Origin: Subtercola vilae
GTDB lineage: Bacteria > Actinomycetota > Actinomycetes > Actinomycetales > Microbacteriaceae
NCBI RefSeq assembly: GCF_004923255.1
Contig: NZ_QYRT01000034.1
Coordinates: 1-41,114, forward strand
Reading direction: 5' to 3'
Length of the DNA stretch: 41,114 nt
In this document: positions 1-41,114 of the stretch, in pieces
How the letters are laid out: each line of letters begins with the position of its first letter
How positions within the stretch are numbered: position 1 is the stretch's first letter
Notes under the pieces: generated by a model
Told to the model about the DNA's origin: nothing
The model's database searches: none
What the model saw: only the letters and a program-made list of their open reading frames with translations
Program-made: the position numbers and the translations under genes

Positions 1-201
1 CTCAGCCACCTCCCCAGCCAACCGCACACGCAACCCGTCCACAAGACGGCCCAGCTTCTCTGCGTCTGCGATCCGTGACAACAACGCTTCATCGGCAAGC
101 CCGAAGGGCGCGGCAGCCCCACACCACGACGACAGCAGACCAACCAGCTCGCCGAAGCTCGCCGCGTCAGCAGCAGGAGAAGTGATGGCCGATTCGTTCA
201 T
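1..201 (-). CDS. DUF222/HNH endonuclease-type protein, N-terminal part (partial)
   Basis: The reverse strand is open from an ATG at 201 to the window edge (67 codons, 3' end missing). The peptide has a short acidic and Ala-rich start, then a helix with the pattern LLSRIADAEKLGRLVDGLRV, followed by RLAGEVAE. That pattern is what I recognise from the N-terminal DUF222 region of the 13E12-repeat/HNH endonuclease proteins that occur in many copies in Microbacteriaceae and mycobacteria. The HNH domain itself would lie outside the window and is not seen. Its start lies 126 bp beyond the stop of the gntR-type gene, on the same strand. Family assignment rests on one helix and on the actinobacterial context. 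Confidence 0.6.
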   Translation of the reverse strand, partial: MNESAITSPAADAASFGELVGLLSSWCGAAAPFGLADEALLSRIADAEKLGRLVDGLRVRLAGEVAE

Positions 202-265
202 GACCCAAGTCAACCACCAACCACTGACATTCACTCAACATTTAGGGCCCATATCGACCCTCTCA

Positions 266-289
266 GAAAAGAATCTCAAAATTCTTTTC
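266..289. terminator. AT-rich inverted repeat between gntR-type gene and DUF222 gene
   Basis: GAAAAGAAT (266-274) and ATTCTTTTC (281-289) form a perfect 9-bp stem with a 6-nt loop. It lies just downstream of the regulator's stop on the reverse strand and is strikingly AT-rich for this genome. The T-rich descending arm is compatible with an intrinsic terminator for the regulator; an operator for the DUF222 gene is the alternative. Confidence 0.5.
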
Positions 290-327
290 CGGCAGGTCAA
301 GCAACAACGACAAACGACTCAAACGAC

Positions 328-975
328 TCAAACAATGGTGCTGAGCCGCCCATACCCCGACCCGATGTGCACGTCGATGAGCTGCTCGAACGCGGGGTCG
401 TGCCGCTTCAGGATGGCCTCGATGAGTTCGGCATGCTCTTCGACGATGATGTTGTGATAGTCGTCGACTTTGACCCGTCGAGCCAGCAGGAAGAGAGCGA
501 CCTGCCATTTGATGGCGGTCCAGGCGGTGTAGAGGCGGGAGTGGTCAGCCATGATGAAGACCCGCTCGTGAAAGTCGAGGTCGAGGCGCACGAGTTTGGC
601 CTTCTGATCGCTTTTCACGGCGAACTGCATGTCGGCGATGATCGCGTTGAGGTCGGTGATGGCCTCGGGGGTGACGCGTTCCATGGCGCGCGCCCAAGCG
701 AGCTTCTCGAGTGAGATGCGCAGGGTGGAGAGCTCGAGAAAGTCTTGCTGGGAGAGCGTGACGACTGACGCGCCCTTGTAAGGGAGTGAGACGACGAGGC
801 CCTCTTGTTCAAGATGCAGCAGCGCTTCGCGGATGGGGGCCCGGCTGACACCGAGGGTGGTCGAGAGGCTCACTTCGCTGAGCCGCTCGCCTTGGGTGAG
901 GCGCCCTTCGAGTATCTCTTCGCGCAACTCGTTGACTGCTGCGCCAGAGAGGCCAGCTCGGGAGAGTGTGTCCAT
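328..975 (-). CDS. GntR-family transcriptional regulator, FCD (FadR-like) subfamily
   Basis: This 215-aa protein has an N-terminal winged helix-turn-helix (about residues 10-75; ILEGRLTQGERLSEVSLSTTLGVSRAPIREAL pattern in pieces) and a C-terminal all-helical FCD ligand domain (about 80-210). Candidate metal/ligand residues of FCD proteins are present: D and H in LDLDFHERVF, H in EEHAELIEAI and H in IDVHIG. It is divergent from the ten-gene transporter/peptidase operon, with a palindrome of GntR type (1010-1025) in the shared promoter region, so it probably represses that operon until an effector, perhaps an acidic metabolite of the pathway, binds. A 9-bp tandem repeat AAACGACTC (312-329) abuts its stop. 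Confidence 0.9.
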   Translation of the reverse strand: MDTLSRAGLSGAAVNELREEILEGRLTQGERLSEVSLSTTLGVSRAPIREALLHLEQEGLVVSLPYKGASVVTLSQQDFLELSTLRISLEKLAWARAMERVTPEAITDLNAIIADMQFAVKSDQKAKLVRLDLDFHERVFIMADHSRLYTAWTAIKWQVALFLLARRVKVDDYHNIIVEEHAELIEAILKRHDPAFEQLIDVHIGSGYGRLSTIV

Positions 976-1009
976 GCGAATACCTTACCGACAAAATCTG
1001 CTGCGTAGT

Positions 1010-1025
1010 AGATTGTCGACAGTCT
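1010..1025. promoter_or_regulatory. Candidate GntR operator upstream of the transporter operon
   Basis: AGATTGTCGACAGTCT is a 16-bp palindrome with a single mismatched pair, centred on TGTCGACA. It fits the T.GT-N-AC.A style of FadR-subfamily GntR operators. The 11-mer TTGTCGACAGT within it (1013-1023) recurs exactly at 15583-15593 upstream of the aminotransferase operon. It lies 35 bp from the regulator's start and 97 bp from the binding-protein start. Confidence 0.7.
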
Positions 1026-1040
1026 GCAGATTTGTGCTAG
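1013..1040 (+). promoter_or_regulatory. Possible promoter of the transporter operon
   Basis: TTGTCG (1013-1018) and TGCTAG (1035-1040) with a 16-nt spacer resemble a sigma-70 -35/-10 pair. The -35 element would lie inside the palindromic operator, which is the expected arrangement for repression. Only sequence resemblance supports this. Confidence 0.35.
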
Positions 1041-1121
1041 CGTGGCTCAATCAACAGCGCTTCAGATCAGTCGGTTGCTTGCTCCCTCAGGAGTCCGACT
1101 CCAAGAGATTAGGGGTAATTC

Positions 1122-2765
1122 GTGAAACGAAGCTTGCGAGTCGGGCTGCTGGGAGCAGCTCTGGCGATCGCACTGACAGCCTGCACCGCAGCCGGCACCT
1201 CCGGCACCTCCAGCACCGCGGGGGGAGGCTCGGCCAGCGCCGCCACTGCCCTCTATGGCGGAACAATGACCACCGCCGCTGCGTCTGATCCGGAGACCTT
1301 CGACCCAGCCGTCTGTACCGGAGCCACCTGCTGGAACATCATGCGCATGGTGTTCGACCGCCTGTACGACTACGACGGTTCGACGAGCAACCTGAAGCTG
1401 CAGGCCGCAGCTGACTTCCCCTCTGTCAGCGCCGATGGCCTCACGTACACGATGAAGCTCAAGTCGGGCCTGACCTTCTCGAACGGGGCCCCTGTCACCG
1501 CGAAAGACGTGGCCTACTCGTACGCTCGCGTTCTCGACCCCGCCACCAAGGCCGGGCTCGCCGAGTTCTGGAAGGGCATCGCCGGTGCTGACGCGTACGC
1601 TGCGAACCCGACCGGTCTGCCGAGCGGCATCGTGGTCGTCGACGATCTGACCCTCGCTATCACCTTGACCGCACCGAACTCGTCGTTCAAGTACGTGCTG
1701 GCGATGCCGGCCGGCTCGATCATCCCGTCGGGTACCGGTTCGACCGTCAGCACCGCTCCTGTTGGTTCTGGCCCGTTCACGCTGGCGAAGTTCGAGCCCG
1801 GCGTGCAGGTCATGCTCGACCGCAACCCGAAGTACTGGGATTCGCCGCGGCCGTACGTCGACCACGTGCACATGATTCTCGGTGTCGACCCCGACAATCA
1901 GGTGCTGATGCTGCAGAAGGGCGACATCGACCTGATGGGCAGCCCCATTCCGCCGGCGAAGTTTCTTCAGGTGACCACAGACGCCAAGTACAAGGCCCAG
2001 ATCGTGACGATCGAGAAGCCGAGCACGTACTACCTGACGATGAACATGAACACGCCTCCGTTCAACAATCCGAAGGTTCGCGAGGCCGTTTCGTACGCTT
2101 TCGACCGCACGGGCCTGCTGAAGCTGGTCAATGGCCAGGGCAAGCCGGCGACCGAGTTCATTCCGCCGGGAGTGCTCGGCAACTCGGGCGAGACCATGAC
2201 GCAGGATCAGAACGTGGCCAAGGCGAAGTCGCTGCTGGCCGAAGCCGGCTACCCGAATGGCTTCGACACGCAGTTCTACGCCTGGAACGTGGCACCCTTC
2301 TCGGCACTCGCGCCGCAGATGCAGCAAGATCTGAAGGCCATCGGCATCAACGCCGACCTTCAGACTCTCGCACCGAACACGTTCTCTGAGCTGGCCGGTT
2401 CGGGCAAGGCGCCGCTGGCGCTGACCTTCTGGGTTGCCGACTACCCCGAAGGCTCTGACTTCCTCCAAGCGCTGCTCTCGTGTGCGACGGCTGTGCCCCA
2501 GGGCCAGAACTTCGCCTACTACTGCAACCCTGCGATGGATGCGGATGTCCAGCAGGCGCTCGCCGCAACCGACCCGGCCACGGCCACCGCGAAGTACACC
2601 GATGCGTCGAAGCTCATGCTCGCCGACAACCCGGTTGTTCCCCTGTACTTCGGAACCAAGACCGAGATCCGCGGTGCGAATGTGGGCAACTACTTCCCGC
2701 AGCCGATCTGGGGCTGGGACATGGCCGAGTACTGGAAGGCTGACGGTACGAGCTCTCGCTCGTAG
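1122..2765 (+). CDS. ABC transporter substrate-binding lipoprotein, peptide-type (SBP_bac_5)
   Basis: A 547-aa cluster-C binding protein of the dipeptide/oligopeptide/nickel class. The first 21 residues are a lipoprotein signal with lipobox LTAC (Cys21), then a Thr/Ser/Gly linker. The mature part carries the family's marks: YGGTMTTAAASDPETFDP near the start, YTMKLKSGLTFSNGAPVTAKDVAYSY around residue 110-135, and PKVREAVSYAFDR in the second lobe. It starts at GTG 1122 behind AGGGGT (1111-1116). It is the first gene of the operon and would capture the substrate outside the membrane for the permease/ATPase set that follows. The substrate cannot be read from sequence; the family binds peptides, opines, nickel chelates and some sugars. 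Confidence 0.93.
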   Translation: MKRSLRVGLLGAALAIALTACTAAGTSGTSSTAGGGSASAATALYGGTMTTAAASDPETFDPAVCTGATCWNIMRMVFDRLYDYDGSTSNLKLQAAADFPSVSADGLTYTMKLKSGLTFSNGAPVTAKDVAYSYARVLDPATKAGLAEFWKGIAGADAYAANPTGLPSGIVVVDDLTLAITLTAPNSSFKYVLAMPAGSIIPSGTGSTVSTAPVGSGPFTLAKFEPGVQVMLDRNPKYWDSPRPYVDHVHMILGVDPDNQVLMLQKGDIDLMGSPIPPAKFLQVTTDAKYKAQIVTIEKPSTYYLTMNMNTPPFNNPKVREAVSYAFDRTGLLKLVNGQGKPATEFIPPGVLGNSGETMTQDQNVAKAKSLLAEAGYPNGFDTQFYAWNVAPFSALAPQMQQDLKAIGINADLQTLAPNTFSELAGSGKAPLALTFWVADYPEGSDFLQALLSCATAVPQGQNFAYYCNPAMDADVQQALAATDPATATAKYTDASKLMLADNPVVPLYFGTKTEIRGANVGNYFPQPIWGWDMAEYWKADGTSSRS

Positions 2766-2799
2766 CGGCGCCACAGCGCCGCAGCCTCGCCACGAAACC

Positions 2800-2839
2800 G
2801 CGCCGTTGCCGGTGGCCCTCCTGCCATCGGCAACGGCGC
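2800..2839 (+). terminator. Hairpin between binding-protein and ATPase genes (attenuator or mRNA-stabilising)
   Basis: GCGCCGTTGCCG (2800-2811) pairs perfectly with CGGCAACGGCGC (2828-2839), and the stem continues inward through GTGGC/GCCAT (one G-U pair) to a 6-nt loop, about 17 bp in all. There is no U-run. In binding-protein operons such hairpins commonly cause partial termination or protect the upstream mRNA, so the binding protein is made in excess over the membrane parts. Confidence 0.7.
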
Positions 2840-2860
2840 TCCCTCCCGAAAGGAAGCGCA

Positions 2861-3877
2861 ATGTCAGCTCTTCTCGAAGTCTCCGATCTTGTTGTCGACT
2901 TTCCGACCGCTGCAGACGGTGTGTTCCACGCCGTCGATTCGGTCTCGTTCACAGTGAGTGCCGGCGAGCGAGTGGGCATTGTCGGCGAATCCGGTTCGGG
3001 TAAGTCACTCACCTCGCAGGCGCTCATGCGCCTCGTGCCCGAACCCGGTACGGTCTCGTCGGGCTCGGTGCTGTTCGAGGGCGCCGACGTGATGGCGTTC
3101 AGCGCGAAGAAGCTGCAGAAGTGGCGCGGTTCACAGACCGCCATGGTCTTTCAAGACCCGATGTCGAGCCTCAACCCGCTGATGCGTATCGGCCGTCAGA
3201 TCACCGAATCGTTGCAGAAGCACCTCGGCTTGTCGAAGGCCGAGAGCCGCACCCGCGCCATCGAACTGTTGCAGCGCGTAGGCATTCCCGATGCCGAGTC
3301 GCGCCTGAGCGACTTTCCGGGCGCGTTCTCGGGCGGCATGCGCCAGCGCGTGTGCATCGCCATCGCCACCGCCTGCTCGCCCAAGCTGATCATCGCCGAC
3401 GAGCCCACTACGGCCCTCGACGTGACCGTGCAGGCGCAGGTTCTCGACCTGCTCGACCACATGGCCACCGAGCTGAACACCGGCGTCATTCTGATCAGCC
3501 ACGATCTCGGCGTCATCTCGAGTTTCTGCGACCGCATCCTGGTCATGTACGCGGGCCGCATCGTCGAAGAGGGCACTGCCGAGCAGATCGTGGGCGACCC
3601 ACAGCATCCCTACACAAAGGCCCTGCTGAGTTCCATTCTGCGGCTCTCCGAACCCATCCCCCGGCGACTGAAGCCGATCAGCGGTGCCCCGCCCTTGGCG
3701 GGTCAGCGGGCATCCGGATGCTCCTTCGCCCCTCGATGCGCTCTGGCGATCGATGCCTGCAGAACCCTCGACCCTGCTCTCGTGCCCGCGTCGAACGCCA
3801 GCCCGGGCCAGAGGGTGGCGTGCGGAGTGGCCGCACCTGCAGCCTTCGAACTGGCAGATGAGGTGACCGCAGCATGA
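2861..3877 (+). CDS. ABC transporter ATP-binding protein, DppD/OppD type
   Basis: A 338-aa nucleotide-binding subunit of the peptide-transporter class. Walker A is GESGSGKS (42-49), the signature FSGGMRQRV starts near 156, Walker B LIIADEP lies at 176-182, and the switch His is in LISHDLG. The C-terminal oligopeptide-transporter extension is present with GCSFAPRC and a later Cys. AAAGGAAG just upstream is a good ribosome site. It overlaps the next ATPase gene by ATGA. It would pair with the DppF-like subunit as a heterodimer that powers the two permeases downstream. Confidence 0.94.
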   Translation: MSALLEVSDLVVDFPTAADGVFHAVDSVSFTVSAGERVGIVGESGSGKSLTSQALMRLVPEPGTVSSGSVLFEGADVMAFSAKKLQKWRGSQTAMVFQDPMSSLNPLMRIGRQITESLQKHLGLSKAESRTRAIELLQRVGIPDAESRLSDFPGAFSGGMRQRVCIAIATACSPKLIIADEPTTALDVTVQAQVLDLLDHMATELNTGVILISHDLGVISSFCDRILVMYAGRIVEEGTAEQIVGDPQHPYTKALLSSILRLSEPIPRRLKPISGAPPLAGQRASGCSFAPRCALAIDACRTLDPALVPASNASPGQRVACGVAAPAAFELADEVTAA

Positions 3878-4869
3878 GCACCGTTCTTTTGGAGGTCGAC
3901 GACCTCGAGGTCACCTTTCGGCGCTCGGCCGGCCCCGGTCGACGGGCGGCATCGGTTCCGGCAGTGCGTGGGGTGAGTTTTCAGCTCGAGGCTGGAACCA
4001 CGCTCGGCATCGCCGGGGAGTCCGGCTCGGGCAAGAGCACCATCGCCCGCACGCTGATGGGCATCAACAAGCCCTCTGGCGGGTCGATGCGGCTGAACGG
4101 CGCCGATGTGGGGGCTCTGCGCGGCCGGGAACTTGCTCAGTACCGCCAGACAATGCAGATGATCTTTCAAGACCCGTACGACTCGCTCGACCCACGCATG
4201 AAGGTGTCAGAGACGCTGCTCGAGGCGATCAAGCTGCGAAAGAACAAGCCGGCCAGCCCGTTGAACGAGGTCTACCAGCTGCTCGAGAAGGTAGGGCTGT
4301 CGAAGAGCTTCGCCTCCCGGCGACCGCGCGAGCTCTCGGGCGGCCAGCGCCAGCGGGTGTCGATCGCCCGTGCGCTGTGCGTCGACCCGCGCCTCATTCT
4401 CTGCGACGAGGCCGTCTCGGCACTCGACGTCTCGGTGCGTGCGCAGGTGCTGAACCTGCTGAAGGACCTGCAGGAAGACCTGGGGCTCGCGTACCTCTTC
4501 ATCTCGCACGACCTTTCGACGCTGCGGTTCATGGCCGACTACGTGGGCATCATGTACCTCGGCAAGATCGTCGAGCTCGGCACCCGTGACGAGATCTTCG
4601 AGCGCCCCCAGCACCCGTACACGCGTGCCCTGCTCTCGGCTGTGCCCGAACCCGTGGTCATCGACCGAACGGTTCGGTTGCCGCGGGTGCGGCTGACGGG
4701 TGAGCCGCCGAGTTCGACCAACCCGCCGACGGGCTGCAGCTTTCACCCGCGCTGCCCGCTGGCCCAGGAGATCTGCCGAACGACCGCCCCCGCCCGCCGG
4801 GTGACGTCGTCGGGCCAGCTCGCGGCCTGCCACTTCGCCGAACCCGAATTGGTGGTGGCAGAAGCATGA
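3874..4869 (+). CDS. ABC transporter ATP-binding protein, DppF/OppF type
   Basis: A 331-aa second ATPase of the importer. Walker A GESGSGKST has its Lys at residue 54; the signature is LSGGQRQRV; Walker B is LILCDEAVSALDV, where the usual Pro after DE is replaced by Ala; and LFISHDLSTLRFM holds the switch His. The C-terminal extension carries GCSFHPRCPLAQEIC. It overlaps both neighbours by 4 nt (ATGA), so translation is probably coupled. Its role is ATP hydrolysis on the inner face of the membrane together with the preceding subunit. Confidence 0.94.
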   Translation: MSTVLLEVDDLEVTFRRSAGPGRRAASVPAVRGVSFQLEAGTTLGIAGESGSGKSTIARTLMGINKPSGGSMRLNGADVGALRGRELAQYRQTMQMIFQDPYDSLDPRMKVSETLLEAIKLRKNKPASPLNEVYQLLEKVGLSKSFASRRPRELSGGQRQRVSIARALCVDPRLILCDEAVSALDVSVRAQVLNLLKDLQEDLGLAYLFISHDLSTLRFMADYVGIMYLGKIVELGTRDEIFERPQHPYTRALLSAVPEPVVIDRTVRLPRVRLTGEPPSSTNPPTGCSFHPRCPLAQEICRTTAPARRVTSSGQLAACHFAEPELVVAEA

Positions 4870-5789
4870 GCGAGGCAGTTCCCGCCGCGGCGGCCGTCGA
4901 CCCGCTCGCCCTCGGTGACAAGCCGGTGCGAGCCCGCGAAGTGCTGCGCAGCCTGAAGAAAGACCCTGCGGCCCTCGCTTCGATCGTGGTTCTGCTCGCG
5001 CTCGCTGTGATCGCTCTCGCCGCCCCGCTGCTCTCGCCGCACGACCCCCTGCAGACGTTTCCCGACATCGGGCTCGGCCCGCAGGGCCAGCCGCTGCCGC
5101 CCGGAACCCCCGGCTTTCTGCTCGGCACCGACGCGCTCGGGCGCGACGTGCTCTCTCGCCTCATCTACGGCGCGCAGGTCTCGCTCGTGATCGGCATCGT
5201 GGCCAACGGGCTCGCCACGGCTTTCGGAGTTCTGGTCGGCATCGTGGCCGGGTACTTCGGCGGCGTGGTCGAGGCCATTCTGATGAGAATCACCGACGTG
5301 GTCATTTCGTTTCCGATCCTGCTGCTGTGCACTGCGCTGATTGCCGTGACCACGCGCAGCACGTTCAACGTCATCATCGTGATCGCACTCATCTACTGGA
5401 CGACGCTCGCCCGCATCATCCGGAGCATGGTGGTGTCGTTGAAGGAGCGCGAGTTCGTGGTGGCCTCGCAGACGCTCGGGCTCTCGCACCGCTCGATCAT
5501 GTGGCGGCACATTCTGCCGCACCTGGTGCCGGCCATCATCGTGTACACGACGCTCGGTGTGGCCTCGAGCATTCTGATCGAGAGCGCGCTGTCGTTTCTC
5601 GGCATCGGGGTTCCCATACCGCAACCCTCGTGGGGCCAGATGATCTCCGACGGCAGTACGTACTTTCAGATCGCCCCGTGGATGCTCTTCATTCCTGGCA
5701 TCTGCCTCATTCTGACCGTGATGGCGTTCAACCTGGTGGGCGACTGGCTCTCTGACATGTTGAACTCCCAGACCCCGCTGGCGAGGTGA
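4866..5789 (+). CDS. ABC transporter permease, DppC type
   Basis: A 307-aa inner-membrane permease of the BPD_transp_1 class with the DppC/OppC N-terminal segment. The first membrane helix is at about 38-60. The diagnostic LLGTDALGRDVLSRLIYGAQ lies near 88-107, and the EAA loop (VVASQTLGLSHRSIMWRHILPH) precedes the last helices. The gene overlaps the second ATPase by 4 nt and is followed after 4 nt by the other permease. Its position after the ATPases, and the C-before-B order, differ from the classical dppABCDF order but are seen in many catabolic importers. Confidence 0.93.
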   Translation: MSEAVPAAAAVDPLALGDKPVRAREVLRSLKKDPAALASIVVLLALAVIALAAPLLSPHDPLQTFPDIGLGPQGQPLPPGTPGFLLGTDALGRDVLSRLIYGAQVSLVIGIVANGLATAFGVLVGIVAGYFGGVVEAILMRITDVVISFPILLLCTALIAVTTRSTFNVIIVIALIYWTTLARIIRSMVVSLKEREFVVASQTLGLSHRSIMWRHILPHLVPAIIVYTTLGVASSILIESALSFLGIGVPIPQPSWGQMISDGSTYFQIAPWMLFIPGICLILTVMAFNLVGDWLSDMLNSQTPLAR

Positions 5790-5793
5790 CGGC

Positions 5794-6726
5794 ATGATCT
5801 GGTGGATTCTGCGACGGCTCGGGCAGATGCTGATCGTTCTGTTCGGCGTCGTCAGCCTGGCCTTTCTGTTGGTCTATGCCGTGCCGGCCGACCCTGCGTC
5901 GACCCTGGCCGGCCCGAATGCGAGCGCGGCGACGATCGCGTCGATCCACGCGCAGCTCGGGCTCGACAACCCCCTCTGGCAGCAGTACTTCGGCTTCATC
6001 GGCCGCCTGCTCACCGGCGACCTCGGCACATCGTATGTGCTGCGCGAGACACCGGTCTTCGGGCGAATCGTCGCGGCGCTGCCGACCACGCTGATGGTGG
6101 CGGTCGGCGGAATCCTGTGGCAGATCATCCTCGGGGTGCCCGCCGGCATCTTCGCCGCATACCGCCGTGGCAGCTGGGTCGACCGGCTGATCACCTTTCT
6201 CTCGCTGATCGGGCTCTCGGCTCCGCCGTTCTGGCTGGGGCTGCTGCTCATCTACTACTTCGCGTTCACCTGGGGCCTGTTTCCGCTGAACGGACTCGGT
6301 AGCCCGGTGTTCTGGTACCTCGTACTGCCCACCTTCACCCTCGGTGCCGGCGGTGGTGCGTGGTACGCCCGCATGACCCGCACGAACATGATCGAGACCC
6401 TCGACTCGCCGTTCGTACGCATGGCGCGGGCGAAGGGGATGCCCGAACGCGTCATTCTCTGGCGACACAGCTTCAGGCACATCGCTATTCCGTTGCTCAC
6501 CATGATCGGCCTCGACTTCGGCTACTTTCTGGGCGGCGTGGTGATCGTCGAGACGGTCTTCGGCCTGAACGGCATCGGCCGGCTCGCTTTCGACGCCATC
6601 TCGAACCTCGACACCCCGATGATCGTGGGCACAGTGCTCTTCGCCGCGATCTTCATCGTGGTCGTGAACTTCATCGTCGACCTTCTGTACTCCGTGATCG
6701 ATCCGCGCGTGCGGCTGAACAGCTGA
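5794..6726 (+). CDS. ABC transporter permease, DppB type
   Basis: A 310-aa permease. The N-terminal DppB-like motif MIWWILRRLGQMLIVLFGVV leads into a periplasmic-side loop with LGLDNPLWQQYFGFI. The EAA loop (RMARAKGMPERVILWRHSFRH) lies at about 207-230, and the C-terminal VIVETVFGLNGIGRLAFDAI is typical. With the DppC-type subunit it forms the translocation path for whatever the lipoprotein binds. The intergenic distance of 4 nt indicates the same transcript. Confidence 0.93.
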   Translation: MIWWILRRLGQMLIVLFGVVSLAFLLVYAVPADPASTLAGPNASAATIASIHAQLGLDNPLWQQYFGFIGRLLTGDLGTSYVLRETPVFGRIVAALPTTLMVAVGGILWQIILGVPAGIFAAYRRGSWVDRLITFLSLIGLSAPPFWLGLLLIYYFAFTWGLFPLNGLGSPVFWYLVLPTFTLGAGGGAWYARMTRTNMIETLDSPFVRMARAKGMPERVILWRHSFRHIAIPLLTMIGLDFGYFLGGVVIVETVFGLNGIGRLAFDAISNLDTPMIVGTVLFAAIFIVVVNFIVDLLYSVIDPRVRLNS

Positions 6727-6752
6727 CGCACCCCACCTAAGGAGATTCACCC

Positions 6753-7940
6753 ATGAACACACCCAAACTTCGCGTGGCCGTCATCGGCGCTGGCCGCTGG
6801 GCCGTACGTTCGCACATCCCCGGCTGGCAGCGCGACCCGCGCGTGGAGGTGGTCGCGCTCGCCGAGATCAACGAAGAAGCCCTGGCCGCGGCCGCCGAGG
6901 AGTTCGGCATCGCCCGCGCCGTGACCGACTACCGCGAGTTGATCAACGACCCCGACATCGACGTCATCGACGTTGCCACCGGCAACCACATGCACTTCGA
7001 GATCTCGATGGCGGCCATCGCCGCCGGCAAGCACGTGCTCTGTGAGAAGCCCGTCAACAGCGACTACCTCGAAACGCGCCGCGCCGCCGCCCTGGCCGCC
7101 GAGATGGGTGTGAAGACCAAGCTCGGCTTCACCTTCAGGTTCGCCCCGGCCATCCAGTTCGCCAAGCACCTCATCGACACTGGGTACATCGGCGAGCCGT
7201 ACATGTTCAACGGCTACGAGCAGAACAGCCAGTGGATCGACCCGCAGACCCCGCTTCGCCAGGTCGACCTCGAGGCTTCGCCCGACCGCATCGCCGTCTC
7301 GTCGATCGAAGGCTATGGCGCACCGATCATCGACATCATGCACTGGTGGGTGGATGCCCCGATGACGAGTGTCGTCGGAACCATGCGCAACTTCGTGCCA
7401 GAGCGCATGGTGCGCGACACCGGCAAGATGCAGGCGATGAACATCGACGACGGCGACATGTGGATCGCCGAATTCGAGAAGAACCGGCTCGCGTCGATTC
7501 AGTCGTCGTACGTCACGGTGGGCAACTACCCCGGCATCGAGGCGCGCATCTACGGCTCCGAGGGTGCGATCATCGTGCGCCTGGTCGAAGAGGCTGGCAT
7601 CTGCCAGACCATCAAGGTGGCCAAGAAGGATTCGGTCGAGTTCGTCGAACTCGAGATTCCGCAGGAGTTCTTTCCTGAGGGCGGCGTGTCGACCGAGCAG
7701 TGGCCGTTCCTCTTCTACTCGAACCTGGTCAAAGACTTCGCCACCGAGATTCTGAGCGGCGACGACTTCAACCAGGGCAACTTCGACCAGGGCGCGCTGG
7801 TGCAGGAGACCATCAACGCCTTCGAGAAGTCGTTCCGCACGCGTGCGTGGTGCGACTTCCCACTGGCCGTCGAGGCCGCTGTTGTCGAGGGTGCTGCCGC
7901 CGGCGACGGTGCCGAGAACCTCGAACTCGCTCGCTCATGA
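6753..7940 (+). CDS. Gfo/Idh/MocA-family NAD(P)-dependent oxidoreductase
   Basis: A 395-aa protein with an N-terminal Rossmann fold (VAVIGAGRWA, glycines 12 and 14) and the family's CEKP motif (E98-K99-P100), whose Lys is usually catalytic. A C-terminal beta-sheet domain follows. AAGGAGA upstream is a strong ribosome site. Family members oxidise or reduce sugars, inositols, and in some cases imines or amino sugars with a tightly bound nicotinamide. Being encoded between an importer and TldD/E, it probably acts on the imported molecule or a product of its cleavage; its substrate cannot be inferred more closely. Its stop overlaps the tldD start (ATGA). Confidence 0.9.
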   Translation: MNTPKLRVAVIGAGRWAVRSHIPGWQRDPRVEVVALAEINEEALAAAAEEFGIARAVTDYRELINDPDIDVIDVATGNHMHFEISMAAIAAGKHVLCEKPVNSDYLETRRAAALAAEMGVKTKLGFTFRFAPAIQFAKHLIDTGYIGEPYMFNGYEQNSQWIDPQTPLRQVDLEASPDRIAVSSIEGYGAPIIDIMHWWVDAPMTSVVGTMRNFVPERMVRDTGKMQAMNIDDGDMWIAEFEKNRLASIQSSYVTVGNYPGIEARIYGSEGAIIVRLVEEAGICQTIKVAKKDSVEFVELEIPQEFFPEGGVSTEQWPFLFYSNLVKDFATEILSGDDFNQGNFDQGALVQETINAFEKSFRTRAWCDFPLAVEAAVVEGAAAGDGAENLELARS

Positions 7941-9460
7941 GCGCCGAGCGCACTCTGGCGCGGCCGAGCGTCGGCCACGCGGCGCATCACTGGGGCGATC
8001 TGGCGAACGACGCTGCGGCGGCCGAACTGCTGCAGTTCGCCCTGGCGGCCCTGGATGCCCGGGGTGTGAGTTACGCCGACGTTCGCCTCATCGAGGCCGA
8101 AGAACTGCGGCTCTACACCACACTCGATGCCGGGCTCGATGAGCGAATCGAGAACAACCTGGGCGTGGGCATCCGGGTGCTCGTCGACGGCAGCTGGGGG
8201 TTCGCCTCTGTACCGGTTTCGAGCACGGCCGACATCACCTTGGCAGCCGAACGGGCGCTCAGCAACGCGCGGGCTGCGGGTTCGGTGGCGAACGCGTACC
8301 GCACCGAATTGCCGCCCCTGCCGGCAGCGAGCGGCAGCTACCTCAGCCCGGTCGAGACCGACCCGTTCGCGGTGGCTGCCTCAGAGCGCTACGAGCTGCT
8401 CGGGCAGATTCTGGCGGCGGCCAGCGCGCCAGTCGAGATCGTGATGGCGCAGGCCGGCCTGAACGCGAAACGCCAGCACCGGCACTTCGCCAACACTGAG
8501 GGGTCGGTGCAGCACCAGCACTTCATCGAGAGCGGTGCCATGGCGCTCGTGAATGCGGTCGGTAACGGCACGATGCAGCGGCGCTCGTTTCCGAACTCGT
8601 TCCACGGCAACACTGCTCAGGCCGGCTGGGAGTACGTCGAGGGCCTCGACATGGTCGCCGAGGCCGACCGCATCGGCCGGGAGGCGGTCGAACTGCTGAC
8701 CGCCCCGCTCGCCCCGGCGGGCTACGCCGACTTCATCATCGGGCCGGCGCAGATGGCCCTGCAGATCCATGAATCGACCGGTCATGCCCTCGAGCTCGAC
8801 CGCATTCTGGGCGACGAGGCGAACTACGCCGGCACGTCGTTCATCACGGCCGACGCGGTGGGAACCCTGCAGTACGGATCAGAGGCAGTGAACATCACCT
8901 CCGACCCGACGGTGCCCGGCACTCGAGGCTCCTTCGGTTTCGACGATGAAGGGGTGCCGGCCTCCCGGCAGCCGCTCATTTCGCGGGGAGTGATCACGAA
9001 CTTTCTCTCGACCCGTGACTCGGCGGCGCGCATCGGTGCAGAGACGACGGGTGCGGCGCGCTCTGACGGCTGGGGCTACCTGCCGGTCTGCTTCGCGACG
9101 AACGTCTTTCTCGAGCCCGGCGAGGGTACGACGGCCGAGCTCGAAGAGCGGCTCGGCGACGGGTTCTACGTCGACGACAACCGCAGCTGGTCGATCGACG
9201 AACGGCGCCACAACTTTCAGTTCGGCACCGAGGTGGCGTACGAGGTGAAGAACGGTCGGCGCGGCCAACTGCACCGCGGCTTCTCCTACGGTGGTACGAC
9301 TGTCGAGTTCTGGAACTCGGTCGAAGCCGTGGCCGGCCCGTCGGAGTTCAAGGCTTTCGGCATGCCCTGTGGCAAGGGTGAACCGAAGCAGTGGGGTTTT
9401 CTCGGCCACGGGGCATCGCCCACGCTGGTGCGCAACGTTCGAATCGGAGTGGACAGATGA
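7937..9460 (+). CDS. tldD: TldD-type metalloprotease subunit
   Basis: A 507-aa TldD/PmbA-family protein, slightly longer than the usual roughly 480. The metal motif HExxxH is intact as HESTGH (H278, E279, H283), and the C-terminal Cys ligand of TldD is present in PCGKG (C478). TldD with TldE forms a heterodimeric protease that degrades unstructured peptides and trims some ribosomal peptides such as microcin B17; that is known for the family. The start at 7937 is chosen because it overlaps the previous stop (ATGA); the frame is open further upstream, but that part is antisense-like Arg-rich sequence. The gene sits in a catabolic importer operon, unlike the usual stand-alone tldD. Confidence 0.92.
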   Translation: MSAERTLARPSVGHAAHHWGDLANDAAAAELLQFALAALDARGVSYADVRLIEAEELRLYTTLDAGLDERIENNLGVGIRVLVDGSWGFASVPVSSTADITLAAERALSNARAAGSVANAYRTELPPLPAASGSYLSPVETDPFAVAASERYELLGQILAAASAPVEIVMAQAGLNAKRQHRHFANTEGSVQHQHFIESGAMALVNAVGNGTMQRRSFPNSFHGNTAQAGWEYVEGLDMVAEADRIGREAVELLTAPLAPAGYADFIIGPAQMALQIHESTGHALELDRILGDEANYAGTSFITADAVGTLQYGSEAVNITSDPTVPGTRGSFGFDDEGVPASRQPLISRGVITNFLSTRDSAARIGAETTGAARSDGWGYLPVCFATNVFLEPGEGTTAELEERLGDGFYVDDNRSWSIDERRHNFQFGTEVAYEVKNGRRGQLHRGFSYGGTTVEFWNSVEAVAGPSEFKAFGMPCGKGEPKQWGFLGHGASPTLVRNVRIGVDR

Positions 9461-10881
9461 CAGACACGGCCAACGACATCTTCGCCCCCGCGTTCGGTGG
9501 CGACCGCGCGACGAGCGCACTCGAAGAGGCACTCGAATCGGCACCGGCCGACCGCATCGAGGCGTTCATCACCTCCCGGCGAGGCGACTTCACCCGGTTC
9601 GCCGGCCAGCGCATCCACCAGAGCCAGGCCATTGACGAGGTGCAGATCATGGTGCGCGCCGAGGTCGACGGCCGGGTATCGCGTGCCGCGGCCAGTTCGT
9701 TCGGTGCGCTGCGGGCCGCCGTCGACCGCAGCTGCGCCGCCGCAGCGCAGCAGGCGGCAGACAAGGTGACGCCGGCTCCCCGGCAGACGCCGTTGGCCGA
9801 CCCTGGGGCCGATCTCGGTGCGAGCTCGTTCGACTCGGGCATCCTGTGGGGAGAAGACACCGCTGCATGGTCGGTCGGTGAGCACGCTCGCCTGGCCGAC
9901 CGCGCGATGAACGAAGCCCAGGCCCTCGGCGGTGTGGCGGCCGGCATGTTCGGCCGAGCGGTGACCGAGGTGGCGTTCCACGATCGGGAGGCGCACCTCT
10001 CCCGGCACGCCTTCGCGTCAGAGGCGCAGGGCTCGTTGACTGTGCGCATCGACGATGGGTCGTCGCACTGGAAAGACCTCACCCGCTTCTCAGACCGGCT
10101 CGGCGCTGACGCCGCGATCGACCGAACGCTTTCTCAGGCCTCTCGTACCCGGGGCCGCGCGAAACTCGAGCCCGGCAGATACGACGTCGTGCTCGGCCCG
10201 CTGGCCGCCGGTGAGCTGCTCGACTTCTTCGGTGCCTTCGGGTTCACCGGGTCTGCCCTCGGGGCCGGCTTCGGTACCGTGGCCACCCGCGGCGGCGAAC
10301 AGGTCGCCTCTCCCCTGGTCTCGGTGCACGACGATGCGACGGCCGACATCGGCCTGCCGTTTCCGTTCGACTTTCAGGGCACCTCGAAGCGTGACGTGCC
10401 GATGATCTCGAACGGGCGCGCCCAGTCGGTGGTCACCGACCGCGAGACCGCGTTCGCGCTGGGCTCCGAGTCGACCGGCAACTTCCACATCGCCCGCGAA
10501 GAGGCTCCGCACGCCATTCCCATGAACGTCGTGCTGCGGGCATCCGACTCCACCGAAGACGACCTCATCGCCGGCATCGAGAACGGCGTGTACCTGCAGC
10601 GGTTCTGGTACACCCGCACGGTCGATCCGGTGAACACCACCATCACCGGCGTCACCCGCGACGCCTGCTTCATGATCGAGAACGGGCGCATCGCCTACCC
10701 GGTCGAGTCGATGCGGTTCACGATGAGTGTTCTGGATGCCCTGGCCCGCGTCGACGGCGTGGGCACCGATTCGCTCAGCCAACCGCTCATGAACGTCTTC
10801 AACGGCTCGGCTTCGTCGCCGGCCATCCGGGTGCGCGGTTTCTCGCTGGGCACCGCCCCGGTCTCGAAAGGAAACGCCTGA
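9457..10881 (+). CDS. TldE/PmbA-type protease partner subunit
   Basis: A 474-aa PmbA/TldE-like protein. It has the TldE-type fold segments (for example VVLGPLAAGELLDFFG near residue 245-260 and RDACFMIENGRIAYPVESMRF near the C-terminus) but lacks the HExxxH motif, as TldE subunits do. It overlaps tldD by 4 nt and would form the TldD/E heterodimer with it. The start is the ATG at 9457 (ATGA overlap), not the GTG or ATG codons further upstream inside tldD. The stop shares one base with the following ATG (TGATG). Confidence 0.9.
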   Translation: MTDTANDIFAPAFGGDRATSALEEALESAPADRIEAFITSRRGDFTRFAGQRIHQSQAIDEVQIMVRAEVDGRVSRAAASSFGALRAAVDRSCAAAAQQAADKVTPAPRQTPLADPGADLGASSFDSGILWGEDTAAWSVGEHARLADRAMNEAQALGGVAAGMFGRAVTEVAFHDREAHLSRHAFASEAQGSLTVRIDDGSSHWKDLTRFSDRLGADAAIDRTLSQASRTRGRAKLEPGRYDVVLGPLAAGELLDFFGAFGFTGSALGAGFGTVATRGGEQVASPLVSVHDDATADIGLPFPFDFQGTSKRDVPMISNGRAQSVVTDRETAFALGSESTGNFHIAREEAPHAIPMNVVLRASDSTEDDLIAGIENGVYLQRFWYTRTVDPVNTTITGVTRDACFMIENGRIAYPVESMRFTMSVLDALARVDGVGTDSLSQPLMNVFNGSASSPAIRVRGFSLGTAPVSKGNA

Positions 10882-11834
10882 TGCCCCTCGCGACCAACGC
10901 CGACCGGCTCGTCACCCAGACCCTGACCGGCGAGGTGTGGCCTCCGCTGGCCGACCGGCACGGCTACCGGGTCGATGCCGACGGGCATCCGTTTCTGCTG
11001 CCCGGCATGGGCGGGGTGAGCATGGCCGCGCACATCGGCCAGGCCGCCACAGGGTATGCCAGCGACCACCTCGAACCGGGGCTGTCGATTAGGCACGCCA
11101 ACGAAGGGGCGAACGCCGCGCTGCAGTTTCTGAGCTGCGTGGGCAACCGGGTGACCGTGCGGTCGGGCCCGGCGACGGGCGCCACCGGAACAGTGCTCGG
11201 GCAGCACGCGTACGTGCTCGCCGACTTCGCCGACGACGTGCTCAGCCTCGTCACGACGGGTGACCGCGTGAGCGTCGACGCCGTGGGCCAGGGGCTGCGG
11301 TTTCTCGATCACCCCGACGTGCGGGTCAAGAACCTCGACCCGGCGCTGGTCGACCGCCTGCCGTTCAGTACCGCGCCCGACGGCACGCTGGCGGTCGAGG
11401 TGGCCCGGCGCGTGCCCGCAGAGGCGGCCGGCGCCGGCGGCGGAATGCTGTCGGAGTTCGCCAACACCGACCTGATGGGTGCGTACCCGGGGCTCTCAGA
11501 AGACCTGTCGCTGGGGCTCGAGACGCTGCGCATCGGCGACCTCGTGCTGCTCGAAGACCAAGACCACTCGTACGGCCGCGGCTACCGGCCCGGCTGGGTG
11601 ACGGTGGGCCTCATCTCCACGGGGGAGTGCCGGTTGTTCGGGCACGGCCCAGGCCCCTCGACTCTGCTGTCGGGGCCCGCGTCGGCCTTCACCGTCACCG
11701 AGAGCGACTCGGCCAACCTGGCCAACGCGCTGTCGCCGGCCGCTGCCGCACACTTCGTGCCGGGCGCTGCTGCTGCCGCCACTGCTGCCGCCACCTCACA
11801 CCCCACCTCGAACCCGGAGCGCACCCATGCCTGA
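10881..11834 (+). CDS. DUF4438-like protein, first of two tandem paralogues
   Basis: A 317-aa protein of unknown biochemical function that I assign to DUF4438 from overall pattern. Marks are GYRVDADGHPFLLPGMGGV (about 32-50), DHLEPGLSIRH, CVGNRVTVRSGPATGATGTV (about 90-110), VDAVGQGL, FANTDLMGAYP and GYRPGWVTVGLISTGECRLFGHGPGPSTLLSG in two parts near the end. No signal peptide or membrane helix is present. The C-terminal tail is Ala/Thr-rich low-complexity sequence. It shares at least eight collinear motifs with the next gene, so the two arose by duplication. It overlaps that gene by 8 nt. A role in handling the imported substrate is inference from operon position only. Confidence 0.75.
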   Translation: MPLATNADRLVTQTLTGEVWPPLADRHGYRVDADGHPFLLPGMGGVSMAAHIGQAATGYASDHLEPGLSIRHANEGANAALQFLSCVGNRVTVRSGPATGATGTVLGQHAYVLADFADDVLSLVTTGDRVSVDAVGQGLRFLDHPDVRVKNLDPALVDRLPFSTAPDGTLAVEVARRVPAEAAGAGGGMLSEFANTDLMGAYPGLSEDLSLGLETLRIGDLVLLEDQDHSYGRGYRPGWVTVGLISTGECRLFGHGPGPSTLLSGPASAFTVTESDSANLANALSPAAAAHFVPGAAAAATAAATSHPTSNPERTHA

Positions 11835-12753
11835 CCTCGTCGCGAACAATCTGCTGGGCATCGCCGAGCACGCCGCACTCACGCCGATGGTGGCGTACCG
11901 CATCGATCGCGACGGGCACCCCTACGTGCCCATCGGCGACGGCGGCATCGTGCAGGGCGTGCGGCTGGGTGATTCGGTGTTCGCCACCGATGGAGACCAT
12001 GTGGCCCCAGGGGTCACGCTGGTGCATCCGGATGCCGGTGCCCGGTTCGCCCTCACAGCCTTCGCCTGCATCGGCAACGAGGTGATCGTGCGGTCGGGGC
12101 TCGCCGCCGGCAGCATCGGGCGGGTGACCGGCAAGCGCGGCGAGAGCGGGCGGGTGATCGCGCTGCTCGACGACGACGCCATGGCGAAGCTGCTGCCGGG
12201 CGATCAACTGAGCGTGCGTGCGGTGGGCCAGGGCTTCGTTCCCGACGGTGTGCCGCAGGGTGTCGCGGTGCTGAACGTCGACCCCGAGCTGTTCGCGCTG
12301 CTGCCGTTCGCGGTTACCGGTGCTGGTGACGACGATGCCGATACCGGTGCTGGTGCGGTCGCTTCAGATGCCGTGTCGGTCACGGTCGCGGTCGCGGGGG
12401 TGCTGCCGAGCAAGGTCTGTGGCAACGGCATCGGGCGCCCCGCGCAGATGTGGGATGTCGACCTGGCCGTGGTCGCCGACTCACCCGACCTCGGAGGCCG
12501 AACCATGCGCCTCGGCGAACTCTGGGCCATTGAACACCTCGATGTGCGCCACAACATGGGCTACCGGCGCGACTGGGTCACCTTCGGAATCATCTGCCAC
12601 GGCGGCTCTCCGCTGCCGGGGCACGGGCCGGGCCTGGTGCCCATCGTCACCGGCCCGCGGAGCGCGTTCCGTCTCGAGGTTCAGGATGCCGACGCCGCGC
12701 CCGCACTGACCGACGCCGTGCTGGCGGCTCTCCCCTCCAGGGCCCGCTCATGA
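11827..12753 (+). CDS. DUF4438-like protein, second tandem paralogue
   Basis: A 308-aa paralogue of the preceding product: AYRIDRDGHPYVPIGDGGI matches its GYRVDADGHPF, and GDHVAPGVTLVHPDAG, CIGNEVIVRSGLAAGSIGRV, VRAVGQGFVPD and GYRRDWVTFGIICHGGSPLPGHGPG match in the same order. The central part (about 160-180) has an Asp/Ala/Gly-rich insert. It has no recognisable catalytic motif and no signal peptide, so it is cytosolic. The two copies differ enough that they may form a heteromer or have split functions. It overlaps the dehydrogenase gene by ATGA. Confidence 0.75.
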   Translation: MPDLVANNLLGIAEHAALTPMVAYRIDRDGHPYVPIGDGGIVQGVRLGDSVFATDGDHVAPGVTLVHPDAGARFALTAFACIGNEVIVRSGLAAGSIGRVTGKRGESGRVIALLDDDAMAKLLPGDQLSVRAVGQGFVPDGVPQGVAVLNVDPELFALLPFAVTGAGDDDADTGAGAVASDAVSVTVAVAGVLPSKVCGNGIGRPAQMWDVDLAVVADSPDLGGRTMRLGELWAIEHLDVRHNMGYRRDWVTFGIICHGGSPLPGHGPGLVPIVTGPRSAFRLEVQDADAAPALTDAVLAALPSRARS

Positions 12754-13772
12754 CCACGAAGGTTCTCATCTCCACCTACCTCGAGCCTGCCCTGGTCGAC
12801 CTGATCAGAGCGGAGCCCGACGTCGAGGTGCTCTACGCCCCCCAACTGGTGCCCGTGCCGCGGTATGCCTCCGACCACACCGGTGTCGCGCTCCAACTGG
12901 GCGCCGACGACGAGAAGCGCTGGCTCGACCTGCTCGCCCAGGCCGACGTGGCATTCGACTTCGACTGGCGCGACCCCGCGGCGCTGCCGGTGAATGCTCC
13001 CCGGCTGAAATGGGTGCAGGCCACGAGTGCCGGCATCGGTGCCTTCATGAAGCGCACCGGCCTCGACTCCACGGGGCTGACAGCGACCACTGCGGCCGGC
13101 GTGCACGCCATTCCGCTCGCGGAGTTCGCCCTCACGGGGGCGCTGCACTTCGTGAAGGGTGTTCCGCACCTGAAGAACCAGCAGCGCCGCCGCGAATGGC
13201 GGCGGTACACGACCCGGCAGCTGGCGGGGATGCGGGTCTCGGTTCTCGGCATCGGGGGCATGGGCGGCAACGTCATCGCGGTGTTCAACGCCCTCGGTGC
13301 GCGGGTCACCGGCATCGGCCGGGTCGGCGGGTCGTACGAGCTGCCGGCGGGTGTCGAGCAGAGCGATATCGGCCGCCTCGCCGAGGTACTGCCGCGCACC
13401 GACATCCTGATTCTCTGCACGGCCCTGACGCCCGAGACCGAGGGGCTGATCGGCCGCGACCAGATCGCGCTGCTGCCCGACGGCGCCATCGTGGTGAACA
13501 TCTCGCGGGGCCAGGTCATCGACGAGCAGGCCCTCATCGATGCGCTCCAAAGCAAAAAGCTGCTCGGGGCGGCCCTCGACGTCGTCAACCACGAACCCCT
13601 CGCCGACGACTCACCGCTCTGGCAACTCGAGAACGTGATGTTGTCGCCGCACTCCGCCTCGACCCTCGCCTCAGAGAACGAGACGCTCACAGCGCTGTTC
13701 ATCGACAACCTGAGGCGCTGGCGGGCCGGCGAGCCATTGAAGAACCTCTTCGTGAGCGAGCGGGGCTACTGA
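12750..13772 (+). CDS. D-2-hydroxyacid dehydrogenase
   Basis: A 340-aa NAD(P)-dependent D-isomer-specific 2-hydroxyacid dehydrogenase. The nucleotide-binding motif GIGGMGGN lies near residue 166. The catalytic triad of the family is visible: Arg in NISRGQVI, Glu in DVVNHEPL and His in LSPHSAS. Such enzymes interconvert 2-oxoacids and D-2-hydroxyacids. As the last gene of the operon, next to an aminotransferase operon, it could reduce the 2-oxoacid that the aminotransferase makes, or oxidise a D-hydroxyacid released from the substrate. About 50 bp separates its stop from the convergent RidA stop. Confidence 0.9.
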   Translation: MTTKVLISTYLEPALVDLIRAEPDVEVLYAPQLVPVPRYASDHTGVALQLGADDEKRWLDLLAQADVAFDFDWRDPAALPVNAPRLKWVQATSAGIGAFMKRTGLDSTGLTATTAAGVHAIPLAEFALTGALHFVKGVPHLKNQQRRREWRRYTTRQLAGMRVSVLGIGGMGGNVIAVFNALGARVTGIGRVGGSYELPAGVEQSDIGRLAEVLPRTDILILCTALTPETEGLIGRDQIALLPDGAIVVNISRGQVIDEQALIDALQSKKLLGAALDVVNHEPLADDSPLWQLENVMLSPHSASTLASENETLTALFIDNLRRWRAGEPLKNLFVSERGY

Positions 13773-13824
13773 GCCGCGCTCGGCGGGCGTTGAGCTGCAG
13801 AGCTTCTGCCGGAACGGCGTCGCT

Positions 13825-14262
13825 CTAGCGGGCAGCGCTCGGCTCGACCACACGCCGCGCAATCAGCTGCACCTCGACAGGGGCGCCGCCGGGCAGTGAG
13901 GCGACCCCCACGGTGGCCCGAACGGGCAGCTCGGTGCCGGGCATCCGGTCGCCCACGACGGCGCTCGCGGCATCGGCGATGTGGCTGTGCCGCGTGAACT
14001 CGGGCGTGCTCGCCACATAGACCGTCAGCGAGAGCACCTCGGCGATCGTCTCGCCCGGGCTCAGGATGCTCGCCGCCGCGTCGAGCGCCCGAACCGTTGC
14101 CAGCGCGGTGAGCTGGCGCCCCTCGTCGTCGCCGATGCCTGCACCGAGAAGTCCGGTCGTCACCAGGGCTCCGTCGCGGCGCGGGGTCATGCCGGCGGTG
14201 AAGACCAGCTCCCCCAGCGCGCGGGCGACGGAGTACGACCCCGCCGCCTGGGGCGCGCTCAC
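13825..14262 (-). CDS. RidA-family (YjgF/UK114) enamine/imine deaminase-like protein
   Basis: A 145-aa RidA-fold protein: VFTAGMTPRRDGALVTTGLLG in the first half, the ALDAAASILSPGETIAEVLSLTVYV segment in two parts, and ELPVRATVGVASLPGGAPVEVQLIA at the end. The usual catalytic Arg of RidA is in LPVRATVGV. RidA hydrolyses reactive enamines and imines released by PLP enzymes, which fits its coupling to the upstream aminotransferase. I chose the GTG at 14262 because GTGA overlaps the aminotransferase stop; longer upstream readings enter Arg-rich antisense-like sequence. Confidence 0.88.
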   Translation of the reverse strand: MSAPQAAGSYSVARALGELVFTAGMTPRRDGALVTTGLLGAGIGDDEGRQLTALATVRALDAAASILSPGETIAEVLSLTVYVASTPEFTRHSHIADAASAVVGDRMPGTELPVRATVGVASLPGGAPVEVQLIARRVVEPSAAR

Positions 14263-15521
14263 GACGTGATTCCGGCGCGGGCCGCGAACGCCCCGAGGCA
14301 GGTGACCATGAGGTCGAGAGCGGCCTCCCACTCGGCTTCGTCGCGGGCGTAGCAGATACGAAAGTGGCCGGTGCCGCGGGCCCCGAACTGGTAGCCGGGC
14401 GACACGATCACCTGCGCCTCGCGCTGCAGGGCCGCTGCGATCTCGACATCGGTCGCGCCGAACGCCGTCACGTCGACGAAGAGATACGCCGTTGCCTTCT
14501 GGGGCGTCAGAACGAGGCCCGCAACGGTGCTGAGCTTCTCGATCGTCAGGTTCTTCAGGTTCTCGAGCTCGATGATGCGTTCGGCGAGAAACGCGTGGTC
14601 GTCGACGAGCCAGCGGGCCAGCAGGTGCTGCGAGTACGCGGGAGCTCGCAGCGACGTCATGGCGAGGCACTGCTCCACCGTGTCGATGACAGCGTCGGGC
14701 GCCACGATGACCCCGATGCGAAACCCGCTCATCGACTCGGTCTTCGACGGCCCGAGCAGCGTGATCGAGCGTTCGGCCATGCCCGGCTGCACGCGCAGGT
14801 GGTGAAAGGGAGTGTCTTCGTAGACGAGCCGGCTGTAGAGCTCGTCGACCATGACCAGAAAGTCGCCTTCGACCGCGAGCTCGGCCACGCGGGCGATCAT
14901 CGCTTCGGAGTACACCGCACCGGTGGGGTTGTTGGGGTGGGAGAAGAGCAGCAGCTTCGGTTTCTGCAGAATGAGTTCTTCGAGCACGTCGAGGTCGAGG
15001 CTCGGCTCGGCTGAGGCGAAGACCAGCGGCACCCGCTCGACGCGCGCGCCGAGGAACGCGAGGATGCGTTCGCAGAACAGGTAGTCGGGGTCGGCGAGCA
15101 GCACGAGGTCGCCCTCGTTCACCAGGGCGGCGAGCGTGGTGAATAGTGCCCCCTGGGTGCCGGGTGTCAGGGCGAGGTTGCTCGAGGCCACAGGCGATCC
15201 CAGAAATGCGCTGATGGGTGCCGACAGTGCCTCGAGCACCGTCGGGTCACCGCGGTACGGAGAATACGCCCAGGCTCCGTTGTCGATGGCGGCTGCCATG
15301 TCGGCCGCGACCCACGGTGGCGGCGGAAAGCGGACAGTGTCGAAGTGGGTGGTGTCGAGCAACCCGTTGCCGCCGCCGTCGAGCCGCAGAGACAGGTCGG
15401 CCGCCCGCACCGAGACCCCGGGGGCCGCCTCGCGCTGGGGGAGGTGGGTTCGAAGCACACGCTCGCTCGGCGAGCCGGGCATCTTGTCAACCGAATCCGT
15501 CAGGGGGGCGGTTGTGGTCAT
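14259..15521 (-). CDS. PLP-dependent aminotransferase, class I/II
   Basis: A 420-aa fold-type I aminotransferase. The PLP Lys is K260 in GPSKTESMSGFRIG; N197-G201 in HPNNPTG, D226 in VDELYS and R268 in the GFRIG motif complete the usual PLP contacts. AGGAG (15527-15531) is 5 nt upstream of the ATG. It heads a two-gene operon with RidA and is preceded by a copy of the same operator sequence that precedes the transporter operon, so it probably supplies the deamination step for amino acids liberated by the TldD/E pair. Substrate specificity is not predictable. Confidence 0.92.
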   Translation of the reverse strand: MTTTAPLTDSVDKMPGSPSERVLRTHLPQREAAPGVSVRAADLSLRLDGGGNGLLDTTHFDTVRFPPPPWVAADMAAAIDNGAWAYSPYRGDPTVLEALSAPISAFLGSPVASSNLALTPGTQGALFTTLAALVNEGDLVLLADPDYLFCERILAFLGARVERVPLVFASAEPSLDLDVLEELILQKPKLLLFSHPNNPTGAVYSEAMIARVAELAVEGDFLVMVDELYSRLVYEDTPFHHLRVQPGMAERSITLLGPSKTESMSGFRIGVIVAPDAVIDTVEQCLAMTSLRAPAYSQHLLARWLVDDHAFLAERIIELENLKNLTIEKLSTVAGLVLTPQKATAYLFVDVTAFGATDVEIAAALQREAQVIVSPGYQFGARGTGHFRICYARDEAEWEAALDLMVTCLGAFAARAGITS

Positions 15522-15574
15522 AGGGGCTCCTAGCTCTGTGACTCGTTGGCGAAGGGCATCGTGCGCTAACGAAG

Positions 15575-15593
15575 ACTGTCGTTTGTCGACAGT
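15575..15593. promoter_or_regulatory. Second candidate GntR operator (aminotransferase operon)
   Basis: TTGTCGACAGT (15583-15593) is identical to the operator core at 1013-1023. It is also part of a larger inverted repeat, ACTGTCG (15575-15581) and CGACAGT (15587-15593). It lies 62-72 bp upstream of the aminotransferase start on the reverse strand, inside the promoter region shared with the divergent ppx-type gene. Confidence 0.65.
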
Positions 15594-15640
15594 ACACCGA
15601 AATGAGGGGTCGCCTCAAATTCAGAGGGCACCCGGCACGA

Positions 15641-15646
15641 TAGGTT
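15641..15646 (+). promoter_or_regulatory. Candidate -10 element for leaderless ppx-type transcript
   Basis: TAGGTT matches TANNNT and ends 6 nt before the ATG at 15653. No Shine-Dalgarno sequence is seen in that gap. This spacing would put the transcription start at or beside the start codon, which is common in actinobacteria. Confidence 0.4.
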
Positions 15647-15652
15647 CGACAC

Positions 15653-16585
15653 ATGCGACTTGGCGTTCTCGATATCGGCTCGAACACGGTTCACCTGCTT
15701 CTCGTCGACGCGCACCCCGGTGCCCGCCCCATTCCGTTCGGGTCGTTCAAACGGGCGCTGCAGCTGGTGGCGTACCTCGATCAGAAGGGTGCGATCACCG
15801 AGGCCGGGCAGCGTGAGTTGATCGACTTCATCACCGAGGCGGCCCAGTTCGCGCGCACGAACAACGCCGAAGACCTGCTCGCCTTCGCCACTTCGGCCAT
15901 CCGTGAGTCGGCCAACGGGTCGGCTGTGCTCGCCCGGGTGCTTGCCGAGACCGGAATCCGGCTCGAAGAGTTGAGCGGCGACGACGAAGCCGCTTCGACC
16001 TTTCTCGCCGTGCGGCGCTGGTACGGCTGGGGCGCGGGCACCATCCTCAACCTCGACATCGGCGGTGGATCGTTCGAGCTCGCCATGGGTGCCGACGAGC
16101 ATCCGGAGCTGGCAGCATCGGTGCCGCTCGGTGCCGGGCGCCTCACATGGGATCACCTCGAGGCAGACCCGCCCACGGCGAAGAGTGTGAAGGCGCTGCG
16201 AAAGTACATCAGGGCCACACTCGAAGACTCGATCACCGCGTTCTCGGCGCGCGAGAGCGCGAATGTGGTGGCCGGTACGTCGAAATCGTTCCGGTCGCTG
16301 GCGCGCATCACGGGTGCTGCACCGCGGGCGGCCGGGCTGTACGTGAAACGCGAACTGCGGCTGCACGACCTCACGCTCTGGTCGAGCCGGCTCGCCGCGA
16401 TGTCGGCCGCCGACCGTGCCGAGCTGCCGGGGGTTTCGGATGTTCGTGCCAAGCAGCTGCTCGCCGCTGCGCTCGTGGCAGAGGAGGCGATGAGCGCACT
16501 GAAAATCGACGCCGTGCAGATCTGCCCGTGGGCGCTGCGTGAAGGCCTGATTCTGCGCCGCTTCGACCACCTGCGCGCGGCGTGA
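15653..16585 (+). CDS. Ppx/GppA-family exopolyphosphatase/pppGpp phosphohydrolase
   Basis: A 310-aa protein of the short actinobacterial Ppx/GppA type. The two ATP-fold phosphate loops are LDIGSNTVHLL (6-16) and LDIGGGSFELAMG (about 136-148); between them TSAIRESANG and the acidic catalytic segment are conserved. It lacks the C-terminal helical domain of the roughly 500-aa enterobacterial enzymes, as do its mycobacterial relatives. Function is hydrolysis of polyphosphate or guanosine pentaphosphate; which of these cannot be told from sequence. It is divergent from the aminotransferase operon and followed after 28 bp by a membrane protein gene. Confidence 0.9.
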   Translation: MRLGVLDIGSNTVHLLLVDAHPGARPIPFGSFKRALQLVAYLDQKGAITEAGQRELIDFITEAAQFARTNNAEDLLAFATSAIRESANGSAVLARVLAETGIRLEELSGDDEAASTFLAVRRWYGWGAGTILNLDIGGGSFELAMGADEHPELAASVPLGAGRLTWDHLEADPPTAKSVKALRKYIRATLEDSITAFSARESANVVAGTSKSFRSLARITGAAPRAAGLYVKRELRLHDLTLWSSRLAAMSAADRAELPGVSDVRAKQLLAAALVAEEAMSALKIDAVQICPWALREGLILRRFDHLRAA

Positions 16586-16613
16586 GGGCCGGGCGGCATG
16601 GCATGATGAACCG

Positions 16614-17789
16614 GTGACACCCGCGCCCCCTCCCCGTCAGCGTCGACGCCGTCGCTGGCCGTTCATCGTCGTCGGCGCGGTGCTGGTCGTGGTGCTCGCA
16701 GTGGTCGTCACGGGCGCCGTGGTGCTGAAGCGGGCCCCCTCTGTCTCCTCGCTGTCGGAGGCGCACGCGGGCGCGTGGAGCAGCGTCACGCTCGGCAGCC
16801 CGGCCCGGAACGGCGACGGCTCGGCGTACAACATCTTCGTGAAACCGGGCACGGGCAAAGGCCTCATGGTGTTCTTCGGCGACGGCGGGCTGAACTTCAC
16901 CGCAGAGACGGCCGTTCAGCCGGTGAGCCTCGCGACCACCATCTTCGGCGGCGACAACTTCTACAGCGACCACCTGCCGTTCTACGAGGTCAACACGTTC
17001 GGCGGGCTGCTGAGCGCGAGCGACCAGAACCCGTTCGCCGGGTACACCACGGTCGTGATCCCCACCACGACGGGCGACCTCGGCGTGGGCGACACGACCA
17101 CGTCGACCGTCTCAAAGGGCGGCCAGGCGGCCACCTCGGTGTTCAACGGCTACGCGAACACGCGTGCCGCCCTCGACTGGGTGTACGCGAATGTTCCGTC
17201 TCCCGACACCGTGATGGTGGCCGGAACGGGCACCGGCGGGCTGAGCTCGGCCATCTGGCTGGGAGACGTTGGGGCGCACTACCGCACCCAGCCGCTCACC
17301 GAATACTCCGACAGCAGTTTCATCGAGGCGTCATCGTTTCCGATCGTCATCGACGGGGTGTGGCAGGCGAACTTCGAGCACCGGTTCGGGTTCTCGCCCA
17401 CCCGGTCGCCGTTGACCGCGGCCACCGTCTACAACACCGGCCTGTTCGGCAGTCGGCTCACCACCCTCCTCTCACAGACCCTGCTCGACCGCTCATCTGC
17501 GGCATTCTCGGCCGAACTCGACGACGGCTACTACTCGCCCCAGGCGGGGGCCGACTGGAACTTTCAGCTCAAATCGGCTCTGCGCACCCTCACTGCCAGC
17601 GACGTGGGGGCGACGGTGTTCGTGACGAACTACGGAGCCGACGCGCACGGCGAGACGCCGGGCCTGCTCGCGACGGGCGACCTTTTCGGTTCGGCCACGC
17701 AAGACGGTGTGACGCTCGAGCAGTTCGTGACGCGGGCGGTGCAGGGCGGTCATCCGGTGTCTGCGGGGTTGGCGCTGCTCGAGCAGTGA
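16614..17789 (+). CDS. Membrane-anchored pectinacetylesterase-like protein, nucleophile apparently lost
   Basis: A 391-aa protein with a basic N-terminus (residues 1-17), one membrane helix (about 18-42) and a large outer domain. The outer part follows the pattern of pectinacetylesterase-family alpha/beta hydrolases: LMVFFGDGGLNFTAETA near 85-100 (oxyanion-type loop), NTRAALDWVYANVP, then VMVAGTGTGGLSSAIWL. In the family the elbow reads GxSAG; here it is G204-T-G206-T-G-G, with Gly where the Ser nucleophile should be. A late His is in ADAHGE. It may therefore be an inactive or altered relative. The start is GTG 16614; the ATG just upstream is followed at once by an in-frame stop. Confidence 0.6.
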   Translation: MTPAPPPRQRRRRRWPFIVVGAVLVVVLAVVVTGAVVLKRAPSVSSLSEAHAGAWSSVTLGSPARNGDGSAYNIFVKPGTGKGLMVFFGDGGLNFTAETAVQPVSLATTIFGGDNFYSDHLPFYEVNTFGGLLSASDQNPFAGYTTVVIPTTTGDLGVGDTTTSTVSKGGQAATSVFNGYANTRAALDWVYANVPSPDTVMVAGTGTGGLSSAIWLGDVGAHYRTQPLTEYSDSSFIEASSFPIVIDGVWQANFEHRFGFSPTRSPLTAATVYNTGLFGSRLTTLLSQTLLDRSSAAFSAELDDGYYSPQAGADWNFQLKSALRTLTASDVGATVFVTNYGADAHGETPGLLATGDLFGSATQDGVTLEQFVTRAVQGGHPVSAGLALLEQ

Positions 17790-17848
17790 GGCCTGTGCGG
17801 TGCGGCGCTGGTGGCCTGCGCGTCAGTGGGGAGTGGTTGACTGGGGGC

Positions 17849-19390
17849 ATGGATGCCGCACCCGACTACATCGCCGACTTCGCCGACTACATCACCGCCT
17901 CACCGTCGTCGTACCACGCCGTCGCCGAGGCGGCTCGGCAGCTCGAAGCGGCCGGGTTCGTGCGGCTCGACGAGCAGGCAGACTGGGGTACCGCGGGCGC
18001 CCCGGGGCGGGGTCGGCGCGTTGCGGCTGCGGCTGGTGCGTCAGAGGAGCCGCCGCGAACGTTCTTCGTGGTGCGCGACGGCGCCATCATCGCGTGGGCG
18101 CTGCCCGAGGGCGCCGGGCCGACGACGCCGTTCCGTATCCTCGGGGCGCACACCGACTCGCCCGGTTTCAAGCTGAAGCCCAAGCCGACCATCGGGTCGA
18201 ACGGCTGGCTGCAGGCGGGCGTGGAGATCTACGGCGGCCCGCTGCTGAACTCCTGGCTCGACCGCGAACTCGAGCTGGCGGGGCGCATCGTGACCCGTGA
18301 CGGCCGCGAACACCTCGTGCGAACGGGGCCGTTCATGCGCATACCGCAGCTGGCCATCCACCTCGACCGCGAGGCCAACAGCGGCCTCACGCTCGACCGG
18401 CAGCGGCACACCAGCCCGGTCTTCGGTGTCGGCGACGTGTCGCAGGCCGACCTGCTCGACCACCTCGCGGGGCTGGTGGAGGCGGCTGTGCCCGCCAAGG
18501 GGAAGGGGCGGAAGCCTGGTGCTGGTGCTGGTGCTGGTGCTGGTGCTGGTGCTGGCGGTGCTGGTGGCGCGTTCACGGCCGCGGGTGCGGGCGGAGGGCT
18601 AGCCGGTGCTGCTGTGACTGGCGCCGACATTGCGGGGTATGACATTCTCACCGCCGATACCGCGGCGCCGGCCCGGTTCGGGCTCGGCGGCCAGCTGTTT
18701 GCGGCTGGGCGCATGGACAACCTCTCGTCGGTCTACGCGGGGCTGCGGGCGCTGATCGCGGTGGCGGGTGCGCGCGGTGGTACTGCTGCGCGCACCGCGG
18801 CAAGCGCGGGACCGGCGGGCGGCGCTGGGGCGGCGGGCGGCGCGGGGGCGGCCAGGCACATCACCGTGCTGGCGGCGTTCGACCATGAGGAGCTCGGCTC
18901 TGAGTCGCGGTCGGGGGCGAGCGGGCCGCTGCTCGACGACATCCTCACCCGTATCTCGGGCGGGCTCGGAGCCACCAGCGGGCAACGGCTTCAGGCTTAC
19001 GCCGGTTCGTGGTGTGTGTCGGCCGATGCCGGGCATTCCGTGCATCCGAACTACCCGGAGAAGCACGACCCCGCCAACCGTCCCATCGCGGGCGGCGGGC
19101 CGCTGCTGAAGATCAACGGCAATCAGCGCTACGCCACCGACGCGCACGGCGCGGCCCTCTGGGCGACGGCGTGCGCCGACGCGGGCGTCGCGTACCAGGA
19201 GTTCGTCTCGAACAACTCGGTTCCCTGCGGATCGACCATCGGGCCGCTCACCGCGACCCGGCTCGGAATTCGCACCGTCGACGTGGGCATCGCCCTGCTG
19301 TCGATGCACTCGGCCCGCGAGCTCTGCCACGTCGACGACCCGGCCGCGCTCTCCGCGGCCATCGCCGCGTTCTTCGCGCCCTCCGCGTAG
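17849..19390 (+). CDS. M18-family aspartyl aminopeptidase
   Basis: A 513-aa zinc aminopeptidase of the M18 class (family usually 430-480 aa). Metal and catalytic motifs are GAHTDSPGF (H101, D103), DHEELGSESRSGA (D345 to E348) and the late SMHSARELCHVDD. The enzyme releases N-terminal Asp or Glu from peptides in the cytosol. It is longer than usual because of two Gly/Ala-rich low-complexity inserts, about residues 213-252 (encoded by a GGTGCT hexamer run) and about 308-335. The start is the ATG at 17849; the frame is open for over 1 kb upstream, but that part lies antisense-like inside the preceding gene. Confidence 0.92.
   Translation: MDAAPDYIADFADYITASPSSYHAVAEAARQLEAAGFVRLDEQADWGTAGAPGRGRRVAAAAGASEEPPRTFFVVRDGAIIAWALPEGAGPTTPFRILGAHTDSPGFKLKPKPTIGSNGWLQAGVEIYGGPLLNSWLDRELELAGRIVTRDGREHLVRTGPFMRIPQLAIHLDREANSGLTLDRQRHTSPVFGVGDVSQADLLDHLAGLVEAAVPAKGKGRKPGAGAGAGAGAGAGGAGGAFTAAGAGGGLAGAAVTGADIAGYDILTADTAAPARFGLGGQLFAAGRMDNLSSVYAGLRALIAVAGARGGTAARTAASAGPAGGAGAAGGAGAARHITVLAAFDHEELGSESRSGASGPLLDDILTRISGGLGATSGQRLQAYAGSWCVSADAGHSVHPNYPEKHDPANRPIAGGGPLLKINGNQRYATDAHGAALWATACADAGVAYQEFVSNNSVPCGSTIGPLTATRLGIRTVDVGIALLSMHSARELCHVDDPAALSAAIAAFFAPSA
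18518..18553. repeat. Hexanucleotide tandem repeat inside the M18 peptidase gene
   Basis: Six perfect GGTGCT units encode an in-frame (Gly-Ala) run. Being a multiple of three, copy-number changes would keep the frame and vary only linker length. Confidence 0.9.
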
Positions 19391-19422
19391 CCCACAGCCC
19401 GTAGCCCGTAGCCCGTAGCCAC
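19388..19422. repeat. Heptanucleotide repeat beginning at the stop codon of the M18 gene
   Basis: Five 7-nt units, TAGCCCA CAGCCCG TAGCCCG TAGCCCG TAGCCAC, start exactly at the TAG stop. Because 7 is not a multiple of 3, the TAG triplets fall in all three frames (19388, 19402, 19409, 19416). A similar array follows another stop at 38763. Confidence 0.85.
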
Positions 19423-19431
19423 GGTCTTCGC

Positions 19432-19488
19432 CGACTTTCCCCAGATCGTCGGGCGGCTCCCTCCGCGCCGACGATCTGGGGAAAGTCG
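19432..19488. terminator. Perfect 21-bp inverted repeat between convergent genes
   Basis: The left arm (19432-19452, beginning CGACTTTCCCCAGATCG) is the exact complement of the right arm (19468-19488), with a 15-nt loop. It lies between the stops of the M18 gene and the convergent sigma-partner gene, so a bidirectional terminator is the simplest reading. It has short T-runs in each arm but no long U-tail. Confidence 0.75.
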
Positions 19489-19530
19489 ATTGTCTCGGTG
19501 CGCGTCAGTCCGGCTGACTCGCATCGCTCC

Positions 19531-20568
19531 TCAGCAGTTGCCGACCGTCAGCGGGAGCGACCCGTCGGGGTGAGCGGCAGTCGGTGTGACCCGATAGTTG
19601 CCTGACCAGATCAGGCGCCACTGAGCGGGTTCGATTGACGCCGACGTTGGGATGGTGGTGTCGGGTGACGTGTTGCGCGCGAACAGAGTGATACGACCCG
19701 AGTCGTCGGCATAGCCCATGTCGAGAAAGTAGTAGAGTCCCAGGCTATTGGTCTGCTGCCCGCTGACCATCACGTACTCGTTCGGCAGCAGTCCGGTGAT
19801 TGTGACGGCGAGGCCCGATCCATCACCGATCAGCTGATCGGGCTCGACGCAGGCGGCTGGCTTCACCTGCACGTCGTCGATTGGAAGAAAGGACAGCGAC
19901 AATTGATCACTCACGGCTATGGGAACGATGATTCCCGATGTCGAGTTGTCGTTCCGAGGTGAACTCCCTTCGTCGACTCGGATGTAGCTGCCCAGAAGAT
20001 AGCCACTCTCCCCACTGTCGGTGAAGTTTCGGGGAAAGACGTCGGGAGTCCACGTCACGGTCGCATTTCCAGCGTCATCTGTGGTGAAGACGACGGCAGT
20101 ACTGAACTGCGAAAAGTATCCACCGGGAATCTTTGATTCGCCACGATATCTCGAGTCGATCGAGAGTGAATACGCCGAATCTGCGCTGAGCCCGGTCAGT
20201 TTGGTCGTCACACCGGCGCCCCAGCTCGGTGCAGTGAAGCGGGTTGTCGGCGTCGAGATGTGGGGCTTCGTGTCAACGGGAGCGGTTGTCGTCGGGGCTG
20301 CGGTCGGCTGCGGTGTGTGCGGCGTGGGCGGGGGCGTGACGGTCGCGGCCGGTGCAGCTGTCACCGGCGCAGGCTGGCCGAAGAGCGCAGCGCCGTTGAG
20401 AGCGACCGCAGCGGTACCCGTTGCTGTCAGCCCGGCAACGACGATGACCGCTACCGTGAGAATGATGTGCCGGTTTCGTCGGCGCCTCGGTGTTGCATTC
20501 ACGGTCTCGATGAGCAGTTGCCGAATCTCAGATCTGCGCTGGGGGTCGAATCGATCATCTTTACTCAT
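19531..20568 (-). CDS. Membrane-anchored protein encoded with an ECF sigma factor; possible anti-sigma or sensor
   Basis: A 345-aa protein with a charged cytosolic N-terminus (1-33; DPQRRSEIRQLLIETVNATPRR), a single membrane helix (about 34-56), a Pro/Thr/Ala-rich wall-spanning linker (about 66-105), and an outer domain with beta-rich segments and a C-terminal Cys. No zinc-binding anti-sigma motif (HxxxCxxC) is present. It overlaps the upstream sigma-factor gene by ATGA, an arrangement typical of sigma/anti-sigma pairs, and the short N-terminal segment could be the sigma-binding part. I do not recognise the outer domain. Confidence 0.6.
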   Translation of the reverse strand: MSKDDRFDPQRRSEIRQLLIETVNATPRRRRNRHIILTVAVIVVAGLTATGTAAVALNGAALFGQPAPVTAAPAATVTPPPTPHTPQPTAAPTTTAPVDTKPHISTPTTRFTAPSWGAGVTTKLTGLSADSAYSLSIDSRYRGESKIPGGYFSQFSTAVVFTTDDAGNATVTWTPDVFPRNFTDSGESGYLLGSYIRVDEGSSPRNDNSTSGIIVPIAVSDQLSLSFLPIDDVQVKPAACVEPDQLIGDGSGLAVTITGLLPNEYVMVSGQQTNSLGLYYFLDMGYADDSGRITLFARNTSPDTTIPTSASIEPAQWRLIWSGNYRVTPTAAHPDGSLPLTVGNC

Positions 20569-21158
20569 TTCACACCTCCCGATGTGGTCGTGTTCTCGTC
20601 GAATGCTTCGGCCGTAAGCCGGGCCAGCCTCTGTTTTGCGCGGGACAGCCGGGATTTGACGGTTCCCAGGGGTACACCCAGAGCGGCTGCTGCATCCGCG
20701 AGTGAAAGTTCTTCGATCACGCAGAGCGTCATGACGTTCTGGTCATTTCGAGTGAGCTGAGAGAAAATCGACCGCACCGTCGCATCGCGGCCCACTCTGT
20801 CGAGCCGTTCGTCGAGTTCGGCGAAGGGCCCCTCTTCGGCTACAGAATGCGAGAGGTGATCGATGGCCGCTCGGTAACGGTGCCGACTGCGTCTGAGATT
20901 GTGCGACACGTTGTTGGTCGTCACGAGCAACCACCCGATGATGCTTCCGTTGACGATGCGAACAGCGGCGCGTCTGCGCCAAGCCTCGAGAAAGACGACG
21001 GCCGTCACTTCTTCTGCATCGTGCGCATTGCGGATGAGTCGAAGAGCCTGCCCGAACACGCGGCCGTGATGAGCGTCGAAGAATTGCGCGAAGGCTTCGG
21101 CGTCACCGTCTCGAGCCAGCTCCCACGCTGCTGGTTCGTCAAATATTTCTGTCCCCAT
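20565..21158 (-). CDS. ECF-type RNA polymerase sigma factor
   Basis: A 197-aa sigma-70 family protein of the extracytoplasmic-function class. Region 2 spans about 15-85 (FAQFFDAHHGRVFGQALRLI, then EEVTAVVFLEAWRRR and GWLLVTTNNVSHNLRR) and region 4 about 130-185 (LSLADAAAALGVPLGTVKSRLSRAKQRL, the -35 recognition helix-turn-helix). It is co-transcribed with the membrane protein gene that overlaps its stop, and divergent from the lactonase gene. What it responds to is unknown. Confidence 0.9.
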   Translation of the reverse strand: MGTEIFDEPAAWELARDGDAEAFAQFFDAHHGRVFGQALRLIRNAHDAEEVTAVVFLEAWRRRAAVRIVNGSIIGWLLVTTNNVSHNLRRSRHRYRAAIDHLSHSVAEEGPFAELDERLDRVGRDATVRSIFSQLTRNDQNVMTLCVIEELSLADAAAALGVPLGTVKSRLSRAKQRLARLTAEAFDENTTTSGGVK

Positions 21159-21231
21159 ACCTCATAGTGTGCACAGCCCGGCGAAAGGTTCCATTTGTGC
21201 CCAAGAATGTTCCTGCTGGTTAGATTGGGGA

Positions 21232-22371
21232 ATGACGACAGCAGACGCCGCATCCGTATCCACCGCGCTGTGGGTGGGCAGTTACACCGCCGATGCGGGG
21301 CGCGACGGGGTGGGGGTCGGCGCGCTGACGGTGTCGGCCGACGGGCAAGTCGCGTGGGCGGGAGTGGGAGCAGCGGCATCGTCGCCCTCGTTCGTGGCCG
21401 TGCATCCGGAGCTGCCTGTCGTGTACGCCGTAGCCGAAGCCGCCGAGACGGTGGCCGCGTACCGGCAGCCGAACGCCGCGTCACCGACGCTCGAACCGTT
21501 CGGCGAGCCGTGGCCGGCGGGGGCAGCGGTGTGTCATGTGGCGGTGGCTCCGGATGCCCGGTACCTCACGGTCACGTGCTGGGGCGACGGCCGCGTGCTG
21601 TTGTACGAGCTCGGAGCTGACGGGTCGATCGGGTCGCGGTTCGAGGGTGCTCCAGCGGTGGATCCGCACGCCGCCACCGCCCGCGCCGCCGCTGTCGCGC
21701 TCGCCGAGGCGGGGTTGCCCCAAACGCTGCCGCCGCGCGTGAGCCGCGCGCATGCGTCGCTGATGCTGCCCGACGGACGCATCATGACCACAGACCTCGG
21801 GTTCGACCTGCTGCGCGTCTGGAACTATGTGCCCGTGACCACGCCCGAAACCGGTGTCGCACGCGGGTTGGTGCTCGACCACGAAGTGGAGCTTCCATTC
21901 GGAAGCGGCCCGCGCCATATGGCCTTGCATCCGAACGGGTCGGTGCTGGTGGTGACCGAGTACTCGATCGAGGTGGTCGTGGTGCGTGTGGGCGCGGCGC
22001 CAACGTCGGGCGGCGGGTACGGCATCGCCAGCGTCGGCCCGGCCACGAACGGGGGCGCACGGGCGGGCGACTCCGCGGCCGAAATCGCGCTGTCGGGCGA
22101 TGCGCGGTTCGCGTACGTGGGGGTGCGCGGATCGAACCTCGTCAGCACGCTGCGAATCGACGAGGCGGGAGCCGTGCATCCGGTAGCCGACACCGACAGC
22201 GGCGGTGACTGGCCCCGCCACCATGCCGTTCTGGGCCGGCTGCTGCTGGTGGCCCACGAGCGATCGAGTGACGTGACCGCGTTCGAGCTCGACCCCGAGA
22301 CGGGAGTGCCGTCGGGGCCGATCGGGTCGCTCGCAGTCGCCGCGCCGACCGCGTTGGTTCGCGCGCGCTGA
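21232..22371 (+). CDS. Beta-propeller lactonase-family protein (6-phosphogluconolactonase-like)
   Basis: A 379-aa seven-bladed propeller of the lactonase/3-carboxymuconate-cyclase-like class. Typical blade sequences are LWVGSYTADAGRDGVGV at the N-terminus, SFVAVHPELPVVYAVAE, CHVAVAPDARYLTVTCWGDGRVLLYEL, RVSRAHASLMLPDGRIMTTDLGFDLLRVW and GPRHMALHPNGSVLVVTEY. Relatives hydrolyse sugar lactones such as 6-phosphogluconolactone; the exact substrate is uncertain. The ATG at 21232 follows GGGGA; a TAGATT (21221-21226) ending 5 nt before the start could instead give a nearly leaderless transcript. A GTG 63 nt upstream would extend into the sigma-factor promoter region and is less likely. Confidence 0.85.
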   Translation: MTTADAASVSTALWVGSYTADAGRDGVGVGALTVSADGQVAWAGVGAAASSPSFVAVHPELPVVYAVAEAAETVAAYRQPNAASPTLEPFGEPWPAGAAVCHVAVAPDARYLTVTCWGDGRVLLYELGADGSIGSRFEGAPAVDPHAATARAAAVALAEAGLPQTLPPRVSRAHASLMLPDGRIMTTDLGFDLLRVWNYVPVTTPETGVARGLVLDHEVELPFGSGPRHMALHPNGSVLVVTEYSIEVVVVRVGAAPTSGGGYGIASVGPATNGGARAGDSAAEIALSGDARFAYVGVRGSNLVSTLRIDEAGAVHPVADTDSGGDWPRHHAVLGRLLLVAHERSSDVTAFELDPETGVPSGPIGSLAVAAPTALVRAR

Positions 22372-22471
22372 GCGCGGTTCGGGTACCCCCAAAGCGGGGC
22401 ACATCGGCTCGAATCTCTGTTCAGCGCGCGGACGCGTGCCTACAGTTGAGGCATCGCAACGGGGGTTGAAA

Positions 22472-23239
22472 GTGCAGAAGCAGAATTCGACGGCCAGACG
22501 TATGCCGGTGGGGGCTCGCCTGTTCATCGGCGCACTGATCGCTGGGGGCGCCGTGCTGCTGCTCACCACAACTGCGGTCGTCGTCGCGGTGTCGGTCGGA
22601 GTGTCGCAGGCCTCCCATCCGTCGCTCACCTCAGCCGATGCGTCGGTGACGACGCCGGCTGGTGGGCCATCCGATGCGTCGGCTCCGGATGCCCGGGCGG
22701 GCGCCCCGGCATCACCGAGTGCGGCTGCGCTGCAGACCCCCACCCCGGCTCCGACGCACACCCCGGTTGTCACGCACTCGACGGTCACGGTGAAGACGAC
22801 GATTCCGTTCGCCAAGACAACGGTCGACGACCCGTCGCGTGATGCCGGGTCGAGCGCGATCACGCGAGCGGGGCAGAACGGGGAGTCAGCGGCCACGTAC
22901 GACGTGACGATGACCGACGGCGTCGAGACGTCACGCGCGCAGGTCGGCAGCGCGGTGACAACGCCCCCGATCGACGAGACGACCTCGAAGGGAACCAGGC
23001 AGCCGACGCCCGCTGCTGCGCCGGAGCCTGCGCCCGCTGCGCCCGCTGCGCTGGCGCCTGCTGCCGACACGTCGGGCTGCGACCCGAACTACGACCACGC
23101 CTGTGTGCCGATCGCCAGCGATGTCGACTGCGCCGGAGGCAGCGGCAATGGGCCGGCGTACGTCAAGGGTCCCGTGCACGTCATCGGCACCGACATCTAC
23201 AAACTCGACGGCAACGGAGACGGCTGGGGCTGCGAGTAG
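22472..23239 (+). CDS. Excalibur-domain membrane-anchored protein
   Basis: A 255-aa protein with a short basic N-terminus, a membrane helix (about residues 17-45), a long Ala/Pro/Thr/Ser-rich linker, and a C-terminal cysteine-containing module (CDPNYDHACVPIASDVDCAG) ending in DGNGDGWGCE. The last stretch is the excalibur calcium-binding motif (DxDxDGxxCE). Such proteins are extracellular, sometimes fused to nucleases; no nuclease domain is present here. I prefer GTG 22472 because GGGGG lies 7-12 nt upstream; a GTG 36 nt earlier is possible. Confidence 0.82.
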   Translation: MQKQNSTARRMPVGARLFIGALIAGGAVLLLTTTAVVVAVSVGVSQASHPSLTSADASVTTPAGGPSDASAPDARAGAPASPSAAALQTPTPAPTHTPVVTHSTVTVKTTIPFAKTTVDDPSRDAGSSAITRAGQNGESAATYDVTMTDGVETSRAQVGSAVTTPPIDETTSKGTRQPTPAAAPEPAPAAPAALAPAADTSGCDPNYDHACVPIASDVDCAGGSGNGPAYVKGPVHVIGTDIYKLDGNGDGWGCE

Positions 23240-23240
23240 G

Positions 23241-23263
23241 CTGCCTCTGCCTCTGCCTCTGCC
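23241..23263. repeat. Hexanucleotide repeat just after the excalibur gene stop
   Basis: Almost four CTGCCT units start 2 nt after the TAG stop (23237-23239) and run into further C/T-rich sequence. This is one of several simple repeats placed directly after stop codons in this window. Confidence 0.75.
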
Positions 23264-23425
23264 GTCGCCGCCCTCGCCCCTCGCCGCGGCCCACCTGAAT
23301 CGACTTGAGGGCGAGGGCGGGAGCCCGCGCAAGTGCTGCGGCGGCCGAACCCCCGGGTGTAGCGTCGAAGGTGCTCCCGAAGACCGGTGAACGCGATCTT
23401 CGCCTCAACCGAAAGGCACGATTTC

Positions 23426-24457
23426 ATGCAGTACCGCACCCTCGGCGCGTCAGGCGCCGCCGTCTCCGAGCTCGCCCTCGGAACCATGACCTTCGGCGCC
23501 GAAGCCGACGAGCAGACCTCCCACGCCATCCTTGACGCCTACGTTGCAGCCGGCGGCACCTTCGTCGACACGGCCGACGTGTACAGCGCGGGCGTCTCAG
23601 AGGAGATCATCGGGCGGTGGCTCGCCGCGCATCCGACCGAGGCCGCGCAAGTGGTTCTGGCCACGAAGGGCCGCTTTCCGATGGGCGACGGCCCGAACGA
23701 CCTCGGTCTCTCCCGCCGGCACCTGCGCACCGCGCTCGACGCGTCTTTGAGCAGGCTCGGCGTCGACCACATCGACCTCTACCAGATGCACGCCTGGGAT
23801 GCCTTCACGCCCATCGAGGAGACCCTGCGGTTTCTCGACGACGCGGTCACGGCCGGCAAGATCGGCTACTACGGTTTCTCGAACTACCTCGGCTGGCAGC
23901 TGACGAAAGCGGCGCACGTCGCGCGGGCGCAGGGCTTCGCGGCCCCCGTCACCCTGCAGCCGCAGTACAGCCTGCTCGTGCGCGACATCGAGCACGAGAT
24001 CGTTCCGGCGGCGCTCGACGCAGGCATCGGGCTGCTCCCGTGGTCGCCCCTCGGCGGCGGCTGGCTGAGCGGCAAGTATGTGCGCGACCAGGCCCCTGCC
24101 GGCAGCACGCGCCTCGGCGACAACCCCGAGCGCGGGTTCGAGGCCTGGCAGAAGCGCAATTCGAACTCTGTCACCTGGCAGGTTCTGGATGCTGTCACCG
24201 ACATCGCGCGCATCCACTCGGCGTCGGCGTCGCAGGTGTCGCTCGCGTGGTTGGCGTCGCGCCCGGCCGTGACCTCGATCATCCTGGGTGCCCGCACCCT
24301 CGAACAGCTGAACGACAACCTCGGTGCAACCGATCTCGACCTCACTCCCGACGAACTGCTTCGGCTCACCGTCGCCAGCGAACCGCAGCTCGACGACTAC
24401 CCGTACGGGCCGGGTGGGCAGCAGCAGCGCGCGCGCAAGCTCGAAGGCGGTCGCTGA
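23426..24457 (+). CDS. Aldo/keto reductase
   Basis: A 343-aa NADPH-dependent aldo/keto reductase with a full catalytic tetrad: D48 and Y53 in FVDTADVYSAG, K81 in VVLATKGRF and H122 in LYQMHAWD. The C-terminal cofactor region ends in SIILGARTLEQLNDNLGA. It resembles the YajO/Tas-like branch that reduces aldehydes and ketones. GAAAGG (23411-23416) supports the ATG at 23426. The gene is monocistronic and convergent with the rhamnose mutarotase gene, 42 bp away. Confidence 0.9.
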   Translation: MQYRTLGASGAAVSELALGTMTFGAEADEQTSHAILDAYVAAGGTFVDTADVYSAGVSEEIIGRWLAAHPTEAAQVVLATKGRFPMGDGPNDLGLSRRHLRTALDASLSRLGVDHIDLYQMHAWDAFTPIEETLRFLDDAVTAGKIGYYGFSNYLGWQLTKAAHVARAQGFAAPVTLQPQYSLLVRDIEHEIVPAALDAGIGLLPWSPLGGGWLSGKYVRDQAPAGSTRLGDNPERGFEAWQKRNSNSVTWQVLDAVTDIARIHSASASQVSLAWLASRPAVTSIILGARTLEQLNDNLGATDLDLTPDELLRLTVASEPQLDDYPYGPGGQQQRARKLEGGR

Positions 24458-24499
24458 GCGAACCGGTGTGCGCGAGCGGTCGTGCAGGGTGCCGGCCAG

Positions 24500-24841
24500 C
24501 TACTCGCCGAGCGCCGCCAGCTGGTCGCCCAGGTTGAAGACCTCCTCGAGCGGGGTGGCCGCCTGGTCGGCGCGCCCGTCGAGGCCGTCGAACAGGTCGC
24601 CCATGTGGGCCTCCCACTCGGCGGCCGCGGCCGACGCCTCGAGGTAGGCGTCGCTCGCCTCGACCGAGTCGGTCTCGTAGTACCCGATCAGCAGCCCATC
24701 GGGTCGGAGGAACAGCGAGTAGTTGCGCCGGCCCGACGCCTCGATCTCGCGGAGCATCGCCGGCCACACGGCCGCGTGCCGGCGACGGTACTCATCGAGG
24801 TGTTCGGGAGAGACAGAGAGCTGGAAGCAGACGCGGGTCAT
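24500..24841 (-). CDS. rhaM: L-rhamnose mutarotase
   Basis: A 113-aa protein (family about 104) of the RhaM class, a dimeric alpha/beta barrel that interconverts the alpha and beta anomers of L-rhamnose. Conserved pieces are FQLSVSPEHLDEYRRRHAAVWP with the catalytic-region His, RRNYSLFL with its Tyr, and the aromatic GYYETD. No other rhamnose genes are in the window apart from the neighbouring aldo/keto reductase, whose involvement would be speculation. The start is the ATG at 24841. CACAAT lies 6 nt upstream, so the message may be leaderless; GGAGG is present but only one base from the ATG. Confidence 0.87.
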   Translation of the reverse strand: MTRVCFQLSVSPEHLDEYRRRHAAVWPAMLREIEASGRRNYSLFLRPDGLLIGYYETDSVEASDAYLEASAAAAEWEAHMGDLFDGLDGRADQAATPLEEVFNLGDQLAALGE

Positions 24842-24973
24842 GCCTCCATTGTGCTGCGTCGGCGCGCGCCGCTTGTATTCACATCCGAGGGAGCGCGCAA
24901 CCGCTTTCGGGTATCTGTCGCCCCGGGTAACCTCGAGTGCGGGGCATCGCCTCCGGAACGGAGGGCGACGAGC

Positions 24974-26233
24974 ATGCCCGCACCACAGAGCGCCCACCAC
25001 AACGTCGTCGTCATCGGCGGCGGCAACGCCGGCCTCTCGGTGGCCGGTCGGCTGCGCCGGTACGGCGTCTCGGATGTCACGGTGATCGAGCCTCGCGAGA
25101 ACCACCTTTACCAACCCATGTTCTCGCACATCGCCGGTGGAACCGCCGCGCCCGGCATGGCGGTGCGGCGACAGGCGTCGGTCATTCCGCGGGGCGTCGG
25201 GTGGATCAGAGACAGGGTCGAGACGATCGCCCCCGATACGAATACGGTGATGCTCGAGTCGGGCGCGAGGGTGACGAATGGGCAGCTGGTGGTGTGCCCG
25301 GGCATCCAGAAGAATTGGAATGCCGTGCCCGGCCTGGCAGACGCCATGGCAACGCCGCAAGGTGTGTCGAACTACGAACTCGAGTACGCGCCAAAAGCGT
25401 GGCAGGTGCTGAGCAGCACCCGAAGCGGAACAGTCGTCTTCACCCAGCCGGCCGGCCCCGCGACGTGCGCGGGTGCGGCGCAGAAACCCATGTACCTGGC
25501 GTGCGACTACTGGCGCGAGCAGGGGGTGCTCGCCGACATCCGCGTGGTGCTCGTGGTCTCGTCGCCCACGCTTTTCGGCATGCCGATGATCGACCGCGAG
25601 CTCGAACGTAAGGTCGCCGAGTACGGCATCGAGGTGCAGTACAGCAGCGAACTGGTCGAAGTGGATGCCCAGGCCAAGACCCTCGTCATCGCCGGTGTGG
25701 GCGCGTACTCAGGCTCCGGCGGCGTCTCGCGGCGGTCGCTCTCGTACGACGTGTTGCACGCCGTGCCTCCGCAGTCGGCACCAGACTGGATCGCCTCGAC
25801 GGGGCTGGCCGCCGAGGCGGGCAACGACGGCAACGACGGCAACGACGGTGACGCAACGGGTTTCGTCGATGTCGACCCGCTGACCCTGCGGCACCCGCGC
25901 TACCCGAATGTCTGGTCGCTGGGCGATGCGGCGGCCACCACCAACTCGAAGTCGGGCGGCGCACTCCGCCAGCAGACGCTCGTGCTGGCCAAGAATCTCG
26001 CGGCGGCGCTCGCGGGCAAGCCCCTGCCCGAGCGTTACAACGGCTACTCGGTGTGCCCGTTCACGGTCTCGCGCTCGAGCGTGGTCTTTGCCGAGTTCGA
26101 CGACCGCTACCAGCCCAAGCCCACGATTCCCTTCTGGAGGGGCCTCGCGAAGGAGCGCCGCCTCACCTGGGTCGCCGACCGCTACGTCTTGCCGTGGGTC
26201 TACTGGAACCTCATTCTGAAGGGTCGCGCTTAG
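24974..26233 (+). CDS. Sulfide:quinone-reductase-like FAD/NAD(P)-binding oxidoreductase
   Basis: A 419-aa flavoprotein with the N-terminal FAD motif GGGNAGLS (15-22) and the SQR-like segment TCAGAAQKPMYLACDYWR, matching the PxKCAGAPQKxMYL motif of type II sulfide:quinone reductases with its first redox Cys (C165). The second redox Cys, expected in the GDC motif, is Ala (A319 in SLGDAAATTNSKSGGALRQQ). The C-terminus has aromatic amphipathic helices suited to membrane attachment. It may thus be an SQR-fold enzyme with another electron donor. A GNDGNDGNDG insert (283-292) is coded by a 9-bp tandem repeat. GGAGGG supports the ATG at 24974. Confidence 0.82.
   Translation: MPAPQSAHHNVVVIGGGNAGLSVAGRLRRYGVSDVTVIEPRENHLYQPMFSHIAGGTAAPGMAVRRQASVIPRGVGWIRDRVETIAPDTNTVMLESGARVTNGQLVVCPGIQKNWNAVPGLADAMATPQGVSNYELEYAPKAWQVLSSTRSGTVVFTQPAGPATCAGAAQKPMYLACDYWREQGVLADIRVVLVVSSPTLFGMPMIDRELERKVAEYGIEVQYSSELVEVDAQAKTLVIAGVGAYSGSGGVSRRSLSYDVLHAVPPQSAPDWIASTGLAAEAGNDGNDGNDGDATGFVDVDPLTLRHPRYPNVWSLGDAAATTNSKSGGALRQQTLVLAKNLAAALAGKPLPERYNGYSVCPFTVSRSSVVFAEFDDRYQPKPTIPFWRGLAKERRLTWVADRYVLPWVYWNLILKGRA
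25820..25846. repeat. 9-bp tandem repeat inside the SQR-like gene
   Basis: Three perfect GGCAACGAC units encode Gly-Asn-Asp repeats, an in-frame and probably variable surface loop. Confidence 0.9.
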
Positions 26234-26235
26234 CG

Positions 26236-26270
26236 CTCCCCTCCCCTCCCTTCCCCCCTGCCCTGCCCAC
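26236..26270. repeat. Polypyrimidine tract after the SQR-like gene
   Basis: A nearly pure C/T run (TCCCCTCCCCTCCCTTCCCC and onward) starts a few bases after the TAG stop at 26231-26233. The rest of the gap to 26327 has no gene that I can see. Confidence 0.6.
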
Positions 26271-26326
26271 TCCACTCTTCCTATCGAGTTGCCCCACTTC
26301 GTCGCCCGCCGGCGGGGGCGGCTCGG

Positions 26327-27073
26327 TCAGAGGCGGCGCAGGCTGAGCACGCTGTCGACGAGGGTGGCGGGCTCCCCGGGCCGGCCGGAGCCGGGGCGTT
26401 CGACGGGGGCCTTGGTGACGATCATCCAGTCGCCGGGCGGCAGCGCAAGTGACTGCAGCACCTCGTCGGGCGACGGCAGCGCGAGGGTGTCGTGTTCGTG
26501 GCCCGAGGGAAAGGCGGCGTGACCGACGATGAGCAGCAGGCCGCCGGTGGCGACCGCGGCCGCCGCGCGCCGAAGTACGGCCTCGCGCGGAAACTCGATG
26601 GGCGAATGCAGAAAGTGCGAGGTGACCAGGTCGAACGTCTCAGCGGGCTGCCAGGTCGCGAGGTCTGAGTGCACCCACCGGATGCGTTCGGAGACCCCCG
26701 CAGCGTCGGCATCGGCCGCGCCCCGGGCCAGTGCGGTGGGTGCCACGTCGACGGCCGTCACCGACCAGCCGCGCTGTGCGAGCCAAATGGCGTCGCCGCC
26801 CTCGCCGCTGCCGAGGTCGAGCGCCGAACCTGGTTCGAGGGCCGCGGCTTCCCGGGCCAGGGCGGCGTTGACGCGGCCGCTCCAGGCCTTTCCGCGCTCG
26901 CGGTAGAGCTCCTCCCAGACGGCTTCTGCGTCGTTGCCGTGCGCCTCGTTCGGCACGAACGGGCGCGGTGCGGGGTGCTGGCCGTCGTGATCGTGCGGCC
27001 CAGGTCTGGGCGGCCCGGCGTTCCCGGCAGGCGGATCGTGCTCGACATGGCCGCGCGGCTCGTGGGCGCTCAC
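26327..27073 (-). CDS. Class I SAM-dependent methyltransferase
   Basis: A 248-aa methyltransferase. Motif I is ALDLGSGEGGDAIWLA (about 84-99), followed by VTAVDVAPTAL, the IRWVHSDLATW acidic loop and LLLIVGHAAF. The first 30 residues are rich in His, Asp and Pro (HEPRGHVEHD, PHDHDGQH), which may bind metal. The start GTG 27073 overlaps the stop of the TrxR-like gene (GTGA), so the two are translationally coupled. Relatives include thiol, tellurite and small-molecule methyltransferases; the substrate is unknown. Confidence 0.87.
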   Translation of the reverse strand: MSAHEPRGHVEHDPPAGNAGPPRPGPHDHDGQHPAPRPFVPNEAHGNDAEAVWEELYRERGKAWSGRVNAALAREAAALEPGSALDLGSGEGGDAIWLAQRGWSVTAVDVAPTALARGAADADAAGVSERIRWVHSDLATWQPAETFDLVTSHFLHSPIEFPREAVLRRAAAAVATGGLLLIVGHAAFPSGHEHDTLALPSPDEVLQSLALPPGDWMIVTKAPVERPGSGRPGEPATLVDSVLSLRRL

Positions 27074-28200
27074 GCTGCCACCTGCCAGGCGGCGAGGGCG
27101 CGGGCGACATCTTCTTGCACGAGTTCGGCGTTGATCGTGGCGGCCGCCACGACTCCAGACGCGGCCGCGATCGGCACAAGAGCGAAAGGGCTCGCCGAGT
27201 TGCCGATGGCCCACACCCCGTCGACGGTGGTCTTGAAGGTGGCGTCGACCGTTGTCCACGGCCCGGCCATGGTGTCGCTCTGCTGGGCACCGAGCTGGGT
27301 CAGCAGGGCGTCGAGGGCGATCATCCGACCGTCGACGAACATCACGTCGCGGGCGACGATGGTGCCGTCATCGAGGGCGACCCCGGTGAGGCGGCCATCG
27401 GTGCTGACGATGCGGGCTATCGGACGGTCGTCGACGGCGATGCCGCGCGCGGCGAGAGCACGCAGGTCGTCGGTGGGAACGGGCCCGGCGAGGGCAGTGA
27501 AAACGGTCACATCGTCAGAATAGGCCCGCAGCAGATGCGCCTTGTGCAGCGCCGGCACCGACCCCGCGAGCACGCCGATGGCACGGCCGCGCGCCTCGAA
27601 TCCGTCGCAATACGGGCAGGCGACCACCCCGCGCCCCCAGTGTTCGGCGAGCCCCTCGATGGGCGGCAGCTCGTCGCGAATGCCCGTCGCCACAATGATG
27701 CGGCCGGCCCGGATGCTCGCGCCCGACTCTGTCGTGAGCTCGAACCGTGCCGGGGCTATGCCGGTCAGCGCGGCTGCGCCTGCGCGTGTTGCCGTGCCCA
27801 GATTTGCGGCGGTGGCTCCGCCCGTGACGTTGGTTGTGGTTGGAGTTGGGGTGGCGCGCGCGTCTGCGTCAGCGCTCTCGGCGGGCGTGAGCCGCCGCAC
27901 CGACACGACGTGTGCCGTCTCGATGACACCATCGGCCGCGCGAACCTCGCGGCGGCCGTCTTCGACGAGCTGCAGCGGCGAGTATCCGTCGCGACTGATC
28001 ATGCCGTGCAGGTGCGGCGCGAACCGGTTGCGGGGTTCGCCTCCGTCGAGCACCAGCACGCGGCGCCGGGCCCGCGCCAGGATGAGGGCGGCACTGAGCC
28101 CGGCGGCACCGCCCCCGACGATCACCACCTCCCATGGCTGGGAGTGGTCGATCTCGCGGGATTCGGTCGTTGCGGCATCTTCATAGCTGTTCTCGATCAT
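27070..28200 (-). CDS. Thioredoxin-reductase-like FAD/NAD(P)-dependent disulfide oxidoreductase
   Basis: A 376-aa flavoprotein. The FAD motif VIVGGGAAGLSAAL is at about 27-40, the redox motif ACPYCDGFE has its Cys at 195 and 198, and the late IVARDVMFVDG and GVWAIGNSAS segments match the FAD-binding C-terminus. It is longer than thioredoxin reductase (about 310) through an N-terminal tail and a Thr/Ala-rich insert (about 118-150). CPYC in place of CATC is seen in TrxR-like enzymes that act on small-molecule dithiols as well as in uncharacterised homologues, so thioredoxin may not be the partner. It is coupled to the methyltransferase downstream. Confidence 0.87.
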   Translation of the reverse strand: MIENSYEDAATTESREIDHSQPWEVVIVGGGAAGLSAALILARARRRVLVLDGGEPRNRFAPHLHGMISRDGYSPLQLVEDGRREVRAADGVIETAHVVSVRRLTPAESADADARATPTPTTTNVTGGATAANLGTATRAGAAALTGIAPARFELTTESGASIRAGRIIVATGIRDELPPIEGLAEHWGRGVVACPYCDGFEARGRAIGVLAGSVPALHKAHLLRAYSDDVTVFTALAGPVPTDDLRALAARGIAVDDRPIARIVSTDGRLTGVALDDGTIVARDVMFVDGRMIALDALLTQLGAQQSDTMAGPWTTVDATFKTTVDGVWAIGNSASPFALVPIAAASGVVAAATINAELVQEDVARALAAWQVAA

Positions 28201-28329
28201 GGGTCAAGCGTCGCTGCAAATCGCACTGATTGGCAAGCCGCTGTGCCGAAGTGGCAACTTTTACCAACCGGCTGCGGCTATGCTGGCAGCATTGGTGATT
28301 CGCGTTCAGGCACGAGAGAGAAGGTCGCT

Positions 28330-28980
28330 GTGGTCGATTCCTCGCTCGCTGACCTCGGGCCGCGGCTGAAGAGCTGGCGGCAGAAACGCGGGCTCACGCT
28401 CGACGAGCTCTCGGTGGCCACAGACATCTCGGCGAGCACCCTGTCACGGCTCGAGTCGGGCAAACGTGCGCCGAATCTCGAACTGGTGGTGCCCATCGCC
28501 CGGGCCCTGAGACTCGAGCTCGACGATCTTGTGCCACGGGCGGCGCCTGATCCGCGCATCCACGGTGCTGAGCGGCGCGCGAACGGAATGGTCTACGTGC
28601 CGCTCTCGCCCGAATCGGCACCGGTTCAGACGGTGAAGGTCACGATGCCGGCGCTGGAGGCGGGCGGGCATCCACTGGTCGCAGACCCCCGGACGCACGA
28701 CGGCTACGAGTGGTTGTACGTGCTCGACGGTGAGTTGCGCCTGGTGCTCGGCGAGCACGACCTCGTGATGGGCGCCGGGGAGGCCGCCGAATTCGACACC
28801 CGAACCCCGCACTGGATGTCGGCGGCCGGCCCTACCGACGTCAACGTGCTGATGATCTTCAGCAAGCAGGGCCAGCGCATCCACCTTCGTGCCCGCCCCG
28901 GGCCGCGCTCGGCCGCCGCTGTCGCGAACCCACCCGCGGGCCCACCCGCACACCCACCCGCAACCGAAGGCGCCCGCTGA
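28330..28980 (+). CDS. XRE-family regulator with C-terminal cupin domain
   Basis: A 216-aa regulator with a helix-turn-helix (about residues 8-62; LKSWRQKRGLTLDELSVATD, then SASTLSRLESGKRAPNLE) and a cupin sensor domain (about 95-185; HDGYEWLYVLDGELRLVLGEHDLVMGAGE in pieces, PHWMSA). The C-terminal tail is Pro/Ala-rich and repetitive. GTG 28330 is preceded by GAGAGAGAAGG. It overlaps the adenosine-deaminase gene by one base and is divergent from the TrxR-like gene, 129 bp away. It probably controls its own operon and perhaps the divergent pair. Confidence 0.9.
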   Translation: MVDSSLADLGPRLKSWRQKRGLTLDELSVATDISASTLSRLESGKRAPNLELVVPIARALRLELDDLVPRAAPDPRIHGAERRANGMVYVPLSPESAPVQTVKVTMPALEAGGHPLVADPRTHDGYEWLYVLDGELRLVLGEHDLVMGAGEAAEFDTRTPHWMSAAGPTDVNVLMIFSKQGQRIHLRARPGPRSAAAVANPPAGPPAHPPATEGAR

Positions 28981-29963
28981 TGCTCGTGAACCTGCACACC
29001 CACCTCGAGGGCAACGTTCGCCCCGCGACCGCCGGTGCACTCACCGAGAAGCTCGGCCTTTCGCAGCCGGCCGGCGGCTGGGTGGATGCCCTGCAGCTCG
29101 ACGCCCCATCGAACCTCACCATCTACCTCGAGAAGGTCGCTTCGACCTACCCGCTCTTCTCCGACCGCGAATCGCTCACCCGCATCACGCGCGAGGCCGT
29201 CGAAGACGCCGCGGCCGACGGCCAGAGCTACCTCGAACTGCGCTTCGGCCCGGCCACGCACACCACCGAGAACTTCGGTCTCGACGAGGTCATCGCCGCG
29301 GTGTGTGAGGGTGCCCGGCAGGGCTCCGATGCCTCCGGGATGCCCGCCGGCGTCGTTGTGGCAGCCCTGAGGTTGCACGATTCCGAGCTCAACGAGGCCG
29401 TCGCGCGCTCGGCTGCCCGTTTCGCCGGTGCCGGAGTCGTGGGGTTCGATCTCGCCGGCGACGAGCTGCGATTCGCTGCCCTCGAGCCGTTCGTCGGGGC
29501 CTTCGGCATCGCCCGCGCGGCCGGCCTCGGGGTGACCTGCCACGCGGCAGAGGCGGGCCCGGCATCGGCGGCGCTCGAGGCGGTCACCCTGCTCGGCGCC
29601 ACCCGCATCGGGCACGGAGCCCACCTCATCGACGACCCCGAAGCGCTCAAACGCATCGCGGGTGACGGCATCGTCGTGGAGGTGTGCCCCACATCGAACT
29701 GGTACACCGGGGCGATCGGCGCCATCGCCGGGCATCCGGCACCCGCGTTTCGGGCGGCCGGGGTGGCGTTGGTGCTCGGCGACGACAACCCACGCCAGAC
29801 CGGGTCGACCCTCAGCCATGAGCACCGCGTTCTGAGCGACCAGCTCGGCTTCGACGCCGCGGCCCTCGCCGACCTGGCCGAGACGAGTGTGCGGGCCGGC
29901 TTCATGGCCGACTCCGTGCGCCGCGAGCTGCGCGCGCAACTCGCGGCCACTCTGGCTCGCTGA
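28980..29963 (+). CDS. Adenosine deaminase-family protein
   Basis: A 327-aa metal-dependent deaminase with the complete zinc and catalytic set: H6 and H8 in NLHTHLEG, H188 and E191 in CHAAEAG, H212 in GHGAHL, and D268-D269 in LGDDNP. Family enzymes deaminate adenosine, deoxyadenosine, adenine or aminodeoxyfutalosine; the GDDN motif and short N-terminus do not settle which. The TGATG overlap with the XRE-cupin gene means the regulator and enzyme are made together, so the regulator may sense a purine-related ligand. Confidence 0.9.
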   Translation: MLVNLHTHLEGNVRPATAGALTEKLGLSQPAGGWVDALQLDAPSNLTIYLEKVASTYPLFSDRESLTRITREAVEDAAADGQSYLELRFGPATHTTENFGLDEVIAAVCEGARQGSDASGMPAGVVVAALRLHDSELNEAVARSAARFAGAGVVGFDLAGDELRFAALEPFVGAFGIARAAGLGVTCHAAEAGPASAALEAVTLLGATRIGHGAHLIDDPEALKRIAGDGIVVEVCPTSNWYTGAIGAIAGHPAPAFRAAGVALVLGDDNPRQTGSTLSHEHRVLSDQLGFDAAALADLAETSVRAGFMADSVRRELRAQLAATLAR

Positions 29964-30403
29964 CCGCGGCCAAGGACCACGGGGTCTGAGCAGTAGTAGT
30001 AACGGAACGAAGACGTCTGCTCAGGGTCTTGGCGGTTCGAAGTTCGACAAGAGTGAGCTGCGGCGCAAGCGGAGCCACGTTTCCGCCTCGGTCCATCCCA
30101 CGAGGTCGTGTTGATCGTGGACCCCTTCCGCAGCAGGTCCCCGATGGGCAGGTTCTCGTCGCACTGGTCAGGAGTTTCGCGTGAGGGTAGCCTCCGTTCA
30201 GGAGCAGTCGGATACGGCGAAGACTCGTCCTCGAGATGGGCTTGGCTTAGAACCAGCGCCGATCCCGTCTCAGTCCAAATCACCGTCAAAGGCCGAAACC
30301 GTGTCGTCGATGTGAGCTACCACCGTCGGGCTGGTTGTCAGTAAGCGTGGGTTTGGAATCGGTACGGTAGACGCGTACCTTTTCGTTTCAGCTCGGAGGT
30401 TCG
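29964..30403. other. 440-bp gap without a convincing gene
   Basis: A weak hairpin, CTGAGCAG (29986-29993) with CTGCTCAG (30017-30024), follows the deaminase stop. On the reverse strand about 30048-30180 has a short stretch reading HDLVGWTEAETWLRLRRSSLL before a stop, which looks like the tail of a degraded protein that I do not recognise. The overlapping open frames on both strands have unnatural composition. The gap marks the start of a stretch with lower GC and different codon use. Confidence 0.45.
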
Positions 30404-31729
30404 GTGACCGACACCATTCTCAACCTCAACATCATTGACGGCGCGTCGATTCATGCGGTAGTCGCTCTGAGCATCGCCCTCGTGATCTTCCTGCTGGCAC
30501 GTCGACCGACACGAAAATGGGTATTGGTCGCTCTGACAGGGATTCTCAGCGGCGCCCTGATCGCGCTGATCACCGTGTTGCTCACCATAAACGTGTGGGA
30601 CATTTTCAACGTCGGCTTGTCCACGACCTCGGTCCTGGTGATCGTTTTCACGTTCGCGGCGATCGGTTTGGCGCTGGTGAGCGTGTGGCGAGCACGGTGG
30701 TGGAGGCGAACGATCGCTGGCATAGCAATTGTCGTGTTCGCCGTGACGGGTGTCCTCGGCGTGAACGCCAGCATCGGGCTCCTGACGACCCTCGGCGCAC
30801 TCATCGATATCAGCACCGCCCAACCCCTCGCCCTCCCCGCGACAAGCCCAATGCTGCCCACGCCAACAACCCCAGCCGCATCTGGCCCGATTCCGGTGTC
30901 CGCGCCGCTGTATGAGACCTGGTCGCCTCCGGCGGACATGCCTGCCGCAGGGAGTTTGGGCTCTCTCAGCATTCCGAATGCAAATTCTGGTTTCGTCGCT
31001 CGGCCAGCGCTGGCGTACCTGCCACCTGCCGCACTGGTACCGAATGCCCCAAGGCTGCCTGTCGTAATCCAGCTGATGGGATCCCCTGGCAGCCCCGACT
31101 TGACCGCGACCGCAGCGATTCTGAACGGTATGGCCGCCAAAAATGGCGGCCTCGCGCCGATCGTGATCAACCCGGACCAGCTCGGCGACCCGAGCAAAGA
31201 CCCGCTCTGCCTGGACGTGACAAGCGACAAAGCCGAGACATACATCATGAAAGATGTTGTGCCATACGTTCGGTCGCACTTCAACGTCCTCGACGACCCG
31301 AAAGACTGGAGCTTCGTCGGATTCTCTAATGGCGGAGAATGCGCCACCTACTTCGCCGCGAAGTACCCAGAAACCTTCGGCAACGTCGTCGACATCTCTG
31401 GAGACCAATATCCCGCATACGGCGATGACGGGGCAGTCCGGAAATACTTCGGCGGCAATAAGGCAACGTACGAGTCAACCTGGCCAGTGAACATTATGGC
31501 GAAAAAGGCCTACCCAGACACCTTCGCCGTGTTCACGGCTGGCAGTGACGACAGCGAGATCAAAACCGGCGTCCAAACCGTTTTCAACGCGGCTGTCAAA
31601 GCCAGCTGGAAATCCAGCTACACAGAGATTCCCAACGCCGGCCATGACGGCCCGGCGCTACAACTCGGACTGCAGACCGGATACGGCGCCCTCTACCCAC
31701 GCCTCGGTCTAAGCCCCCCCACCGGCTGA
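30404..31729 (+). CDS. Esterase-family protein with N-terminal multi-pass membrane domain
   Basis: A 441-aa protein. The first 120 residues hold about four membrane helices (roughly 14-32, 39-60, 68-88, 98-120), then a Pro/Thr linker and an alpha/beta-hydrolase domain of the esterase D/antigen-85-like class. The nucleophile elbow is GFSNGG (S308), an acid candidate is in AGSDDSE, and the His is in NAGHDGP. Such proteins act outside the membrane on esters, in some relatives transferring acyl chains to envelope glycans. The codon third positions are less GC-rich than in genes left of 29,960, suggesting a different origin. Confidence 0.82.
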   Translation: MTDTILNLNIIDGASIHAVVALSIALVIFLLARRPTRKWVLVALTGILSGALIALITVLLTINVWDIFNVGLSTTSVLVIVFTFAAIGLALVSVWRARWWRRTIAGIAIVVFAVTGVLGVNASIGLLTTLGALIDISTAQPLALPATSPMLPTPTTPAASGPIPVSAPLYETWSPPADMPAAGSLGSLSIPNANSGFVARPALAYLPPAALVPNAPRLPVVIQLMGSPGSPDLTATAAILNGMAAKNGGLAPIVINPDQLGDPSKDPLCLDVTSDKAETYIMKDVVPYVRSHFNVLDDPKDWSFVGFSNGGECATYFAAKYPETFGNVVDISGDQYPAYGDDGAVRKYFGGNKATYESTWPVNIMAKKAYPDTFAVFTAGSDDSEIKTGVQTVFNAAVKASWKSSYTEIPNAGHDGPALQLGLQTGYGALYPRLGLSPPTG

Positions 31730-31919
31730 CCACAGTCTGCGCGGATCGCTGGGCAGGGGAGGGGGCCCATCGCACGGTGAAAGCGAGCTTGAGGCCGCTG
31801 CTCCACAACAGGCACCCGTGCGAACCTCAACCACCAGCGCAGAAGTCGGCCCAGACCGGGCACCGAATTCACAAGCCGCCCAGACTTCTTCGTCGCGTGC
31901 AGTCGAGCAGCCGGGCCAA
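31730..31919. other. Gap between convergent genes, nothing recognised
   Basis: These 190 bp separate the stops of the esterase and the DUF2236 gene. Open frames here have no recognisable domain or ribosome site and no strong inverted repeat was seen. Confidence 0.5.
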
Positions 31920-32825
31920 TCAGTGGCCGCCGGGCACGCGAGAGTGCCGCGGAGAACCGAAGGCTTCGGTGTCGACCTGTTCGCGCAGCTTCGAGATCGT
32001 CGGTCCTACCGGCGCCTTCGAGGCGGCCGCCTTCAGCAGCAACGACGCTCCCACGCGTGCGGCTACCCGCCGCCAAACCGGGAACGAGATACCGAAGAGC
32101 TCGCGGTGAGACGTGACCATCATTCCGAGGGCTTCGTCTTTGATGATTCGGCCCAACAGATAATCAGGCAGTTTCTGCTTCGCCGCGCCCGCGACTGTGC
32201 GGGAGGTCATCGCGTCGCGGAACCAGAGTGCTTCGGGAATAGTGGCGAGCCTCGGCAGCGCCGAGTCGATGTAGGCCTGCAGCTCGGCGTAGGTCTTTGG
32301 CAGGTCGTCGCGGTTCATGCCGATCAGCTCACCCGCGGTGCGCTGCTCGTCGACATACTGGTCGCGGTTGGCGTCGGTCATCAGGTCGGGTACGTACCGG
32401 CTGAAGACGGTGATCGCCGAATAGGTCAGCGAGTTTTGAACCCAGATGAGCAGATCGGGTTCTTCGGCGTTGTACTCTCGCCCGGTATCTGGGTCAATCG
32501 CTTTCACGTGTTGGTGGATGCGCCGAAGCGTCGCGGCCGCCCGGTTCGCTGCCGCCACATCGCCATAAGTGATCGTCATGGTGTACAGCCAGGTCTGATA
32601 CCCCCGCGACTCGGGATGGGTGCGGAACGATGACGCCTGGTCGATCATCCGCATCACGCGAGGGTGCAGCATCTGGGTGGTCGCAGCGAGAATGCCTACA
32701 AACGCCATGCTCGGCTGCGCATGCAACTTCCACGTGATGCTGTCGGGCCCGAACAGCCCATCGTCCGCCGTGTACCTCCCCGCAACGATCCTGGAGGGTC
32801 GGGCAGAGATCTTGACATCGGGCAT
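31920..32825 (-). CDS. DUF2236/MpaB-type oxygenase-like protein
   Basis: A 301-aa, mostly helical protein of the DUF2236 family, whose characterised relatives (latex-clearing oxygenase Lcp, MpaB) are heme-linked oxygenases. Family marks are the N-terminal DDGLFGPDSITWKLHAQPSMAFVG pattern, RTWLYTM-like QTWLYTMTITYGD, and IHQHV followed by YNAEEPDLLIWVQNSL. The reverse-strand frame is open to 33236, but the ATG at 32825 has an ideal GGAGG 8 nt upstream and matches the usual family start. A GTG at 32876 is a possible alternative. Reaction unknown. Confidence 0.85.
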   Translation of the reverse strand: MPDVKISARPSRIVAGRYTADDGLFGPDSITWKLHAQPSMAFVGILAATTQMLHPRVMRMIDQASSFRTHPESRGYQTWLYTMTITYGDVAAANRAAATLRRIHQHVKAIDPDTGREYNAEEPDLLIWVQNSLTYSAITVFSRYVPDLMTDANRDQYVDEQRTAGELIGMNRDDLPKTYAELQAYIDSALPRLATIPEALWFRDAMTSRTVAGAAKQKLPDYLLGRIIKDEALGMMVTSHRELFGISFPVWRRVAARVGASLLLKAAASKAPVGPTISKLREQVDTEAFGSPRHSRVPGGH

Positions 32826-33021
32826 GGGTTGGGCCTCCACGAATCTGGGGATATTCGCCCAGATTAGCGTCTGCACCCATCTCCCGCGCCATCCCCCTCG
32901 TGACGCCCCCAGCGGTTCACTCAGCGCGGCCAATTCTGAGAGCTGAGGACGCTCCACTAGGCTCGCTGCGGAGTCCGATCCGGTCGGGTTTCGACGTCTC
33001 AGAGGTAAATAGGGGTTATGT

Positions 33022-33753
33022 ATGGCGAACGTGCAGCAGCGAGTGGTCGTGGTCGTGCCAACGTTCAACGAACGCGAAAACCTCCCCAACCTCATCAGCC
33101 GCCTGAAGGCACTAGACGTCGCGGGTCTTGAGGTACTCGTCGTCGATGACAACTCACCGGATGGCACGGGCCAACTCGCCGACGAGTACGCAGCGGAGCC
33201 TGACCGATTCGTATCGGTCCTGCATCGCACCACCAAAGACGGACTGGGACGCGCCTACGTTGCCGGCATCACACGGGCGCTCGAGGCGGGCGCCGACATA
33301 GTGATCCAAATGGACGCCGATCTCTCGCACCCCCCGGAGGTCATCCCGGCGATGATTGCCCAGCTACAAGGATCAGATGCCGCCTTGGTGATTGGATCAC
33401 GTTACGTGCCAGGGGGATCCGTCGACGCGGCATGGGCATGGTCTCGCAAGACGCTCTCCGCAGGCGCGAACTGGTACGTGAACGCCGTACTCCGTCTCGG
33501 GATCAAAGATGCCACAGCCGGGTACAAAGTCTGGGACTCAGCAACCCTTCGCAAAATAGACGTGTCTTCGATTCGCAGCAACGGCTACTCCTTCCAAGTC
33601 GAGATGAACTACCGCACAATCCGACACGGACTCTCCGTGGCGGAATACCCGATCCGGTTCGAAGAACGAAGCAACGGCACATCGAAAATGAATTTCGCCG
33701 TGCAATTCGAATCCATTCTCATGCCATGGAAACTTCGCCTACGCCGCAACTGA
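33022..33753 (+). CDS. Polyprenol-phosphate mannosyltransferase (DPM1-like GT2)
   Basis: A 243-aa family-2 glycosyltransferase. The donor-binding VVDDNSPDGTG (D42, D43), the catalytic metal motif DAD (98-100) in QMDADLSHPPEV, and the DATAGYKVWD and SNGYSFQVEMNYR segments are those of dolichol/polyprenol-monophosphomannose synthases. It would make polyprenyl-phosphomannose from GDP-mannose at the inner membrane face, the donor for lipoglycan and protein mannosylation. It is the stand-alone catalytic domain without the Lnt-like membrane fusion found in some actinobacteria. GGGG 6 nt before the ATG is the ribosome site. The gene shares the lower GC of the esterase gene. Confidence 0.9.
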   Translation: MANVQQRVVVVVPTFNERENLPNLISRLKALDVAGLEVLVVDDNSPDGTGQLADEYAAEPDRFVSVLHRTTKDGLGRAYVAGITRALEAGADIVIQMDADLSHPPEVIPAMIAQLQGSDAALVIGSRYVPGGSVDAAWAWSRKTLSAGANWYVNAVLRLGIKDATAGYKVWDSATLRKIDVSSIRSNGYSFQVEMNYRTIRHGLSVAEYPIRFEERSNGTSKMNFAVQFESILMPWKLRLRRN

Positions 33754-33871
33754 AAGCCAACTCACCCAAGAAAGCCGAGCCCGTAGAGGACGTTTCCGTT
33801 CCATCCCTCCTCAGACCCCGCCACCGAGCGGCAGCCAGCAGCGGCAGGGTCCGGCGACCGCGGGCCAGGAG

Positions 33872-34303
33872 CTACCCGGGCGGCCGCTTGAAAAGGTCGG
33901 GGTCGATGGGCCTGCGGCTGGGGCGGGCGGTTGGCGCGCCTCCGCCTGAGCGGGCGGCGTTGCTGTCGGCCTCGGCCGCACGCCGCCGGGCGTTCCTGTC
34001 GAACGCCCGCAACGCCAAGGCAACGACAATGCAGAGCAACCCCACGGCGAACGTCTCGGGGGCGAACGTGCCAAGAATCTGGCGAAGAACGAAGTTGGCC
34101 GGCACATCGCATCCACCGTTCGGGCTACAGGTGACCCGCTGGCTGACCTCGTACTGGGCGGCCGCCGAGGTGAAGACCCCCGCGATCGACACCGCGATGA
34201 GCACCGGGGCCATCACCCAGAGCACGAGCTCGAATGGGTTGGGCCGAAACGGCCGCGCAACGACGACAACGCCCGCCGCGCCGCCCAGCTGATCGTCTGA
34301 CAC
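33872..34303 (-). CDS. Small two-helix membrane protein, function unknown
   Basis: A 143-aa protein with two membrane helices (about 24-46 and 84-104), a short outer loop with two Cys (CSPNGGCDVP) that could form a disulfide, and a basic cytosolic tail ending in RRPIDPDLFKRPPG. I do not recognise the family; proteins of this shape are common and uncharacterised in Microbacteriaceae. GTG 34303 is preceded by GAGG and GGGG; a GTG at 34321 would add six residues. Confidence 0.65.
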   Translation of the reverse strand: MSDDQLGGAAGVVVVARPFRPNPFELVLWVMAPVLIAVSIAGVFTSAAAQYEVSQRVTCSPNGGCDVPANFVLRQILGTFAPETFAVGLLCIVVALALRAFDRNARRRAAEADSNAARSGGGAPTARPSRRPIDPDLFKRPPG

Positions 34304-34353
34304 GGCCCCAGCCTCGCACACTGCGAAGCCGACCGACAGATCATCGTGGGAGG

Positions 34354-34369
34354 CGCGACGGGCGTCGCG
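34354..34369. terminator. Hairpin downstream of csbD-type gene
   Basis: CGCGAC (34354-34359) and GTCGCG (34364-34369) form a perfect 6-bp GC stem with a GGGC loop, 7 bp after the CsbD stop on the reverse strand. No T-tail follows. Confidence 0.45.
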
Positions 34370-34375
34370 ATCGAT

Positions 34376-34549
34376 CTAGCTCTTGAAGACGTCTTTCACG
34401 TTCTCGCCGGCCTTCTTCGCGCTGGCAGCAGCCTGGTCGGCCTTGCCCTCGGCGACCTTCGAGTCGTCATTGGTGACGTTGCCGAGAGCCTCTTTTGCCT
34501 TGCCTTTGAGATCTTGCGCGGCGTTCTCAATCTTGTCTGAAGCGCTCAT
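34376..34549 (-). CDS. CsbD-family stress-associated small protein
   Basis: A 57-aa hydrophilic, Lys/Ala/Asp-rich protein with the CsbD pattern DKIENAAQDLKGKAKEALGN followed by KVAEGKADQA. CsbD proteins are abundant and stress-induced in many bacteria, but their function is unknown. AAAGAAAGGAAG upstream of the ATG is a strong ribosome site. It lies downstream of the Asp23-type operon on the same strand after a 65-bp gap holding two direct repeats, so it may be expressed both with that operon and on its own. Confidence 0.9.
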   Translation of the reverse strand: MSASDKIENAAQDLKGKAKEALGNVTNDDSKVAEGKADQAAASAKKAGENVKDVFKS

Positions 34550-34564
34550 GATGAGTTCTTCCTT

Positions 34565-34590
34565 TCTTTTGTGGGGGATCTTTTGTGGGG
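34565..34590 (-). promoter_or_regulatory. Two 12-bp direct repeats upstream of csbD-type gene
   Basis: TCTTTTGTGGGG occurs at 34565-34576 and 34579-34590 (CCCCACAAAAGA on the coding strand), 14 bp apart and 16-41 nt upstream of the CsbD start. The spacing and position suggest a regulator or alternative-sigma site; no known consensus is claimed. Confidence 0.5.
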
Positions 34591-34614
34591 TGTGGGGGGT
34601 GAAACGATGCGGAA

Positions 34615-35220
34615 TTACTGCAGCCGCGTCGATCCGGCGGTTCGAACCCTGAAGCCCCCGCTGATCTGTACGACCGCGGGAACCTCTGACCCGAGCAGCG
34701 CGTCGAGGGCGAGCAGCAGTTGCTCGACCATCCGACCCGCCTCCCGGGGTGAGACACCGCGCCGGCACGACACCGACACTTTGAGCACCGACGTGCCCCT
34801 GACCGAGTAGGTCGACACGTGCGATGAAACCAGCTCGGGGCGCCCGCTCAGACCGTCGGCCAGCAGCTGTTCGGCCACCGACGCTTCGACAATGGTGCGA
34901 CCGTCGTCGGTCGGGGCGTCGCTCAGAAGTGCACGCGTGTGCCCGCGGCCCTGGCGCAGGATGAACACCAGCAGCAGAACCGAGACGACGAGTGCCACGG
35001 CGGCGGCGACGATCCAGAGCCAGCTGTGCCCGGAATCGCCGAGCGGGGTCTGGTAGAGCCAGCCCGTCACGGTCTTCTGCACCTCGGGTGCGCGCTGCTG
35101 CCAGCCGTCACGAAACTGCGGCACAGCGCCCACGGCGACAGCGGCGGCCCCCGCGACGAGCAGTACGAGCCCGGCGATCAGGATGACCGCGCGGTTCGCC
35201 CCTCGATTGGTGGAGTTCAT
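34615..35220 (-). CDS. AmaP-like alkaline-shock membrane-anchor protein
   Basis: A 201-aa protein with two membrane helices (about 12-33 and 67-88) and a C-terminal cytosolic domain with VSTYSVRGTSVLKVSVSCRRGVSP, resembling the Asp23-like fold of AmaP anchors. In Firmicutes AmaP holds Asp23 at the membrane; the same role is inferred here from the neighbouring Asp23 genes. It is the last gene of a five-gene chain joined by 4-nt overlaps. Confidence 0.72.
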   Translation of the reverse strand: MNSTNRGANRAVILIAGLVLLVAGAAAVAVGAVPQFRDGWQQRAPEVQKTVTGWLYQTPLGDSGHSWLWIVAAAVALVVSVLLLVFILRQGRGHTRALLSDAPTDDGRTIVEASVAEQLLADGLSGRPELVSSHVSTYSVRGTSVLKVSVSCRRGVSPREAGRMVEQLLLALDALLGSEVPAVVQISGGFRVRTAGSTRLQ

Positions 35221-35837
35221 GCGCCGACCTTCCCGTGCTCCCTGATGATGACGCGCGACCGGATGCCCGGCTTCACCTCGTACGAGGCGAGCTGTTCATC
35301 GACCGCCCGAACCACGGCGTCACGGTCGACCGGCCGGCCCGAGGTGGGCGTCAACCGAACCACAGCGGTACGGTGCGAGACCGACACCATGGTGTTGTCG
35401 GCGCTGGCGTGTGCCGCTTTCGCCGCGTGCCGGGCGAGTGCCGAGGCGATCACTTCGTTGTCGACGACCGTTGCCGCGCGCGACCCCGGCAGCGTGTGCC
35501 GGGCGCGACGACCGCCGCCGAAGGCGCCGATCACGAGTGCGACACCGATCACGGCCGCAACAATACCGCCGGCGATCAGCGCGCCCGCTGGGTACGTGGG
35601 GGCGTCGATCACCGCCTGCGCGAGCCGGGCGGGCGCGACGAGCAGGGCCGGCTGGCCGAGCAGGCGCAACACGCATTCGGTGCCCACGTAGACGAGCATC
35701 AGAATGGCGATGACGGCCAGAACGATAGCCAGGCCCGACTTCGGTGAGTGCGTCTCGCGGCGCAGCAGCCGGCGGTAGAGCCGCCCTGAGCCGGCGCTGC
35801 CGCCCGCCGCTGCGGGCTTCATGACGGTGTCACTCAT
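35217..35837 (-). CDS. DUF6286-type membrane protein of the Asp23 locus
   Basis: A 206-aa protein with two membrane helices (about 36-58 and 85-108) and a C-terminal domain (about 125-200: VDNEVIASALARHAAKAAHAS, then VSHRTAVVRLTPTSGRPVDR). I assign it to DUF6286 from this architecture and its place in actinobacterial Asp23 loci. It overlaps both neighbours by 4 nt. Function is unknown; a scaffold at the membrane is likely from context. Confidence 0.68.
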   Translation of the reverse strand: MSDTVMKPAAAGGSAGSGRLYRRLLRRETHSPKSGLAIVLAVIAILMLVYVGTECVLRLLGQPALLVAPARLAQAVIDAPTYPAGALIAGGIVAAVIGVALVIGAFGGGRRARHTLPGSRAATVVDNEVIASALARHAAKAAHASADNTMVSVSHRTAVVRLTPTSGRPVDRDAVVRAVDEQLASYEVKPGIRSRVIIREHGKVGA

Positions 35838-36241
35838 GAGACACGCCTTTCTGTGCGAATGTCGACCCCGGTCAGCCGAATCACCACGCGGGCGATCTCT
35901 GAGCCCGTGAGATCGGCGGCCTGGCGACGGATCTGCTGCTGCGCGGCGGCGGCACGCTCGAGGATGGTGCCAGAGGTGCGGGCGACCAGAGAAAGGTCAT
36001 CCTGAACCCTGGTCAGCGACACCACGCGAAGCGGCGACCTGACGGTGACCACCAACTGGCCCGCTTCGTCAGCAAGGTCGACGCTCACGCTTCGAACCTC
36101 GACGCCGAGAGCATCGGCGGCCACCGCCGTGACCACGCGGTTCAGTGCCCGTGAGGTGATGCGGGTTCGGCCGTCAGCGTCGGTCTGGGCGGGAACGCTG
36201 AGCGACCCCACCCCGGGGCCCGCCGCTGCGACCGAACTCAT
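35834..36241 (-). CDS. Asp23-like cytosolic protein
   Basis: A 135-aa protein without membrane segments. RITSRALNRVVTAVAADALGV followed by alternating strands (VRSVSVDLADEAGQLVVTVRS) and a helix-strand end (AARTSGTILERAAAAQQQ-type) match the general pattern of the Asp23/Gls24 fold, more diverged than the main copy at 36444. It overlaps its neighbours by 4 nt and probably forms part of the same membrane-associated assembly. Confidence 0.62.
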   Translation of the reverse strand: MSSVAAAGPGVGSLSVPAQTDADGRTRITSRALNRVVTAVAADALGVEVRSVSVDLADEAGQLVVTVRSPLRVVSLTRVQDDLSLVARTSGTILERAAAAQQQIRRQAADLTGSEIARVVIRLTGVDIRTERRVS

Positions 36242-36447
36242 GACGATGACCGCTTGCCGCGCAGGGCCCCGACGAGGGCCGACGGGTCGAGCTTGCCTTC
36301 GACGATGCGGCCGATCAGCGCGCCGATCGCCATGGCGACGCCGACGAAGACGAACGCCCAGAAGCCGAAGAGGATCCAGGTGAGGGCGAGCACCGCGCCG
36401 ATCGCGATGCCGGTGCGGGTCGCCGAGCCGATGCCTGAGGGGTTCAC
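36238..36447 (-). CDS. DUF2273-like small membrane protein
   Basis: A 69-aa protein with a double hydrophobic stretch (about 12-48; IAIGAVLALTWILFGFWAF and onward) and a basic end. In size, topology and position beside Asp23/AmaP genes it matches the DUF2273-type small membrane proteins of these loci. Overlaps of 4 nt on both sides couple it to the Asp23 genes. Confidence 0.72.
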   Translation of the reverse strand: MNPSGIGSATRTGIAIGAVLALTWILFGFWAFVFVGVAMAIGALIGRIVEGKLDPSALVGALRGKRSSS

Positions 36448-36881
36448 TGAACTCGCGCCTCGGCCGGCTCGGTGGTGTCGTCGTCAGAGGCGATGTACAC
36501 GTCGTCGATGGTCACGTTGACCTCGGTGACCTCCATGCCGACGAGGGTTTCAATCGCTCGGATGATCGACGAACGCACGCCGTCGGCAACCGTCTGCAGC
36601 GGCACCGGGTACTCGGCGACGATGGTCACGTCGACGGCGACCTGGGTCTCGCCGACCTCGACGCTGATGCCCTGGCTGAGGTCGGTGTTGTTCATGACGT
36701 TGCGAATGGCGCCGAGGGCGCGAGCTGCGCCGCCACCCAGAGCGTGAACGCCTGACACCTCGCGGGCGGCGATGCCGGCGACCTTAGCAACAACGCTGTC
36801 GTTGATGACGGTCTTGCCGATCGCAGTCTCAGAGTTCGGAATGACGGTGGTGGGGGTGCTTGCTGCTGTGGTGCTTGCCAT
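36444..36881 (-). CDS. Asp23/Gls24-family envelope stress response protein
   Basis: A 145-aa protein with the full Asp23 pattern: TVINDSVVAKVAGIAAREVSGV (about 27-48), VEVGETQVAVDVTIVAEYPVPL, and VNVTIDDVYI near the end. Asp23 is an abundant cytosolic protein held at the membrane by AmaP and linked to cell-envelope stress. AAGGAG 8 nt upstream is a strong ribosome site. First gene of the leftward operon; the divergent sigma-factor gene starts 125 bp away. Confidence 0.92.
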   Translation of the reverse strand: MASTTAASTPTTVIPNSETAIGKTVINDSVVAKVAGIAAREVSGVHALGGGAARALGAIRNVMNNTDLSQGISVEVGETQVAVDVTIVAEYPVPLQTVADGVRSSIIRAIETLVGMEVTEVNVTIDDVYIASDDDTTEPAEARVQ

Positions 36882-36902
36882 CAGTTTTCTCCTTATATCA
36901 AC

Positions 36903-36919
36903 CCCTGCACCTTGCAGGG
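36903..36919. promoter_or_regulatory. Inverted repeat in the Asp23/sigma-factor divergent region
   Basis: CCCTGCA CCT TGCAGGG is a perfect 7-bp inverted repeat with a 3-nt centre, 22-38 bp upstream of the Asp23 start. It could be an operator for both divergent operons or a hairpin at the 5' end of the leftward message. Confidence 0.5.
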
Positions 36920-37006
36920 CGGCTATGAGATAGTCACTACTGAGACGCAGCCAGTGTCAGATTCGTCACGCAGAGCGTGCAGAAGTTTCGAAGTGGGGGA
37001 GCGAGG

Positions 37007-37600
37007 GTGGATGTTCGCAGCCGGCTCCCTGCCAGCCTCCCGCCGGCGCGTGCTTCGGTGCTCGACGAGGCCGACGACCGCACCCTCGCGGGCCGGGCGG
37101 CCGACGGAGACGTTCGAGCGTTCGAGGTCATTGTGCGGCGGTACTCGCCGTTGATGCGCGCGTACGCCACACGAGTTCTGGGTTCGAACAGCGAGAGCGA
37201 CGATGTGGTGCAGGAGGCGTTCATCACTGCCTGGCAGCAGCTTCCGAGCCTGAACGACGGCGGAGTCGTCAAGAGCTGGTTGATGCGCATCGTGAGCCGC
37301 AAGAGCATTGACCGCATCCGTGCGCGCAAACTCCACCTCGACATCGACGACCACGAGCAGGCCGCGCCCCACACCGCCTCCCCTCACCACGTCGCGGAGG
37401 TGCATTCGCGCGAGACGGCGCTCTCGGCCGCGCTGAACGCGATGCCGGAGCAGCAGCGACAGTGCTGGGTGCTGAAAGAGCTCGCAGAGTACAGTTACGA
37501 CGACATCGCCCGCGAGCTCGATCTGCCCCTCTCGACTGTTCGCGGCCTGTTGGCTCGTGCGCGCAAGAACCTGATCCGGCAGATGGAGGAGTGGCGATGA
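37007..37600 (+). CDS. ECF-type sigma factor of the Asp23 locus
   Basis: A 197-aa sigma factor: region 2 at about 28-100 (AFEVIVRRYSPLMRAYATRV, DDVVQEAFITAWQQL, SWLMRIVSRKSIDRIR) and region 4 at about 135-190 (LKELAEYSYDDIARELDLPL then STVRGLLARARKNL). GTG 37007 has GGGGGA about 8 nt upstream; a GTG ten codons earlier lacks one. It overlaps the next gene by ATGA. That gene starts with a negatively charged segment and may act on it. The locus suggests control of the envelope-stress genes on both sides. Confidence 0.9.
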   Translation: MDVRSRLPASLPPARASVLDEADDRTLAGRAADGDVRAFEVIVRRYSPLMRAYATRVLGSNSESDDVVQEAFITAWQQLPSLNDGGVVKSWLMRIVSRKSIDRIRARKLHLDIDDHEQAAPHTASPHHVAEVHSRETALSAALNAMPEQQRQCWVLKELAEYSYDDIARELDLPLSTVRGLLARARKNLIRQMEEWR

Positions 37601-38304
37601 GCGACGAACCCCTGCAGGCCCGAGGTGTTCCCACCGACGCCGTGCTGCCCGTCGACACGGTGCTGCCCGTAGACCTCGAGGCGCCGGATGCTGTACTCGA
37701 CGGCTTCGAACCCGCCGACCTCGACGGCCACACCATCGAGCAGCTGAACGACTACCTCGACGCCGGGCGGCAGCCGCTCGACCCCTCGATCGAGAACTCT
37801 CCGGGCTGCCAGATAGCGCTGTCGGCCATGCTGCGCCTGCGCGAGATGTCGCGCACGCTTCTGGAGACCGATGTGCTGTCAGAGCCGGCGCCCACCGATA
37901 CCTGGGTGTCGGGCATCCTGAACCGTATCGGGCTCGAAGCCCGGGCGGGGCGCGACATTCCGGTGCAGCACCCGTCGCCGGCGGCGAAGCTGACGCTCAC
38001 CGAGGGGGCCGTGCGCGGGCTCATCCGGGCGGCCGGCGACACCGTGGGCGGGCTGCTCATCGGGCGGGTACGGCTTGTCGGCGACGTCACCCTCGCGGGT
38101 GAACCCATCACCGTTCTCGTCGATGCGAGCGTTTTCTGGGGCGAACCCATCGTGGCGGCGGCCGCGAGGGTGCGCGAGGCGATCTACGCCGAACTGTTGA
38201 AGCACACCGAGCTCACCGTCGCCTCGATCGACGTGACCGTGCACGACGTGCACCGCTCCCGCGCACCCGAGGCTCTGCTGGTTCGAACAGACGAGGACGA
38301 CTGA
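37597..38304 (+). CDS. Asp23-like protein with acidic N-terminal segment; possible sigma partner
   Basis: A 235-aa protein. Residues 1-125 are acidic and partly repetitive (VLPVDTVLPVD) with a helix IEQLNDYLDAGRQPLD followed by SPGCQIALSAMLRLREMSRTLLETD, reminiscent of short anti-sigma segments. Residues about 125-220 (LTEGAVRGLIRAAGDTVGG, then VRLVGDVTLAGEPITVLVDASVFWGEPI) follow the Asp23 pattern. It is coupled to the sigma-factor gene by a 4-nt overlap and shares one base with the next gene. Confidence 0.68.
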   Translation: MSDEPLQARGVPTDAVLPVDTVLPVDLEAPDAVLDGFEPADLDGHTIEQLNDYLDAGRQPLDPSIENSPGCQIALSAMLRLREMSRTLLETDVLSEPAPTDTWVSGILNRIGLEARAGRDIPVQHPSPAAKLTLTEGAVRGLIRAAGDTVGGLLIGRVRLVGDVTLAGEPITVLVDASVFWGEPIVAAAARVREAIYAELLKHTELTVASIDVTVHDVHRSRAPEALLVRTDEDD

Positions 38305-38765
38305 TGGATGACCTGGCTTCCCTCTCGGCGACCCTCACCGCTGCCGTGCGCACCGTTACCGGGGTGACCGCCGTGTATGCAAGTGCACCCGCCGTCGTGT
38401 CGGCGGCCTCGGTGGCAGCCTCGGTGGCAGCCACCGTCGCAGCCACAGCGGCAGCCTCGGTCGTGGGTGCGGTGGCGGGTTCGGTAGGCGGAAGGGTGGC
38501 GGGTTCGGTGTCGCGGAGCGCGGCCGTGCTCGACGCGTCGGCGATCGATGTTTCAGCGATCACGGCCGAAGCCGTTTCCGCGCGCGACAGCGTTCGCGTG
38601 TCAGACGGCCCCGGGGGGCTTGTCGTCTCGGTCACCATCGGAGTCGACGAGGCAGATTCGGCCACCGAGGCCTGCCGCCGGGTCTACGACGTCATCGCCG
38701 ACCTGCTGGCCGCTGCGGGCGAACCGGTGGAGTCGATCGCGGTGACGGTCGGCCGCATCGGCTGA
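38304..38765 (+). CDS. Ala-rich Asp23-like small protein
   Basis: A 153-aa protein starting MDDLASLSATLTAAVRTV. Residues about 28-75 are a long Ala/Val/Ser stretch with heptad-like repeats (SVAASVAATVAATAAASVVG) that could be a membrane segment or a helix. The C-terminal half (DGPGGLVVSVTIGVDEADSATEACRRVYDVIADLL, in pieces) resembles the last strands and helix of Asp23-type proteins. Last gene of the rightward operon; no closer family recognised. Confidence 0.68.
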   Translation: MDDLASLSATLTAAVRTVTGVTAVYASAPAVVSAASVAASVAATVAATAAASVVGAVAGSVGGRVAGSVSRSAAVLDASAIDVSAITAEAVSARDSVRVSDGPGGLVVSVTIGVDEADSATEACRRVYDVIADLLAAAGEPVESIAVTVGRIG

Positions 38766-38839
38766 TGCCTGAGGCCTGAGGCCTGAGGCCTGATGCCTGA
38801 TGCCTGATGCCTGATGCCTGATGCCTGAGCCCTGAGGCC
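38763..38839. repeat. Heptanucleotide repeat array beginning at a stop codon
   Basis: Eleven contiguous 7-nt units of TGATGCC/TGAGGCC (one TGAGCCC) begin exactly at the TGA stop of the preceding gene. Every unit starts with TGA, so stops occur in all three forward frames. On the reverse strand the array encodes only low-complexity peptide. Copy number is probably variable. Confidence 0.9.
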
Positions 38840-38922
38840 AGTGCTGCGGGCCGTGCTGTCGCTGCGTGCGAGCGGCCACCAGCTGCCTCAGGTTCGAGGC
38901 CGTCTCGTCTCCAGCCGGTTGA

Positions 38923-38946
38923 CCCGCTGCCCCGGCGCACAGCGGG
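38923..38946. terminator. Weak hairpin between convergent operons
   Basis: CCCGCTG (38923-38929) and CAGCGGG (38940-38946) form a 7-bp stem with a 10-nt loop, 16 bp from the SDR stop. It has no T-run, so its terminator role is uncertain. Confidence 0.35.
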
Positions 38947-38961
38947 CGATGCCGGCCCGGG

Positions 38962-39669
38962 TCAGACGCGCGCGAACTGCGGGTACAGCGCCTCGATCGG
39001 GCCGGCGAGGCCGCTCTTGACGTCGGCGCTCAGCTGGTCGGCGAGCACCTCGAGTTCGCCCGCCTCGAGCCCGTCGTAGGCCGCGCGCACGACGTCGGCC
39101 GGGTCGTTCATTGGGGCGTCGATGCCGGCCGTCATCGGGGTGTCGGTGTAGCCGAGGTGCAGCCCCACCACCTGAGTGCCCTGCGGAGCGAGCTCGAGGC
39201 GCAGCGAGTTCGTGGCCGACCAGTACGCCGCCTTCGAGGCGCTGTAGCCGCCGGCGAGGCCGATCCAGCTGAGAACGGAGTGTACGTCGAGGTAGGCGCC
39301 GCCCCCGTTCGCGCCCACGACCGGTGCAAACGCGCGCGCCACCGCCACCGCGCCGAAGAAATTCGTCTCGAAGACGGCTCGCAGGTCATCCAGAGTGCCC
39401 TCGAGAATGCCGCCGGCACCCAGCACGCCCGCATTGTTCACCACGATGCTCGTGTCTGCCGCTTGGGCGACCGCAGCGGCAATCGATGCCGTAGAGGTCA
39501 CGTCGAGGGCCAGCGGTACGACGCGCGGGTCGCTCCACTCGCGGGGCGTGCGGGCGGTCGCGTAGACCTTCGCCGCGCCGCGGTCTAGCGCCTGGCGAAC
39601 GAACTCGGCGCCGAGGCCGCCGTTCGCTCCGGTGACAAGAACGGTTGCGCCGCTGAGGGTGGTTGACAT
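38962..39669 (-). CDS. Short-chain dehydrogenase/reductase (SDR)
   Basis: A 235-aa classical SDR: cofactor motif TGANGGLG (13-20), NNAG (78-81) and the catalytic Y142/K146 in GGYSASKAAYW with Ser131 nearby. The basic AR in YATARTPREW after the second strand suggests NADPH. It catalyses oxidation or reduction of an alcohol/carbonyl whose identity is unknown. It lies on the same strand as, and downstream of, the small zinc-ribbon-like gene, so it may share control by the nearby MarR regulator. Confidence 0.9.
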   Translation of the reverse strand: MSTTLSGATVLVTGANGGLGAEFVRQALDRGAAKVYATARTPREWSDPRVVPLALDVTSTASIAAAVAQAADTSIVVNNAGVLGAGGILEGTLDDLRAVFETNFFGAVAVARAFAPVVGANGGGAYLDVHSVLSWIGLAGGYSASKAAYWSATNSLRLELAPQGTQVVGLHLGYTDTPMTAGIDAPMNDPADVVRAAYDGLEAGELEVLADQLSADVKSGLAGPIEALYPQFARV

Positions 39670-39800
39670 AGCTGACTCCTGTGCTCGAGTGATCGGATGC
39701 CCGGCTGCTCCCGCTCGTGCGGTCGCCGCCGAGGCGTGTTCATCTCAACCACTGTCTGAGTTGGATATTCCTACTCAGCCGAAATCTCTTCAGGCAGCCG

Positions 39801-40037
39801 TCAGGGACAGTACAGCTGCGTACGCTCACCCGAGCGGTCGACCTCGTGCTCTGACATCGGCGCCCCGCAGAGCGGGCAGGCTCGGGTGAGCGCCTCGGCC
39901 GCGCGTTCGGCGGGCTCGCGCTGATCGACCGTGCCCAGTGGGGGTGGGCCCAGGTAGGGAAAGAGCCGGGCATTCAGCCAGTTGCCAACGCCGCCGGCTT
40001 CTTTCAGTGTGACCTTGCGTGGTCGTTTCGTGCGCAT
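39801..40037 (-). CDS. Small zinc-ribbon-like conserved protein
   Basis: A 78-aa basic protein with GGVGNWLNARLFPYLGPPPLG in its first half and a metal-binding C-terminus, CPLCGAPMSEHEVDRSGERTQLYC in pieces (CxxC, then H and a last Cys). I know similar short proteins from actinobacterial genomes but no function for them. Its ATG lies only 18 bp from the divergent marR start, and there is no ribosome site, so the message is probably leaderless, with TACACT as -10. Confidence 0.75.
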   Translation of the reverse strand: MRTKRPRKVTLKEAGGVGNWLNARLFPYLGPPPLGTVDQREPAERAAEALTRACPLCGAPMSEHEVDRSGERTQLYCP

Positions 40038-40040
40038 ACT

Positions 40041-40054
40041 GTTAGTGTACTAAC
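40041..40054. promoter_or_regulatory. MarR-type operator overlapping two divergent -10 elements
   Basis: GTTAGT GT ACTAAC is a perfect 6-bp inverted repeat filling most of the 18-bp gap between two divergent start codons. TAGTGT (40043-40048, plus strand) ends 7 nt before the marR ATG, and TACACT (40049-40044, minus strand) ends 6 nt before the other ATG. Both match TANNNT, so one site could serve as both leaderless promoters and as the operator. Confidence 0.65.
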
Positions 40055-40055
40055 T

Positions 40056-40493
40056 ATGTCGGATGATCCGCTCGCGCTCGAGAATCAGGTGTGCTTCGCG
40101 CTCGCGGTGGCCGCACGCAATGTCATCGCGCTCTACCGTCCGCTGCTCGAGCCGCTCGGCCTCACTCACCCCCAATACCTCGTGATGCTCGCGCTCTGGC
40201 AGCAGAGCCCACGTTCGGTCACGAGCCTCGGTCACGCGCTGAGTCTCGAGCCCGCCACCCTGTCACCACTGCTGAAGCGCCTCGAGGCGGCCGGGTACCT
40301 CGCTCGCTCCCGAAGTGCCAGAGATGAACGGATGCTCGACCTCACCCTCACCGCCCGCGGGGCCGCACTCCGAACCGAGGCGCTCACCATTCCGCCGCGG
40401 GTGGCTGAGGCGCTGAGCATGCCCGTGCCGGAGCTCGAGCACCTCCGCTCGGCGCTGCACGGCGTCATCGGTGCCACGGCGGCCTCCAGCTGA
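40056..40493 (+). CDS. MarR-family transcriptional regulator
   Basis: A 145-aa winged-helix regulator. The dimer helix is at the N-terminus, LTHPQYLVMLALWQQSPRSVTSLGHALSL precedes the recognition helix in ATLSPLLKRLEAAGYLARSRS, and DERMLDLTLTARGAAL is the wing. Like the OhrR/MarR branch it carries a Cys near the N-terminus (C11, in NQVCFALAVAARN), in the position of the peroxide-sensing Cys of OhrR. It probably represses itself and the divergent small gene through the inverted repeat in the 18-bp gap. Confidence 0.9.
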   Translation: MSDDPLALENQVCFALAVAARNVIALYRPLLEPLGLTHPQYLVMLALWQQSPRSVTSLGHALSLEPATLSPLLKRLEAAGYLARSRSARDERMLDLTLTARGAALRTEALTIPPRVAEALSMPVPELEHLRSALHGVIGATAASS

Positions 40494-40561
40494 CGCTGAA
40501 TCTCTGATGTGAGTATTGCTCGAATGCATAGATAATCGGCCAACGTCAGCGTCGGGCTGCC

Positions 40562-40567
40562 TAAACT
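40562..40567 (+). promoter_or_regulatory. Candidate -10 element for leaderless DUF1003 gene
   Basis: TAAACT matches TANNNT and ends 7 nt before the ATG at 40575, with no ribosome site between. Confidence 0.4.
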
Positions 40568-40574
40568 TCGACGC

Positions 40575-41114
40575 ATGTCTGCCCCCGTTCATCCGCCTCG
40601 CCCGGCCAGTGCGCCGGCGCCGGCCACTGCGCCACCAGCCGCTCCGGCGATGGCTCCCGCCCCCACCCGGTCGCCGCTGCCACTCGGCCACGCCACCGTG
40701 CCCCGCCGCATCCTGCGCGATGGCCAGCCACACCACCCACTCGTGTTGGCCGAAGCGCGCCGCCGCGCGGGCAGCGTGCAGCTGAGGGTTGCCGACGGCA
40801 TCACCTCGTTTGCCGGGTCGATCAGGTTCGTCTACCTGCACGCCGCCCTCTTCGCGCTCTGGATGCTCGTCTTCGAGCAGAGCCCGTGGCCCACGCTCAC
40901 CCTGGTGGTGTCGCTCGAGGCCATCTTCCTGTCGACCTTCGTCATGATCGCCCAGAACAGGCAGGCCGCCTTTCAGCAGGCCAAGGCCGACCACGACTTC
41001 GCTAAGTCCGACCAAGAGCTCACCTCCATCGCCGACCTCACCCGGCAGGTGCACCAGCTCACCACCGAGATCCACCAGCACGTCATGAGCGCTCCCGCCC
41101 TGCCCTCCCTGCCC
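40575..41114 (+). CDS. DUF1003 membrane protein (partial, 3' end beyond the window)
   Basis: The frame is open from ATG 40575 to the window edge (180 codons). A Pro/Ala-rich N-terminus (about 1-45) is followed by the DUF1003 pattern: VADGITSFAGSIRFVYLHAALFALWM (first membrane helix), TLVVSLEAIFLSTFVMIAQNRQAAFQQ (second helix and loop), KADHDF, and a hydrophilic helix with QVHQLTTEIHQHV. DUF1003 proteins are two-helix inner-membrane proteins of unknown function. The divergent reading of the same DNA is a shadow. Confidence 0.85.
   Translation, partial: MSAPVHPPRPASAPAPATAPPAAPAMAPAPTRSPLPLGHATVPRRILRDGQPHHPLVLAEARRRAGSVQLRVADGITSFAGSIRFVYLHAALFALWMLVFEQSPWPTLTLVVSLEAIFLSTFVMIAQNRQAAFQQAKADHDFAKSDQELTSIADLTRQVHQLTTEIHQHVMSAPALPSLP

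What the first reader, a model, noticed from the sequence alone, without database searches (positions are those of the whole stretch)
1010..15593. Importer + TldD/E + DUF4438 pair + oxidoreductases + aminotransferase/RidA: a candidate undescribed peptide-like compound utilisation system
Directly seen: a GntR regulator, a full five-part peptide-type ABC importer, Gfo/Idh/MocA oxidoreductase, an intact TldD/TldE protease, two DUF4438-like paralogues and a D-2-hydroxyacid dehydrogenase in one nearly gapless operon, facing an aminotransferase-RidA operon with a matching operator. Known: TldD/E cleaves unstructured peptides and matures some ribosomal peptides; RidA quenches intermediates of PLP enzymes. 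Inference: the cassette imports and dismantles a modified peptide or amino-acid conjugate outside the normal peptidase route, with the DUF4438 proteins as the unknown step. I know of no described pathway with this gene set.
Basis: partly seen in the sequence, partly recalled or inferred. Interest (0 to 1): 0.85.

Follow-up and report, generated by a model that had tools for sequence, protein, structure and literature searches.

The report
Conserved uptake-and-breakdown cassette with DUF4438 pair
A soil or plant bacterium carries a self-contained set of genes that seems to import a small amino-group-bearing compound and break it down, and at its centre sit two partner proteins of unknown function that occur together.

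Summary
The shared operator recurs in relatives.

I found the cassette in 33 distinct actinobacterial genomes. A+B are paired in 33 of 33. GFO is in the cluster in 32 of 32 evaluable, 2HADH in 30 of 30 evaluable, TldE in 30 of 33. Among 99 genomes (own included) the GFO orthologue occurs in exactly the 4 with over-cut-off DUF4438.

TldD/E is therefore accessory; the steady core is GFO + DUF4438A/B + 2HADH + an importer. The most likely reading is an inducible, patchily distributed catabolic cassette for a small compound with a free alpha-amino group (peptide, amino-acid amide or aminoacyl conjugate). The substrate is not identified. DUF4438's function stays unknown; no paper in the held library names it, and I found no function for its one solved relative, TM1086. 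This is a new variant of a known kind.

The parts
328..975 (-). GntR/FCD transcriptional regulator, divergent from the importer
   Evidence: Pfam FCD 4.9e-19, GntR 1.4e-15; divergent of SBP in the 6 Microbacteriaceae of 7 where the stretch was fetched: window, L010/L035, L033, L034/L140, L011/L141, L012/L142
1013..1023 (+). operator-like palindrome TTGTCGACAGT before the importer operon
   Evidence: conserved about 110 bp before the SBP start in relatives
1122..2765 (+). SBP_bac_5 solute-binding protein
   Evidence: Pfam 2.6e-92; closest solved chain 8upi, 338 bits, next 163; WVAD motif
2861..3877 (+). ABC importer ATPase, OppD/DppD type
   Evidence: ABC_tran + oligo_HPY; D/F assignment by position is mine
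3874..4869 (+). ABC importer ATPase, OppF/DppF type
   Evidence: ABC_tran + oligo_HPY; D/F assignment by position is mine
4866..5789 (+). ABC permease, OppC/DppC type
   Evidence: BPD_transp_1 + OppC_N
5794..6726 (+). ABC permease, OppB/DppB type
   Evidence: BPD_transp_1 + BPD_transp_1_N
6753..7940 (+). Gfo/Idh/MocA dehydrogenase (core of the cassette)
   Evidence: Pfam 1.9e-27; EKP motif in the window and 24 of 24 relatives examined; in 4 of 99 genomes, the same 4 as over-cut-off DUF4438
7937..9460 (+). TldD-type zinc metallopeptidase subunit
   Evidence: PmbA_TldD domains; HESTGH and PCGKG motifs, also in 21 of 21 relatives examined; only match in this genome at E<=1e-10
9457..10881 (+). 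TldE-type partner subunit without HExxxH
   Evidence: PmbA_TldD_3rd 2.7e-41; HExxxH in 0 of 21 relatives examined
10881..11834 (+). DUF4438 paralogue A
   Evidence: PF14505 2.6e-43, PF20999 5.3e-30; TM1086 2.6e-55
11827..12753 (+). DUF4438 paralogue B
   Evidence: PF14505 1.3e-32; profile match to A over 266 columns, E 6.2e-50
12750..13772 (+). D-isomer-specific 2-hydroxyacid dehydrogenase
   Evidence: Pfam 1.1e-46; in 30 of 30 evaluable cassettes (28, plus L020 and L129)
13825..14262 (-). RidA/Rid-family protein
   Evidence: Pfam 5.2e-12 on a longer frame; Arg in PVRATVGV kept in 5 of 5 relatives examined
14259..15521 (-). class I/II PLP aminotransferase
   Evidence: Pfam 2.9e-43; lysine motif PSKTESMSGFRIG, pattern also in 11 of 11 relatives examined
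15583..15593 (+). second operator, before the aminotransferase-RidA unit
   Evidence: conserved in relatives

Best explanation
It is an inducible catabolic cassette. Step 1 (inferred from families): the Opp/Dpp-type ABC importer takes up a small compound with a free alpha-amino group, such as a short peptide, an amino-acid amide or an aminoacyl conjugate. Step 2 (inferred, accessory): the TldD/TldE heterodimer cuts its amide or peptide bond; lineages without TldD/E use a substrate that does not need this cut, or another enzyme. Step 3 (obligate core; the chemistry is inferred and the co-occurrence is shown): the Gfo/Idh/MocA dehydrogenase oxidises or reduces one part of the molecule, and the DUF4438A/B pair, probably one heteromeric enzyme, carries out the next conversion. 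Step 4 (inferred): the PLP aminotransferase turns the amino-acid part into a 2-keto acid, RidA clears the imine/enamine by-product, and the 2-hydroxyacid dehydrogenase reduces the keto acid. Step 5: the GntR/FCD protein controls both units through the shared TTGTCGACA operator (operator conservation shown, binding inferred).
For: Gene content and tight spacing. Conservation in 33 distinct genomes: A+B 33 of 33, GFO 32 of 32 evaluable, 2HADH 30 of 30 evaluable, TldE 30 of 33. Family-HMM scans that do not depend on closeness to this window: over-cut-off DUF4438 in 4 of 99 (own included), 1 of 396 of a phylum draw, the own genome, 9 of 250 in the family of Asanoa, 7 of 297 in that of Actinokineospora, 5 of 186 in that of Humibacillus. 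Of these 25 genomes, 24 hold the cassette and one (G701) a remnant. GFO orthologue in exactly the 4 DUF4438-positive genomes of 99. Catalytic motifs kept in the relatives examined. Shared operator conserved at similar spacing. An aminotransferase is seen in 23 of 33 fetched clusters and a RidA in 11. AT, 2HADH, RidA and a GntR (55% identical to the window's) form one separate small cluster in the genome of L014 (L143), linking those three, with the caveat that this AT match carries one TAG. Pairwise distances of the cassette proteins correlate at r 0.72-0.98 (no vertical-descent control). The SBPs of the window and 14 of 19 relatives examined keep W-x-x-D, the site that holds the alpha-amino group in OppA/DppA (recalled, not from a call).
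Against: No substrate or enzymatic step is shown. TldD/E is absent from the clusters of L014, L015 and L019, which weakens a necessary peptide cut. The four Pseudonocardiaceae SBPs examined, and that of a second importer in Streptosporangium saharense, have Gln in place of the Asp, so ligands may differ between lineages. The window's aminotransferase is replaced in 8 genomes by a different aminotransferase with an SDR and a DHDPS-family gene, without RidA seen, so the late steps are not fixed; in 10 of 33 no aminotransferase lies in the stretch fetched. GFO's nearest solved relatives with a named activity are sugar or polyol enzymes, which fits sugar chemistry as well as amino-acid chemistry. 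DUF4438 activity is unknown, and that A and B form one complex rests on pairing alone.
Confidence: 0.5

Rival explanations
1. Sugar or sugar-acid (glycoside) catabolism: the importer carries a glycoside or sugar derivative, GFO oxidises a ring carbon, DUF4438A/B does the following elimination or hydrolysis, and 2HADH plus the DHDPS-family protein finish a keto-acid branch; TldD/E and the aminotransferase handle an amino substituent only.
For: GFO scores best against levoglucosan dehydrogenase and inositol 2-dehydrogenase models, all far below their cut-offs, and its nearest solved relatives with a named activity are sugar or polyol enzymes. Type II operons hold a DHDPS-family gene with aldolase/dehydratase relatives, also below cut-off. 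FCD-type GntR proteins often sense sugar acids (recalled).
Against: An aminotransferase lies in 23 of 33 fetched clusters and a RidA in 11; W-x-x-D in the SBP; no glycosidase, kinase or sugar-isomerase family among the window's cassette genes.
Confidence: 0.25
2. Uptake and hydrolysis of L-amino-acid amides, with DUF4438A/B in the place that the FmdA_AmdA amidase takes in the Mesorhizobium system.
For: Closest solved binding protein by far is 8upi (338 bits against 163 for the next). That 8upi is the amino-acid-amide binder of an FmdA_AmdA-linked operon is recalled; the library holds no such paper.
Against: Profile comparison finds no homology of DUF4438 to FmdA_AmdA (17 columns, probability 0.3% for A against the short type, 1.2% for B against the long type; the other two pairings were not run). 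FmdA_AmdA in the own genome lies on another contig. It does not explain GFO and 2HADH as steady members.
Confidence: 0.12
3. Maturation or biosynthesis cluster for a ribosomal or other peptide natural product, with TldD/E as the leader protease or accessory pair.
For: TldD/E matures microcin B17 (PMC5810440, abstract in listing). TldD-family pairs occur in lincosamide clusters (LmbIH/LmbQ; PMC4351081, passages).
Against: No precursor gene fits inside the main operon: all its gaps are 95 bp or less. There is a complete importer with SBP, and no exporter or peptide-modifying family among the cassette genes. The cassette exists without TldD/E in three genomes.
Confidence: 0.05
4. Import and destruction of a toxic peptide-like natural product (self-protection) instead of nutrient use; same chemistry, different purpose.
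For: Patchy distribution among actinobacteria; TldD/E and RidA suit reactive or peptide-like compounds (inference).
Against: An importer would raise the inside dose; the 2HADH and aminotransferase end steps look nutritional (inference).
Confidence: 0.08

Closest known systems
Opp/Dpp/Gsi-type peptide and glutathione ABC importers (SBP_bac_5)
   Same: five-part architecture, SBP_bac_5 binding protein, oligo_HPY ATPases, W-x-x-D motif
   Different: no NCBIfam equivalog cut-off is reached (best GsiB 180.7 of 594 bits); joined by operon to GFO/TldD/E/DUF4438
Mesorhizobium L-amino-acid-amide uptake system (8upi; identity recalled)
   Same: closest solved binding protein
   Different: no FmdA_AmdA amidase among the cassette genes; DUF4438A/B has no detectable homology to it
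E. coli TldD/TldE metalloprotease
   Same: HExxxH subunit plus HExxxH-less partner
   Different: far below the TldD equivalog cut-off (86.8 of 513 bits); sits in a catabolic-looking operon and is absent from 3 of 33 cassettes
Thermotoga maritima TM1086 (3dcl, 3n99), DUF4438
   Same: same family over about 280 residues; A shares with TM1086 polar residues that B has changed, among them E65, H109, H144 and C250
   Different: here duplicated into an A/B pair; at A108 and A195 it is B that keeps the TM1086 residue, and A differs from TM1086 at several of its own invariant positions, e.g. Q82 and H229; I found no function for TM1086
Lincosamide LmbIH/LmbQ clusters
   Same: TldD-family pair in a cluster that also lists an oxidoreductase (LmbZ) and an aminotransferase (LmbS) (PMC4351081, passages); that LmbZ is Gfo/Idh-type is recalled
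   Different: biosynthetic cluster; no DUF4438 or SBP importer in the passages read

Membership tests
DUF4438 (PF14505/PF20999) | both domains over the curated cut-off | tested here: met
   A 147.4 and 104.3 bits, B 112.8 and 63.0 bits against 24.9 and 27
TldD/TldE metallopeptidase | HExxxH zinc motif and Cys ligand in TldD; none in TldE | tested here: met
   21 of 21 relatives examined for TldD, 0 of 21 for TldE. The roles of the residues are recalled
TldD/TldE metallopeptidase | NCBIfam equivalog cut-off for TldD | tested here: not met
   122 of 635 and 86.8 of 513 bits: a distant subfamily, not the orthologue
TldD/TldE metallopeptidase | peptidase activity as heterodimer | not testable with these tools
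   needs protein
Opp/Dpp-type importer | SBP_bac_5 + two BPD_transp_1 permeases + two oligo_HPY ATPases | tested here: met
Opp/Dpp-type importer | Asp that holds the ligand's alpha-amino group | tested here: inconclusive
   W-x-x-D present in the window and 14 of 19 relatives examined, Gln in the 5 SBPc sequences; the role is recalled
Levoglucosan/inositol dehydrogenase (Gfo/Idh/MocA) | NCBIfam equivalog cut-off | tested here: not met
   130.6 of 650 and 121.4 of 355 bits
FmdA_AmdA amidase | sequence homology of DUF4438 to FmdA_AmdA | tested here: not met
   (two of four profile pairings run); fold not compared
RiPP cluster | precursor peptide gene in the operon | tested here: not met
   gaps in the main operon of 95 bp or less; other places not searched
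Rid deaminase | catalytic Arg | tested here: met
   PVRATVGV, 5 of 5 relatives examined; the role is recalled
Rid deaminase | NCBIfam TIGR00004 cut-off | tested here: not met
   38.9 of 106.25 bits

The most novel reading that the evidence does not exclude
DUF4438A and DUF4438B form one heteromeric enzyme of a new class, its conserved site shared between two diverged subunits. It acts obligatorily on the product of a dedicated Gfo/Idh/MocA dehydrogenase in an undescribed catabolic pathway spread by horizontal transfer among soil and plant actinobacteria.
Probability: 0.4. Interest if true: 0.75.

Novelty: new variant of a known kind. Interest (0 to 1): 0.55.

Why it matters
DUF4438 has a solved structure (TM1086: 3dcl, 3n99), but I found no function for it, and no paper in the held library uses the name. 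The steady link to one dehydrogenase and one 2-hydroxyacid dehydrogenase gives a concrete assay plan: co-purify A and B, feed the GFO product, watch the knock-out metabolome. It would also give a catabolic role to a TldD/E pair.

Tried and rejected
FmdA_AmdA link: tried because the nearest solved SBP is 8upi; profile comparison gave nothing, so it is not claimed. RiPP reading: rejected for lack of room for a precursor and presence of an importer. TldD/E as the core: rejected after three clusters without it were found. Operator as statistically rare in this one genome: not supported; only its conservation across genomes counts. Plasmid carriage: tblastn of DUF4438A found no match in 72,556 plasmid records at E <= 0.01. 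Literature: DUF4438, 0 papers; TM1086, 7 papers (listing only; six are not on this protein by title, one is a crystallisation survey, PMC2661377, that I did not open); TldD with TldE and biosynthesis, 26 listed of 28; a mix of TldD, Gfo and others, 15 listed of 27; TldD with RidA and others, 0. None of the listed ones is on such a cassette by title and start of abstract. Promoter/terminator scan gave nothing above chance.

Rows dropped before counts: L053 was fetched from a wrong contig and left out. L036 (sub-cut-off match in G013) and L131 (remnant in G701, fragment of B only) are not among the 33. From alignments A1 and A2 (23 rows each, of 27 A and 27 B including the window) I left out L033-L035 and, because my extension ran over a stop, L030 for A and L025 for B. 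The motif counts cover the relatives L010-L034 found (L035 left out), not the later ones. L029's GntR stretch was not fetched. Unevaluable in the counts, cut by contig ends: L024 for GFO and TldD; L022, L024 and L031 for 2HADH.

Full report
OBSERVATION. The main operon runs from 1122 to 13772 with nearly no gaps; the RidA-aminotransferase unit converges on it from 15521 to 13825. The GntR/FCD gene lies at 328-975, just outside the given interval. The two operator copies are exact 11-mers.

ARCHITECTURES. Type I, Microbacteriaceae: as in the window, with GntR divergent in 6 of 6 fetched (the seventh, L029, not fetched); L010/L035 ends after 2HADH. Type II, Micromonosporaceae and Streptosporangium carneum: 2HADH, DHDPS-family, SDR, a different aminotransferase, SBP importer (56-61% SBP identity), GFO, TldD, TldE, A, B, GntR; eight genomes show the aminotransferase-SDR-DHDPS block. 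S. saharense has 2HADH and the importer directly, and a window-type aminotransferase (60%) with another importer on a second contig. Type III, Intrasporangiaceae: another peptide-type importer, GFO, GntR, a second Gfo/Idh gene, 2HADH, TldD/E, A, B, a luciferase-like (F420/LLM-type) oxidoreductase and LysR in varying order, with aminotransferase and RidA near in L016, L017/L055 and L032 (not seen in the stretches fetched for L136 and L137). Type IV, Pseudonocardiaceae: GFO, TldD/E, A, B, GntR facing 2HADH, aminotransferase and a third importer in six of seven (L031 is cut off), with an AstE/AspA-family gene and RidA beyond it in L061 and L065. Type V, three MAGs: importer genes, GFO, 2HADH, A, B, a GntR and a second Gfo/Idh gene, no TldD/E. 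In one of these genomes (L014) a separate contig carries GntR, aminotransferase, 2HADH and RidA together (L143). In all, an aminotransferase is seen in 23 of 33 fetched clusters and a RidA in 11.

REGULATION. The operator is conserved at similar distance before the SBP gene in relatives and, in a related form, before the aminotransferase. The 11-mer itself is no rarer in the genome than its reversed control.

DUF4438. A and B are 36% identical to each other and 39% and 34% to TM1086. Residues common to A, B and TM1086 include D62, C86, N89, D128, Q137, N151, D197, D228, R236 and H255 (numbers of A). A and TM1086 share E65, H109, H144 and C250, which B has changed to Ala/Ser, Arg, variable and Ser. 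Against a simple 'A active, B inactive' reading, B and TM1086 share K at A108 and D at A195, where A has Q and N, and A differs from TM1086 at other positions invariant in A (e.g. Q82, D115, H229, R233). The pair may thus share or split the ancestral site (inference). A profile of A finds only TM1086 with significance among solved chains.

SUBSTRATE. SBP: nearest solved chain 8upi. Its identity as an L-amino-acid-amide binder is recalled; the searches found no paper on it. W-x-x-D is present in the window and in 14 of 19 relatives' SBPs examined, Gln in the 5 SBPc sequences. GFO scores far below every equivalog cut-off listed. Nothing fixes the substrate; an amino-group-bearing conjugate is the best compromise between the importer, TldD/E, aminotransferase and RidA on one side and the sugar-type dehydrogenase on the other.

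VERDICT. Real, conserved, and undescribed as far as the searches in one open-access library can tell. It is built from known kinds of parts plus one pair of unknown function.

Noticed in passing
L131 (G701:C29): Remnant of the cassette: only a B fragment with an in-frame stop and its GntR gene, suggesting loss after gain.
   Followed up: partly
L143 (5,585-base contig of the L014 genome): GntR (55% to the window's), aminotransferase, 2HADH and RidA in one separate cluster; the aminotransferase match carries one TAG.
   Followed up: partly
L080, L081, L082 (also L083, L084): Second TldD, 44-45% identical in three Micromonosporaceae and 36-37% in two Streptosporangium genomes; its neighbourhood was not looked at.
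   Followed up: no
L060, L061, L065: The window-type aminotransferase also travels with another nickel/peptide-type importer and an AstE/AspA-family gene (nearest model DoeB, far below cut-off).
   Followed up: partly
window 15653-16585: Ppx/GppA phosphatase gene follows the cassette; the window starts at its contig's first base, so the left flank and an insertion site could not be examined.
   Followed up: no
window 16775-19390: Open frame holding an M18 aminopeptidase near the cassette; probably a separate housekeeping gene.
   Followed up: no
window 20565-21158 (-): Sigma-70-family (ECF-like) factor whose frame overlaps by 4 bases a 345-aa frame (19531-20568) without a Pfam match at E <= 1e-5.
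   Followed up: no
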